The notes under the pieces: model-generated
What the model was told of the DNA's origin: nothing
What the model saw: the letters and a program-made list of their open reading frames with translations, nothing else
Database searches by the model: none
Made by a program: the position numbers and the translations under genes
NCBI GenBank assembly: GCA_001692895.1
Contig: KV748186.1
Span: forward strand, 1,293,785 to 1,357,784
Length of the DNA: 64,000 nt
Source of the DNA: Cenococcum geophilum 1.58
Taxonomy: Eukaryota > Ascomycota > Dothideomycetes > Gloniales > Gloniaceae
Reading direction: 5' to 3'
Part shown: positions 1-64,000 of the stretch, piece by piece
Layout of the letters: the number at the start of each line of letters is the position of its first letter
Numbering within the stretch: the stretch's first letter is position 1

Positions 1-59
1 AGTATAAAGTTATAAAGCTTAACGTTTAACAAATATCTAAATTTTGGGAAAGTATACTA

Positions 60-900
60 GGATTTACTAAAAAGCAAGTCTAATTATGTCCCTTAAAAAC
101 CATTACTAGTCTGCCCTAGTAGGTTCTCAGCCTATCTTATTATATCCTTAAGAGCTTTAAGCTAAACGTCCTAGGCATTCCTTAGTATTTCAAGCTTCTT
201 TACCATTCCCTTCTTAACCTCCTTACACTCTCTCCCTACGGCGTCCTTTAGTGCAGTAATCTGCTTTTCTATCCCCTTTCTAAGTTCGTCGCACTAGTTC
301 TACGTAGTATCCTTTAGTATAGTTACCTGCTTTACTATCCCGTCCTTAATTTCAGCTACCTATTTCTTTAACAAAATTTAAACTAGATTAATTATTTACT
401 CCGCCGTACTTATTATATAACTTTAAAGTAGGGGAGGTAGAGGTAGAGGTACGGTAAGGTTAGTTTAGCGGCCTTTTTTGCGCTTTCCTCCCTAGTTCTA
501 AGTAGTTAATAAATTTTTAGCGTCTTAAGTAGTCTTTAATATATACAATATTCTTATTAGGCTCTTCTATAAAAACAATATCCTAAATATTTCTCTTGGC
601 CTTTACGGATTAGAATATACGTTGTAGAAGTTATGCTTACTTTCTTACCTTTTCCTCTATCTTTAATTCCTTCTCTTACTATATCTTAAGTGGTATAACT
701 AAGGAAGGTTAGCCTCCCTTTATAGGTGTATTAGAGGTTAGTATACAATTAATTAAACTAGGGCCTAAATCGGGAGTATATATCGCCTTTAGTTATTCCA
801 AATTGGATTTGCTAGTGGCTTCTTGCTATTATATAGGCATTATAGTTATTAGAGAGTTTTCTGCGCTATATATCGGCGTTAGTATCTATTAAGCCGGGTA
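60..900 (-). pseudogene. unidentified relic with coiled-coil C-terminus
   Basis: I do not recognise the family. Read on the minus strand, the stretch from about 420 down to 110 has a Lys/Glu/Leu-rich pattern typical of a coiled coil, with repeated blocks rich in IxKQVxxLKD-like spacing. It is preceded at about 430-480 by a short Pro/Leu-rich stretch. Stops in the frame are TAG/TAA at expected Gln or Trp positions, as RIP would give. The start and true ends are not definable from the sequence. Confidence 0.35.
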
Positions 901-2678
901 AGAGGCTAAGTAAGAAGTGTCCCGCTCTTAAGAGGTAGGAGGATAGCTATTTATACACGGCGGAAGGCCAGTAAATAGCTAGATAAAGTAGTGTATAAGG
1001 CGCAAACTGCTAAATATAGCGGATGACTAGCCGACACCACTTATTTATACCTGCTATAATATTATATAACGCCTAGGGTTACAAGGCGCGTATATAAGTT
1101 TAAAAAAAGCTACTTTCTACTTAAGTAGGCTGAGATATCCTATAGGGTTACTATAGCACGAACTTTGTTTAGATTAATAGATATATAATTCTTAACGGCT
1201 AATTTATAGCTTATTAAACTTTTACTTATATATTTATAAGGATCCTTCTAGAGCCACTCCTATAACTTTTTATCCCAAGTTTACTCCCCTTAATTTAGTA
1301 TTTTTTTATTTATAAAGGATCCTAATTTAGTCCCTGCGCCTATTTAGTGGGGGCTAATCTATAATACTCTCTTTTATATAAAAGTCCCGACCTTTTTAGA
1401 AATATTATTATAATATATAACTATTCCGGATCAACACCGCCCAATTCTAAGAGAAGGGCCTTTTTGGTATCTGTCCACTTAAAACCACGGCCCTAGCGTT
1501 ATAGCTTAATGTTATCCGCGAGGGGATTTATAATAGTAGGAGTAGGGATATAGAAGAATGGGATGTAGAGTTAGCGGCATTTAAGCAGAGTGGGAGTTTT
1601 CCTATAATTGCTGCTGATGAAATTAGGTTGCTCGCTAGTAATGCTAGATTTAGTGCTAGATATTAGTAATAGTAGCATTTAGCTTAGGTAGTGCTCTACT
1701 CTTTTAAGGTAGTTATATTAAAGGCGATATATAGTTTCTATCCTGCCTAGAAACTTTTTTACGATGGCGACCTCGTTATATAGGTTACCTTTTACAGAGA
1801 TAAGAATTTTATCTTCCTTATATGTCTAGTATATACCTTTTAAGGGAAGATTAGAGTAGCCCAAAAGGTATAAACTAGGGGGAAGGGGCCGATTAATTTT
1901 AAGATTATTACTACTGTATAAACTGTAATAGTAATAAGTAAGATACTTTAGAGCTAGCAAGGTAGGGTATATATAATTCGTATCTTAATATATATTAGAG
2001 TGGTATATATAACTTAAGTATTACGGCAATCAATTTAAATCTAACTAAGCTCGCTTTTAAATTTAATAGGTCTATATCTTAATTATTTAACCATATTATG
2101 CTGGGCCTTTAATCGCTAGAGGTAGCATAACGGTACTCTAGCTAATAATTATTCTTTATTAACCCTAGCTTTTATACAATTTAATCCTAACTAAACCCTT
2201 TATTAACTATCTATTTTAATAAGTTTATTTTTAAGGCATCTTTCTACTTTAACATTCTAAAGCATTTTAGGAACTTTTAGTTAAACATATATAAAGGAAA
2301 GAATAATAAAACGAACGGAAAGAGTATAGGCGTATTAACTTATTTAAGGAAACACTTAATATATTATTAGTAACGCTAGATTCCCTACTAGTTATAACAC
2401 TAGGATTACTAAGTCCTGGCAATAATAAAAGGTCGCACTTATTTAGATAATAATTCTTATAATTCGTTACAATTATATCTAGATAAAACTCTATAATCCT
2501 CTCCCACGTTTCTCCCTTTCTTTATTTATTCGGTCGCGTATAGCAAGTATTATCGCAACACTTCTTTCCGCCTAGATAACTTCGCGAAGAAGTATCTATA
2601 GACGGCTTACTAATAGTAAAAGAGGAGATAAGCGTTACATTCCTATTAGTAGAAGGCTTACCGCTCTCGGGAGAATAT
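900..2678. other. RIP-degraded DNA around the 1.5-2.0 kb relic
   Basis: Outside the relic at 1,480-2,000, I see only AT-rich sequence with dense stops in all frames. No recognisable domain, RNA gene or repeat was found. Confidence 0.4.
1480..2000 (+). pseudogene. unidentified gene relic
   Basis: A plus-strand frame at about 1,480-1,690 reads well with only RIP-type stops. It is mixed charged and helical, with the motif IIAADEIRLLAS near 1,600-1,640. A second frame continues to about 2,000, so an intron or small indel probably lies near 1,690. No family was recognised. Confidence 0.3.
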
Positions 2679-3170
2679 CTAGCTATATTATACTACATTA
2701 GGCATTAGTAGGGTAAGAATTAGGTAAGTACTAGCAGTACGAACTATTAACGTGTGTGTTTATTAAGGGTATATTAGCGTAAGGTTAACTAATTCTAAAT
2801 TAGTTAAGGCTAGTAAAGGTAAAGACTTTAATCTTAAAGGTAGTAAGTCTGTATTAGAGTTGCGGCTATTAGGATAGGAGCTAGCTATATTCTACTCTAT
2901 TAGGTATTAGCAAAGTAATTAAAGAGGGAGTATTAATAGTATAAACCATCTATATATATATTCCCTAAGGATATATTAGTACAAGACTAACTAATCCTAA
3001 AACCCCTAAGTCCAGTAATAGTAAATACTCTAATCTTAAAGGTAGTAAACCTATAATAGGGTTGCGGCTATTAAAATAAGACCTAGCTATATTATACTAT
3101 ATTAGGTATTAGTAGAGTAATTAATTAACTAGAAAGCATTAGTAGTACAAACTATTAACGCGTATATCCG
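2679..3170. repeat. 202-bp tandem repeat, about 2.4 copies
   Basis: The string ctagctatat recurs at 2,679, 2,881 and 3,083, exactly 202 bp apart. Around each anchor there are matching tracts (ttgcggctatta just before, attaggtattag just after, and cttaaaggtagtaa about 60 bp before the second and third anchors). Copies differ mostly by transitions plus small indels. Minus-strand translation is hydrophobic and Leu/Tyr/Ile-rich with RIP-type stops, so it may have been coding, although 202 is not a multiple of three. Confidence 0.75.
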
Positions 3171-4714
3171 CCAAGTATCTAGTGTTATAAAGTTAATTGG
3201 CAGTATTAAAGGTAGGGAGATTAATGTTAAAGCCTTTAGTAGCGTTAATCTCTTAGGCGCTTGCAGTGGTATAACTAGGCAAATTAGACTTCTAATATCC
3301 ATTTTTTAGGCTTTAGGTTGGTTAAGTGTTAATAATAAGAAAGAGGGATAGTTATAGAATATTAGGGTAGAGATAAGAGTTGTTTTATAAATATATTCAC
3401 TAGCTAACGGGCTACTAAGCGGCTGAATTAAAGTAAAGATGTTAGTGGTATGGATTCTTATCTGCTATAGGGGCACTAATTTTAGATTATCCGGCTATAT
3501 AGACTAGATGCTCTATAATAGCGCAAGCCAACTAATTTAGGGGTGTAAAGATTTTATTATAATTGCATATTGGAATCTATTACTAAACACTCTACTAAAT
3601 AGTATAAAAAGTAGCTACTATAAATATAAACGCTATAACCTGCCTAGTTAAATTACTACATTATAATTTCCGGTGCCTATAACAGCCTAGCATTCTTTAC
3701 ACCCTTTTCCTTAATATATTCGCGCTAGCTTAATAAAATCATTTTCGCTTTCTTCTATAGCTAAATTAAAGTAGTTATAGTGTATTTAAGATTAAACTTA
3801 TTTAAAGTTCAATAGTCTTAGTAATATTAAATAGTGATAGATAAAACTCATCTAAGTAGAGAAAATGCTCTAGCGATTTGGATTTATTTTCCTTTATAAT
3901 ATTATAGAATAAATACCGTTCCTTTAGGGTGAAAAAGTGTATTATTCTATAACTGGCATATTCCGCATTATATTTATCTATATTATTGACTTAGAGAAGT
4001 TTATACTAAAGTTAAAAGAAGTCGTTAGGTTAAGGTGCCTTTTAATAGCCTTCTAAATAGAATAGTTAACGGATAAAAGAAGGACTTTTAATTACTAGGC
4101 TTATAGTCTAATAAGCTAGGGTTAGCTTAGGAACAGCTTTTTCTAAATCTGTCTTAACGAATAATATAATATCTAGGCAAGATTCCTTAACTAAGGTGCT
4201 GTAGCTAAAATCTTAGTCCAATTTAGAAGCCGGTATAATAGGTAGCCAGATATAGTAGATAAAGAAATTAACAGCTAGCGTAAATAAGCTAGAGATTGAA
4301 ATAAAGCAATCTATGCTAAAGAGTAAATGGCTAGTAGATAGGGCAAATTAGAGTACGGTTTAAGAGCCGCAAGGAGATAAATATAGGGAGGAAATTAGGG
4401 CAATAAGAAGGTAACTATGTATACTTAGTATTACTAGGCGAAACCAGCTATATATTAGCTCTCTCTATACTTTATTAATACGATATATAAATCGCCACAT
4501 TTAGTATATCGTTTATAATTAACCTAAGAACTATTAGATAATATAAAAGTAGAAATCAGCTCTAAGGCGGAATATAAATCCTGCTAGAAGATCTATATAT
4601 AGGAGGCGCTAGATATAAACTTAACGAATTAGAGCTATTACTACTAGCAGTTAAAATCGGAGCCTCGCTTTTAAAAGTTGCTTTAGTCTATTTTATTGGC
4701 GAGTTACTATATAT
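3170..4714. other. RIP-degraded DNA without identifiable gene
   Basis: AT-rich with stops in every frame. I could not assign a family or strand to any segment. Confidence 0.4.
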
Positions 4715-4840
4715 AGTAGCCAGCGACCTATATATAGTGGCTAACGACCTGTAAATAGTGGCTAGTGGCCTAAATACAGTGGCCAGCGACCTATAAAAAG
4801 TGGCTAATAACCTGTAAACAGTGGCCAGCGACCTATATAT
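4715..4840. repeat. 21-bp tandem repeat, 6 copies
   Basis: Six head-to-tail units follow the pattern agtggcyarygacctrtaaat, each 21 bp. Differences are almost all transitions. The period is a multiple of three (7 codons), suggesting a coding minisatellite. On the minus strand it would encode a Val-Ala-Gly-His-Cys/Tyr-type heptapeptide with RIP stops at Gln positions. Confidence 0.85.
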
Positions 4841-7800
4841 AATGGGAAAAATAAAACTTATTATAAATTTTAAGTCTAGAGCAGCCTTATAGCTTATTCG
4901 TGTCTATATATAGAAATTACCTCTCTCCTTAACCTAGGACGGAAGAAGTTATAGTTGCTGAGATTATATAGTCTTACTCTAGCTCTTTAGCTACTCTAAA
5001 TATATATAGAGATTATATATACCGGGCGTTTATTTCTTAGCTACTATACTTTACTTCTCTCCTTTATCTTACGCTTGTATTGGAGTAATCTTTCTAAATA
5101 GTCTAGTATTACAGCCCTTTTCCTACTCTCCCTAACGCTCTACCTTCTTATTCCTATAACCCAGCTAACTAGGAAAATCTATTATCTTTTATTTTAGTAC
5201 CTTATACGGCAATTTGGGCACCTTATCTCTTATAAGCTCTAAATTTACTTATTTTCTCTATCTGTTGTCCTAGGCCAGATCCCCTAACTTTAAATCTTAA
5301 TCTTTAGACTTTAAACCCTATCGCACGCATATTCCCCACCTCGGTACTTTAAATATTAAATTATATATAGTGGACTTAATATCATTCTGAACTAGATCTT
5401 AAATATTAACCTAGACCAAATATATACCAGATATTTTCCACGACAATATTCTCTAACTTAACAACAGAGCTTTACAGGTTTTTATTAGTGAAAGTGCATT
5501 AGTAAATCTATATCGTTAATAACATTTTATTTAGAAGTTTGCTATCTTCGGAGCTACTTAACTTAAGCTATAATATATACTTAGTTATGTTTAAATATAC
5601 ACTAAAAGAACGTTTAGAACTATTTCTAGTTAAAGATATTAATTCCTTATATCTGGAGGAAGCGGTAGTAAGATAACTATTGGCCCGCTTAGTTTTATAT
5701 ATACTAAAATTAAAGAGTAGGATATATAGAAGAAGATAGCTATTAAATAAGCATAGAGTCTTAATTGGAAGCTGCGTATAGAGTGTCCTAATTGTTAGAA
5801 GCAAGCCGCCTAAAGAGAAGTCTTATAGGTAAGGACTCTTTACTAGTTTAGGTAAGAGTACCTATTATATTACTAGATTTCTAGAACTAAGCTTTATTTA
5901 GCTAAGGTACTGTGCTTAAGACTAATTATGGAGTTATAGCGAGATAGTATTAGTAGAGCAGCTTTTGGGCATATAATTAGTTATAATTAGTGTGATATTG
6001 CGTTTACTATTATAAAAAATAATTCTATAGCTGCTATATGATTTTAACCCACCTTTTAGATAGAGGGAGGTGGGAATATATAATGGAAACAAGGTATTCT
6101 ATGTAATGGCCTGCGGCGATTACTAAGCGAATTCAGACTTGCTCTGTTGTAGCGGATAATTACTTACGCCTTCTTATTAAGAACCCCAGTTTAATTATAT
6201 CAATTTCTATCTTTATAGGCGAAATCGACTTTATAAGGTAATAAAGAAAGCTATACTTTTAATCCAATCCGATCCAACTCTAAACTTAATACTTATATTA
6301 ATTGCGTCCTGCGAGCTTGTTTCTAAATCTGCATTAAGACTGCCACTTAAGTTATATATATATACCTACGGCGCCAAATTTTAAGGTAAAAAGGTAACTT
6401 GCAGCTTAAAATAATTAGGTATCCGTGCTTTGCTATTCTTAGTTAACCTAAACGCAGTTATTGTATGTCCTATCTATTATTTATACCGCGAATATATTCT
6501 TAAGTTAATACGAATAGCGTTTTAATTTCTTAATAGTTTGTACATTTCCTATTTTAGCTATTAGCGTATATTTTAGTTAAAGACATTTTATAGCGGTAAA
6601 ATATCACTAGTGGTATAGTACGCTTTACTACTTAACTAGTTAGGAGCTTAGTAGTAGGCTTAGCGAGCGCGCCTAAAGCCTTACTTTTTTCTTGAAAAGC
6701 ATTTTAAATATAGGTTTAATTGGATATTATCTCTCTTTTTCACCCTACTTTCTATCCTTCTCTCTTTTCTCTCTCTTTCTCTCTCTCTCTCTCCTCTCTC
6801 TCTCTCTTGCGACTACTAGAATATAATAGGTATACGTAGTCTATTTATAATCTATAAGAAGCGGACCGTAAATATACCTCCCGCAGCTAAATTTCCCTCT
6901 TTACTCGGCTTCTCCTAGGCTATGGTGACGCTAGGGGGGGAGTATTTTAAAATTTTCTGCAATATATGCGACGACCTAAATATTGCACATAACTTAACCA
7001 CGTCCTACTAAGATAACTCCTTACTTTTAAACCAGTATAAGCGTGTTAGTAACTAAGCTATGGATATACAGAGTATATAGATATAAGCGCTCGGACTTAG
7101 ACGGATGCTTTCTTTACTAACTAATCTAAGCGAGGCTGTATACACTTTATAGTCTAAAGGCGCCCTTTACCTAAAAGGGGTTATTAAGAATAAATCCCCG
7201 AGTAATATTATTAGGGAGGATATTATTATTAATAATGTAGCCTATAGCCTTTTAACTCTCTTAAAGTTAATTAAACGCTAATATACTTATAGGTTGTCCG
7301 TTTAATACTCTTTTATACTTAGAAGTCATTCTATATTATAGACTATTTACCTTATAAGTTTGATAGAATATCCTCTAAACTTAGCTAAGACCTACAATTT
7401 AAGGGAAATCCTAAAATTACTGCAGTATAGTATATGGCCTTTTTAGGCGATAAAGCAACTTTTATAATGGATATCGGTAAAGGTTCTTAAAAGCAACTAA
7501 TAAAAGAAAGGGTAACCTTTGTTATAGAACTAGGTAATATATATATATTACTTTAATCTAGTTAATATTAAATGTTTTAATCTTAAGCTAGATTTTTATA
7601 TAACTCTTAGCTATTATATACTTTACCTAGTATTAAGGAACAAGGCGAAGTATAAGTAGTATTTATTCACTATCTTTGTACTAATAAATCTCTTCCAGAA
7701 AAGGAAGTTAATAAAAAACACGCTAAATGAGCCGATAGACTAGCCGATTAAATACTTAGTCTAGGCCGAAAGGACTGTCTTAGACGACGTAAAAAAAGTT

Positions 7801-8440
7801 AATTTATTATTTAGAAACCGAACAACGAAGACCAAAAGTGAAGACTTAGGTATATAAAGTTATGGCATTATATTCTTAGGGGCTATTGCCTTTATTTAAA
7901 TTAATTCTAATAGAAACTGCGTATAATTAGTTCGAATTACCTTTAAAGCGGGTAGCTAAACGTTACGGCTATACGTAATTAATGCTTGCTTTTAACCAGA
8001 ATGGTAATAACGCAATTTCCGTTAAGTGGTGGGGTACTGTATAGCCCTACCTTCCAAAACGGGAATTTATGTATTGGGCGCCAATATTTTTATATCCTTT
8101 TTTCTTTACGCAACTACTTACTCTTTATCGCAACCCATCCTAATATCTAACTTGCTTTATGTTCCTATAAAACAGTTATAATAGGTAAAGAGCAAACTAA
8201 GTATATTTAAGCGAAGAAGTTTATATAGGGCTATATTCTAACTCCAGCTTATTAGCTCTCCCTCTTTTGGCCACAAATTTATACCTATATCCTTTAACCT
8301 ATAGACAGCATCCTAAAATAAGGTAGTAAAAGACATTCTACTATTATATATAAACAGTAGAGATTATAGAAGAAGGTATTGAGGATCTATCTAATAAGAA
8401 GCTCGAGGAGAAAGCCTCTAACTTAGTAATTCCTATTATA
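4841..8440. other. RIP-degraded DNA, contents unresolved
   Basis: Dense TAG/TAA in all frames. Minus-strand frames at about 5,000-5,350 and 5,568-5,804 are moderately open, but I recognise no domain. Apart from a pyrimidine microsatellite at 6,730-6,808, nothing structured was seen. Confidence 0.4.
6730..6808 (+). repeat. polypyrimidine (CT)n microsatellite
   Basis: A nearly pure pyrimidine tract ends in long CT dinucleotide runs (about 6,760-6,808). It is immune to RIP because it contains no CpA or TpG. Confidence 0.9.
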
Positions 8441-8715
8441 ACTTATAGAGATATATATTTGCTAAGAAACATATAGTATAAAGTAAAGGTCAAAATAGAT
8501 ACAAATAATACGGTTAGTAATAATAATTTAGTTACAGATAATAGTATTCTTACGGTCTTTATAAGGAAACAAAGCGAGGAAGAAGCCGTAGTAGCATTCC
8601 TATATAATTTAATTGCTATAGGCCCAGGAAAAATAGGCTGGGCTATAGTTCGCGTAGAGAGAAGTTTTATGCTTTTTGGGAATCCTTTAGTGCGGTTTTT
8701 CCGTTGGATTTAATT
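8440..8715 (+). pseudogene. unidentified gene relic, short
   Basis: One plus-strand frame is open for most of 8,463-8,712 with only RIP-type interruptions. It has an Asn/Thr/Ser-rich start, then a block around EEEAVVAFLYNLIAIGPGK. The family is unknown. The AT-rich flank to 9,520 shows nothing else. Confidence 0.3.
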
Positions 8716-9521
8716 TTATGTACTATAGCAAATTAAAAGCAAATCCTATTGAAAATGCTACTGTTATACCCTCACCTAGAGCTATTATTGGGCATCCTCC
8801 CTTAATAGGCTACGGAAAAACTAACTCTAGAGCCTTAAAGTAATTAAACTTTACACTATAAAATTCTAAGAGCTGCTGTACTGTAATAGGGAATTTGGCG
8901 GCTCTATATTAAGGGTTAATAAATAAGCTTTGCCGCGGCGATAAGTGGTGAGATTCTGAAATGTATCTTTGCGGTAGGGCCTCTCCTATATAATTTAAGG
9001 AGTAACCTAGACCTATTATTTAAATCTCTGTATTTAGGAGTGCTTTAGCATCTTAATTAAGTTCCCTAAGGGCAATAGGCTGTTTGTCCGTTGAGGAAGT
9101 AGGTTTACTTAAGGCTTTTAAATTTAGGTGCTCCTAAGCTTAGCTATCTAAAATTAGTAAGAAGCCATAAAGTACTAGTACCTATTAACTATGGCGTACC
9201 GTATAGTAAGATAGGAGCCGGCTTATAGCTTTTATTACGTCTTTAGCGTTTCGCAGTTTGTAGGTTTATATTAAAACTATTAAAGACCTAGTTACCTTAA
9301 AGTAGAGAGTAATCAAAATCGAGCCTAGTACTGAGAAAGTATTAGTCTTACGAGAAAACCTTATAATTTCGGCTGCTAGTAGAAATAGCGCTACTGTCTA
9401 AGGCAGTTAAAGAGCTTAGTAAACGCTTCTCTTAAATAGAGGTTAAAGATTGCTTATATATTACTAATTAATAGATTAATATTAGTAAATAAAAGAGTGG
9501 GTTATTTTAAATACGTATATC
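8716..9521. other. RIP-degraded DNA, nothing identified
   Basis: AT-rich, stops in all frames, no repeats or RNA genes noticed. Confidence 0.4.
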
Positions 9522-9767
9522 TTAGCTAAGGCTCTACTAGCTAAGTATTTTCTAGCTAAGGCTTCTCTAGCTAAGGGCTTTCTAACTAAGGCTTTGCTAG
9601 CTAATACTTTGCTAACTAGGGCTCTATTAGCTGGGGATTTTTTAGTTAAGGTTTTACTGGCTAAGGATTTATTAGCTAAGGCCTTACTAGCTAGGGCTTT
9701 AGCGGTCAGAGATTTTCTAGCTAAAGATTTACAGGCTAGGGCTTTGCTGGCTAAAACTTTTGCGGTA
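9522..9767 (+). repeat. 15-bp minisatellite, about 16 copies
   Basis: Head-to-tail 15-bp units follow the consensus ctagctaaggctttr. Translated on the plus strand they give a Leu-Ala-Lys-Ala/Asp-Leu/Phe pentapeptide repeat, and no stop arises in that frame because the period is five codons. Later units retain gg, cag and tgg, so part of the array escaped RIP. The apparent open frame at 9,594-9,830 is a by-product of this repeat, although it may once have been a real repeat domain. Confidence 0.85.
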
Positions 9768-10801
9768 GGATCTTTACTCTTATTAGGTTTTCGTATTTAT
9801 CTAGGTACTAGCTTTTACAATATTAACTAATTGTTTTTAAAGTTTTGTATTGCTTTTTATAGGCTATATAATAACAATTCTCTAGCCGATTATAGTAGGC
9901 AGCGTAAAGAGTATATAGCGGTTCTGCCGTTGCTAGGTAGCAGGTATATCTTAAGAGGGAAGTTATTGCTGTAAAATGGGAGGCGTACCCCTTAACTGTG
10001 CATTAGAACTGCCCGTTAGACTTATTTACTTTCTTTTTTTATAGGCGTAGAGGCACCTCTATAGCATTTTTTAGAATATTGGTTTTCTCTTTAGAGCCAG
10101 AGTTAGTATTAGATTTAGAATCTTCTAGTTATAATAAGCCCAGATCCTTATAAGTGTATTTAGGAGACTCTGTTATAAAAGTCTGATCTATTACTTAATA
10201 AGTATATAATTTGGTTATAGGATATAAGTTAAGACACTTTTTTACTATCTTCTTGGTTTTAAAGATAATCTATTACAATAACAATAACGTAAGAAATGTA
10301 TAGTAGGAGCTCTAAGGAAAACGGAGACGGAGACGGAGATAGATCCGTACTTATATTGTTCTAACATAAATGTCTATACGGCTATTAATAAGGGCTAGGG
10401 GATTTAAAAGCGCTTGGCTTGACGAACTATTAACTAGTTATCTTATATTCTGGCGTATAAGCTGCTCTCCGTAACCGCTTCCTTAGCATAATTTAATAAA
10501 CTACGCCTTAAATATAGAAGAATTAACACACTATTAGAGGTAGTGCTTAGTCAATTTTCTAGAAAACGAATTTGGGATCTAGTTTAGCGATGCCGGATCG
10601 GAAAAATTAAAATCTAGATTTAAGAAACCGAATTCCGGGATCCTTAAACCCTAAATCTTTTATACTTTTAGATATACGCGGTTTTTAGGGTAGCGGATGA
10701 CATTTCGCCCTTTTCCGATCTTTTATAAACTAGGCTTATATTATAACTACTTTTAAGATTTTTTACAGCTCGTACTATACTTAAAAGAAGAGGTAATAGC
10801 G
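9768..10801. other. RIP-degraded DNA upstream of DUF3723 relic
   Basis: No gene identified. A short run of three gagacg-like hexamers lies near 10,318-10,340. Probably the former 5' flank of the DUF3723 gene. Confidence 0.4.
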
Positions 10802-13800
10802 ATGGACACGCTAGATAAAGACTTCGTAGCTATTAAAGCGTAGTGTTTTAGAGGGGTTATAAAGATTAACCTTAGGGTACTTAATTTCGGGCATCCTTTA
10901 GCGCGTAAATATTATCGTGGGCCGTTTAAAAAAAAAGTTATAGTCCTAAAAAATATTTTTAAGAGAACTAGTTACAACCGATTAACTAAGGAACATTTTA
11001 TTAAGGCTATTATAGATAATAACGCACTCGCGGATGCCCTTAGGGTCTCTAGTATTGATAAGAATATACTTTATTAGAAGAAAAATACCATAAAGATTCC
11101 CTACCTTCCTATAACCCAAGTTGATTGCCTTAATAGATTATACCATATCTGTGCTGCTGAGCAAGTTCTAGATCTAAATAATTAATAGTAGACTGTTAAG
11201 CTTTACTCTAAGCGTAAGTTTTAATATTTATACCCCCTATAAATGTCTAACGTAATTTCCAGAACTCTTTTTAAACGCTTTAACAAATATTATAGAGGCC
11301 TTTGGAAACGAGCAGCCCTTCTTAAACAGAGAAATATTTTATAAGATCTTATATTATTGTTAAAGAAATAATAATAAATTGGAGAACCGATGGCGGAGTT
11401 AGCTTATAGCTACAAAAGAGAAAGATTTACGGCAGCTGTTAAAGAATAAGCGCTTTTAAGATATATTTTACGCACTTAATAATATACCGGAACTCTTTTA
11501 CCCAATTTAGCTAGGCACTCTATATTATTTTTTAGGTTTAAAGTATGACGAGGTATGTTTCTAAACTATATATATGCTCTTACTTATGCATATTTAGGAG
11601 ATCCTTAATTCTCTTAAGTATATTTTAATTATCTAAAATTAAATTCTAGGCCGTGAAACTATTCTAGGCCGTAAAACTATTCTACCCTATAAAACTTTAA
11701 ACATCTCATTTTCTGCTATTAATGCCCTTACGTTATAGAAACTGGAGCTTTATATACCTGCTATCTCTAAAAGAAACCGGATTTCTATTAAAAGTTAGAT
11801 ATAATTAAAAATAATATTTCCTACTATTATAGACTCCTATAAGAGAGATGCGCTTCTTAAGAATATTTTATTAGTTCCTTGCTTAATTCCTACTCTACGT
11901 AGTTGTTTTAAAAATTTAAAGTATCTTAAACCTTGCTATACTATCCTTAAACAACTCCTAGGCTCTAATTAAAAACGTATTATCTAGCGTGGCTTTTTAG
12001 CTGTCTATTTTTATCCCGAAAATCTCAATATTAAATATCTAGAGGACTAGATAACACCGCTATCCCTAATAACATTTAAGGGGGACAGATGGTTAGGTTA
12101 TGTTACACTATAGGCGTTTTATATACGTTATTTTCTTAAGATAACATCTATGGCCCCTAAAAAGGAGTAGGGTAAATAAAAACCCATTATTAAAGAGCCA
12201 AATCTAGCTCTTTAGTATAAACTAGGAAATCTTACCATTATTCTAGGTTTTCGTATAGATTAGGCCCTTAAACTATAGAAATAGGATCCTAATAGGGAAC
12301 TCGCTATTTATTTTCTTAAGTAAGCAAAGCCTAGTTACGGGGATGATATTAGTAGACCTATATCTTAGGTTACGTAAGTGCTAAAGTTAATAAAGCATTC
12401 CTATGGAGAACGATAGCTTCCTTAGTTTACCTCTAAGGCAAAGTTACTTAGCGATCGTCGCTATGGCCGACCTTTTAAGGATAATTATATTAAGGATTAG
12501 TCCTCCTTGTTTATTCTATCGATCTTCTTTATAGACTATGTTTAAGGCACTAAAATAACTTCATTTTATATTAAGCGTGACTTATATTATAGCTTTCTTA
12601 AAAGTAGCACCTAATAGGTAAGGCGTTGGATATCAAAATCTAAATACTTATTAATAATTTAAAGTTCGATTTCCCGGAAACGTTAACTTCTTTTTATAGG
12701 TATACTAACGCTAACTATATCCTTAGAGCTCCTCTAGCTGTATTATAAAGAGACTTATTAGCCTAAAAGGTGGAACAGCTTAAGGATATTAAGCGTTAGT
12801 TACGTGCTAAGATTAAAAGCCTAAAAGGAGAGTTGTAGGAAGAGAGAGATTTTAAGGGAGATACGAGAAGATAGTATAAACAGGACTTAACTATAGAGAG
12901 AGATAAGAATTGGCAGCTATAAAACAAGGTTAGAGATCTTAAAAGACTCTATTAAGACGCAGTATAAGATGTCTAACGAGAAAAGGCTAAATTGGGGAAA
13001 GCGGAGATAAAAATCCAAAATTAGCAAATTCGGATTAGTGAACTTGAAAATTCTAACAATATTAATAATTTTATAAGTTATCACTCTAATGAAGATATTA
13101 GTGCGCTAAACCTGTAAGAGACTATTTTCCTACTAGAGAAAAAGATAGAGTTAATAATAAGATATAAAGAAGCTTTAAATACAGAATTAGCGAAGCAAAG
13201 GTAATTATTAGAGGGATATATTAAGCAGACCGCATTCTTTAAAGTAGAAAATTCTAAGCTGTAGGTCTAGCTAGCAACTTAGAAAATAGAAAAAGATAAA
13301 TTAACCTCTAAGCTCTAAAAAAACAAAGTAAGTGTCTAAACTATTATTTAATCCTAGGATATAGAAGTTTAAGTTAATTTGTTAACTGTATGGGACCGTA
13401 CTAAAGATAAATATATTACTTAATTAAGGAATACGTAAGCCCAGCTAGAGGCTAAAATAAATTAACTTAGAGCAAGCTTTAAAGCAGAAAATGGCGGACT
13501 ATAAGCCTAACTTATAGCCTAGAAAAGAGAGAAAGATAAACTAATATCTAAGCTTTAAATAAGAAGAGTATAAATGCAGGATTTTGGTGTCTAAACTATT
13601 ATTTAATCCCTAGATGGAGAAGTTTAGGCTAATTTAATAACTATATAGGACTGTGCTAAAGATAAACAGATTACTTAATTAATGAATAGGCTAGCCTAGC
13701 TGCAGACTAAAGTATAGCAACTTTGTAACTAAACGGTTTAACTGCCGAATCCTAACCTTAAGGCGGAGGCAAATGCCGATAAAGCAAAAATGTTATAATA

Positions 13801-15550
13801 TAAAATCGTTAACCTTAAATCTAAACTTAAGAAAACCTAAGCCTAGCTAAAGAGTAGAGAACTCGTAGGCTCCTAGTAGGCCTAAATAATTAATGACTTT
13901 ATATACCAGATGGAAGAACTTTAGGCTGCTATATATTAGGAAACTCTTAAAGCCGTAGGCCGCGCTTTAGGAGTATAAGCTAGTTGGAAGAGAACCTAGC
14001 GATATTATACTATTACTAAAGAGACTAATAATAATGTTGTTATGCGTAAATCTAATTTGCTATAGAGAGAGAGCGCTACTACCTAGCTTGTAGACATTAG
14101 AGAGATTAGGCAGATAAAGTTTAAGGGCAGTAAGTACATCTTAGTTTTCTTAATTTAACTTGTTTACGGTTTTAGGTACTATTAGATAGACGTTCTAAAG
14201 GATAAGGAATATATAGCCAAATTTATACAATAGTATATAGAATGCGTAGGAGATATGTATACTAGCCGCTTTAGTGTTCTTTAGCTAGTTACGCTTAAGA
14301 CCTAGACCATAAATCTTAAGGATCTCTGCCTTAAGAATGGTGGTTACTATTTTGGGAAATCGGCGGATATAGGGACGTTTGTAAATAGTATTACCAAAAT
14401 AGCGAAGAAATATTGCTTAGCGCTTGCGAGAAATACAGATAAGGATGCAGAGGAGGTTGTTAATAAGTAGGACCGTCGCCTAATTATATATAGGAAATAA
14501 CGGAAGCTGATATTTCTAAATCGGGAGCTTAAGCCTGTACTAGGATAGATGGAGTAGGAATTGGGCCCAAAGAACTTAGTAAAGGACTTAGATTTCTGGG
14601 TTAGTAAGGCGTTTCCTATAGTATCTACTACTGCTAGCAACGAAAGCGCTATTTAGGAAAGCTAGACTAATATTAATATTAATAAAAGGTAGAACGAGGC
14701 TTAAAAAGATAGGGCTATAATTAAAACTAGAAAGCCGTAAGGGTCGCTACTGCCGCTACTACCGCTATTACCTAAGGGCAATTTTATATATAATACTTTA
14801 GGAAATATTTTAGAACTATTAATAGAGCTTAATAACCCAAATAGTAATATTAGTATTAGTGGAAACTAGAATAAAGGATGGCTACAGTTACTTAACACTA
14901 AAGACGGCGATAAATTGTAAATAGGAAAAAAAATGTAAAATAGTATTAAAATAAAAGACCGTAGAGTATAAAAGCAGATTGCTAACCTAGTAACAATAAT
15001 TAGATTGTCTAAAACAAAATAAAAGAGCTGCTTAGTCCTTAGCCATTCCTAAGATAATGCGGAATTCTAATACTAAAATATTATAATAGTTACCCGGAAC
15101 CTAACGGTCCTTTACCAGTCGTGGACATCTAATCTTAAATTACAACGGTTTAACTTTAATAAATTAGTATAATATAAATGTACTAAAGACCCCACTTAAT
15201 TATATGTGACTATCTATTATTTAAAACGAAACTGCTAGGTATAAGAGCTAGGTTTAAAGGTTGGAGGTAGTGGTGTTATCTAAAGCAAGTTAAACGACCA
15301 GGTTCTGTTTAATCCATTATTTATATACCGTATTAGTGATGTGGACTTAGCATAAACCCTATTCTGACGGCTAGGAGAGCGACTACTATACTACGCGTTT
15401 TTAATAAATCTGTTAGTGGGATATAACCTAGCAAAGAAAGACCCGTTTAAGTTAGGCGGACTTGCCCTTTATTATATAGCTATACCTTAAGCTACCCTAG
15501 CTGTTTAAGCCTAGGTTATATTTTAAGGTTGGTTTTAACCGGCTATAGCA
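10802..15550 (+). pseudogene. DUF3723-family protein relic with long coiled-coil tail
   Basis: Seen: starting at an ATG at 10,802, a plus-strand frame reads as DUF3723 with RIP-type stops and a few frame changes. Family landmarks, in order: a block at about 10,895-11,030 resembling the family's 'RGP..KNV..LK.IF...CNRL..EHFI.A' segment; CLNRLYHICAAEQ with a following TVKLYSK near 11,127-11,215, where family members have a CLHGRHRI..A...WWTVDLY motif; PIQLGTLYYFLGLKYDE near 11,497-11,547; and ITFKGDRWLGYVTL near 12,070-12,110. A long Lys/Glu/Gln/Leu-rich coiled coil follows at about 12,760-14,000, then an unassigned globular-looking part to about 15,550. Known: DUF3723 proteins are recurrent cargo of fungal Starship elements; their function is unknown. 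Inferred: one gene of roughly 1,500 codons, or two adjacent genes, now dead. Family call firm, 3' boundary uncertain. Confidence 0.75.
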
Positions 15551-17050
15551 GCATAAGGCCTTTTTTTAACTCTGTGGCTTAACTGTCTAGTATTAGGTTA
15601 AAGGGCGTAAATAAATAGTAGCTAATTGGATATATTTTGGAATTGCTTATTCTTTTCTCTAATAGGCGCAAGATAGGGGAAGTCCTTATTATTATTATTA
15701 TCTTCTAAGAAGTCTTCGTCTAATTCCTAGTTAGGATCCTAGTTATCTCTCGTAACGTTATTGCCCCTATTATAAGAACTAATAGGAAAGCCATTAAGGG
15801 GTTAGTTAAGTATATTTTTAGTAAACCTAGAAGTCTATATACCTTTACTAAGCCTATTAAAGCTAATATAACTACCGTTAAAGCTTAAATCAAAGGAGGT
15901 TTGGGTTTACGACGTTGTTATTACTAGGTAGGCTACTATTAGATCTCCGGTAAGGAGCCCTCTAGCTTTTTAAAACTCATTAATAGTTTAGTAGTTAGCT
16001 GGGTAGTAGTTCCGTGGATTATAGCGTTGTTATACACTTTAGTTAGCAAGATGCATTCTAGTAAAAACTTAAAGGAAACTAACTATCTCTTCTATAGATT
16101 TAGGCTAGTTCTTATTAAGGTGGGAACAGAAAATATGCTTAACTCTATTTCTTTTAATAATAAGGGCGAGTTTAGTATTAGGGACTCTTCTTATAAGCTT
16201 ATAACATTTCCTATTAATTTCTTCTTTACGGCGTTTAAAAATTTTTTATACTGTAGACATTATAATAGGAATAGCTAAGGGTAGAGAGGAAAAAATACGT
16301 AAAGCTTAAATCTTAGTAGTGGTTAAATATTAATAAGTTAATATAAAGTTAGCGGATAAGCTTATAAGAAGAATGGTAGACATTTATATACTACTAAATT
16401 TAGATTTTACTACTAATACTAAGCTTTTTAAGACTATATATTTTAGTCTTATAGATCTGGCTATAGAGTTAGGGGATATATTATAGCTCGCGCGCGCGAG
16501 GACCAGTTAAAGGGTCTACGGAGAGTGTCCTACAGTTAATCGTTTCTCTATAGAAGCCGTGTCTAATAAACACCAGTTTTATAGCTTTCGAACTTTTACT
16601 CCAATTAGCTGCGGCACTCGGTTGGGATTTTAATCATACTCTCGTTGCCTATTAGCTTATACTAACTGTTAGATACGAGCTCTTAATATATATACCACAA
16701 ATTTAACTGTCTAAAGGCTTACGCACGCTAGTAATACTTTCCCGCTCGGCTATACCTTATTCTCCCCCAATGCTAATAAGAAGGGAGTAAGATAATAGAC
16801 GTCCGTTGGATGCACCTAAATAGCGTACTCTAGATATAGCCCCCTTATTTACGCGCGTTAGAAGGAATTAATACTAGGGCTTTAGCGGTAAACTAATAAG
16901 CGGCTAGTTAGAAGGTGTGTATACTAAGAAAAGAAGGCGAAGCCGGATGCTAAGTAAGTTAAGTATCGGATTTTAAGGATCAGGGATTAGTAATCTTAGA
17001 TACTGGATTTAAGATTAATTATAAAATCGCAAATCGCCGATTTATAAACC
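15551..17050. other. RIP-degraded spacer
   Basis: No domain recognised. A plus-strand frame at 16,027-16,278 is open for 83 codons, but nothing flanking supports it as a gene. The stretch at about 16,488-16,700 keeps more CpA and TpG than its surroundings. Confidence 0.35.
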
Positions 17051-20000
17051 CTACCTTCCCTAAAAACGGTTTCTAGATTTTAAAATCCGTCTTTATATAT
17101 TTTAAAACCATCTGCGTAGGCTAAATTATATAAGTAAAGTATATATCTAGGTACTGGTATATAACGTACATCTTGCCTAGGAAATTCAGCATTATAGAAT
17201 ACTATATAAATAATTACAATCTTCCTTATCTCCCTTAGAGCCGTATTTAGAGCATTTACTTTATAAAAGCTCTTATAGCTAATTAATGCACCTACCTATA
17301 AGTTAATCTTCTCTTTTCTTTATAAAAGACTTAATTACACGTTAGTTATTAAGCGCTAAAAAGGAAGCTTTAATATAAGCGTACTTGCAGCGATTCTTAT
17401 TCTTCTTTATGTTATAGCAAATATCGTTATCTATACTCTTGGAATTTTAGGCCGCGCCAAGTTGGCGAAACGTTATGGCTCTCTTTTTGTTATCAACATA
17501 ATCCTATTATATCTTAGTAGTAGGACCAGTCTAATTGGTAATAAAGTCCTTTATCTAAATCTGAGCCAATATAGCTTGCTTTACCGCTAGGTAGGCCGCG
17601 TTTGCGTAATTTAAGGTCTTATATATAGTTTTACTAACTTCTTAGTAGTTCCCAGTTCCGCTTAGGAAATATTAGTTTATTACTCCGTACTATACTTACT
17701 CTTATACTAAAAGAATACTAGCTTATTTTAGTTGTTATATTACTTAATAGACTGTCTATATTATATCTCCGGCACTATACATATAAAGTATTCCTTAAAT
17801 TACACTTAGTCTCCGCGATTGCGCTTATAAGTATACTATAGGTTTATATCGGGTTAAGGAAAACTCTACTAGTAATTTATCTCTTAATCAGCTCTACGTT
17901 ATGGCTTATTTATTATATAATCTAGCTTATCCGTTTATACTTTTAAAACTATAGCTCCGGTCTAGCTAATAAAGTTACTATAAAAAGTTTTTTATATTAG
18001 TTAGACTCTATATAGGCTATATAGGTATTAATTACTTTTAAAAAACCGTGGAAAGTTATACCTGGGGAATACGTATATCTTATATTGCTAGGCATCGCTC
18101 GCCACTCTAGTGGATTTTTTTAAGCTTATTTATACTTAATTGTATAGTATTTATAAGACTCTAATAAGGCCGGTATTACTATTACCCTCTTAGTACAAAG
18201 GTGTAAAGGTTTTAGTAATGCACTAATAATAATGCCAAGCTAGTTATCTATAATCATTAATAGCCCGTATAGTTAAATGTAGAGTTTAGATAAGTTTAAT
18301 AAAGTTCTTTTTATTATAAGTGGAGTTAGGATCGCCGCTTATCTACTCTTAGCTAAGTACCTCCTTAAAGCTTATAAAGATTATAGCGCTTGCGTATATA
18401 GACTTTTATTAGTATGGTTCTTAGAGATATTAGGTAAAACTTTAATACCTTATCTATATTACTTCTAACCTTCCTTAATAGATTAAGAGGCCTAGGCTAG
18501 CTAGTTCCTATATCTCTTACTTAAGATAGATAGCTAGGGGATTTTTACTATCGCTCTCTTTGTTCCGAATGTAACGTAAGGATTAATAGCTAACCTTTAG
18601 ATAGTATTGCCGCCGGCACACAATCGCTTATTTAGAACGGATAGATCGTTAAATCTGCCCTAATATATTAAAAATAAATAGTTAGTAGAGGCTGGTAATA
18701 TGGCAATCTCTAGTAAGTATGCCTATTTGCGGGGTTTCTTCTTTACTAATATTACTGTAGTTTATAGGACTCCCACTTTTGAAAGCGTAGTGAGGAAGGC
18801 GGTACGCTTATGCTAGCAAGATATACGCATTTTTAATATTGGATTCTAGCCAAAAGAGACGGCTGTGAGTAAATTAGTATTAATAAGATATATTCCCGAG
18901 AAATGGTAGGCTAGATAAAACTAAAGCGTGTTATATATAGGAAATAATTAAATTGCCTAACAGTAACTAGAAATACTTAGCGATTGTTTAAAAACTATTA
19001 AAGTACTATAAAAGAAAGTTCTATTTCTAAATTATTTAGGCCTAAGCCTACTACACTCTATATATTTAGGGGTAATCTCTACTTCTCTTTTGCTTTTAAA
19101 GATTCGCCGTTAATCTCCTTTTTACTACTTTTATTAATAGCGTTTCGTAGGGTTAATCTAAGTCCCTTTTATATTCCACTCTTATCTACTAAAGCTATAA
19201 GTGTTTTTCTATCTTTCTTTTTAAGCGCCTCTCTAAGCTCTCGGAACCTTATAATATGCTTAATAAACTTATTAAGGTTGTTTTTATAATAAGATCTAAG
19301 TTTATAGAACATTAGGTTAGTTATAGGCTCTTTAATAGGCTTCTAGTACAAAACCGCCACTTTACCTATAATGTAAACTAAGTAATACCTTAAATTCTTA
19401 TTTCTCTTTGCGGCTTTAATACTCGTCAGCCTAGGCTTCCACTCCACCTAGTATTTAAGTGCACTGTTTTCGGTTACGCCTTCTAAAATTTGGTTTGGTC
19501 TTCTTAGGAATTTAATAGGCTATCCGTCTTCGTTTTTATAATCTAAGCTATTATTAAAAACATCTATAAAGTAGGCCTTATCGTCACTTGCTTAGCTATT
19601 AGTGTAATTAAAAGATCTATAATTATCCAGCTATCTTACTAGGAGGTATTAGAGAAACGTCCTTAATACTAGCGACTATGTTTACGGGGTTAGACGAGCC
19701 TATTATTAGGTAAGAAGATTAATAATCCAAACTTAATATATAGGGCTGGCCTTACTATAGCTTTCCGTATAGTTTGTTCCTAAGATATATATATCCTTAT
19801 ACTCTTAGGTGTTATAGAGATACGAAATTTCCGTTTTAGATATTTGGGTAGGCGAAGATAGTATTCCCACCTATTTAGAATTAGACGGCTGCAAGTGATC
19901 CTTAACTAGAGAAAGTATAGCTAGTAAGAGCTTAGGGCTAGTATAAAAGAATTAAAAATTGTAAGTATTATAAAGCAAAAAAAAACTGCGCGATAGCGCC

Positions 20001-20900
20001 CTTTATACCCTTATAGGACTAACGCTAAAAGTATAGTTCTAATTTAAAAATATTAAACTATATAAGCTGCTTCGCCGTAATACTAAGTTATATTAACAGT
20101 TATAGGATAATCTCTTTACCGCCTATGGCTTCCGGATATTTAGGGGGCTAATACCTCTACCAGCATCTAGTGTCTAAGCCCCTTCTTATAATATTAAATA
20201 AATCCCCTATTTAATTCTAGGCGTAAAACTTGGCTTAGCCGGATTATTAACTTTAAACGATAATTAACTGTTAGGGCTATCCCTAAACACTAATATACAG
20301 AAGCCCTTATCCGGTTCTAGATGGAGTAAAAACTATATTCCTAAACTTCTTCTTAGTTACGCCAGAGGTGGCTAAATACGCGGCAGCTTTATCTCCTAAC
20401 TCCTTACTTACACTATATGCCTTAGAAACCGTAGTATAGCGCTTAGAAAGTGGCATTGCTTTTACCTATATTATATAGATTTAGGCAGAAACATTAATCT
20501 TAGAGTAACTTACACGATTCCGGCTGATAAATTTATACAAACTTCTCTAGCCACTAAAGTATACGGTGTTTATATAAGCTTCTTTATATTAATGCTAATA
20601 AGAGCTAAAGCACTAAGACTACTTATAATTTAATAAGCAATGACAGCTAAGCACTGCTTATAAAGCTAGAGACTGGTATATTAGTTCTTCCGCACTAATA
20701 TAATATGTTTTAGTTAGGTATTTATATTTAGTAATAGCTTAGCCAATTATTACCCCTAGTAATGCCTCCTCTAACCTAAACAGCCACCGTTAGATTTAGT
20801 CTAGTAGCTTATACTTTTAGGTATAGAGCGTATACTAAGCAAGGAGTAATTATAGCTAATAGATATTATGCGCCAGCTAAAGGGTAAAGGGGCCGCTAAT
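17050..20900 (-). pseudogene. unidentified large minus-strand gene relic(s)
   Basis: I do not recognise a family. Minus-strand frames are coherent over long stretches, with TAG/TAA at likely Gln and Trp positions: about 20,150-19,650, 19,560-19,080 (a charged block containing EGVTENSALKYQVEWKPRLT) and 17,760-17,080 (YANAAYLAVKQA and DQLIGRCINQLQELLQS). The good frame switches several times, so introns or indels are present. It could be one gene of over 1,000 codons or two or three neighbours. Confidence 0.4.
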
Positions 20901-21199
20901 GTACTTCGCCTTGTTTGGGTAATATTAATCTCCCTTTTTAAACTTGGTCTTAGCTTAGCTAAGCAGTAAAGGAAATGTTATAAAGGTAGCATTCGCCTTG
21001 CCTTTAAATGTCCTTAGATTAAGCTACCTTTTCCCTAGATACTAAGCCTTGCTAAAATATAGTTCTTTTCTATACTCGTTAAATAAGTCCTATTATATAT
21101 ATGCCTTAGACAAACCTAAATTAGATTACTAATAATTCTTATAGGTCCTTAAAATCGGACTCTGTACCTATATATAGTGAGGCTTACAAACCTATTGGT

Positions 21200-21780
21200 C
21201 TTCGGACTTAGTAGAGCTAATGTAGAGACGTCGCATAGCTGCAGGTAGGAGGTCGTGGTGGTGGTTGAAATATTATAGGGGGTAGTGAAAAGTTTTTATA
21301 TAGGATGGTGAGATCTTAAAAACCACTACTAACGGTAACCCCCTTTATAGTAGACAACTGCTACGCCCCTATTTAACCCTATGTGATCCTCGCGGATATA
21401 AGATGGAATCTAATGTCCCCTAAAACCCTTAATTAAAAGCATTAACGACCTTATATTGACGAATGAGCGATTGCGAGCGAATAAACGAACGAGTAAATAT
21501 ACGGCCCCTCCTAACCCTTAGGGCAATCGCCCGCGGAGCATGCGGTCACTTACCGTTAACTACTAAATACTACCTAGCAGCCTAGATTGCGACCCACGGT
21601 TTTCCCTATCTTCTTTTAACGGAGTAGTGACTCTTAGAAAGGGCCTAGCTAGGGCCTAGGCATAAAAGATACCCAATAATATATCCCGCTCGCTTATTAG
21701 TATTACGGTAGTTAGAATAGATAAATCCCCCTTACACCTTCGATGGCTTTAGGGGGGGGGAGGCAAGGCGTATATAGTAA
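21200..21780. other. RIP-poor intergenic-looking island
   Basis: Compared with its flanks this segment is richer in G and C and keeps many TpG and CpA dinucleotides, for example the gtggtggtggttg run near 21,256 and gcatgcggtcac near 21,538. It also carries direct repeats of cgagcga/cgaacga near 21,465-21,500. No open frame or known element was recognised. It may be unique-sequence DNA or a short insertion that did not trigger RIP. Confidence 0.45.
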
Positions 21781-21799
21781 TGGTTAATAAGAGATAGTA

Positions 21800-23700
21800 T
21801 ATAGGGGATGGACAAGATAGTTAAGATATGGGAGAGATAAGTATAAGTATACGGCGATCGATTAGCAAGGCCTAGCTAGGACGTAGTGAACCCTAGCTTT
21901 AGATAAGCTAGAGAAGAAAGCAGTAGTTCCTAAGGAGTTTAAAATATCTAAGGAAGAGGATATATAGTAGGCCCGTAGGGCCGCTACTACGTATAAGTAT
22001 AGCAAATTGGGGTTTTTTATCCTACTAAGGCTGCTTATAGGGTTTTTCCTCCCCTAATAACTATAGGGGTTTTCTTCCTGTAAATATATAAGTTTTCCCC
22101 CCTATAATAGAGTAGTCTGCGTAGGCCAGTAGGATCCATATTAGACGTTAATTAAAGAATTACTACTACTAATAATTTTTGCAGGTCTGTAGGCAGAGCT
22201 TAAGAGATAATCTGTATATACTACCCTAGCGTTATATATTTCACACCTTATAATTAAGGATAGAAAGAGGATAGTAATAAAGATAGTGATAAAGAGACGG
22301 TAGTTTTGAATAACAGTGATAAGCTGCGGACTTCTGGCCACCCTATTAATAGATTGCGCTAAAGTAACCTAGTAGAAGGGCGAATTAATACTACTAATAT
22401 TAATAAACCGAGCCAGAGTGACGCTGATGGATTATTAAGTGATAATAGAGAACTTGGGATTTGGCGTAATTTAGTAGGCAAGACTTTATAAGTATAATGC
22501 TATACAGAAGAATAAAGTAGAAATTTAATAAGAAACTGTAGAACGCCTATAGAATGCCTGGTAGTCTGTCTACGTTTTAAAACCCACGCTTTTATCTCTT
22601 TTAGCTTAACCTCTTCCAAGCTCCATATAATTTATGATAATCTCTTAAGTCCCTTAATACGGGCAGAAGATTTTATTTACCGTATTACTAATAAAGGATA
22701 ATTAATATATAATAATAACCCTAAACTCTAAGAGTTTCTTTCTAAGCTTAAATACTTACATCCTAAGTAAGTACTAGTAGTGTTTAAGGTTAGTAGGCTT
22801 ATAGATTTATATATTAAAGAGTTAAAGAATAATATCTAGTGTATACTCTTTAGCGCTTATTCCATCTATTGCAATCTGCTAAGTGGGATTGTATACCTCT
22901 ACTAGTATAGTAGGAAAGGGTTAGGAGGAAGTGTAATAGGACTTCTACTTATTACCAAATTCGTTGGGCTTCTCTTATAGGAATTTCTTTAGTTCTTTAA
23001 GCCTATAGGATCTATTATATAGGAACTTGTCTAGTATGCTAGGTTTATAGGGCTCTTTATACGGAAACAGCTTCTTCTTTATAGTGTTAAAGTTATTTTC
23101 ATTTTCATATATCTACTATTAGTACTTTCTTAGGACCTACTTTATGCCTGCACTTACTAGAATAGTTTTCCAATTACTACCCTTTTCTTTTAAAGAAGCT
23201 TCTTAAATTAGGGCCTAAAAAATATGTCTGCTAATCCCTTTTATAAGTGACTTGAAAATCGTCTTACCCTCTATTAAGGGTTTTAATGCTATGTAATTAG
23301 TTAGATATAGAAGACTATTAGAGGTATAACTGTTACTATTAATAGAAGTACTTTCTCCGTTGCCTCTATCTTTTAGTTCTCGGCCAAAATATAGCTGTCT
23401 TTTAATCGCATCTAAGCTTTTTATAACATAATCATGATGCTATTACTCTATACTATAAAGCTTCCGGATTTCTATGCGTAAAAAGCATATAACTGTAGTT
23501 TATTTAGTAAGCATATTAACCTCACTTTTCTATAGTACTTGCCTTCGCTGTCGAGACTATCTTTATACTATAGTAAGTTAGTTATGTCCATTTTAAACCG
23601 TGTATAGTGGACCCTATAGCTATAGTGCTGTTTATATAAATATAGAAAGCGACAAGTTTTATATGTTATTTTTTTAATAAAAAAACGAAAAGTAATAGCG
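21800..23700 (-). pseudogene. unidentified minus-strand gene relic
   Basis: The minus strand reads coherently with RIP-type stops from about 23,400 to 22,700, including the blocks ALKPLIEGKTIFKSLIKG and ELKKFLWEKPNEFGNKWK where TAG is taken as Trp. It continues, more hydrophobic, to about 22,150. The stop-free stretch at 22,341-22,141 contains a probable membrane segment (FITIFITILFLSLII). The plus-strand reading is less coherent. Family unknown. Confidence 0.35.
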
Positions 23701-23964
23701 TTTCATTTACCTGAAATATAATTTTGGGTTTCCGATTTCTGCTTTACTAATTCTTACCTAGTTTTAGACTTTAGCTAAAGTTAGTTTTCCATTTTAAGTT
23801 TCTGGTTAGGATCTAGGTTTTTAGTTATTAGTTAAGCGAATTAATAGGCAGTTTCCCGTAGGGGCTCTTATTATATATAGCTTTTTTTAGCGCGTAGGCT
23901 TATTTCTTTACGGGCTTATTTCCTATATTAGCAATTACGCTAACGTATTTACGCCCCTTGTGGG

Positions 23965-24168
23965 CTTAGAGCCCGCGTAGTCTACTTGCCCGCACGGGAA
24001 TTTGTTGTATATAGCTTGTTTTAGCGCATAAACTTCTTTCCCCTACTAGCGTATGCCCCGCATTAACTTAGAGCCTACGTAGTCCACTCGCCCGCACGGG
24101 AATTTATTACGCACGGCTTATTTTAGCGCATAAACTTCTTTCCCCTACTAGCGTATACCCCGCATTAA
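23965..24168. repeat. 102-bp tandem duplication
   Basis: Two adjacent units of exactly 102 bp start at 23,965 and 24,067. They share the blocks cttagagcc, cccgcacgggaattt, ttttagcgcataaacttc and cccctactagcgtat. They differ at a handful of positions, almost all transitions. A decayed partial third unit seems to precede at about 23,850-23,964. The GC content is above the local average. Confidence 0.85.
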
Positions 24169-25360
24169 TTAATAATTACGCGATTGCGTAACCTATATGG
24201 GCTATAAGCCTATAGACGCCACTTTCCTAGGCGGGATAGTTAGGCTTAGGGGCTGGGCTTAGCGTTTGTAACCCACTACGAAGCTACTATAAGGGCTTTT
24301 TGCCCCTATAGAAGCGGAATTAAATTATTTGGGGACTACTTTTCTATTTCTATAATACTAGGGAAATTATCTATTCCCCGCCTTGCCCTAACCCCTTAAT
24401 TTAAAAAATAAGTCTATTAAGATAACTTATATTATAATATTATAATATTTAAACAAGTCTTTTAGCAGTTTAAAGCCCTAACTAATGCATAGTCTAGGGT
24501 AAACCTCCTAGCACCTCTCTATAGTAATGCCGCTAAATCCTACTAATAGAGGGTGTAAGGTTTAACTTTAGTAAATTACCTAGTGTTAAATACTAGCGGG
24601 TCTAGAGTATACTAAAAAATACTTAAGCTATGGCTCGAGTAACGAAAATGGAAGGTTAGTAAGGAATAAGTGGCGCTGCCAGCGCTTTAAGTAAAGACTA
24701 ATAATACTGTTATTTATGACTGGTTATATAGTTCGGTTGAAATATATCTTATTAGCGAGTTTAAAGGTCGCTTTAGCCGGTAAGTAGAATTGGAAGAGAA
24801 TGCCATTTAATATAATATTAGCGGCTATCTTAGCGTGCCTTATAGTCTACGCTGCAGCTAAATAAGGAGGTTGCATACTACTTATATATTATTATATATT
24901 TTAAGCGCCCAAGACCATAAAGTAGGGAAAGGATATAGAGACCCCAGATTCTGGCGCTAAAGAGGCATAATCTAAGCATTTAAAACGCTAGGGGTAATTA
25001 AGCTACATTATTATAAGGGTTTTAGCCTAGTGGAAGCCATAGTCGTATATACCGATTAAGTGATATATTTTTTAATTCGAGCCTATAAATAAATGCAATA
25101 TTATTAGAAATCGGTCACCATTAGCTACTGCTTATAGCACAATTCTATTTAAAATCAATTAAAAGCTAGAATTTCTTTGCCTTAGAACCTCCCTATACTT
25201 AAGAGTAACTTATATAGATTAGCTACATTCGTCTTAAATAAGTAAGGATTTTACAAATTCTCCCATTAATACTGTTTGCCTTACTTAAGTTGTAGCCGAT
25301 ATAGATTATACCCAAAGCCTTCCTAAACCTATTATTGAACTTAATATATATCGCTATTAG
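24169..25360. other. RIP-degraded DNA leading into the Copia fossil
   Basis: Plus-strand frames from about 24,620 are fairly coherent and may be the 5' part of the adjoining Copia-type element, but no domain is clear. Nothing else was found. Confidence 0.35.
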
Positions 25361-26207
25361 ATATATCTCTACACTTATACGCTTAAAGAAGAGCTTGTTA
25401 AAGATTATGTTACTATTATATCTCTATAAAATAAGCAGTTAAGAACTAAGTTATAGTTTTAGGACTTTTAGCTACAAACTTAGCGTAAACTTGAAATGAT
25501 TAAGATAAAGCTTAACGAAAATAATAAAGTTGTTAAACATACGAAACTTGCTATAGAAAGACTAGGACAAGTAATAGAGCGAATCACTATAGAATAGGAG
25601 TGGAAGAAAGAGGATAATACTTTAAGAGCCCTTATAAGCCTCGGATTAGCTCTGTTAGAGTATCCTTTAGTACCAAAGTTAATAGGAGTAGATAGTTAGA
25701 CTTTTTTATATCTTTACCAGTTACAAACTAACCTTATATTAGAGTATAATTTTATAATAAAGGAGGGAAATACTAGAACACTCCCTAGTTATCTACTCCG
25801 TAATAATGTTATCCTTAATTCTGGAACCACTATATACACTATTAACGATTAATTAAGATTCGTTAATGAGCTCTAGCTGAGTAATGACTTTATATACGCC
25901 GGAATGGGCCTAGATTTAATTAAGGACTTTAGAACTGCTAAGATTACAATTTAGATATTAGACGGAACTAGGAGAATCTAGTTTAAGAATGCAGTATATA
26001 TACCGAACTTTTATATAAGCCTAGTCTATTTTTAAAAGTTTAATAAATATAGAGTCTTTTGGGACAATAAGAACAACTTACTATACTATGGCGATCGATA
26101 AACGTACGCCTATTGCGGTTGGTATAGCAATTAGTTAACCCTTAAATGTCACGAGCTTAAGCCGAGGGCCCTTAAGGAAGAGCTAATAAAAAGCTTAAGA
26201 AAGGAAG
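25360..26207 (+). mobile_element. Ty1/Copia-type fossil, gag-protease part
   Basis: Seen: a coiled-coil-like stretch (about 25,370-25,600) is followed at about 25,800-26,130 by a segment matching the Copia protease and gag-pre-integrase pattern (an SGTT-like active-site region, then VYIPNFY and FWDNKNNLLYY-like blocks). A purine-rich tract and an LTR-like sequence follow directly. Reverse transcriptase and integrase are not present between them, so the copy is internally deleted or derives from a short non-autonomous form. It is broken many times. Age: older than or contemporary with strong RIP. Confidence 0.6.
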
Positions 26208-26450
26208 TGTCGACCTAAATTGGGTTTGCTTACCACCGTCTTACTACTATCTTTATTGCCTACTACCCTATAACCTACTACCCTACTGCTTACTACCCTA
26301 TAACTTACCACCTATTTCTGTTCCTTATACCTTCCTTATATATATATAGAGGCCCTAGAGCCACGTTTAATAGATAGAATTATTAATTTTTTATCTCTTG
26401 ATCTTATGATTAATAGGAAGAATTAAGGTTAATTAGACGCCTATATTTAG
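26208..26450 (+). repeat. Copia-type LTR-like sequence A
   Basis: Begins TGTCGACC after the purine tract aagaaaggaag and contains a run of taccctataacctac-type short repeats (26,230-26,310). It then has a tata-rich block and the palindromic core gaggccctagagccacg at 26,349-26,365, shared with three other sites in 26-32 kb. The 3' end is not sharply defined. Confidence 0.5.
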
Positions 26451-26661
26451 CATAGCTGCGGACGATTTAATAAAGGCTCTACCGCATTAAAAGAATGAGG
26501 CGTTTGTTCGCAAATTAAATCTGGTTAATATTGAGGAAAGGAATAAATTTAAGGGACGTTTAATTAAGAGCTCTTAGGGGTATATTTAACTTAACACCAA
26601 ATTAATATCGTGACTTTTTGTACCTTTTTTACAGCTCGGAAAGCTCTATGCAGCTAGGGGG

Positions 26662-27200
26662 TGTCAACTTACAAAACTTTAGACGTCGCATTAGTCCTTA
26701 ATTAAACGACTGACGTGTAAAGCTCCAACTAATTAACTAAATACGTCGTAGATTACATAAAGCTAATAACGACTTCTTGGTGTATATATAGAGGCTCTAA
26801 AGCTACGTTTAATGTAGCAGAGTTCTTATTCTTAATCTAACCGTTTAACAAATTAGATTAACGGCCTTAACTATTTTAAATATTAGCTTAAGTATTACTA
26901 GCTATCACTTCTAATAGACGTTAATTAACAATAAAGCGTGTGTTTTAAAGGAGATTTAAAAGGACCTAACTCCTAAAAGTACTGCTTATATTTTAGATAG
27001 AATTTGTAAATAAACGTTTAACCTATAGCTTAGGATATAGATTTAAAACAATTTCTAGATAACTAGATTTTAAAGTTAACGCAGTAAATATATAATAAAT
27101 GCTTAAATAAGACGGTAACAATCTGTTAGCGTATCCAATCTCAATTCCTCCTTATACTTTTAGTAGCTACTATAAATAAACTAGCATCTAAGACGCATTA
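26662..27200 (+). mobile_element. Copia-type fossil B: LTR and start of gag
   Basis: Begins TGTCAACTT after a G-rich tract. The same tata/gaggctct core as LTR A lies at about 26,783-26,812, followed by cagagttcttattctt and an end near 26,842. A gag-like frame follows (26,850-27,200). It is a fragment with many breaks, related to but clearly diverged from A. Confidence 0.5.
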
Positions 27201-28165
27201 TATTATCTAAACATCTACGTAAGTTGTGTATATCTCCTGCTTTCCGTTTGGCAAAACTGGCGGATTTGGCGATATAGGCCAATTTTAAACTTAGTATAGT
27301 GTATATACACTACTATAAACAAGGTCCTGGGGCAGCTTAACTTAGGTGCTACACTATAAACTATTACCCTTAAAGTCCTTATATTGTCGCTATAGCAGGT
27401 TCTAACGGCGAAGAGACTTAGGACTGCTGTTTATTTAATAGCAGCTGCTATTATCAAAAGGTGCTTGTGTAAGAAGGCGCCCACAACTATCCCCCCTAGT
27501 TCCGTCACTATTCTATACCTAATAAATTGCTAATAGTAAGTTAGGAGGAGAAGGAACTGCTATTTTATAAACAAAAACTTCTCTAGAGGAGGCCTTACCT
27601 AAGGTTTGATTTAGTAGGGTAACGTGGCCATTTTTTTAATATATTAGCAGTATAGTATCTCCTATTAGTGCAGATAACATAGGACTCCCTAATATTTGAT
27701 TATAATTTATCTAAGTTTGTTTACATATAGGGTCTATAGGTAGGAGAGCATTACCATCACAGCTATTAGGAGGTAGGAGATAGGCTATATAGGCGTCTCT
27801 ATTACTAATAAAGAAAGGTAAGATACGGAGAACTTAATATTAGTATTAGTAAGGCTAATGCTTCTAGCGTATAGTATAGTTTACTATTTCCTTAAGGGAA
27901 ACCGGGAGATCCTTCTAGGACGCTATAATTATTTAAAATTAATGTCCGCTCTACCTAAGTATAAGCAAAACACTAGCGTAAGAGACAGAGAAGATAGATT
28001 AAAGGAGAAACTTAGAGATAGAATATTTTTACATTTTGTTTCTGGTGTAAAGGTAAAAGAATATAATTTTATATTCTTGAATGCTGTGAAATGATATTTT
28101 TAGTAGCGATTTGTTCTAGTTTCTTATTAAAGATATCTGGTATTACTAATCTCAGAAATATAAAA
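27201..28165. other. RIP-degraded DNA; short palindrome at 27,297
   Basis: The 16-bp perfect palindrome tagtgtatatacacta lies at 27,297-27,312. The 78-codon open frame at 27,858-28,094 is Lys/Arg-rich but has no supporting context. No recognisable gene. Confidence 0.4.
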
Positions 28166-28221
28166 CGGGAAATAGGAAATGGGAAACGGGAAGTAAGAAA
28201 TAGGAAGCGAGAAACGAGAAA
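28166..28221 (+). repeat. 7-bp purine tandem repeat, 8 copies
   Basis: Eight heptamers follow the pattern yrggaar (cgggaaa, taggaaa, tgggaaa and so on). The purine-rich tract continues imperfectly to about 28,275. The period is not a multiple of three, so it is unlikely to be coding. Confidence 0.8.
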
Positions 28222-29540
28222 AAATTATAAATGAGAAATATAAAACTTAAATCGTAAAACAAGAAATTAAAAAGACTAAATGGAAATATTAAAATAATTT
28301 TCCGATTTTAAGTTTTAACTTTAACGGTCTATTAGGGACGGCGTGTAGTTAAAAGGTGTAATTACCGGCTACCAAGGATTATAATACACATTACACTAAC
28401 CGTAACCTTAATCTTTCTTATAAAAACTTGCAAAGGCTATACTACGCCTTAAAAAAACTCTATAAGACTCTAAAAGCTCTTATCTTAGTGAGTAACCCTA
28501 TAATAAAGTTAGCGATATAAGCTGATATAGTAGATATAGGTAAGAAAAGTCCTAGTGGTATAAGCGGTATAGTCGTTACGGGGATTACTATAATCACTAC
28601 TATTATTTTAATAGCACTGGTCCTGTTTCTAATTATACGCCGTTAACAAAAGCATAGGCTTTAGGATGCGGTTTAAGATGCGATTAGGGATACGGGGCTT
28701 AGAGAAAAACGGGGGAGGGTGGATAAGGTGACTAGATTACCTTAACGTATATTATTTTCTAAAGAAAAGCGCTTCTAGGTATTCTAGTCCTAAGCCTATA
28801 GCTATAAAATTGAATTAATATTTTTCAATATTATAGTTTAGGATATCTTGGATATAACTAATGGCAAATATTATACAAAACCGTTTGTGTAGCCACTATG
28901 GTATACCTAACTTACAAGTCTATATATATGCTTATATATATAACAGGTATCGTTTCTTAGAAAAGTGAGGATAAAGCGCTCCTCCTTTACTATTACTAAA
29001 AAAGAAAGAAATAGAAAAGATTATAATTAATGAACCCTAATTAAGCTATCCTAATTACGAAGTCCTAAGCTAATAAGAATCCCTAGCTTAGCCATACTAT
29101 CGCTTTTTATAGCTAGCGCTTTATCGCCTCATTAATGCTAAACTCGCCTTTACTAACCCCCGCCCTTTATCTTTCCGCTAAGTAAGAATTACTAGAAATA
29201 GACCCCTAAGCTAAAAAGGCGGTAGTGCCTAAAATAAGAATATATAGACATTTGGATACCGCTTAGCGCCTAATAGGCCCTTGTTTCCAATTGCTGCTTA
29301 AGAGGTACTATAGTATTACGTTAAACGTACAGCCGCTTATAGTTATACTCTTTACTATATATCTAACAGCAACTATATAGAGAGTTCCTATCGCATTTCG
29401 TCTTCACAACCCGGCAATTAGAACACAGTAATCGATGCTTAACTTTAGGACCTTCCAGAGTGGGTTCGGCATAAATTAAAGTTTCTCCGTTATGAGTAGT
29501 CCTAGTAGCCATTAGTAGGGCGAGCTAGTTTAACTGAAAT
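28222..29540. other. RIP-degraded DNA, nothing identified
   Basis: No coherent long frame, repeat or RNA gene recognised. A short hydrophobic plus-strand stretch near 28,560-28,640 could be a single membrane segment of a lost gene. Confidence 0.35.
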
Positions 29541-30420
29541 TACTCTCCTATATCCTAGAACTGTGTGCCTAATAGAGTCTAATTTTAGGTAACCTGCTTG
29601 GCCTTTATAAAGCTTAAAGTGGTATTACCGCAACAATTATCAGAAGTCGTTAAGGTGTGTTGCTATATAGATAATTAAGACTCCGGATGCGTTATAAGAA
29701 AGTGCCTATAATTTATCTCTATCTCTAAAATAACTATTAACGTCTCTTTATTGGACTGGTATGGATATTATAAACAAAAGGTCTTTATCTAGTCCTTAGA
29801 GACGTTATTAATTACTAGCAAGGCCTAGAGTTGCTCGTTCTCTTATTATATAGTGCTTTATATTTCCTAGGAGGCTTTTACATTTTAAGCTATAATATTG
29901 ACCTACTTTTACAGCTTAGCGTAGTTTTAGCACTCTTTTGCCTGCTATAGTATTATAATAAAAGCTTTACCATATAGGTTGTTCCTAGCGGCTAAAGGCA
30001 AAAGTCTTAGTAATAAGTTAGATAAGTAAGTAATGGTAGAAATAGAGGAGTAAAGATACTAATAAGCCTATAGAAAGGGATATTAAACCTTAAATATAAG
30101 AAGACGCTACTTACTGTGACACGTTTTATGCTTACACACTAGGTTCCCGCTATACCGTGGGTAGTAAAGGTTGGTAAAGGTCGAGGCCTGATTTAGGGTC
30201 GCTAAACGGGGCCGCTATAAGATGTGCGGCCACTAGGGGATATGAACTTACTATAAATATGTATAGAGATGCGAAAACAGTATATAATGGCTTACTTTAG
30301 CGGTGAATTCTAAGCATTAGAGGTGGCCGTAGTTAGTAGTATTAATATAAATCTTTCGCTATACTATTTACGGACTTAAGAATAGTTCTATCGTAGGGAT
30401 CCCTACTTAGGTTACGTTTT
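29540..30420 (+). pseudogene. unidentified gene relic
   Basis: One plus-strand frame is coherent across about 29,560-30,350 with RIP-type stops only: mixed hydrophobic first half, then a Lys/Arg-rich half with a Cys/His cluster (MCGHQG) near 30,220. No family recognised. A Cys/His knuckle of a transposon gag is possible but unproven. Confidence 0.35.
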
Positions 30421-30477
30421 TAGGGCTTTAGCAACGAAAATATCTTAGTACTTAGAGCGATTCCTTCTATTGGCCAT

Positions 30478-30550
30478 GGAGGTAGCTTTACTGCTAAGGC
30501 GTCGGACTCCGAACAACTACGGATACTAAAGGTCGAACTAGGGTTGTTTC
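30478..30550 (+). pseudogene. decayed tRNA-Arg-like sequence
   Basis: The middle part gcgtcggactccgaa looks like the anticodon arm of fungal tRNA-Arg(CCG). It is preceded by a D-arm/A-box-like gtagctttactgctaagg and followed by a weak B-box-like aggtcgaacta. The acceptor stem does not pair properly and the 3' half of the anticodon stem is not cleanly placed, so it is a pseudogene or a tRNA-derived SINE head. A Copia-type LTR end follows within 20 bp. Confidence 0.25.
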
Positions 30551-30640
30551 CTTATGTATATTAGGGCTCTTAGAGCCACCTTAAATAAAAGAGATCACTT
30601 ATTTAATTTTGTGTCTCTACCTATTAGCTAGCTTATGTTA
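30551..30640 (+). repeat. Copia-type LTR-end relic D
   Basis: ttagggctcttagagccacc and the following taaataaaagagatcac match the core and end of LTR A (tagaggccctagagccacg). It is a short remnant only. Confidence 0.35.
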
Positions 30641-31175
30641 TTTGTTGTAATACCCGCCTGGCTAAAACCTTCTATTATTAACTAAAAGTATCCTTTAACC
30701 TCGCTAGAGATAGCACTAGAAATACCAATTATGCTAATACTTATAAGACCCAACAGAAGGACTTTATACGTTTTAATATTTACACTATTCCGCTATTAGC
30801 AGTGCTATAAAACTATAAGTAGGTACGCTTATATAGGTCCAACTTATTACATCCCGTATTATATTCTATTTTATTCCCCCCTTATAAGTTATATAGGCTT
30901 TATATTTACAATTTAGACATTTTTCTTTTATCTCTATATATAGACTATCTCCGCAATTACACTGGCTCCGTAATTAGGATAAGCTTAGTAATTAGAATGG
31001 CCGAACTTATATAATACTATTCTCTATTCCCTGTATTTAAACAATACACGTATATAGTATGGCCGCATATATAACAATTATTTATAGGTTAATCCGCGCT
31101 TTTACACTAATACTATCTTCTTCATTAGGAAAGACTATATTTGGTATAAAATTTCTTATATAGGACTAAGTTTAT
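30641..31175. other. RIP-degraded DNA downstream of LTR relic D
   Basis: A moderately coherent plus-strand frame rich in Tyr, Ile and Pro lies at 30,640-30,960, but it is not assignable. Confidence 0.3.
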
Positions 31176-31310
31176 ACAGGTGCTAATTAAGCTGGTATTG
31201 ATTATACTAGTGTTAATTATACTAGTGCTAATTGTACTAGTGCTAATTATACTGGCGCCGGTTATGCTAGCGCTGGTTATACTAGTGCTAGTTATGCCAA
31301 CGCTATTTCT
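31176..31310 (+). repeat. 15-bp minisatellite coding a Thr-Ser-Ala-Asn-Tyr repeat
   Basis: Nine head-to-tail 15-bp units follow the consensus actagtgctaattat. In the plus frame they give the pentapeptide T-S-A-N-Y with variants T-G-A-G-Y and A-S-A-G-Y, as in low-complexity secreted or wall proteins. TpG is preserved in most units, so RIP was weak here. The host gene around it is not recognisable. Confidence 0.8.
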
Positions 31311-31739
31311 GTAGATATATTATAGATGCGATTGCTCTAATACGGATTTAACCCATTTTTATATTTATACTAATCTATTAATCATTATGGCGTAAGAATA
31401 TAGTGGGCAGACTTACATTATAGCACGTTTTATTTATCTTGCATATGGCTAAGATAGCTTAGGTATAAAGAATAATAATAAGCAGTGCGGGGCATAAAGA
31501 TTAATAGTAAGGAGTATGGCCGAAGTTATATTTTATCTTAGCTAAGATTCTAGGCGTAGCTACTAGTCCAACAACACCTTATATAACGCCTTATACGATA
31601 TCCTAGCTTAGCCTTAAAGCCTCTTGTATAAACAATATAAAGCGCCTTACATATTTGGATTGAAATTCCAAAATTAATCAAGAATCCTTAATATAATTAC
31701 GCTCGCCGTCTTATACTATAATGGAATAGGGAACACTAA
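31311..31739. other. RIP-degraded DNA, nothing identified
   Basis: No gene, RNA or repeat recognised between the minisatellite and the next LTR relic. Confidence 0.35.
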
Positions 31740-32050
31740 AAATACTTATAGTTTATTAAACGGACAAGTTACTTATAAGAACTCTGTCTTATTATAAGAG
31801 GCTCTAGAGCCTTACTATATACACTAAATAGGTGGCAAAAGGCTAATAATGATTTTTAACTGTTACTTAATTGCTACTAGGTCGATATTGCTACTTAGTT
31901 GGTAATAGGTAATAAATAGGTAATAGAATTAGGTAGTAAGATATATAATAGCAAGAAATAGGGTAGTAAGTTATAAGGTAGTACCTTTAAGGTTAGTACC
32001 TAATAGGGTAGTGCCTTTAAGGTTAGTACCTAATAGTAATATTAGCGGTC
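31740..32050 (-). repeat. Copia-type LTR relic C, inverted
   Basis: Read on the minus strand it shows the same series as LTRs A and B: tactaccctat-type short repeats, the aggctctagagcc palindrome (31,798-31,812), acagagttcttat and gtccgttta. It contains two tandem 30-bp units (31,975-32,004 and 32,005-32,034) sharing ctttaaggttagtacctaat. No internal element body was identified beside it. Confidence 0.45.
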
Positions 32051-32759
32051 AAAGCGGATCCTATTTTATTCCTCTTAGATTCTAAATAGGTCGGCATATT
32101 ACATAATTTAGATGTTAATAACAGTAACAGTTCTCCCTCTTTGCGTAATAGTTATATTTACACTATACTTACTATTAGACTATATAATACCATTATAAAG
32201 GGTACCTATACGCATTCCTATACCCGTTCCTCTACGCATTTCTATTTTTATTTTTTTACAAATTCCTATAACTGTTCCTCTATTCCACCATCTAATTCGT
32301 CTTTAGTAGATTTAAAACTTGCGTTATTTATTACTTTCTCGGCGGATCTAGAACTAAAATTAGGCTTTTCTTTAAAGTTTTCTTTAATACTTAAGTTGCG
32401 TAGAGGTTTTATTAGGCTTTTCTTCGATTTAGTTATATATATAGGATCTTTCCCCCGCCTAATAAGTATATCTTTAATATAGCTAAGTTGCGTTAAGACC
32501 TTCTCTATACCGAAAAATTCTTTGCTAAATACGAAAAGCTAAAAGCCTAGAATTTATATAGTAGGTAAGGTAGGAAATAGAAGTCTCGGTATATGCTATA
32601 AGTTTAGCGCGCCCGTGCTACTAGCCTACTAATGTGGAATTATCACTATCTATAAGGTATATATGCTAGCTTTCTATTTCGTTTAGCTCCTATCCCCACC
32701 TCTATCCGTTACTTTTTACTACTAGTCTATATTATATGGTATAGCCCACATTAACTAAG
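32051..32759. other. RIP-degraded spacer
   Basis: An open plus-strand frame of 113 codons (32,141-32,482) is Phe/Tyr/Thr-rich with no recognisable domain. It may be chance in AT-rich DNA. Confidence 0.3.
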
Positions 32760-34720
32760 TAACTTGGTATAGCTTCCCCTTTCCATTATCTCTCCTTTTT
32801 CTAAGACAATAATATTGTTGGCGTGCTTAATTATATTAAGACGATAAGTAATAATTAAAGTTATTTGGCATTCTGCTTAACTTTTAAGTAATTTACAAAT
32901 TGGTACCTCCGTTAGATTATCCACAGCAAATAAGGCTTTATTAAGAAGCAGAATCTTTAGATTTTTAAAAATGGCCCTCGTGATAGCAATGCGTTAACGC
33001 TTACTACTTAATAGTTTAACACCTTCTTCCCTAATATTGGTATTATATTAGGTTTTAAGACCTATTATCTAGTTATATATATAAGCGGCTTTATAGGCTT
33101 CCTTAATCTTATTAGCCTTAGTGTTAAGCCCATATACAATAATTTCCTTAATTAACTTATTTGGTAAGTTAAGGCTTTAAGGGACAATTACAATATTATC
33201 TTATAGGCTACTCAACGTGACATTATAGGTATTCTGGCTATTAATTTTAATGTCCCCTTTATTAGGGTTAATAAACCGTTATAAGAGCTTAAAGACTATA
33301 GACTTGCCGCTTCCGCTTTGTCTAATAAGCGCAACAGTCTTCCCGCCCTTAACTGTAAAACTAATCTTATTTACCGCCGGCCGGTTACTATCCGCGTAGG
33401 AAAATAAGATATTAGTAAATTTAACACGCCTAGTGGTAACCTTAAGGCTTATTACTCCTTCTTTGTTAACAATAAATGGCCTAGCTTAAAGAAGTTTGGA
33501 AAAGCGCTTTTCTAAACTAAGGCAATCTATAAGAATATTATATAATCTTATGTTAAAGTTTATAAATTCAAATATGCTTAGCTAGGATTGAATTAGAATA
33601 AATAAGCTGCCTAGAGGTGCGAGACCCTTTATAATACGAAAAGCTAAGAGCTATACTACGATTACTAGGCCGATCGTTTTCGTTATATGCGCCGCTAAAT
33701 TGGCAAATAAGCGCAGCCAAGACATTCGCCGTATTAGTATGATGAAATCCGATAATATAGAGGAAAGTTAGCGGTTCTTATAATCTTAACAGTTAGCTGA
33801 AATTACCAGCTCCCAATGTTTTATTACTTTATATTTAATCTGGCTTTCCCTATATCACATTGTGGTATAATCTTAACGCATCCAAAAAAGCTTAGGATTC
33901 TTAGCGAGTTCGGCCCAGATTTGCAAGACAACTACGGCTATTGCGATAAGTCCAATATATCCATTAATAAAGTGCGACAGATAGACTGTAATAGTGATAA
34001 TATTAATTATAGAAGGCATTGTGTTAAACAATAGGTAATTTATAAAATTAATAAACCGTTCTCCTAGGTTTATAACCTCTATAACTTCTACAGAGCTTTT
34101 ATCATTATAGAAGTCCGTTAATAGTTTTATAATATATCTAAGGGCTCCCTCTTTAATATTGCGCTTTAAAGACGTTATAACTTGCGCTTTTACTAGTGGT
34201 ATAGGCAGTGTTATAAGAAAGTAAAGTAGCGACCCTATATAGAACTAAAGTTCTTAAACGGGTAAGGGACCTTTAAAAACTAGTTAGTAAATACTATTAA
34301 AAAACGGCATAAATACATATACTAAAAGGCTTAAGAGTAGTCAGAAGTGTACCCACTAATATTAATAGTAAAATCACTAGTGGCCTATTTAAGACTTATA
34401 TGATACCCACTATATAAATTAAAAACTATATTTCTAGGCCCTTTGGCCGCAGGTAAGGTACGATTACTAAAAGATCCTCTATATAATCCCCCTAGCTTTT
34501 AGTGTTACTAGCTTAAGGCTGTTCTATAAGTAGTGGCTTAGCTTTAGTAAGCTAAGGTATTTTATGTGGGATAGAGAGCCCGGCTATTAGAAATATCTAT
34601 AAAACTAGTGTTATAAGACGCCAAACTCTATAGATATTGGTCGTTAATTAATTAACAGCGAAGAGGATTAAATGGGTGGCTTTAAGGGTATAGGAGGTTA
34701 GGAAAAAACTAAAATAATAA
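32760..34720 (-). pseudogene. HMT1-like half-size ABC transporter relic
   Basis: Seen on the minus strand, in order. A TM-rich region (about 34,640-33,560) contains blocks resembling the HMT1/ABCB6 transmembrane domain, such as IKGLAPLGSLFILIQ and SLEKRFSKLLQ. The nucleotide-binding domain follows at 33,480-32,780: Walker A GGKTVALI-QSGSGKS near 33,345-33,303; a Q-loop-like IVPQSLNLPN near 33,190; a decayed signature (LLSSKRQRIAITRA) near 33,020-32,980; Walker B-like ILLLNKAL near 32,955-32,932; and an H-loop-like LIITYRLNIIKHANN near 32,865-32,821. Known: HMT1-type transporters move glutathione- or phytochelatin-bound metals into the vacuole. Missing: the catalytic Glu after Walker B and the GG of the signature are lost, matching RIP. 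Inferred: a dead duplicate of a metal-type ABC transporter; the N-terminal extra membrane domain is not clearly seen. Confidence 0.75.
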
Positions 34721-36400
34721 TTTCTTTTCCGAGGTAACCGAACTATTTCAAGATATAAAAGTATCTAAATGCTACTTTATATAAGTATTAGAACTTCTAG
34801 GAAGGTTTAAATATCCAATTAGTATAGAGCTATATTCTATATAGAGTAGGTTTATACGCATATATATATAGTAATTTGCTAGGATATAGTGTGGAGAATA
34901 CCTTCTATAACCTAGCAGTACCATTAAAATCTGCTAGTAGTTATAAAATTTAAACTCTTATATAGCTGGCTATAACTCCTGCTACTATCCACAATATATA
35001 AGCGGGCTGCTTTTTCTATATAATTGATAACGACTACAACCTTAAAGACTGGACGGTGTAGAAAAGGAAGGAAATGGTTAGAAGGAAGAGATAAATATAA
35101 TCAAATGTCTTAAATCGCTTTATGGTTTGGAATAAGATATAGGGATATAGAAGATTTTAACGTTTACTCTCTATAATATTTTGGTGTAAGGAGGTAATAA
35201 TAGATAAGGGTCGGGCGGGAGGTCTTAGAACGACTATTTATGCGGTAAATAAGGATTGGGCTATACTAAATACGGCCTATACCTTTAGTCGGCACTATAA
35301 TAATAAGGGCGCTTTAGTTGGAAGTTTTTGGATTAAACTTATATGTATATGGCTTAATCCTATAGGTAGGTAAACTGTTAAGAGCTGGTGTTAAAATAAA
35401 TAAGGTATTAGTAATGTAACTCTATAATCTAGATTAAAAGTAAATTCTTGCCGTTAAAGGCCTAAATAGGTAATTCTTAGTTTTAGAATGTAATCTAGTG
35501 CGTAATAGAGGGTATAGTGTGCTTAAGATTAACTAACCTGCGTATATACGCTGAGATCGCAGATAATAGAGTATTATTTATGTATAGAGATGGTAAACGC
35601 TATAAAAAAAGGGTAAATACCGCCTCGCTTTATAGAAGTAATTAAATGCAGGGCTACTGGTAATCCGTAAAGTTAAGGATAGCTTAAAGCCGTTTTGGGA
35701 GGCTAGATGGTATAAAAGGCGATATTAATAGCCTATTAGATAGTAATAGGACGCCACGCGCGACTTTAGCCTTATAATTATCACTAGCTATAAGGGGCTT
35801 AGTTAATTAATAAGGCTTACTGCAGAATATAAGCGAAGCTATTGGATTTAGCCTAACTAAAATAAGCCTAACGAGCCGGCCAGCGAATGCCTAACTAAGC
35901 CCTACTAAGCCCCTCTACCGAAAGGCATTATTAAATCCTTTTTATTGCACTACGGTAACTTACGCTTGTAAAGCGGTAGTTATACTTCTATTAAACTTTA
36001 CTAATTTAAATGCTAAGATCTTTAGGCAGACTTTGCTATTCTAGCTACTTAATTATATAACGCCCTATATAATACCCTTCCTTTTTATAAAAATAGTTTC
36101 CCTAATATAGACGCTATCCATACCCGAATATTTAAAGGAGGTCCTACTAGACGCTCTTAACTATATTAAATTAGTGTCCTCGTATCTTAGTAATAGAGGA
36201 AATGTTTGGGTTAAAGCTTTAGAGCCTAATTTGGAGAAATGCGTTACAGAAGGGCTAGGTAATAAAATTAGGACTTTATCTATAACTGGGCTCTATATAA
36301 CTATAAGCGGAGCTAGTATAGGTTTCTGTATATATGCTAACTGCTAAGCTACTTTTAAAAAGCTAGGTAGTTTTTTATTTAAAAGATAAAGCCAGAATAG
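34721..36400. other. RIP-degraded spacer
   Basis: No gene recognised. A C-rich patch of cctaactaagccctactaagccc type lies near 35,890-35,920. The far N-terminus of the ABC transporter may extend into the start of this stretch. Confidence 0.35.
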
Positions 36401-36454
36401 GAATACTAAAAGATTAGTTTATTATTCCTCTTAATATCCGGAGCCTATCTATAT

Positions 36455-36598
36455 ATATATCTACCGATAAAGATATATCTACCAATAAAGACATATTTAT
36501 TAATAAAGACATATCTACTAATAAAGATATATCTACTAATAAAGATATATCCGCTAATAAAGATATATCTATTAATAAAGATATATCTATTAATAAAG
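36455..36598 (-). repeat. 18-bp tandem repeat, 8 copies, in a gene relic
   Basis: Eight exact-length 18-bp units follow the consensus atatatctactaataaag. In the minus reading they give a hexapeptide such as FISRYV/FINRYI near the C-terminus of the surrounding gene relic. Differences are nearly all transitions. Both strands are largely stop-free here because of the six-codon period. Confidence 0.9.
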
Positions 36599-37696
36599 CC
36601 ACCTATAAACATATCGTCCTATCGCCTAGGTATACTATCTTTTATATATCCGGCAAGCCGGCTTTTATTAGCAGGGACGTAGTATTCTATCTCCTATTAG
36701 CCTAGTTAAGATGCTTTTATACTGGGATTAAGTAGGTTAAAGTTATCTAAGTCTAGATTAAAGTTGGCTAATTCTGGCGTAAAGGTAGCAAAATCTAAAC
36801 CGAAGTCTACGAAGTTTAACCGGAAATTGGCGAAATCGAAGTTTTTAAGTAGTGTCTATTAATATACGTTGCCTAGTAAGTTAGTAGGGTTTTAAACTAA
36901 TATTGTCTAAATCTTACTAGAAATGCTATAACTGTTCGTCTTAATAGAGTCTAGATAATTTGTTCTGCCTACTTATTCTTACGCCGTCTAATTTACTAAA
37001 TACGCTTTTAGTTTGGCTGGGGGTTGCGAGCTAGACTTAGGAAAGGTTTAATTAATAGTTTATTTAGGTATTTAACGCCGCTTTAAACAAGCTAATCCTG
37101 AGTTATTTATACTTAGATACCGTTTCGTAGGCCCTAGTAATTCTAAGTAAAATCGGTATAGTTCTAACTAGAAGTCGCGGATCCCCTTCACCACTTTATT
37201 CGCGTTATATTTATTTACTTCTTTAGGGATTAGTTTCTTAATAGGTTTAAAAATGCTAGCTAAGCTAGAGGCTGTCTTTAAGACCTTTTCTATCTATTTA
37301 AGGTAGTACGTAAGTACTAAATAACGTAAACTTAGGAATATGACCTACTTATCTCTAGAGATATAATCCATAAGTAGGAACTAAGCGCTCTCTCCTACCT
37401 TAGCACCGATAAGATAATATAGTTACCTAAATTTTGCCTACGTGGCGATATTATTAGCCGTTATAGAAAGTGCTAGTTTACCTATAACTTATATATAAAC
37501 CTTTTTAATAAGTGAACCAAGTCCCTTTCCATAGGGTAGAAGTCCTATATTGTTTTTTTCCCTATTAGTAAACTGGATTAGAAGATTATAAAAGAATAGT
37601 ATATAGAAAATCTAATGGATGGCGTTAGCTTCTTTTCGATATATAACTTTTTATATGTTATAGATTTTTTAGTAGAATTCTGCCTTTAGGTCGGAT

Positions 37697-37930
37697 TGTT
37701 TTGTTTTAGCTTTAACGTTTTTAAACTTAGATTTAATATCCCTCCGTCTAGGTCTAGCGATTTTAGGTTTAGATTTGGTGCTTTTGGTTTTAGACTTAAT
37801 ATTATTAAGCTTAAATTTAACGCCGCTAGGATTGGATACAGTGCTATTAGGATTAGGTTTAACGCCGCTAGGATTAGGTTTAACACTACTAAGCTTAATA
37901 CTATTAGACTTAAACTTAGCGTTATTAGGC
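37697..37930 (-). repeat. 21-bp degenerate repeat (Lys/Pro/Asn-rich)
   Basis: Imperfect 21-bp units around gccgctaggattaggtttaac give a minus-strand heptapeptide close to V-K-P-N-P-S-G. Overlapping open frames on both strands (37,686-37,886 and 37,696-37,962) result from the repeat. Confidence 0.7.
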
Positions 37931-38887
37931 TAGAGGCTCTAAGGCTTAAAGAACTTTGCTAGTTCCTCTTTCTACTTAGCTAGTAAAGGTATAAGTGAAG
38001 TCCTAAATACGAGAGTCTTTACTTTATTTACAGCTTGTTGCGCACGTACGGTCCTTAACCTTATATTAGGGTTTAAGAGTTTTTTAGGATTAATAGCTTT
38101 AATAATATTATAGAGGATTTCCACTTTTTTAAAAGAAGTTAGCTAAATAAAAAGGGCTAAAGATTGATATTCCGCTTACGTCTTTAAATATAGTGCGTAA
38201 TATAGTATTAGAGTAATACTTATTAAGAATGGCTATAAGGTTAACTATTTTTAGTTTACTTAATATTTTTAGAGTAAAGGAGGGTAGTTAGGATTAAATA
38301 AATAAGTACAGGCTTAGCCGAAATGGTATTTCTAAAATGTTCCTAGAATATTTTAGACACTATTTCAGTTAGTTTCATTTTATACCTATTGGCTAAGCTA
38401 GTCTAAATCCCTTTATTTTACCGCTTGCATTTATAGCCTAATTATCCTTATATCTTCTCCACTTTATCCATTCCGTCGTCACTTATTCTATTTATTTTCC
38501 TATAAAATTAAGTAAATAGAGTTTATTACCCGCTTCTCCGTTATTTCTATTATCGCATTAACAAATAAGACTGCGAAATTAGTAAGTTAATAGAACCGGC
38601 TAATACGGATAGTTAGGATAATAGTGATCTCCTCTACAGACGTCTATAACTAGGGGGTTTTGGTATTAGCGCCTTAAGAAAGTGTTAAGGCTTTTAGGTT
38701 TTAAGGTGGCTAAAGCTAGCTAAAGTTAGGGGTTGGTACTATTACTATATAGCAAACGTTGGCTTATAAGGCCGTGAATATTTATTTACCTAATTACTCT
38801 ATATTTTACGCCCCGCTCTATTACCTTACCTTTATTACCTTCTTATATAACTCTATCTATATACGTTCCTACTAGGCTAGCTAAATA

Positions 38888-38892
38888 CTATG
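38888..38892. repeat. target site duplication CTATG, left
   Basis: CTATG directly precedes the left LTR and is matched by CTATG at 45,808-45,812 directly after the right LTR. Confidence 0.9.
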
Positions 38893-39079
38893 TGTCACGG
38901 CACTGACCTGACGCATACTGTTTTATACTGTCTCGTACTGTTCCCTACTGTTGGCTAGCCCACCACTAGCGACTTAGCGGCCGGCCCTACTATTTATATA
39001 CAATACCCCCTTTCTACCTTCTTCCCCTCTTTATACCATAACGTAGTTATTTAGTCTACTTTATTGCAGCACTATAATA
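38893..39079 (+). repeat. Gypsy left LTR, 187 bp
   Basis: Starts TGTCACGGCACTGACC. The same 187-bp length as the right LTR and a close match to it throughout fix both ends. Confidence 0.9.
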
Positions 39080-40044
39080 GTTTGTGGTATCTTTAATTTG
39101 CGCCCCATCATAATTACTAATTCCCTATACCCTAGCTAATTAACCTCCGCCCTAGAGCAATCGCGACCTGCGCGCGCCTCTGCTAAAACCGATATATCCC
39201 TAGCACAGTTCTAGAACAATCCTTAGTTTTTACCTAGTACCTAAATAGGCGACACTAACGACGCCGAAATAGCCGAAACCTAGAACCCCCGCGACGTTTT
39301 TGTAGACCTATTTATAGAGACATACCCTAATATCGCGTGGACAATCCACCGCTCCCTACTATACCCTAAGACTTTTGAGCCTAGCAAAGCTTACCTTACC
39401 CTTATTAACTATACTAATAAGTTTTTTAATAACATTAAAGTAGGACTATAGTGTATATATAATATAAACACCGCCAATAAGAAAGCCAACGAAAACCTTA
39501 GTGCCCTTATCGCTTCCTAGATAGGAACTATTAACTCCTAGGCAGAGACTATTACCGTTCTAAAATAATTAACCCCTATAATAACGGTAGTAACCTAGCA
39601 GAAAAAACGAAGATCTAAAGACCCGCTAATATTTAGCGGAAAAGGCACCCCGCTAGAATGATAAGCTAATTTTAAGACCTAGCACATTAAGATTAAGGGA
39701 GTCTTCAACCGGGACTAGGACTACTTTAACATAGTTTAGTCCTAGATCCTTTATATCTCGGATATGCTAGAGGATAAGGCCTATAAGTTTATTAAGTAGG
39801 GCTTAGAGCTTATATACAAGAACCTAAATAATATATTTGCGTAAAAATGGCCTACCAAGGAAGATATGCTTAAAGACCTTACTGCCTACTACGAGGTCCT
39901 TAATATAACCTAAGTCGTAAAGAATAAGCTTAACCATTTCCCCTAAGGCGAGCGTAATTACTAGTCCTAAAAGGGAGAGCTTAATAAGCTAATAGTCCGC
40001 GCTAAGAAAACAGACGAATAGAAGGTGGACCTACTCTAAAAGTT

Positions 40045-40147
40045 NATCTCTCTAAAGATGGAAGAGCTGGTACTTAAACTAGCCTATAAAATTAACAACA
40101 GCGACTATATAGGTTGGAGTAAGCAGATAGATATATTCGCTAAGAAN
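40045..40147. other. two ambiguous bases (N) in the Gypsy body
   Basis: Single N characters occur at 40,045 and 40,147, the only ones I noticed. They suggest unresolved differences between reads from several near-identical copies. Confidence 0.85.
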
Positions 40148-43100
40148 CTCGCGAACTATGCACACTAAGCTAACCTTAAGAAGAACGCTAACCACCGCCT
40201 ACCTGCCTAAGCCCCTGCCCCTATGTTAACCCCGACCCTAGTAGTAACTGGAGAACCTATAGACCTTAATAAAATCTTAAACACGGAGCGTAAGCGCCGT
40301 GTTAATAATAGACTATACCTTGCCTATAGCCTACCTAGCCACTAAAAGGATACCTATAACCCCACTAAGATAGTAAACCTAGTCCTAATGCCACCCCGTT
40401 AAACAACGTGAATAAATAACCGCGGATACGGCGACTATGGAGTCTATTATGGACGCGGCGACCGCGGAGCCTATTATGGCCGCGGCGGACGACCCCCCCC
40501 CTTTAACCCTACGGCTTAGTTACTCTAAACTATGCCCTATATAGGAGCCCAACCCGTTAACAACGCCTAGTATTGGCGACTTCGCGCTAGCAAATACGAA
40601 CACGGCTATATTATTGGCGAGGTATTATCTTCCTATACCCTGACCAAAATAGAGATAAACACCGCCAGCTAGACGGACACTAGACCGCCCCGCTAAGACA
40701 GCTCTATACCCTAGTCATTAAAAGGCAGACCCTTAAACTAAGTTGCGCCTAAGGGTTTAAACCATATAAGGAGGAAGACGAGAAGATTAGGTCCCTATTA
40801 CTAAATTAATTAGTCCTTTCTATTAGTAAACTGCTACTTAATCTTAGATTAGCAAATAGTAATAAGAAATTAATCCTTATTTAAACCCAACTCTCCTTAT
40901 TACGTAACCTATACCCCCAAGTTTATATTAATATAGTAAGCCTAGTAGACTCCAGTAGTACTATAATAGCATTTGCTGACGCAGAGTCTATTATAAGAAA
41001 GTATAACGTTATAACTAAGAAGCTACTAGCACCTAGGCCACTACGCCTTGCAGATAGTATCCTAACTTTGCTTATTATAGACTACTTTACCGCCTAAATA
41101 TTAATCGGCCTCCATACTAAAGCTATACTCTTTTTTATTACCAAACTCTTGCCTACTACCCTAATTATCCTAAGTATGCCCTAGCTTTAGAAGCATAAGC
41201 CCCGTCCTAGCTTTAGAAAACTTAAAATCCGCTTTAACTTAGACTACTACTTTAGGCACTACCTCTTATAGGGGATAGCTAATGTTAGTAGGGACGCCTT
41301 ATATGGACACTTAGTACTACTAAGCCTAGTGCCTAGGACTATATATAAAGCCCTAATAGTAGAAGACGTTCCTAATAAAGGGGAGCCCGTATAGCTGCAA
41401 AGAAATAAAATAATAGAAGACTGGATTAACCTAGCACTTAAGACCAAAACGACGAGCTAGCTAGCCCTACTAAGACTAAGGAAGAAGGTTCGCTTTACAC
41501 CGCTACTACTAAGAAACTAACCCTAACCTAGGCACTATTTAAACCCTGGCCGCCTAGCCTGATACCTAAAACTAAGCTATATGCTATATACGCACACTAT
41601 AGCTCGCGTTATAGCAAGGACTGGCTATAAAACTACTAAAACCCGGATAATAGAAACCGCGCCACCGTAACGCCCAACCTTATACCTGTCTCCCGCGCGT
41701 ACCATACAGAGCTACCGCCTCGTTTCCGCCCCCCTAGGCTAACTAAGCTATGCCAGCCTAGCCGTAGCACTAGAGAGCTAAACATGCCCTAACCTAGACA
41801 ATATTAAATGCACCTATGCTATTAATTTTACCTAGTTCTGTAAATAAAAAAACGTAAAGGTAATAAGGATCTATATGGCAGAGCTGGTAAAACTAGTTAA
41901 ATAAGATAAGCACCGACAGCTGTTTAAAGAGCTGCCTATAGGCCTAATAGAAGTACTAAACCTATTAAAAAGGTCTTTTCGCTGGCTAGTAGAAGGCGAC
42001 TATATAATAAAGAAAGCCCGTAAAGCGCTCCCCCCCTATTTCTATAACTTTCTTAAAATAAATCTAAAAACTAAACCTAAGCTTTTATGTTGGAAGATAG
42101 TCGATACTAATATTAAAAAATTCCTAAAAGGTAAACCAGGATTAACCCGCGAAGACATTCTACAACGCCTATTAAAGGAGTTTAGTAAATATATTAAGCA
42201 CTTTCTCCCTAAAAATGTAGATAAGCTGCCCCCTTACTAACCATAGGACTATAAAATTAAGATTACCCCTAGAAACTAAGCCCTATACTATAAAAATAGA
42301 CCACTCTTATCTACTAAACTTAGGTATATAAAGAAGTGGATTAATAAGATACTGGATAAGGGTTTTATCCGTGAATTAACCTTACCAGCTACCGTACTAC
42401 TCCTCCTTACTACTAAGCCCGGCGGTAGTATATAAATCTACTATAACTACTAAGGCCTAAACACAGTCACTATTAAGAATTAATACCCACTGCTACTAAT
42501 CTATAAGACACTTGACGTACTTTATAGCGCTAAGTACTTTACTAAACTTAATATAATTGCTGCGTTTAACCAGATCCGGATTGCGGAGGGTTATAAATGG
42601 CTTATAGCATTTATTACCCGGTTTGGACTCTATAAGATACTAGTTATACCATTTGGCCTCTATAACGCACCCGCTATGTTTTAAAACTATATTAACTATA
42701 TTCTATACAACGCCCTTAATAACTACTGCACTGCCTACCTTAATAACGTCCTTGTCTTTTCTAAAACACGCGCCGAGCATACTAAGTATATAAATGAAGT
42801 CATCTAAAGACTTGGCAATGCTGGACTTTAGATTAATATTAATAAGTTTAAGTTCTACTTTACTAAAACAAAATATCTTAGCTTAATTATCTTAACTAAT
42901 AGTATAACTATAGACCCTAAGAAGATACAGGCCTTATAGGAATGGAAGGACCTAACATTAATTAAAGAACTATAACAATTTCTTAGCTTTACGAACTTCT
43001 ACCAACAATTTATCTAAGGCTACTCTGCTATTGCTATACCTATAACAAAACTTCTAAAGAAGGATATTGGATGGCTATAGGGACTAGAACAAGCCAAATT

Positions 43101-45341
43101 GTTTAAGGCCCTTAAGGGAGCCTTTACTTCGGCACTAGTACTAGTATACTATAACTATATGAAGAAAATAGTGGTAGAGATAGATGTATTGAATTAGGCT
43201 TCTAGCGAAGTCCTTTCCTAGTATAACGACAACGGAAAATTAAAACTAGTCGCATTCTTCTCCGTAAAGCACTCCGCGCTAGAATATAACTATAAGATCT
43301 ATAATAAAGAACTCCTAGCTATTGTTAAGGCTTTAGAGGAATAGTGTCTTAAGCTGTAAGGGACTAAGGAGCCGTTTAAAATTATTACCGACTATAAAAA
43401 CCTATAAACGTTTATAACTACTAAGCAGCTAAACTAGCGCTAAGTCTAGTGGGCAGAGTTCCTTTTATAGTTTAACTTTATAATTATATATAGACCTGGC
43501 AGCAAAGCTACGCTCCCTAATGCCCTAAGCTAGCTACTAGGAATAAGGCCTAAGGACGCTAATAATAAACGCCTCCGCCACTAAGCCTAAGTCGTTATAC
43601 CGCCCTAAAAAGTTAACCCTATAATTTTAAAAGAATTACTATATAAGTCCCGTAACTCTAACGACGTAGAGTTTATAGCCGCTCTAGACCCTAAAATAGC
43701 CGAAAAGTTACTAGATAAGTTAATCCGGCTAAGATACCAGGAGAACGAACTTGTAAGAGATATAGTAGCAGCCCTACGTAATTGGAAAGCTCGCCGTTAG
43801 CTAAAGAAAATTAGGAAATTACTCTGTTGCGATAAGTTAGAATATAGTATCATTAACAGATAGATTTACTTCCGCTAACATCTCTTCGTCCCTAACGCCC
43901 TAGACCTCTACCTAAAAGTTACCCATCGCTCTTATAGCAGCGGCCCTACTAATTACCCTAGCTAGGTTAAGACTCTTAACCTCTTAAACCAAATATACTG
44001 GTAGCTAGGAATCTCCTAGTTTACGGCTACCTTTATTAAAGACTATACCCTATACTTTCACACTAAGACCCCCTATTCTGCCCCGCCCGGTTTCCTAAAG
44101 CTACTAGAATTACCCGCCTGCCCGTAAACTAATATCTTAATTAACTATATTACAACGCTGCTAGTATGCTAACACTATAGTAAGGTATACGAATATATCC
44201 TTATTATTATAGACCGCCTAACTAAAATATAATACCTTATTCTAGTAATAGGACTCTTAATAGAGGAGTTAATTAATGGCTTTATTAACAACGTATATAA
44301 GCTCTATAGTGTATTAAGCACAATTATCTTTAATCGCGGTATATAATTTGTCAGCGACTTCTAGCGACGACTAAGTAAACGCCTTAAGACAATCTTGCGA
44401 CTAAGCTTAGCCTAGCACCTAGAAACGGATAGCTAAACTAAAATTATTAACGCCGCCATAAATAAATACCTTTGTGCTTTTGTTAGCTTTATATAGGACG
44501 ACTGGGTTAACTACCTGCCGCTCGCCGAGTTTGCTATAAATAACTAAGTTAATAAAAGTATAGGCATCTTCCTATCTCTTACAAACTACGGCTTTAACCC
44601 TCGCCTTAGAATTAAGCCTGCTGGCCCCTACCTACCGACACTATTAGTACAAGTAAAGAAGGAGTTCTTCCGCGCAGACTCTATAGCCAACCGCTTTAAG
44701 CGGATATTAATACAGCTTAAGGCCCTAGCCTAGATTTTATAGTAACGCTATAAAGATAATGCTAATACCCGTAGGGATAAGAGTGCGTTATTCTACGAAG
44801 GTAATATAGTTATAGTTAGCTTAGAAAATATAAAGATAAATAGACCTAAGAAGAAATAGGACGACAAATAGGACGGCTTGTACCCCGTACTCGCAGTATA
44901 CCAAGGGGTAGTTATAATAGACCTCCCGGACTATATCCGAGTAAATAAATCCTTTTATACATCTAAGGTCCGCCTCTAGGCTGCTAAAGAGATCCCTAGT
45001 TAAGTAAATATTAATACCGCAGAGCGCCGTAATATATAAGGACGAGTGGCAGAGAGAGATAATAACGGCAACATAGAAGACAAATGGGAGTTTAAGAAAA
45101 TCCTTAATATACACAATAAAGACCCCTAGGGCCTAACTTATAAGATTAAATAGAAATATTATAAGGATATAACCTAGCAGCTAGAGGAAGACCTAAAGGG
45201 TTGCGAATAAGCTATACAGCGCTTTTATAAGCAACACCCTAAGAAGCTAAGACCCCCAGACTGGGTACAAGATAAGGAAAAGTCACGCCAAGATCACAGC
45301 CGACTACCGCATTAAAATTTGTGGTAGTTAAGATGTTATAG

Positions 45342-45364
45342 AACTTTAACCGGCGGTTAAAGTT
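45342..45364. repeat. hairpin in the Gypsy 3' untranslated part
   Basis: aactttaacc and ggttaaagtt form perfect 10-bp arms around ggc. The hairpin lies between the chromodomain segment and the purine tract, in a stretch (45,330-45,600) that keeps more CpA/TpG than the coding part. Confidence 0.7.
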
Positions 45365-45620
45365 ATTTAATTGGCCAAATTCTTACCAAGAAACGCCACA
45401 CGGACCGATTTAGGTGGTGGTGTAGAGTTCTGCCGACCTTACTCACTAAACTAACCAATTAGGATTTTCCATGCCCGGCATAGAAAATCGCCATTGGCTT
45501 GGTTAAGGGCGGTAAGCGGAACTAATATCTTTGTGGTAGAAAATAAGCAACCCCGTATACTGCCTATTTTTAAGTTATCTATTCGGTTTAGGGACTAAAC
45601 CGTCTGGGGGAGAGGAGTAT

Positions 45621-45807
45621 TGTTACGGCACTAACCTGACGCATACTATTTCATACTATCTCGTACTATTCCCTACTATTGGCTAGCCCACTACTAGCGA
45701 CTTGGCGGCCGGCCCTACTATTTATATACAATACCCCCTTTCTACCTTCTTCCCCTCTTTATACCACAACGTAGTTATTTAGTCTACTTTATTACAGTAC
45801 TGTAACA
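45621..45807 (+). repeat. Gypsy right LTR, 187 bp
   Basis: Starts TGTTACGGCACTAACC, ends TGTAACA, and is followed by the CTATG target duplication. Confidence 0.9.
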
Positions 45808-46440
45808 CTATGCCTCTAGTACCTACTTCGCTGTTTGTTACTCTTATATATATTAGAAGGGTATAAACCCTATTTACTTAGCCTTATTTTATCTAATTAT
45901 TATATCTAAGTAGGAAGTTACTTAAATTATATAAATTAGGGTATTTAGACATAATATCCTAGTAAATGTTTTAATATATAAGTACTTCCTAGTGACACCA
46001 GTGTATAAGCAATTAAGGTATAACTTTAAAGAATTTATATTGGCCTAATTTGCGTATCTTCTAGGGGGGGAGGCTGTATTGAAAAAACTAGATCTGGGAG
46101 TTACTAGAACTGTAGAAACTTGGTCCTTAGTATTAGAGAGGTTATAAAAGTTTAAGAGTCCTAATTTTAACGTGGTGCTCTTCTATATAGTAGAACTAAT
46201 GGATTTAGCTTTCTGGGGTTTTCGGCTCGCTTAATAATTTTGCTAAGGGTAGGACGATAATAGGGAAAGTAGGTTAATCTAAGCCTTTTACTTATAAATG
46301 TATTTTCTAAAAACTTACTATTTAAAGCTATAGTCTTTCTAAGGCTTGCTTTGCTAATAGTAACCCATTTACTTATATATATTTTATTAGGATAAGGGGC
46401 TGGTAATTCGTTATTAATCTTAGGTAGCATTTAGTTATAC
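45808..46440 (-). pseudogene. large unidentified gene relic, 5' part
   Basis: Minus-strand coding-like sequence on the upstream side of the Gypsy insertion. An open stretch of 87 codons begins with Met at 46,430 (KWVTISKASLRKTIALNSKF region). After a frame change it continues to the insertion point (TTGVTRKYLYIKTFTRI region near 46,000), then on across the target site into YLASLVGTYIDR at about 38,886. The Met at 46,430 is a possible start because the frame above it is poor. Confidence 0.45.
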
Positions 46441-48190
46441 TTCCTAAGTCGATAACTAAATAGAGAGGATAAGTTAGCACTAGAGCGAAATATCTCCTTA
46501 ACCTTCTACCTAGGGATAGACGTAAGCAATGATATTATGCCTAGACCACTACTATAGAGGCCGAAATAGTGCTTATAGCTGGCCGATAGTTGGCGGGGTA
46601 GCGTCTATACCGTATACGCGGGATATAACTTGATAAGGATATAGAAGCTAGGTTATATTAATAAAATATAGATCAAACTGGATAATATAAGTTTATATAG
46701 GTTTAGTTAAGGAAGGCTGAAGGTAAGTATATATATCTAATAAGTTTTCTGGCTTTTTTTTACTATCTTATTAGTTTTCCTTCTAACTCCTTTTGAATTT
46801 ATTTGGATTTACTAAAATATATATACTATATCTAGCGTCTATAATCAATTTTCTATAGAATATCTTAACCAGATTGGCGAAATTAGTTAGGATTTTTCTA
46901 CTTAAATTCATTCTATAGCTATGCCGGTAGATAAAACCTATTAACTATAAAACTAGGTTATTTTTAAGGTAAATTAGCTAATAATTCGTTTAGGTTCCTG
47001 GGAGGCAATGCCTAGCTTATTCTAAAAGGGGTAAAGAAGTTTAGGTAATTCTAGGAAAGAACTATCCCTAGTGCGGTACTCTAGTAAACTAGTTAGAGTA
47101 TTTAGTAAGAAACTTTTTTTGGCAATTTCTATATAGGGCTAATATATGGAGTACCCTAAAGATAGTAAAGGGCTAGGTTTATAGGTAATAGAGGAGGTGG
47201 GGGTTACTATAAGTACCGAGTTCCCTAATTTCTAAAGATACTTATAGTAGTAAGAGTGACATTATATATATTTCTAATATATATATTTTACTTCTTTTTA
47301 GCTTTATTAGCTATATACATATTAACTTATAGGGGGAGCTATCCTATAGTTAGTATTTATAGCTATTTGGCTTACTATATATTGCTAGATATATAATTAC
47401 ACCTAGGTTTACTATAAGTGTACTTATCTCCAGTATACTATAAAGGCTTAGTGCATAAAATACTAGGAGATAGGAGTGAAATGCCTAGTAAATATAGTCG
47501 CGATGTAAGAATAAATACTTTAATATATTAATATATGGCCAATGCTCTCTATAAACAGTATAGGATTAACGAAAATAGTAGTTTATCTTAACTGCTTAGA
47601 CAGTAGCCTAAGTAAGCTAAAACAACCATTTCTTTTAGGTGACTGCTATAGCAAAATTAAGGGTACTAGTAGGTATAACGGTATTAGCGAGCAAGGCCAA
47701 GTCCTAACCTAAATGATTATATCTAGGAAACTAGGTTGAGCTATTTATAAGGGCTATTCTAACCGTAGTAACCTTAGAGGTTAATTAGGTGGATAGAGTT
47801 TATATAAATAGCTAAAGGAGATAAGCTTAGATTAGATTAGATACTAGTTGCTTATAATAGGTAAAGTAGTTACTGCTCTATCGGCTAAGGCCAAATCTTA
47901 CTATGTAGTCTAACATTTAGAGCTATGGCTATTACCTTCTAGGAAGGTAAGAATAGTGCTAAGATATAAAGCTAGGACGTTATATCGCTAATTAAATTAA
48001 ATATTTGGCTTATAAACTTAAAGCGGTTATAGAACGGGATGTATACCTTATAAGTAGCTAATAGCTAGTGGCTGATGGCTAATATAACACGTACCGCCGC
48101 GGCAAATTCTATTCGCCGTTATTAACTACAACGCGTTTAATCTCTACGCCTTCACTATTACCGGACTACTTTTTATTACTTGTTAAAAAA
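46441..48190. other. RIP-degraded spacer
   Basis: Dense stops, AT-rich runs (tatatata near 47,275) and no recognisable gene or repeat. Confidence 0.4.
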
Positions 48191-48199
48191 ACTATCTCG

Positions 48200-49000
48200 G
48201 TTACTTAATGAATCTCTTAAGAAAACTCCTCTATTTTATACACGTCCTCCTTATAGTTAGGGACACTTAAAATCTTCTGCTGTAATAGTCCTATAAGATA
48301 GCCACGCCTACTAAATTCAGCGTACCACCTATTAAGGCTGTAGATCTGGCTAGACTCCTAAAAAAAGAGGCCCGGCGGACTTCTAAGATTAAATTCCTAA
48401 CTAGCGACGTTTAGCAATTATATTAATAGTTATACGAAATAAAACACGACAGATTTCCACTAAGCTAAGTTGATAAGCTTTAACGGAATATTACTTAGCC
48501 CAAATACTAGGAATGCAAAGCCTAATATCTAAAGGACGCGCTTAGTGAGCATATCTAGCAAAATACTCTTCGCAAATACGATATGGACGAGATGCCTTCT
48601 ATAGATAGCTAGCGGGGTATCGTGGCGTTCTATATATATCTCTTAAAGTAATACGGGCTTTCTTTAAAGCAAGTAAGGGAATGCCGACTATTGATTAAGA
48701 CCTAGACCTACTGGTAGCCTAAGGTAAAGCTTCTTCGGGAAGCTTCGGCCCTTTAAGAGATATAGATAGTAAAGAAGCACTTAGCAAAGAAAGCATAATA
48801 AGCATAGCAGTTAAAACTAACTACTAGATTAGTTCTAGCTAGTAAGGTATTAGCTAGAATAATAAGGCCTAAAGCTAGCGACTCTATAGGGGCGAGGGTA
48901 GTAAAATATAGGGGCGGGGTCAGCGCTAAGGCACGCTAGGTTTAACCCTTCGCGTTATTATATAATCTAGATCAACCATTCCTCCATTCTAGTACACTCC
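48200..49000 (+). pseudogene. unidentified helical gene relic
   Basis: A plus-strand frame from an ATG near 48,207 is coherent for about 260 codons with RIP-type stops only. It is rich in Lys, Arg, Gln and Leu; recognisable blocks include TKFSVPPIKAVDLARLLKKE and RKYDMDEMPSID. It ends near 48,970, about 180 bp before the kinase relic in the same orientation. Family unknown; the basic, helical composition would suit a nucleic-acid-binding or structural role, but this is a guess. Confidence 0.4.
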
Positions 49001-49179
49001 ATACCATAAGTTAGGGTCTTAGCACCCCTTTAGTATAAGTCTATAGGTCCTCTTATCCCCGCCACCCACTAACACTCGCCCTATTAATTTATTTCCCGTC
49101 TCTATAACTATAGCACCTACTAAGACTATTAATCTCTCTAACATTTTCTTAATTCTTAGAAATTTTAAGGGTACACTTA

Positions 49180-50715
49180 ATATCCTTATATTGTCCGAGA
49201 ATTTACGATATAAGTTTACTCCCTCTATTAATGCTCTTCCGGCGAACTAGAAGGGAGGCTAGTTTAAGGAGTAGGAGCTTACCGGCCCCTTTTTTGCCCT
49301 AACTTTTAGAGATTACTATTATCTAGATAGATGCTTCCTTAGTTCTTCTGGCGAAACTAAGATATATAACCTCTAGCTTATTAAGAATAACAAGACTAGC
49401 ATTAGCAGGCGGCATATTAGGTTTAATATTAGCCCAGTTATAAGACGCCTAAGAGTAAAGATGCTATTAACAAATCCTATTTATATAATCGATGGTAATG
49501 GCCGCGAAGTAGTCCTTATATAGGGATCATCTATAGAAATCTCTAACCTAGTTACTATCAATCTTCAAACGGCTAGTTTCTGGGCATGGCGTCCGATCCT
49601 ATCGCGCGAGGAAGAAGGCAGTTGGCGAGAAAAAGCCGTAAAATTTACTAAAGAACTTCTAGACTCCCTACTAAGACAGCTCCTTAGTCTTAAGGCTAAG
49701 ATAAATAAGAACTAAACCAGCAATCTTAGATTTGGAAAAGATAATACTATATATATACAGAAATGGGGATTAGAAAGGAAAGGAAGTTACGTATTAGTTA
49801 TAAGGGTATAGGAATTAAAGTTTAGAGTTATCTTCGCCGCTAAGGAGCCATACTTAAGGAACTACGACGATAGTATAGTAAGAAAGGTATAGGAAGAATT
49901 AAGAGCGGAATATAAGAATATAATCGAGCTTGGGGAGTATGTAAGTAAACGCCACTAAAACTACGTTGCCGTTAAGTGCTAATTAATTATCCTTCTTCTA
50001 GCCAAACTTAGTAAAGGTAATCGACTTAATATTACTAGAGAATTAGCAGCCACTGTAGATGATTATGGAGTGGATTTTGTATAGCCTTGACTTGATAAAA
50101 CCTGACGCTTATAACATTCCTAACTTTATACTTTAGGTCTATAACGGAATAGTTGCCATATATAATAAAGATTTTGCTTATTAGGACCTAAAGCCAGAAA
50201 ACATCCTTATTAGAGTTAACGACGACGGGCTTACTTCTAAGATCGCCGACTTTAGAGAATTAAAATTTAAGGCTTTAGGAAATATAATGACTATTACTAG
50301 CTTAGTGTTATATATGGCCCCTAAACTCTATATAATAAACCTACCTTATTCTAAAGCCATCGATATATAGTCCTTTGGACTTATTATACTGGAACTTCTA
50401 ACTAACTAGGAGCCTAACTTAGAGATATGGGGCTCCTATAGCCTGCTAAGTCCCAAACAGTATAATGACTAGGTTTATAACGTGATCCCTATTTATATAG
50501 TAAGTACGCTAAAGACGTTTAGGTCTATGCTAAAGGGACTATTATATAAGGAACCCAAGCAGAGATAGTCCGCTAAGGAATGCTAGAAATGGCTGCTGGG
50601 AATTATTTTAACAGGTATAAGTACATAGGAAGGCACTAACGATAGTAAGAAGCGGCCTGCGCCGGTATTTAAGGATGACGGCTGTAGAAATATACGGAGT
50701 TAATATCCTACCTAA
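49180..50715 (+). pseudogene. FHA domain-protein kinase relic (Rad53/Cds1-like layout)
   Basis: Seen on the plus strand: an FHA-like region at about 49,380-49,600 has SISRRHIRF followed by a DGNG turn and a VTINLQT strand. The kinase N-lobe at about 49,740-49,950 has a VAIK-like FAAKEP. The C-lobe has a catalytic loop reading QDLKPENIL (50,183-50,209) where HRDLKPEN is usual, DFR at 50,248-50,256 where DFG is expected, an MAPKL (APE) site near 50,311, and DIQSFGLIILELL (DxWSxG) near 50,361. Changed residues fit RIP (for example GGA to AGA). Known: FHA modules bind phosphothreonine, and FHA-kinase fusions act in DNA-damage checkpoints, but other fungal FHA-kinases exist. Inferred: a dead copy, perhaps of a duplicated or element-borne kinase. 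The frame ends near 50,690. Confidence 0.75.
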
Positions 50716-50724
50716 TTGATAATC

Positions 50725-50751
50725 TCCCTAGAGAGACGCAATCTCTAGGGA
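50725..50751. terminator. hairpin just after kinase relic
   Basis: tccctagaga and tctctaggga form perfect 10-bp arms around gacgcaa, followed by tacttttt twice. It lies directly downstream of the kinase frame. A role in 3' end formation is possible; eukaryotic termination does not normally need such a hairpin. Confidence 0.4.
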
Positions 50752-50755
50752 ATAC

Positions 50756-51340
50756 TTTTTAATACTTTTTATATATTTGACGTAACTTCTAATAGAGTTT
50801 TAAAACTTAAAGGATTAGCATATATTAATAGAATCATCCCCTTACTCCTTATTTTGTGTCTTTGTCGTTCTAACTATTTTAGCCGCTCTAACTCCAAGTT
50901 TATAAAGTTTTTAAAATAGTTTAACGCTGGTAAAGAGGTTATTAAGCTATACTATATACTTTCCTAAAGGATAGAGCCGCTGCTAAGTAGTCTCGTACGT
51001 CTATATAAGGCTTGGCGTTAGCATAGTGCTATAAAAGGAAGAGTAGATATAGGATAGCTTACTAAAAGCTACCTATATTACTCCCTAATAACCTTAGTCT
51101 TATAGTTAATTTTAATGGCTATATATTGCTTATCTAGCTCCCCTTCCTTATTAATTACATCGTCTTCTACCTAAGTAAAGGCCTAACCTAAGTTTCGGCA
51201 TACCTCCAGAGTTTTAGGGCGTATTACTAGTAGGTCTCCCTTATTAAATAATATACAGCCTTATCCTTTACTTTTGTTTATAAAGATTAAAGTTATAAAT
51301 AAAACCTTATAGGCCTAGATAGTGCTATAAATAGCCGATA
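50756..51340. other. RIP-degraded spacer
   Basis: No gene recognised. This is the 3' flank of the kinase relic. Confidence 0.35.
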
Positions 51341-51359
51341 ATAAGGCCCTCCTTATAGG

Positions 51360-51820
51360 CTTATGTGATGGAAAACTTAATAAAGAATTGTTATAGGAGG
51401 AAATTGCTAGACATTTTATAGGTAGAATACTATAGGAATGCAGGCGCTATTATAAGATTCTAAGGCCTAAGCCTAAAGAGGAGGCCGTAAAGGAGAAACT
51501 ATAGATAGCCGATAAAGAGAAACGTCTTGTGGATATGCGTAAGGAAAAAGGCATGGCGTGGAATGACCTTAAAAGGTGGTTTCTAGGAAGAACGCGACTC
51601 TTATATAGGAAGTATTATATATATATGTTTCCTAAAAAAGGAATAAGGCGATTAGTAGGACTAGTAATATTAAAGAAAAGAAGGCAGTAAAGCGGAAAGC
51701 AGCGCTAAAGGAAAAGAAGGTAATAAGGTGTAGATAAGCAGCGCTAAATATAAGACCTAATAAGTATTGCTTAACGGCAGGAGTAAGGAATATAAATTAT
51801 GGCGGTTATTCTTATAGGTT
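51360..51820 (+). pseudogene. relic with Myb/SANT-like motif
   Basis: A plus-strand frame at 51,370-51,750 is coherent and very Lys/Arg-rich. At about 51,530-51,625 it reads MRKEKGMAWNDLKRWFLGRT then RLLYRKYY, close to the W..I..RFPGRT...L..R.Y core of Myb/SANT DNA-binding repeats. A basic tail follows (51,640-51,780). Only one repeat is seen and the ends are undefined. It lies convergent with the left chromo-motif gene copy. Confidence 0.45.
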
Positions 51821-51899
51821 TTATACTATTATTGGGTTGGCTTCTGGCTTTAATATTACATATAAGATAATTAGTGGGATAGTATTAGCTAAGAACAAG

Positions 51900-54035
51900 A
51901 CTTTAACTAAAAATAGATTTCTAAGCAAAAGATCCATTACCTAAAATATAAGAATACGCCTAAGCTATTAGCCCCGTCCCTTCCGTATAGCAGCTCTAGT
52001 CTTTACTTTAGTTACCTCTATAGAAGAGTACATCTATTATTTAACTTTGGCGTGCTAGACGCGTTTTTTATAAGACTTAAGGGCATATTTGGCATTTAAA
52101 AGCCCGCTTTTATAAACCTAGGTAGGCATCTAAGCTACCTTATATTCGAGCCCTAACTTAGTTATTCTTTCCTCTAGAATTTTACAGATCTCCCATTTAT
52201 CGTCTACGGTTGTTTTATTGGCTTTATTATCTTTAGCACGGGATCTCCGCAAGATAGACTATAAGCGATAGCGATAATACTAGGCACGATACTATGGGGT
52301 ATAATGCTTTATAGCAGGCTCTGAGTTTAAAACGCCGCCCTAGTCGTCGTTGCCGCTATAATTATATTCGCTTAAGTTGCTAGTTTTGTTACGCAGTAGT
52401 TTAATATTATAAAGAGAGGTAGGCCCCAAAAGCAAAGGGTTAGTGGGCTATGTAGTAAATATCGCTTAGTAATCGTTATAATTAACTTAGGGGTATTAAG
52501 AGTTAAGGCCAATAGGAGGCTAGGGGGCCAAGTTTTCACAAGAGGTAGGCGGCTTTTATTATTTCTAGGGTCGTGGACCACCGTCCTTACTACCCTCATT
52601 ATGCCCGCTGCTATCTTTGGCAGAATTGTTAGAATTATAATTAATAACGCTACTCCGCTTTAGCTATTTGAGCTTCCGCTTCTTTGGTGTTAAAAGTAAT
52701 TCGCCTCTAATATTCCCTTTTTTATAATTGCTCTCTTTCCTAGTAAGCGGACTAGCCTAGGGAATAGTTATAATATTAGTTCTCTTAACTAGACCGTTTA
52801 TTTTATTAATATCTTCCGCTATAAGTTTAATATAGTTATATATAGATACGTTGAAGAGATCTTTAAACTCTTCTAAAGAAGGTAACTTCTCACCCTCATT
52901 ATTATTACTACAGTTATTTCCGTTACCTAATAATTGTTAGGCAAAGCTATTGTATAGAGGAGAAGAGTATACCCAATTTATAAGGTGTTAGTTAATTGTT
53001 GGCTTTACTAGCTTTATTGCTAGTGTTATTATCGGCTCTATCGCCTTCGGCTTTTAAGTTAGGGTTAGCTATACTATCTTTAATAGCTATTAGATTTACT
53101 GCTAGCCGTTAAATATATATATTTATAGCTGCTAGGAGAATAGGGAGAGAGTAGTAGAGATAATTACCTTAACTGCTTCCTCTAGCAACTTGACTAGATA
53201 TATCCCCATAGACATCTTCCTTATTATCCTCGAAATTTTTGTAATAATTATTCTCGTAATTATAGTTAGGGTCTATAAGCGCTTTATTAAATGAAATCTC
53301 TAAATTAAGGCTTTATATAGAATAATATACCTCTAATTAGCCAAGTTTAATACGCCCTAGGGTTGTTTCTTAGAGGGGAAAGGGGTATTTTATGCTTTAT
53401 TTAAGATATACTACTCGCGCCTTTCTCGGAAGCTATAACTGTATAATATTAAGGTGAAGCTATCCATTTTCTAGAGGGACTAGTGTAGAACTTGCTATTA
53501 TTAAGCAAAATTTCTAAATAAAAATGAAGGGGTTAAGAAGGTGCTACCGTTGCTACTGCTATTATTATTAAAGTTGCTATTATCTTGTGCCTTTCTAATA
53601 ACTCTAAGGGGGGATTACGCTAGCCTTTTAAATGCAAGCTAGTTCCCTTTTTACTACTAGCTCTTATCCGCGGCATCTATACTAGAATAACCCTACTAGC
53701 TCTATAGCGAATTAAAACGTATAATCTATACTCTATTAGCAATTGCCGTTTATAACATATAAGGGTTTATATAGGCTTAAGCTCTATTATAAGATTAACG
53801 CCTATTAGGAAACTGGGATTAAGACCTAACTAACTAAGCTAGCATATTTAGCCTCTAACAGGGGCGTTGCACTAAGCCTCCTTATTAAGGAGGCTGGTGG
53901 CGAAGTACCTCCTCTACCCTTATTCCTTAGAGTTAGGGCTAGTACTAATATATCCGTTTTCTAACCCGATTATACTAGCAAACTAAATCTTCCGTACTAG
54001 ATCCTCTATAAGACCATAGTTCTAAGCGGTGCCTA
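51900..54035 (-). pseudogene. chromo-motif gene relic, left copy
   Basis: This is the inverted counterpart of 58,600-61,085; the two align over most of their length with about 15-25% difference by eye, plus indels. In gene order (minus): a conserved block 54,035-53,480, an acidic Asp/Glu/Asn/Ser-rich middle (about 53,270-52,850), a variable part, and a C-terminal motif at 52,204-52,090. There WEICKILEERITKLGLEYKV followed by MPTQVYKSG is chromodomain-like (compare YEVE.IL..R...G...YLVKW). Known: chromodomains read methylated histone tails or serve as integrase targeting modules. The family is otherwise unknown to me. Broken by RIP-type stops. Confidence 0.6.
53650..54035. repeat. left arm core of long inverted repeat
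   Basis: The best-conserved part of the inverted gene pair pairs with about 58,600-58,983. Matching anchors include aagcctccttattaaggagg against cctccttaatagggaggctt, and ttagagttagggctag against ctagccctaactctaa. Confidence 0.85.
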
Positions 54036-54199
54036 GTATAGCCCTACGGCCATTTATAGCTGTGCTACTAGGGATTAGAGTTGCAGGTCACGGTTACGCT
54101 TTACGCCGCTAAAACCGCCCCGTATATTAAAAGGCGGTTAGTAGTAACACTTAAAGGATTAGGACTAATAGTATTCCTTAGATAAAGATATAATAGCGT

Positions 54200-55170
54200 A
54201 GTTCTACTAGGAGTTTAGCTAAAATTATATAGAGCAGCAGCTGGCTAAACTAAGCCCTATAAAGCGATACGAGGAGCCAGAGCGCCTATAAGCGTCTCCG
54301 TTACCGTTTTATGCTATTACTAACGTGACAGTAAATATAGATTCTATAGATAAGCTACTACGGGGTGTCGCCTTAAGTGAAGGATAGTATAGAAACTGGA
54401 GTAGCCGCGTAATCTAGTAAGGCTTTTAGCTAAAAATGTATAAATATACCAACTAATTAATATATGTAATAGAGTAACACCAGGACGCCGGATAAGCTAA
54501 GGCGGCTTAAAAATCTTTAACATTAGCCCTTTATAGAATTGTCCCTATAGTACCAATTACAACATCTAACGGTTCGCGCTAATGCGGAGCGGTGCCTTTA
54601 AGAACTAAAGGGATGATATAGGTCTAAGTCAAGTTTAAATTGCTTAAGAAGAGTAATTTCTAGATAGAAGGGGTTGTTTAGGTAGTCTAGAGACTAGGTT
54701 TAAGTAGAGTGAATAGCTATAAATATATAGAAGGGTTATTTTTAGGCAAGAAGCCCAGAGGTAGTATAAGAGCGCTTATTAGATATCGGAGGATTAAACT
54801 ATAGGTATAATATTAGGAGAGGCCGAAGCATACTTACTCTGCGCTATTGTTAGTATAAGACACAGGATATTAGGAATACGAGGGTAGTATAGCACTTATA
54901 TTAACGCCAAGTTGGTAAAAAATGCCTTATAGTAGGGATTGTAATCTAATAAAGAGGTGGCGTGGCGTTGGGAAGTCTAGGAAAAGAAGGAGGATTAAAA
55001 GGTAAAATACAGAGAACGGGGGAAGGTCGTCCTTTTATGGTCGACGTTGGATAAGGATACTAGATTACCAAAAGATTAGCTAAAAAACTTAATTTTCTAC
55101 GGATATAAGATTTTTCAAGTCCCGGCTCAGACACCTCCATAACTGGTAGTTAAACCCTCCAAATTTAGAG
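54200..55170 (+). pseudogene. unidentified gene relic before the minisatellite
   Basis: A plus-strand frame is coherent from about 54,200 to 55,000 (blocks LSPIKRYEEPERLQASPLPF and DSIDKLLRGVALSEGQYRNW near 54,260-54,410; RVNSYKYIEGLFLGKKPRGS near 54,710-54,770). It becomes very basic near 54,960-55,040. It runs toward the 12-bp minisatellite, which could have been its 3' coding end. No family recognised. Confidence 0.4.
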
Positions 55171-55204
55171 GGCTCTAAGCCTACTAGACAGAGTTTATAA
55201 GCAG

Positions 55205-55901
55205 AGTCTTGTATAAAGCTTTATATAGAGCTTTGTACAGAGCCTTATGCAAAGCCTCTATATATAAAGCTTTATATAGAGCCTTATATAGAGCCTCATG
55301 CAAAGCTTTGTGTAGAGCTTCGTATAGAGCTTCGTGTAGAGCTTTATATAGAGCTTTATATAAAGCTTCGTACAGAGCTTTGTATAAAGCTTTGTATAGA
55401 GCCTCGTGTAGAGCCTCTATATATAAAGCTTTGTATAGAGCCTTATATAGAGCCTCGTGTAAAGCTTCGTATAGAGCTTCGTGCAGAGCTTTATATAGAG
55501 CCTTATATAGAGCCTTAGTACGCAGAGCTTTGTGTAGAGCCCGTAAAGCCTCGTGCAAAGCTTTATATAGAGCCTCGTACAAAGCCTCGTGCAGAGCTTC
55601 GTATAGAGCTTTGTATAAAGCCTTATGCAGAGCCTTAGTACGCAGAGCTTCGTATAGAGCATCGTGTAAAGCTTTATATAGAGCTTCGTATAGAGCTTCG
55701 TGTAGAGCTTTGTATAGAGCTTTATATAGAGCCTTATGTAGAGCCTTAGTACGCAGAGCTTCGTGTAAAGCCCGTAGAGCCTCGTATAAAGCTTTGTATA
55801 GAGCCTTGTACAAAGCTTCGTGTAGAGCTTCGTGTAGAGCTTCGTATAGAGCTTTATGTAGAGCTTTATACAGAGCTTCGTGTAGAGCCTCGTGCAGAGC
55901 C
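55205..55901. repeat. 12-bp minisatellite, about 58 units, with higher-order structure
   Basis: Units follow aagcYtYRtRYa (for example gagctttatata, gagcttcgtgta). The variable sites are Y-R-T-R-Y, so copies differ by transitions expected from CpG/CpA decay of a gagcctcgtgca-like ancestor. An interrupting block ccttagtacgcagagctt recurs at 55,513, 55,633 and 55,744 (spacings 120 and 111 bp), giving a higher-order repeat. Because 12 is a multiple of three and the units lack stops, both strands carry frames of over 250 codons (A-L-Y-K/A-L-H-E tetrapeptides on minus, K/R-A-L/S-Y/C on plus). These frames alone do not prove a gene. HindIII-like aagctt cores make each unit partly palindromic. Confidence 0.95.
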
Positions 55902-55902
55902 T

Positions 55903-56171
55903 TTACATTAGGAAATTTTTTTAGGTACGTTGTTATAAGCAAAAATCAGGGTCTGCAAAACCTACAGGCGTAAGTCGCAATTTGACAATTTGCGGCAATT
56001 TGCAGCAATTTGCTACAAACACATAGATAGGGCAGGCGCGTGTATAGGTAGCCTATGTGTTTATAGCAAATTGCTGCAAATCGCCGCAAATTGCCAAAAT
56101 TGCGACTTACGCAGGTTTTACAGACCCCGATTTTCGTTTGCAACGAAGCCAAAAAAAAAATCCTAATGTTA
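55903..56171. mobile_element. 269-bp foldback / MITE-like element
   Basis: Two arms of about 120 bp form an imperfect inverted repeat around a 26-bp loop (56,027-56,052). Matching anchors, left to right, are ttacattagga / tcctaatgtta, gcgtaagtcgca / tgcgacttacgc, gcaatttgcagcaatttgct / agcaaattgctgcaaatcgc, and acacatag / ctatgtgt. CpA and TpG are abundant, so it was not RIP-mutated; it is shorter than typical RIP length thresholds or arrived later. It has no coding capacity, and no target duplication is obvious. It joins the minisatellite directly on the left and the LINE fragment on the right. Confidence 0.8.
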
Positions 56172-57335
56172 TTATATAGTTTAGTAGGGTTTAAGGTAAT
56201 TACTTTTAGGAATTAGCGCTAGTTATTTCTACCCTCCTTTTATATTATCTTCTTAGGCCTATTCTTTAGGGCCTTATAGCTCTATTAGTAGTAGGCTTTA
56301 TTTATTACACTATACTATTACCTTGCTCGTTTTGCGCCTATAAGTAGCGAGGCTATCTTTAGCGACTATTTATAGTAGGCGTATTTTCTAGGCTAGGCCT
56401 TTAAGTAGTATTCTTCTAAGTAGTTAATTATAATCCTTTAAATATCCTCTAGTAATACCTAGGGTATAGCTATTAGCTTATTAATAACTTCCTAGGCATA
56501 CTTTTTTAAGTTAAATTTCTTAGTAGTATATCTCTAGCGGGTTTGTTACGCTAATACGGCGATATTAAGCGTTATCTATATAGGTATATAGTCTAAGATA
56601 ATTACCTATATGCCTTCTAGTCCGGAAAGCGCTAGTTAGTTTATATATATTTCTTATATAAATATAAAGTCGATTAAACTCTCCTAGGTTCCTCTTTTTT
56701 AGGTAGGTTTACTTATTAAGGTAGTTAGAGTAAGGCTCCACGTTTTAAGCTTATTTAGTAGGTAAGTCGCCTATACTTTAGCTATTGTAAGGGGGTAAGG
56801 CCTTTAAGGCAGCTTTAAAGGAAGTAAGATTCTATTAAGAGCTAAGTTATATAGACCTTACAAGTAATAAGACGTTCGGATAAGGAATAGAACAGGTTTG
56901 GGTTAACGTAGTCAAGATATAGGGGTCGCCGTGGTACGTGCACGTGCTTTAAGAGGCTTCGGTAAAATTCCACTATCATTAAGTGTTTTACCGAGACGTC
57001 CTTACTGTAACAGGACAGTCCCGTTATAGCTATAGCCTACTATCCTTACTACGCTATATAGTATATATTAAAATTCCCTAGGACTATTACCTTGCCTTTT
57101 ACTATATTAATAGTATATTAGAATAGTCCCTATATAGTAATTTAGGGTTTATTATCCCTTAGGTTATAAACGTTAATTATACTAATTTAGCTCCTATTAG
57201 TAGCTTTACACCTATATATTAATGCATTAACTAAGTAGCTAAGTTTAGTTTAAATAAAAGATAATATCCTTTTATTTAGTAAAGAATAAGATAGAGACCA
57301 CGCATTAGGAAATGGAGGTTCCTTTATAGGTAAGG
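56172..57335 (-). mobile_element. Tad1-like LINE fragment (endonuclease to pre-RT), interrupted
   Basis: The minus strand reads as a LINE apurinic-type endonuclease. INVYN and a VLGDFNI motif lie at about 57,185-57,080, then, after a gap, LLNKLKTWSLTL and ESLIDFIFI (56,745-56,650). A basic linker (LLIGAKRARQQYSV, YKALKNRPKKII) runs toward 56,190, as precedes reverse transcriptase in fungal Tad1 LINEs. RT itself is absent because the fragment stops at the foldback element. Stops are RIP-type. About 250 bp of unrelated, RIP-poor DNA splits the endonuclease. Confidence 0.65.
56780..57045. other. RIP-poor insert inside the LINE endonuclease
   Basis: Between the GDFN part and the LLNKLK part of the LINE there is about 250 bp that the family does not have. 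It keeps CpA and TpG and holds short palindromes: tcggtaaaa...ttttaccga at about 56,959-56,996, ctgtaacag near 57,006, and a gtacgtgcacgtgc block near 56,935. It may be a small non-autonomous element; its borders are uncertain. Confidence 0.4.
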
Positions 57336-58000
57336 CGCGCTCGCTTTCCCACTTCAGTTTGGCTAAGACCTAACCTTAACCTCAACCATAAAAGGCCTTC
57401 TCCCTTACTGCTTTTGCCCTTATGCTCTATCTCCTCTTTTCTTTCCCGCTACCGTGCCACCTTAGACTCTAGCTGTTAGCTATAAGGCATTTTCTATCCC
57501 CTTAGCGTCTATGTAGGTGCTCTGCCCGCCTTCCCTAATCTCTATATATTTTATACTAACGATTACCTAGCGCTGTAACTCTTCGGCCTTTTCCATGGGA
57601 TATATTTATACTCTCTCCTAGTGTTAACGTATGCTTCGGTTCTACCGTATTCCTCCTTTCTTCTCTCCTTTCTCCTCTTCTTCTGCCTACGTCCCCTACC
57701 GGAATAACATTTCCATTTATTCTCTTCTTTACCTCCGCCTCTAGTAGTGTTTTGGGCATAACTACAATATGCGACTTAATCCCTATTAGAACAGCTATAA
57801 ATGGCTATAAGGCTGTGCCGAGAACCGCCTAGTAATAGATTATACGGGTTATAGCTGCTGCGAGCTACGGGACGCGTTAGGTAGTGTTATATTATAGCGT
57901 TATAATAAAGGCGAAGCCGGACGCCGAAGTGGATCCTTAGCGAAACTATAGGCTAATGCCAGTTACTTAGCTTGGTTAAAGCTGCGCTGCTAAAAGCTGG
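57336..58000. other. possible LINE ORF1 remnant, unresolved
   Basis: A pyrimidine-rich plus strand gives a minus-strand open stretch at 57,759-57,556 (67 codons, Arg/Glu-rich). It may belong to LINE ORF1 upstream of the endonuclease, but no zinc knuckle or other marker is visible. Confidence 0.3.
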
Positions 58001-61000
58001 AAGCCTTCGCCCTCCTTAGCGCCTTCTTAACCTAGACCTAAACTTTACTTTTCCCTAATAATTAGAGGATTGTATTGCGATTAGAGAAGCTGCCGGGCTT
58101 TAGTTTAATCTAGCCCCCTATTTAGCTAAGAAGGTACGGGTTATATGGAAATATCCTTTATATGGACCTAAGACTTATAAGGCGGAATCTGGGGGTAAAT
58201 GGCCTATCTGGTAGTATAGCCTGGCTTCTAGTGGAGCTGGTATTATAATCCTACTCTTAGCTAACAAATACTAGAGAAAAATTCGCGTATTTAATCTCCT
58301 AACGGAGACGGACTTTATGCGGTGGCTGTATTAGCTAAAAGGGCTGAGATAGATATGGGCGTAATTACCTAATCTACTCGCGCTATCTGCCCCCTTATAT
58401 TATTTATAATATCCAGCTATAGGTAAGGGTAAAAGTGAGGCTTTTGCGTATATTTGGGAGGTTAAGTAGCGGCTATAAGCTCCGTAGAGTATGACTAAGG
58501 AAATTCCTTAAATCTAGGGGAGAGATTTAAGGATGCCCTTATTACTTGGAGTGTCTTTTAATGCTTATAGTAGAATTACGGCACGCCCTTTACCTGTCTA
58601 ATATTAGGAATTATGGTCTTGCGGAGGATCTAGCGCGGAGGATCTAGCTTGCTAGTATATTAGGGTAGAAAACGGATATGTTAGCGCTAGCCCTAACTCT
58701 AAGGAATAAGGGTAAAGGAGGTACTTTACCACCAACCTCCTTAATAGGGAGGCTTAGTGCGATGCCCCTATTAGAGGCAGAATGTGCTAGCTTAGTTAGT
58801 TAGGTCTTAATTGCAGTTTCCTAATAGGTGTTAATCTTATAATAGTTTAAGCCCGTGCAAACCTTTATATGTTACAAACGGTAATTACTAACGGAGTGTA
58901 GATTATACGTTTTGATTCGCTATTAAGCTAGTGGGGTTATTTTAGTATAGATGCTGCGGATATAAGCTAGTAGTAAAGAGGGGACTGGCGTGGACTTAAA
59001 AGCCTAACGTGACCCGTTTTTTAGGGCTATTAAAAAGGCATAAGGTAATAATAATTCTAATAATAATGGCGGCAGTAATAGTAGTATCTTCTTAACCTCT
59101 TTACTTTTATTTAGAAATTTCACTTAATAATATTAATTTCTATACCGTACCCCTTAAAAAACTAAGGGTATTTTAGTATTATGTAATTATAGCCCTTAAG
59201 AAAATTACGAGCAGTAAACCTAAAAAGAGAAATAGGGGAGTACCTCTTTTTTCTTTAAAAAGTTAAGAAGTACGGGAAGCTTAGGCACTTAATAGCATGT
59301 TATCCCACCTAGGGCCTTAATTTAGAGATCCTATTTAATAAAGCGCCTGTAGACCCTATATATAATTATAAAAAAGCTTATAATAAGTATTATAAGAATA
59401 ACAAGGATGACGAGGATAATGAGGAAGATTTCTATAGGGATGGAAATGATAGTTAAGTCCCTAGGGGAAGTAGTTAAGGTAATTATCCTAATAATTACCC
59501 TACTACTCTCCCTCTTTCCCTAGTAGTTTTAAATATGTAGTTTTAACGACTAGTAGCAAATCTAATAGTTATTAAAGGCGATATAATTGATCTAAATTTG
59601 GAAACTGAGGGCGATAAAGCTAGTAACGCTGATGACGAAGCTAACGAAGTTAATAAGGCTGGTGAAGCCGATAACCAACCAATGTCCCGTAAATTGGGTA
59701 TGTGTATTCCCTTTAATTTATAATGGCCTTATCTAATAATTAGTAGATAATGGGAATAACAGCAGTAATAAGGACGATAAAGATAATAAGGAGCTGCCTT
59801 CGTTAGAAGCGCTAGAAGAGGAGGTACGCGTACCTATATATAATCTTATTATACCCTTAACGCTAGACAGTAATTAAACGGATAATTTAGCTAAGGGGCG
59901 TCGTATTAGAACTGCTCCGCAGTTTAGGCAGGAGTTTAGGATATTAGTGGCTGCCAGTTAAGAGTCTTTAGGAGCTAAGAAGTTAAAGAAGCGGAGGTTC
60001 AATTAGCTTAAGTAACTAAATAATACTAATTATATTTCTAATACTTCCGTTAGCAAGGGCGGCGAGAGCCTATAACCTAGGAAGTAATAAAGATCACTAG
60101 CTTTCTAGAGGACCTTGCCTCTTAGCCCTCCTACCCCTAACCTTAGTGGTGGTGATAACTGTATTAAGAAGCGAGCGGCCTCTGCTACGCGGCCTACTAG
60201 CCCTTTACTTTAGTAATCTTTGTCTTCCTATAATATTAGACCGCCGTAAGACAATCTTAATAATCTTATTAACGGCTTGGCTAAAGAATATAATTATAAT
60301 AATAATAACGAGGACGGCGAGAACGTTGTGGATAAAGGTAAGGCTAAGAACTATAATAATAGAAGCGATAATAGCGGCGATATGGATAATAACGGCACTA
60401 GGGACGGCGACAGCAGCGATGGTAATAGCAGCGATAGTAATAGTAGCGATAGCAACGAGGGTAATAAGGCCCACGGGTATATAGGGCGACGAGGATTACT
60501 GGCGCCCGTTAGTGGTGGATCGAAACCAAAGTATGCTGTAAAGTATTGTCTTTAGCGGTCTTACCCATAGCAAGCGGTATCTACTCCGTAGCCCGCCAGC
60601 CCTTCGCTTTAGAAGCCTACCCTTCTCTATAGTATTAAGCCGCCGTATAAGGAGGCTAGCAACCGTACTTATAATAAGGACAAGGATAGTAATAGTGGTA
60701 GCGTCTCTAATAACTGGAGCAACGTTTTAAACCTAGAGCCTGCTATAAAGCATTATACTAGGACTAAAAAGGACAAAATTAATAAAATGAGCTTGGATAA
60801 TAAATGGGAGATCAACGATATTCTAGGGAAAAGAATGATTAAGTTAGGGCGCGAATATAAGGTGGCTTAGATGCCTACCTAGGTCTATAAGAGCGGGCTT
60901 TTAAATTCTAAAGGTGCCCTTAAGTTTTACCAAAGACGTGTTCGGTAAGCTAAAGCCGGATTATTATAGGTATATTCTTTTCCTAAAGTTGCGAAAGTAA

Positions 61001-61085
61001 AGGGTAGAGTTGCTGTGCAGAAGGGACGGGACTAGAGCTTGGGCGTATTCTTATGTTTTAGTTAGTAGTGGTTCTTTTACTAGTT
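58000..61085 (+). pseudogene. chromo-motif gene relic, right copy
   Basis: Plus-strand homologue of 51,900-54,035. The part 58,000-58,600 is coherent but not shared with the left copy. From 58,600 on, the two copies align: a conserved block (58,600-59,150); an acidic region with DNEEDFYRDGND (59,410-59,450) and DDEANEVNKAGEADN (59,630-59,680); a long Asn/Ser/Asp-rich low-complexity stretch (60,290-60,460); and the C-terminal chromodomain-like motif WEINDILGKRMIKLGREYKV then MPTQVYKSGLLN (60,806-60,910), followed by a basic tail to about 61,080. RIP-type stops break it. An acidic, low-complexity body with a chromo-like end suggests a chromatin-linked protein; this is inference. Confidence 0.6.
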
Positions 61086-61320
61086 AAGGTGATAATTAGC
61101 GATACTACCCTTTACACGCCAGAAAATAAACAAAATTAGGTTTACTAGGCTATTATATTAATGGGTAGCATCTATATAGTTATAGTGTCTGCATTTTCTT
61201 CTGCTTTAGTTATATTTATATACTATATTGCGGCAAGCCTGCCGTCTCTAAAAGGACTCCCTTATAGGCAATGACCTTAACGCATAAATGTTCCTAATAT
61301 TATACTTAAAACGATAAGAG
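61086..61320. other. RIP-degraded spacer
   Basis: Nothing recognised after the end of homology with the left copy. Confidence 0.35.
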
Positions 61321-62620
61321 AGGATACTATTAATAGTCCTTTTTTTAGCGCTTGGCACCTAATTTATATTGGCTGTAGATAGACTTATATAGAGTTTAAA
61401 GATGAAATTTATTGCTTTATATTTTCTTAAGTATCTCGATTCTTCCGAAGGTCTATTTAGGTGGAAAATTTCACGCTATAATTCCGCGATATATCTATTA
61501 TATTATTTACCTCTTTTTCTAATCCTGGATGGTAAAATCTAGTAGTTAAAAAGGTAGATCTATCTAATACCCAAAACGCGGCTATAGGAGGTTTATAATT
61601 ATTCTTGGGAACCCTATAATTAAAGATAATCCAAATATATCTTACTACTTTTGTAATTAAATGCTGTGTAGGCTTTATATCTACCGTAGTGTTAGCAAAA
61701 CCAAGCGTTTGCTTAGAGAATGTATAAATTAACTCTATGTCCGCCCGATTAGTATCTAACTAATAAGAGTTAAATAAAGCCGGGCGAGTAGTAATAAGAA
61801 CTTAAATTGGGGGCAATATAGTATATAGTGTCGTGCGCGCGATAGTTGAAGCCATAATTATGTTTAAGAAGGTCTTGCGACTCTAGAGTAAGGTAGGTAT
61901 ATTTATAATAACTTCTTACCCAATCTGGGGTTCCTCTAGTCTACGTAATATTATTATCTGTGTATTGTCTGCTATAGCCGTTTATTTTCTCCCAGATGTC
62001 CTAATCCGCATAGCTATAGCCTATAAAATAGTAGGTATGTATAAGACACATAAAGCAGTTAGTATTAAGGTTATAATAAATAAAATGTATATGTAAGTTT
62101 AACTATTTCTTAAGTTGGAGCCAGATTAAATAAATAATCGGCTAGCTGAGGCTTTAAAATATTTGACTTTATTACCTTATATCGAGGTAGTTAGTCCTGC
62201 ACCTTCGGCTATATATTTACTCCCAACTCCGGGGTCTTGTATATTTAGCTTCCTATAAAGCCTTACTCTGTAGTTATATCCTGTAAGGCACTAGACGCAT
62301 TTAGCGCGGTATTTAATAAAGATAGAGGCCTTATAAAGTTTGCCTTAGCCTTCTATATCCCGCGTTAGTATGTTTTAGATAAAGACCGCTGTATATAAAA
62401 CGCTATTAATTATTTAGCCTATTCCGCTTTCGGCTTAACACGTTCGCATTTAGTAGCTTTATAGGCCCATTATATTATAAGCATCCACCCTAAGAAAACC
62501 AGTGAGCCGTTTTAGTATTTGCTTTTACGCAGATATAAGGCAGCGGCTGGCGTTAAAGAGAATTTAGGTATAAGATAAGGAGGTTTACTTAATAAGTGTT
62601 TGTTATAATTAAGGACTATA
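61320..62620 (+). pseudogene. unidentified gene relic(s)
   Basis: Two coherent plus-strand frames with RIP-type stops. One at 61,330-61,600 includes MKFIALYFLKYLDSSEGLFR. The other at about 62,190-62,600 includes FALAFYIPRQYVLDKDRC and NYLAYSAFGLTRSHLVALQA. The AT-rich stretch between them is poor. Family unknown; possibly one gene with introns. Confidence 0.4.
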
Positions 62621-62639
62621 GTAAGTACCGGTTAAAGGT

Positions 62640-62820
62640 ATGTGACTTAGTACGGTGAGCGGATAGGCATATGGGCGGTTTTTGGCTGGAATAACTTGTT
62701 TTCCCAAAACGCCTTAAATGGAAGGCAATTACATAAGGGCTGCATAGAAAGGTCCACAAAAGTATCACTTTTTTAAGGGCGGTGAGCAAGAGCCACTTAT
62801 ATTACTACTTATAACGCTAT
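62640..62820. other. RIP-poor island
   Basis: CpA and TpG are frequent (gcatatgggcgg, cccaaaac, tccacaaaag, gagcaagagccac) against the surrounding background. No frame or repeat was identified. Candidate promoter-like or recently inserted short DNA. Confidence 0.4.
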
Positions 62821-63780
62821 AGACTCCAGAGGATGTAAGGCTAAAACTACGTTAGCTACCTTTAGTTATATAATGCAACCTCACTAAGCGGTAGTCCGAA
62901 TATAAAGTTGCGCATTAATGATTGAATTAACTCGCGTATACGATGTAAAGGCGCATAAAATAGCTATAGGGATTTAGTTTTTAATTAATTTACCCTATAA
63001 ATAAGAATGAGCTATAAGAATCTAATCCTTAAAGACTGGCTAAGAGGCTATATATATTTGGTAACTTTAATCCCCTAGACTACGGCCAATGCAAGCTAAA
63101 ATGCGCGTTATAGTAGACGTCTTACCCGTTCTCTTGCTTAGCTGGTGGCCTTATTATACACATAATGGTTTATACTAGAAAGTTTTTAATAGTGGGGCTA
63201 GGTAGGGCCGCAGCCTAGCCCATAAGGTAGCCGCTTAGCGGTTCTTTTATATAAACTTCCCGTCGGGCACTAATGGGCTAAGTAGCTATACACTTATTAA
63301 CTTTAGCAATATATATATTCCCTTATAGCCTTCCTTTAACTTTTCTTTACTAATAGCTCGTAAGGCAGTTCTGTAAAGTTGCTTTATATTTAAGCTTATA
63401 ATCTACCACTTTCGCGCTCTGCTTTATTTAAAGCCACTTAAAAGTTATATTTTTGCAGTTATTAAGGTGAATATTAACTAAGCCATCCTATCCTTAGCTA
63501 ATAGGCTATAAGTCTTTACGCGAATTATAGCCTTCCTTTCCCTTAATACGCTTACTTCGCCTACGCCTTATTCTAACTTTTAAGATCCTTACTTAATTTT
63601 AAAATTTAAAGCTTGCCTTTCTTAGCTTTAACGAATATATTCGGCCTAGGGGAATTCTATTAATATCTAGTCGGTCTGCCCTTAATACACAACACACTAT
63701 TATAAATCTTTAATTATATACCGGGAGGTATGTGTATTTATTTAAAACACTTTATATCCCTTTAACACTAATTTATAGCT
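62821..63780. other. RIP-degraded DNA, nothing identified
   Basis: Stops in all frames; no domain, repeat or RNA gene recognised. Confidence 0.35.
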
Positions 63781-63784
63781 ATAT

Positions 63785-64000
63785 TTAGGCTGGAGCTAAA
63801 GCGCTTAAAGGGGAGGAGGAATATATAGATGGCAAACTTTTTAAGGGAGTGGATTATGCTAAAAAGATAATAGGGAAAGGCGAGTTAATTTAGATCTATA
63901 ATCCTAAAGAAGATATAAGCTCCCCACCGTACTAGGAATATAAAGACGACTCTAAAGATAGGGAAAAGGTCGTTCCTGCTGGATATAAAGTTCGCGTAAT
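63785..64000 (+). pseudogene. unidentified gene relic, cut by window end
   Basis: A plus-strand frame is coherent to the right edge: LKGEEEYIDGKLFKGVDYAK near 63,806-63,865, then a charged stretch with KDREKVVPAGYKV at the edge. Only RIP-type stops occur. Family unknown; the rest lies beyond the window. Confidence 0.35.

Follow-up and report, generated by a model that had tools for sequence, protein, structure and literature searches.

According to PMC9910759, the ATEs of Aspergillus flavus are AT-rich, heavily mutated in RIP patterns and contain transposon relics. The locus described here lies in a 64,000-nucleotide stretch of Cenococcum geophilum 1.58 DNA (hereafter, the window) that resembles the ATEs in these respects, but to which host-gene-like relics are added: a protein kinase, an ABC transporter and the pair of gene copies that is our subject. 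For Mycosphaerella graminicola, PMC4522978 describes MITE families that are, like the MITE found between our two copies, short and without CpA bias; however, the duplication flanking the MITE here is TTA, whereas TA is given for 8 of the 13 families there, and its length is 263 bp, compared with an average match length below 200 bp in ten families. A third comparison is with Gypsy-type chromoviruses, in which a reverse transcriptase (RT), RNase H or integrase precedes the chromodomain. For the pair, no RT, RNase H or integrase match was obtained in the six frames of 51901-61900 in Pfam at E values up to 1, while the RT and RNase H of another relic, at 40369-45906, were recognised.

We consider it somewhat probable that the locus is an old paralogue pair of a spliced fungal gene, divergently oriented in an AT-rich, RIP-degraded region. 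RIP, the defence by which the fungus mutates its own repeats, has wrecked this DNA, and in all likelihood we are looking at a common gene graveyard rather than at a novel mobile element.

Layout of the inverted pair and its spacer

Two divergent copies, arm A (minus strand, 55059 to 51924; 3.1 kb) and arm B (plus strand, 57371 to 61081; 3.7 kb), lie in inverted orientation around a repeat-filled spacer. They have in common an upstream segment, the context of an ATG and a candidate intron, as well as their far ends, and this colinear homology bears out the initial annotation in that two copies of one gene face away from each other. The extended inverted homology for which a dot plot had been proposed was found by BLAST, in pieces that join 51924-54022 to 58608-61081, and seeds of a self-comparison gave the same arms. 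These intervals, also defined by alignment, are the main bodies of the arms, each a gene relic (arm A reading from 54022 to 51924, arm B on the plus strand). The larger BLAST pieces were 72% identical over 1284 columns and 76% identical over 304. An alignment of the arms over 2083 columns contained 1440 identical positions, 451 transitions and 192 transversions, so that 643 columns, or 31%, differed.

The homology continues inward. BLAST matched 54022-54085 of arm A to 57770-57832 of arm B at 78% identity; sequence comparison places an ATG in each segment (at 54053 and 57801, respectively), in a context, ATAAATGG in arm A, that is common to both arms. Further inward, 54687-55059 aligned with 57371-57744 with a score of 137 (maximum of 61 in 200 dinucleotide shuffles); both segments, read on the minus and plus strands, respectively, are pyrimidine-rich and may have served as promoter or 5' untranslated region. 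Each arm also has a stretch of its own, 54086-54686 in arm A, which was gained in A or lost from B, and 57833-58607 in arm B, delimited by BLAST and alignments. Arm A 54086-54845 does not resemble the stretch confined to arm B, scoring 35 against a shuffle mean of 37.7. Since the homology extends inward, the spacer is about 2.3 kb long (55060-57370) rather than the 4.5 kb originally given.

Of the three repeats that had been placed between the copies, two were recovered. Repeat detection revealed a 12-bp minisatellite of about 56 units at 55209-55888; DUF445 (E 8e-5, under its cut-off) and Mito_carr (E 0.17) matches on the minisatellite frame were taken as chance. The foldback element at 55906-56168 produced an inverted self-match in BLAST and a DNA fold z-score of -18.2, and qualifies as a MITE by its terminal inverted repeats and the TTA duplicated on both sides (55903-55905 and 56169-56171). 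PIF/Harbinger elements make a 3-bp TWA duplication and have family-specific termini, and the TTA of this MITE fits TWA. The MITE carries no RIP signature, and its insertion was therefore probably late. A viral contig sharing a 20-base word with the MITE was dropped as chance (surrounding match of at most 22 bases, other matches there at E 4). The third repeat, a LINE, was left unconfirmed: the remaining spacer supposed to contain it (56172-57370, minus strand) matched neither an RT nor an endonuclease in Pfam, nor did 57000-57399 in PDB, searches that a diverged fragment could escape. Near 57060, a minus-strand phrase may be endonuclease-like.

Coding traces and the chromodomain-like motif

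Neither copy now has a long uninterrupted frame. An intron candidate of 46 bp occupies corresponding positions in the two arms, at 52927-52972 in arm A (minus strand; GTATAC...CTAAC...TTAG) and at 59698-59743 in arm B (plus strand; GTATGT...CTAAT...TTAG), and its removal links corresponding frames in the two, f2 to f0 in arm A and f0 to f1 in arm B. The search pattern was loose, and these are one of 3 candidates in arm A and one of 13 in arm B. In arm B, an alternative acceptor at 59746, aligned opposite the arm A acceptor and also frame-compatible, would give a 49-bp intron. Upstream of the candidate, in stretches picked after the frames had been seen, the frame used contains 4 stops in 119 codons in arm A (11 and 23 in the other frames) and 5 in 132 codons in arm B (11 and 34). 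Downstream, the frame used is not freer of stops, with 21 against the neighbouring frame's 19 in arm A (321 codons) and 20 against 22 in arm B (432 codons). The best conserved block shows no clearly open frame in either copy, the three frames having 10, 15 and 22 stops among 136 codons at 54022-53613 of arm A and 12, 13 and 16 in about 135 codons at 58608-59015 of arm B. Both copies switch frame near A 53411 and B 59214; an upstream splice site there was rejected, as no acceptor pair matched at a fitting length.

Between 53459 and 52902 of arm A, all seven gaps in the alignment are multiples of three, six of them outside the intron candidate, as against only 12 of 23 over the whole body. The proportion of transversions is lowest in the 5' block (14 of 592 columns), low in the chromodomain-like block (9 of 182), and high in the linker, where the alignment is weak (102 of 668; Fisher p 7e-17 and 1e-4). 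As judged from this uneven distribution, both genes may still have been functional while the copies diverged, prior to RIP. In the intron candidate, divergence does not exceed that of some coding blocks (3 transversions in 43 columns); 59201-59350 has 20 in 150, and over all windows there was no third-position excess of transversions. The sense peptides of the two arms are 49% identical over 164 residues (E 2e-34); the antisense frames match nearly as well (E 3e-27), and peptide similarity alone is thus no proof of coding.

The initial annotation had each copy end in a chromodomain-like motif, a claim that our searches did not confirm. The motif lies at 52043-52201 (minus strand) in copy A and at 60796-60954 (plus strand) in copy B, the two being 67% identical; both of its tryptophans are TAG stops that were read as W by choice. 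Pfam Chromo gave no match at E values up to 10, whether stops were read as X or as Q/W. Among 177,635 distinct PDB sequences, the best match of copy A, and its only one, was the Chp1 chromodomain, which was also best for a two-copy profile (E 0.14-0.16, not significant); the copy B motif alone yielded no chromodomain in the PDB search. The structures matched, 2rsn and 3g7l, bear the molecule name Chromo domain-containing protein 1; the organism is S. pombe. The part aligned with Chp1 begins at the KWE stretch and reaches the terminal helix, but the loop of the motif is about six residues shorter. The chromodomain fold consists of a three-stranded sheet and a C-terminal helix; AlphaFold models built with two sequences were mainly helical and too poor to read (pLDDT 48 and 60). 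A chromodomain in the gene pair is, on this evidence, only suggested. The protein, with its chromodomain-like motif at the C terminus and a basic RKGRG end, may have been a nuclear factor that bound chromatin; support for this function is weak. Pattern searches for relatives of the chromodomain-like end, in collections that are not fungal, returned 2 matches in viral contigs and 395 in prokaryote genomes, none of them confirmed. Among the literature matches listed, which cover subscription papers poorly, no inverted chromo-motif gene pair is described. Matches to Thioredoxin_2 on chromo-like pieces (E 0.034 and 0.16) were weak and, like three NCBIfam matches (E 0.1-0.18) and PDB matches at E 0.9, 0.72 and 0.6-1.9, were taken as chance.

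RIP and the origin of the pair

The region has the high TA/AT and low (CA+TG)/(AC+GT) ratios characteristic of RIP (1.69 and 0.54 in arm A, 1.68 and 0.59 in arm B), and of 2550 sliding windows just 12 have a negative composite RIP index. Outside the pair, TA/AT ranges from 1.49 to 1.92, and both arms fall inside this range. According to PMC11969663, repeat-linker-repeat constructs trigger RIP in Neurospora, and the inverted duplication might have triggered RIP locally in the same manner: 451 of the 643 differences are transitions, and the 5' block, with its few transversions, may have sufficed in length and likeness. However, RIP is uniform along the window, as strong tens of kilobases away as in the arms, which makes a local trigger unlikely; the 192 transversions constitute a difference between the copies beyond RIP, and parts of the copies may, before RIP, have been under the 80% identity given for RIP in PMC4522978. 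We regard this explanation as improbable. Of the gene-family reading put forward at the outset, the inverted duplication of a putative gene is supported by the colinear homology, while its role as a local RIP trigger is not, the RIP index of the arms lying inside the outside range.

Could the pair be mobile? The two copies might be the arms of a single composite element of an undescribed kind, with minisatellite, foldback and LINE as its cargo, and inverted arms flanking a repeat-filled spacer speak for this. Yet no word longer than 4 bp is common to the sequences up to 25 bp from the outer ends; of 2000 random end pairs, 90 had a word as long and 1910 a longer one, in a test that would miss duplications of 2-3 bp or those altered by RIP; the arms differ in nearly a third of aligned columns, by old transversions among others, and have unshared stretches; and the MITE, which is flanked by a TTA duplication and free of a RIP signature, seems to have inserted separately. 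The composite element is thus not supported, and we hold it to be very improbable. A better, if still doubtful, alternative is that the arms are two separate insertions, in opposite orientations, of one transposable-element family encoding a chromo-motif protein. Chromodomains terminate some Gypsy integrases, and the window does contain another element, with 185-bp LTRs at 38893-39077 and 45621-45805 around a Gypsy-type RT and RNase H (relic 40369-45906). In addition, the ends of arm A share a 9-bp word within 40 bp, a weak point, as such a word was found in 58 of 1000 random pairs and this was one of four end pairs tested; over single arms and bodies, the common words were 5 to 9 bp long, and between 58 and all of 1000 random pairs had such words, duplications that are very short or altered by RIP again escaping the test. 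Against two insertions, Pfam found no transposase, RT, integrase or endonuclease in the arms, although it recognised similarly RIPed relics in the window (Pkinase, 7e-18; RVT_1, 2e-17; ABC_tran, 5e-15) in a scan that beyond the pair covered selected frames. The candidate intron is still present, and no terminal inverted repeat was seen within either arm, although RIP could conceal one: among 1000 random pairs, 351 and 354 attained the end scores of the arms, and 805 and 960 those of the bodies; no pair in the inverted-pair listing joins the two ends of one arm. It is also highly unlikely that the arms represent an undescribed family of spliced, chromo-motif, AT-hook-like nuclear genes of which inverted head-to-head pairs recur in heterochromatin degraded by RIP, such as a pair that is mobile or drives in meiosis and binds its own chromatin.

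For the old paralogue pair that we favour, the colinear homology suggests an inverted duplication of some 3 kb that took in the promoter, the coding region, the intron and the 3' end. Both copies would long have remained under coding constraint, to which the uneven transversions and the gap lengths, multiples of three along part of the body, point. RIP would later have acted across the whole region, converting CpA to TpA and leaving the stops now seen in every frame, and each arm would have acquired its unshared stretches. The short MITE may have landed after the main RIP wave, or its small size may have let it escape RIP; it would accordingly serve as a relative date or as a case of escape by size. 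Even where RIP has been complete, a region would in this way still show a pair of related copies, a candidate intron and some of the succession of events.

In the window as a whole, searches for tRNA genes (bacterial settings) and Rfam families gave no match. SH3_retrovirus at 49047-50081 (E 0.18, weak) and HC2 on a repeat-rich frame (2e-6, under its cut-off) were taken as chance. A PK_Tyr_Ser-Thr match was secondary to the better Pkinase match.

Inverted homology of the two arms

Self-BLAST of the window revealed the inverted pair described in the initial annotation, and a repeat search agreed. Inverted matches connect the main body of arm A, a putative gene relic on the minus strand (54022 to 51924), with that of arm B, its counterpart on the plus strand (58608-61081): 52801-54022 versus 59878-58608 (72%, 1284 columns), 51924-52219 versus 61081-60781 (76%), and 52299-52467 versus 60758-60572 (68%). 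Homology extends past 54022/58608, with 54022-54085 matching 57770-57832 (78% over 64 columns) and 54687-55059 matching 57371-57744 at a score of 137, whereas 200 dinucleotide shuffles reached at most 61 and an unreversed control 25. Each arm also carries, between its homologous blocks, an unshared stretch (A, 54086-54686; B, 57833-58607); no likeness was detected between A 54086-54845 and B 57833-58607 (score 35 versus a shuffle mean of 37.7). The arms are 3.1 kb (A) and 3.7 kb (B) long, and both read outward, i.e., the copies do face away from each other. The spacer between them (55060-57370) is ca. 2.3 kb, not 4.5 kb as originally described.

The spacer contains the expected minisatellite (55209-55888; ca. 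56 copies of a 12-bp unit), which lies under the only two ORFs of at least 120 residues in the window: its frames are open on both strands (252 and 254 residues, 55184-55973), and no other closed ORF of that size was listed. The foldback element is also present (a MITE at 55906-56168; 263 bp, TTA at either side); its DNA fold z-score is -18.2. It lacks the signature of RIP, the fungal repeat-mutating defence (TA/AT 0.95; (CA+TG)/(AC+GT) 1.48), and nowhere else in the window is the composite RIP index as negative. It was probably inserted after the main RIP wave. A second possible reason for the missing signature is escape by small size, since RIP typically requires 400 bp (PMC4522978). The LINE reported between the copies was not confirmed. 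The minus strand near 57060 holds what we take to be an endonuclease-like phrase.

Gene-like features and divergence of the arms

In both arms, the alignment revealed a pyrimidine-rich upstream segment followed by an ATG in the context ATAAATGG (A 54053, B 57801), after which the body follows. Searching with a loose splice pattern gave 3 intron candidates for A and 13 for B; a single one corresponds between the arms (A 52972-52927, B 59698-59743; 46 bp each). The alignment places the A acceptor opposite B 59746, giving 49 bp in B; 46 and 49 leave the same remainder when divided by three. Once the candidate is removed, f2 runs on into f0 in A, and f0 into f1 in B; by eye, these are the frames with matching peptides. 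Ahead of the candidate, 4 of 119 codons of the used frame in A and 5 of 132 in B are stops, with 11-34 stops in other frames; past it, the used frame has no advantage over one neighbour (A, 21 versus 19 stops in 321 codons; B, 20 versus 22 in 432). Sense peptides of the arms are 49% identical over 164 residues (E 2e-34), and antisense frames 45% over 176 (E 3e-27), the latter match being strong because the arms are homologous at the DNA level.

The chromodomain-like motif said to end each copy (A 52043-52201, minus strand; B 60796-60954, plus strand; 67% identical) is plausible but unproven. Its resemblance leans on a choice: in both copies the two central positions hold TAG stops, which were read as tryptophan. 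In the PDB, copy A matched nothing but the Chp1 chromodomain (E 0.14), and a two-copy profile retrieved Chp1 twice (E 0.14 and 0.16) along with a ribosomal protein (E 0.72). Copy B on its own gave no chromodomain match. No Chromo match was found in Pfam, and the AlphaFold models, with pLDDT values of 48 and 60, were of low confidence and consisted mainly of helices. The basic RKGRG end of the copies presumably resembles an AT-hook.

The alignment comprises 2083 columns, 1440 of them identical, 451 with transitions, and 192 with transversions. RIP yields transitions; the transversions therefore reflect other, probably older, divergence. They are unevenly spread: 14/592 in the 5' block (58608-59200 versus 53425-54022), 20/150 in 59201-59350, 22/302 in 59351-59697, 3/43 in the intron candidate, 102/668 in the Asn/Ser/Asp-rich linker, 9/182 in the chromo-like block, and 6/79 and 8/40 in further blocks at the far end. 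Relative to the linker, their rarity is significant in the 5' block (Fisher p 7e-17) and the chromo-like block (1e-4). No third-position excess was seen over all windows pooled, though it is present in single windows. Twelve of 23 alignment gaps are divisible by three, including all seven between A 53459 and 52902, of which one falls within the intron candidate. The uneven transversions and codon-sized gaps are consistent with a pair of genes that first diverged under selection and only later were mutated. Evidence against divergence as genes comes from the weak linker alignment and from the best conserved block, which has no clearly open frame in either arm (10, 15, and 22 stops per frame in 136 codons of A; 12, 13, and 16 in ca. 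135 of B).

Between the arms, conservation of the 5' block far exceeds that of the remainder, yet the block lacks a clearly open frame; gene conversion or another constraint could account for its conservation.

Origin of the pair and extent of RIP

The most parsimonious account is that one spliced gene (with the candidate intron) underwent an inverted duplication long ago, after which both copies would have diverged over a long period and then been ruined together with the entire region. The initial annotation had suggested instead that the pair could form the arms of a composite element, which is disfavoured: within 25 bp of the outer ends of the pair the longest common word is 4 bp, matched or beaten in 2000 of 2000 random pairs. 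The arms could possibly be members of a transposon family. Direct words at the ends of arms and bodies are 9, 5, 8, and 8 bp long (reached by 58, 1000, 233, and 207 of 1000 random pairs), and the 9-bp word of arm A, the only hint of an element, is weak among four tests. No terminal inverted repeats were found for arms and bodies singly (scores reached by 351, 354, 805, and 960 of 1000 random pairs), and none of the inverted pairs within the arms (9 in A, 22 in B) connects arm ends. The arms also gave no transposase, RT, or integrase match, which carries weight for well-conserved domains but less for short or rapidly evolving ones, because similar queries detect other RIPed relics in the window. 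These positive controls are a protein kinase relic (50002-50721, plus strand; Pkinase E 7e-18), an ABC transporter relic (32754-34244, minus strand; ABC_tran E 5e-15), and Gypsy-type RT and RNase H at 40369-45906 (E 2e-17 to 2e-18), around which 185-bp LTRs, 93% identical, delimit a retrotransposon relic at 38893-45805.

The other proposal, that the duplication triggered RIP locally, is likewise disfavoured, although participation of the 5' block in such a process is conceivable. RIP indices are even and high throughout all 64 kb, and those of the arms (TA/AT and (CA+TG)/(AC+GT), respectively: 1.69 and 0.54 in A, 1.68 and 0.59 in B) are similar to those left of the pair (46000-51923; 1.62 and 0.52), right of it (1.49 and 0.66), in 1-38892 (1.61 and 0.51), and in the Gypsy relic (1.92 and 0.48). 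RIP is not local to the inverted pair. The composite index is negative in only 12 of 2550 sliding windows (250 bp); these fall in three places, in one of which the index is only marginally negative. With a per-kb G+C of 30-42%, the window is most plausibly an ascomycete AT-rich region.

Self-comparison revealed no counterpart of the kinase relic past arm B. The kinase relic is followed, near 51442-51600, by what we take to be a Myb/SANT-like phrase, without a Pfam match. Of the three stretches free of RIP signature, one (33676-34050) is overlapped by the ABC transporter frame, whose matched domain lies outside that stretch.
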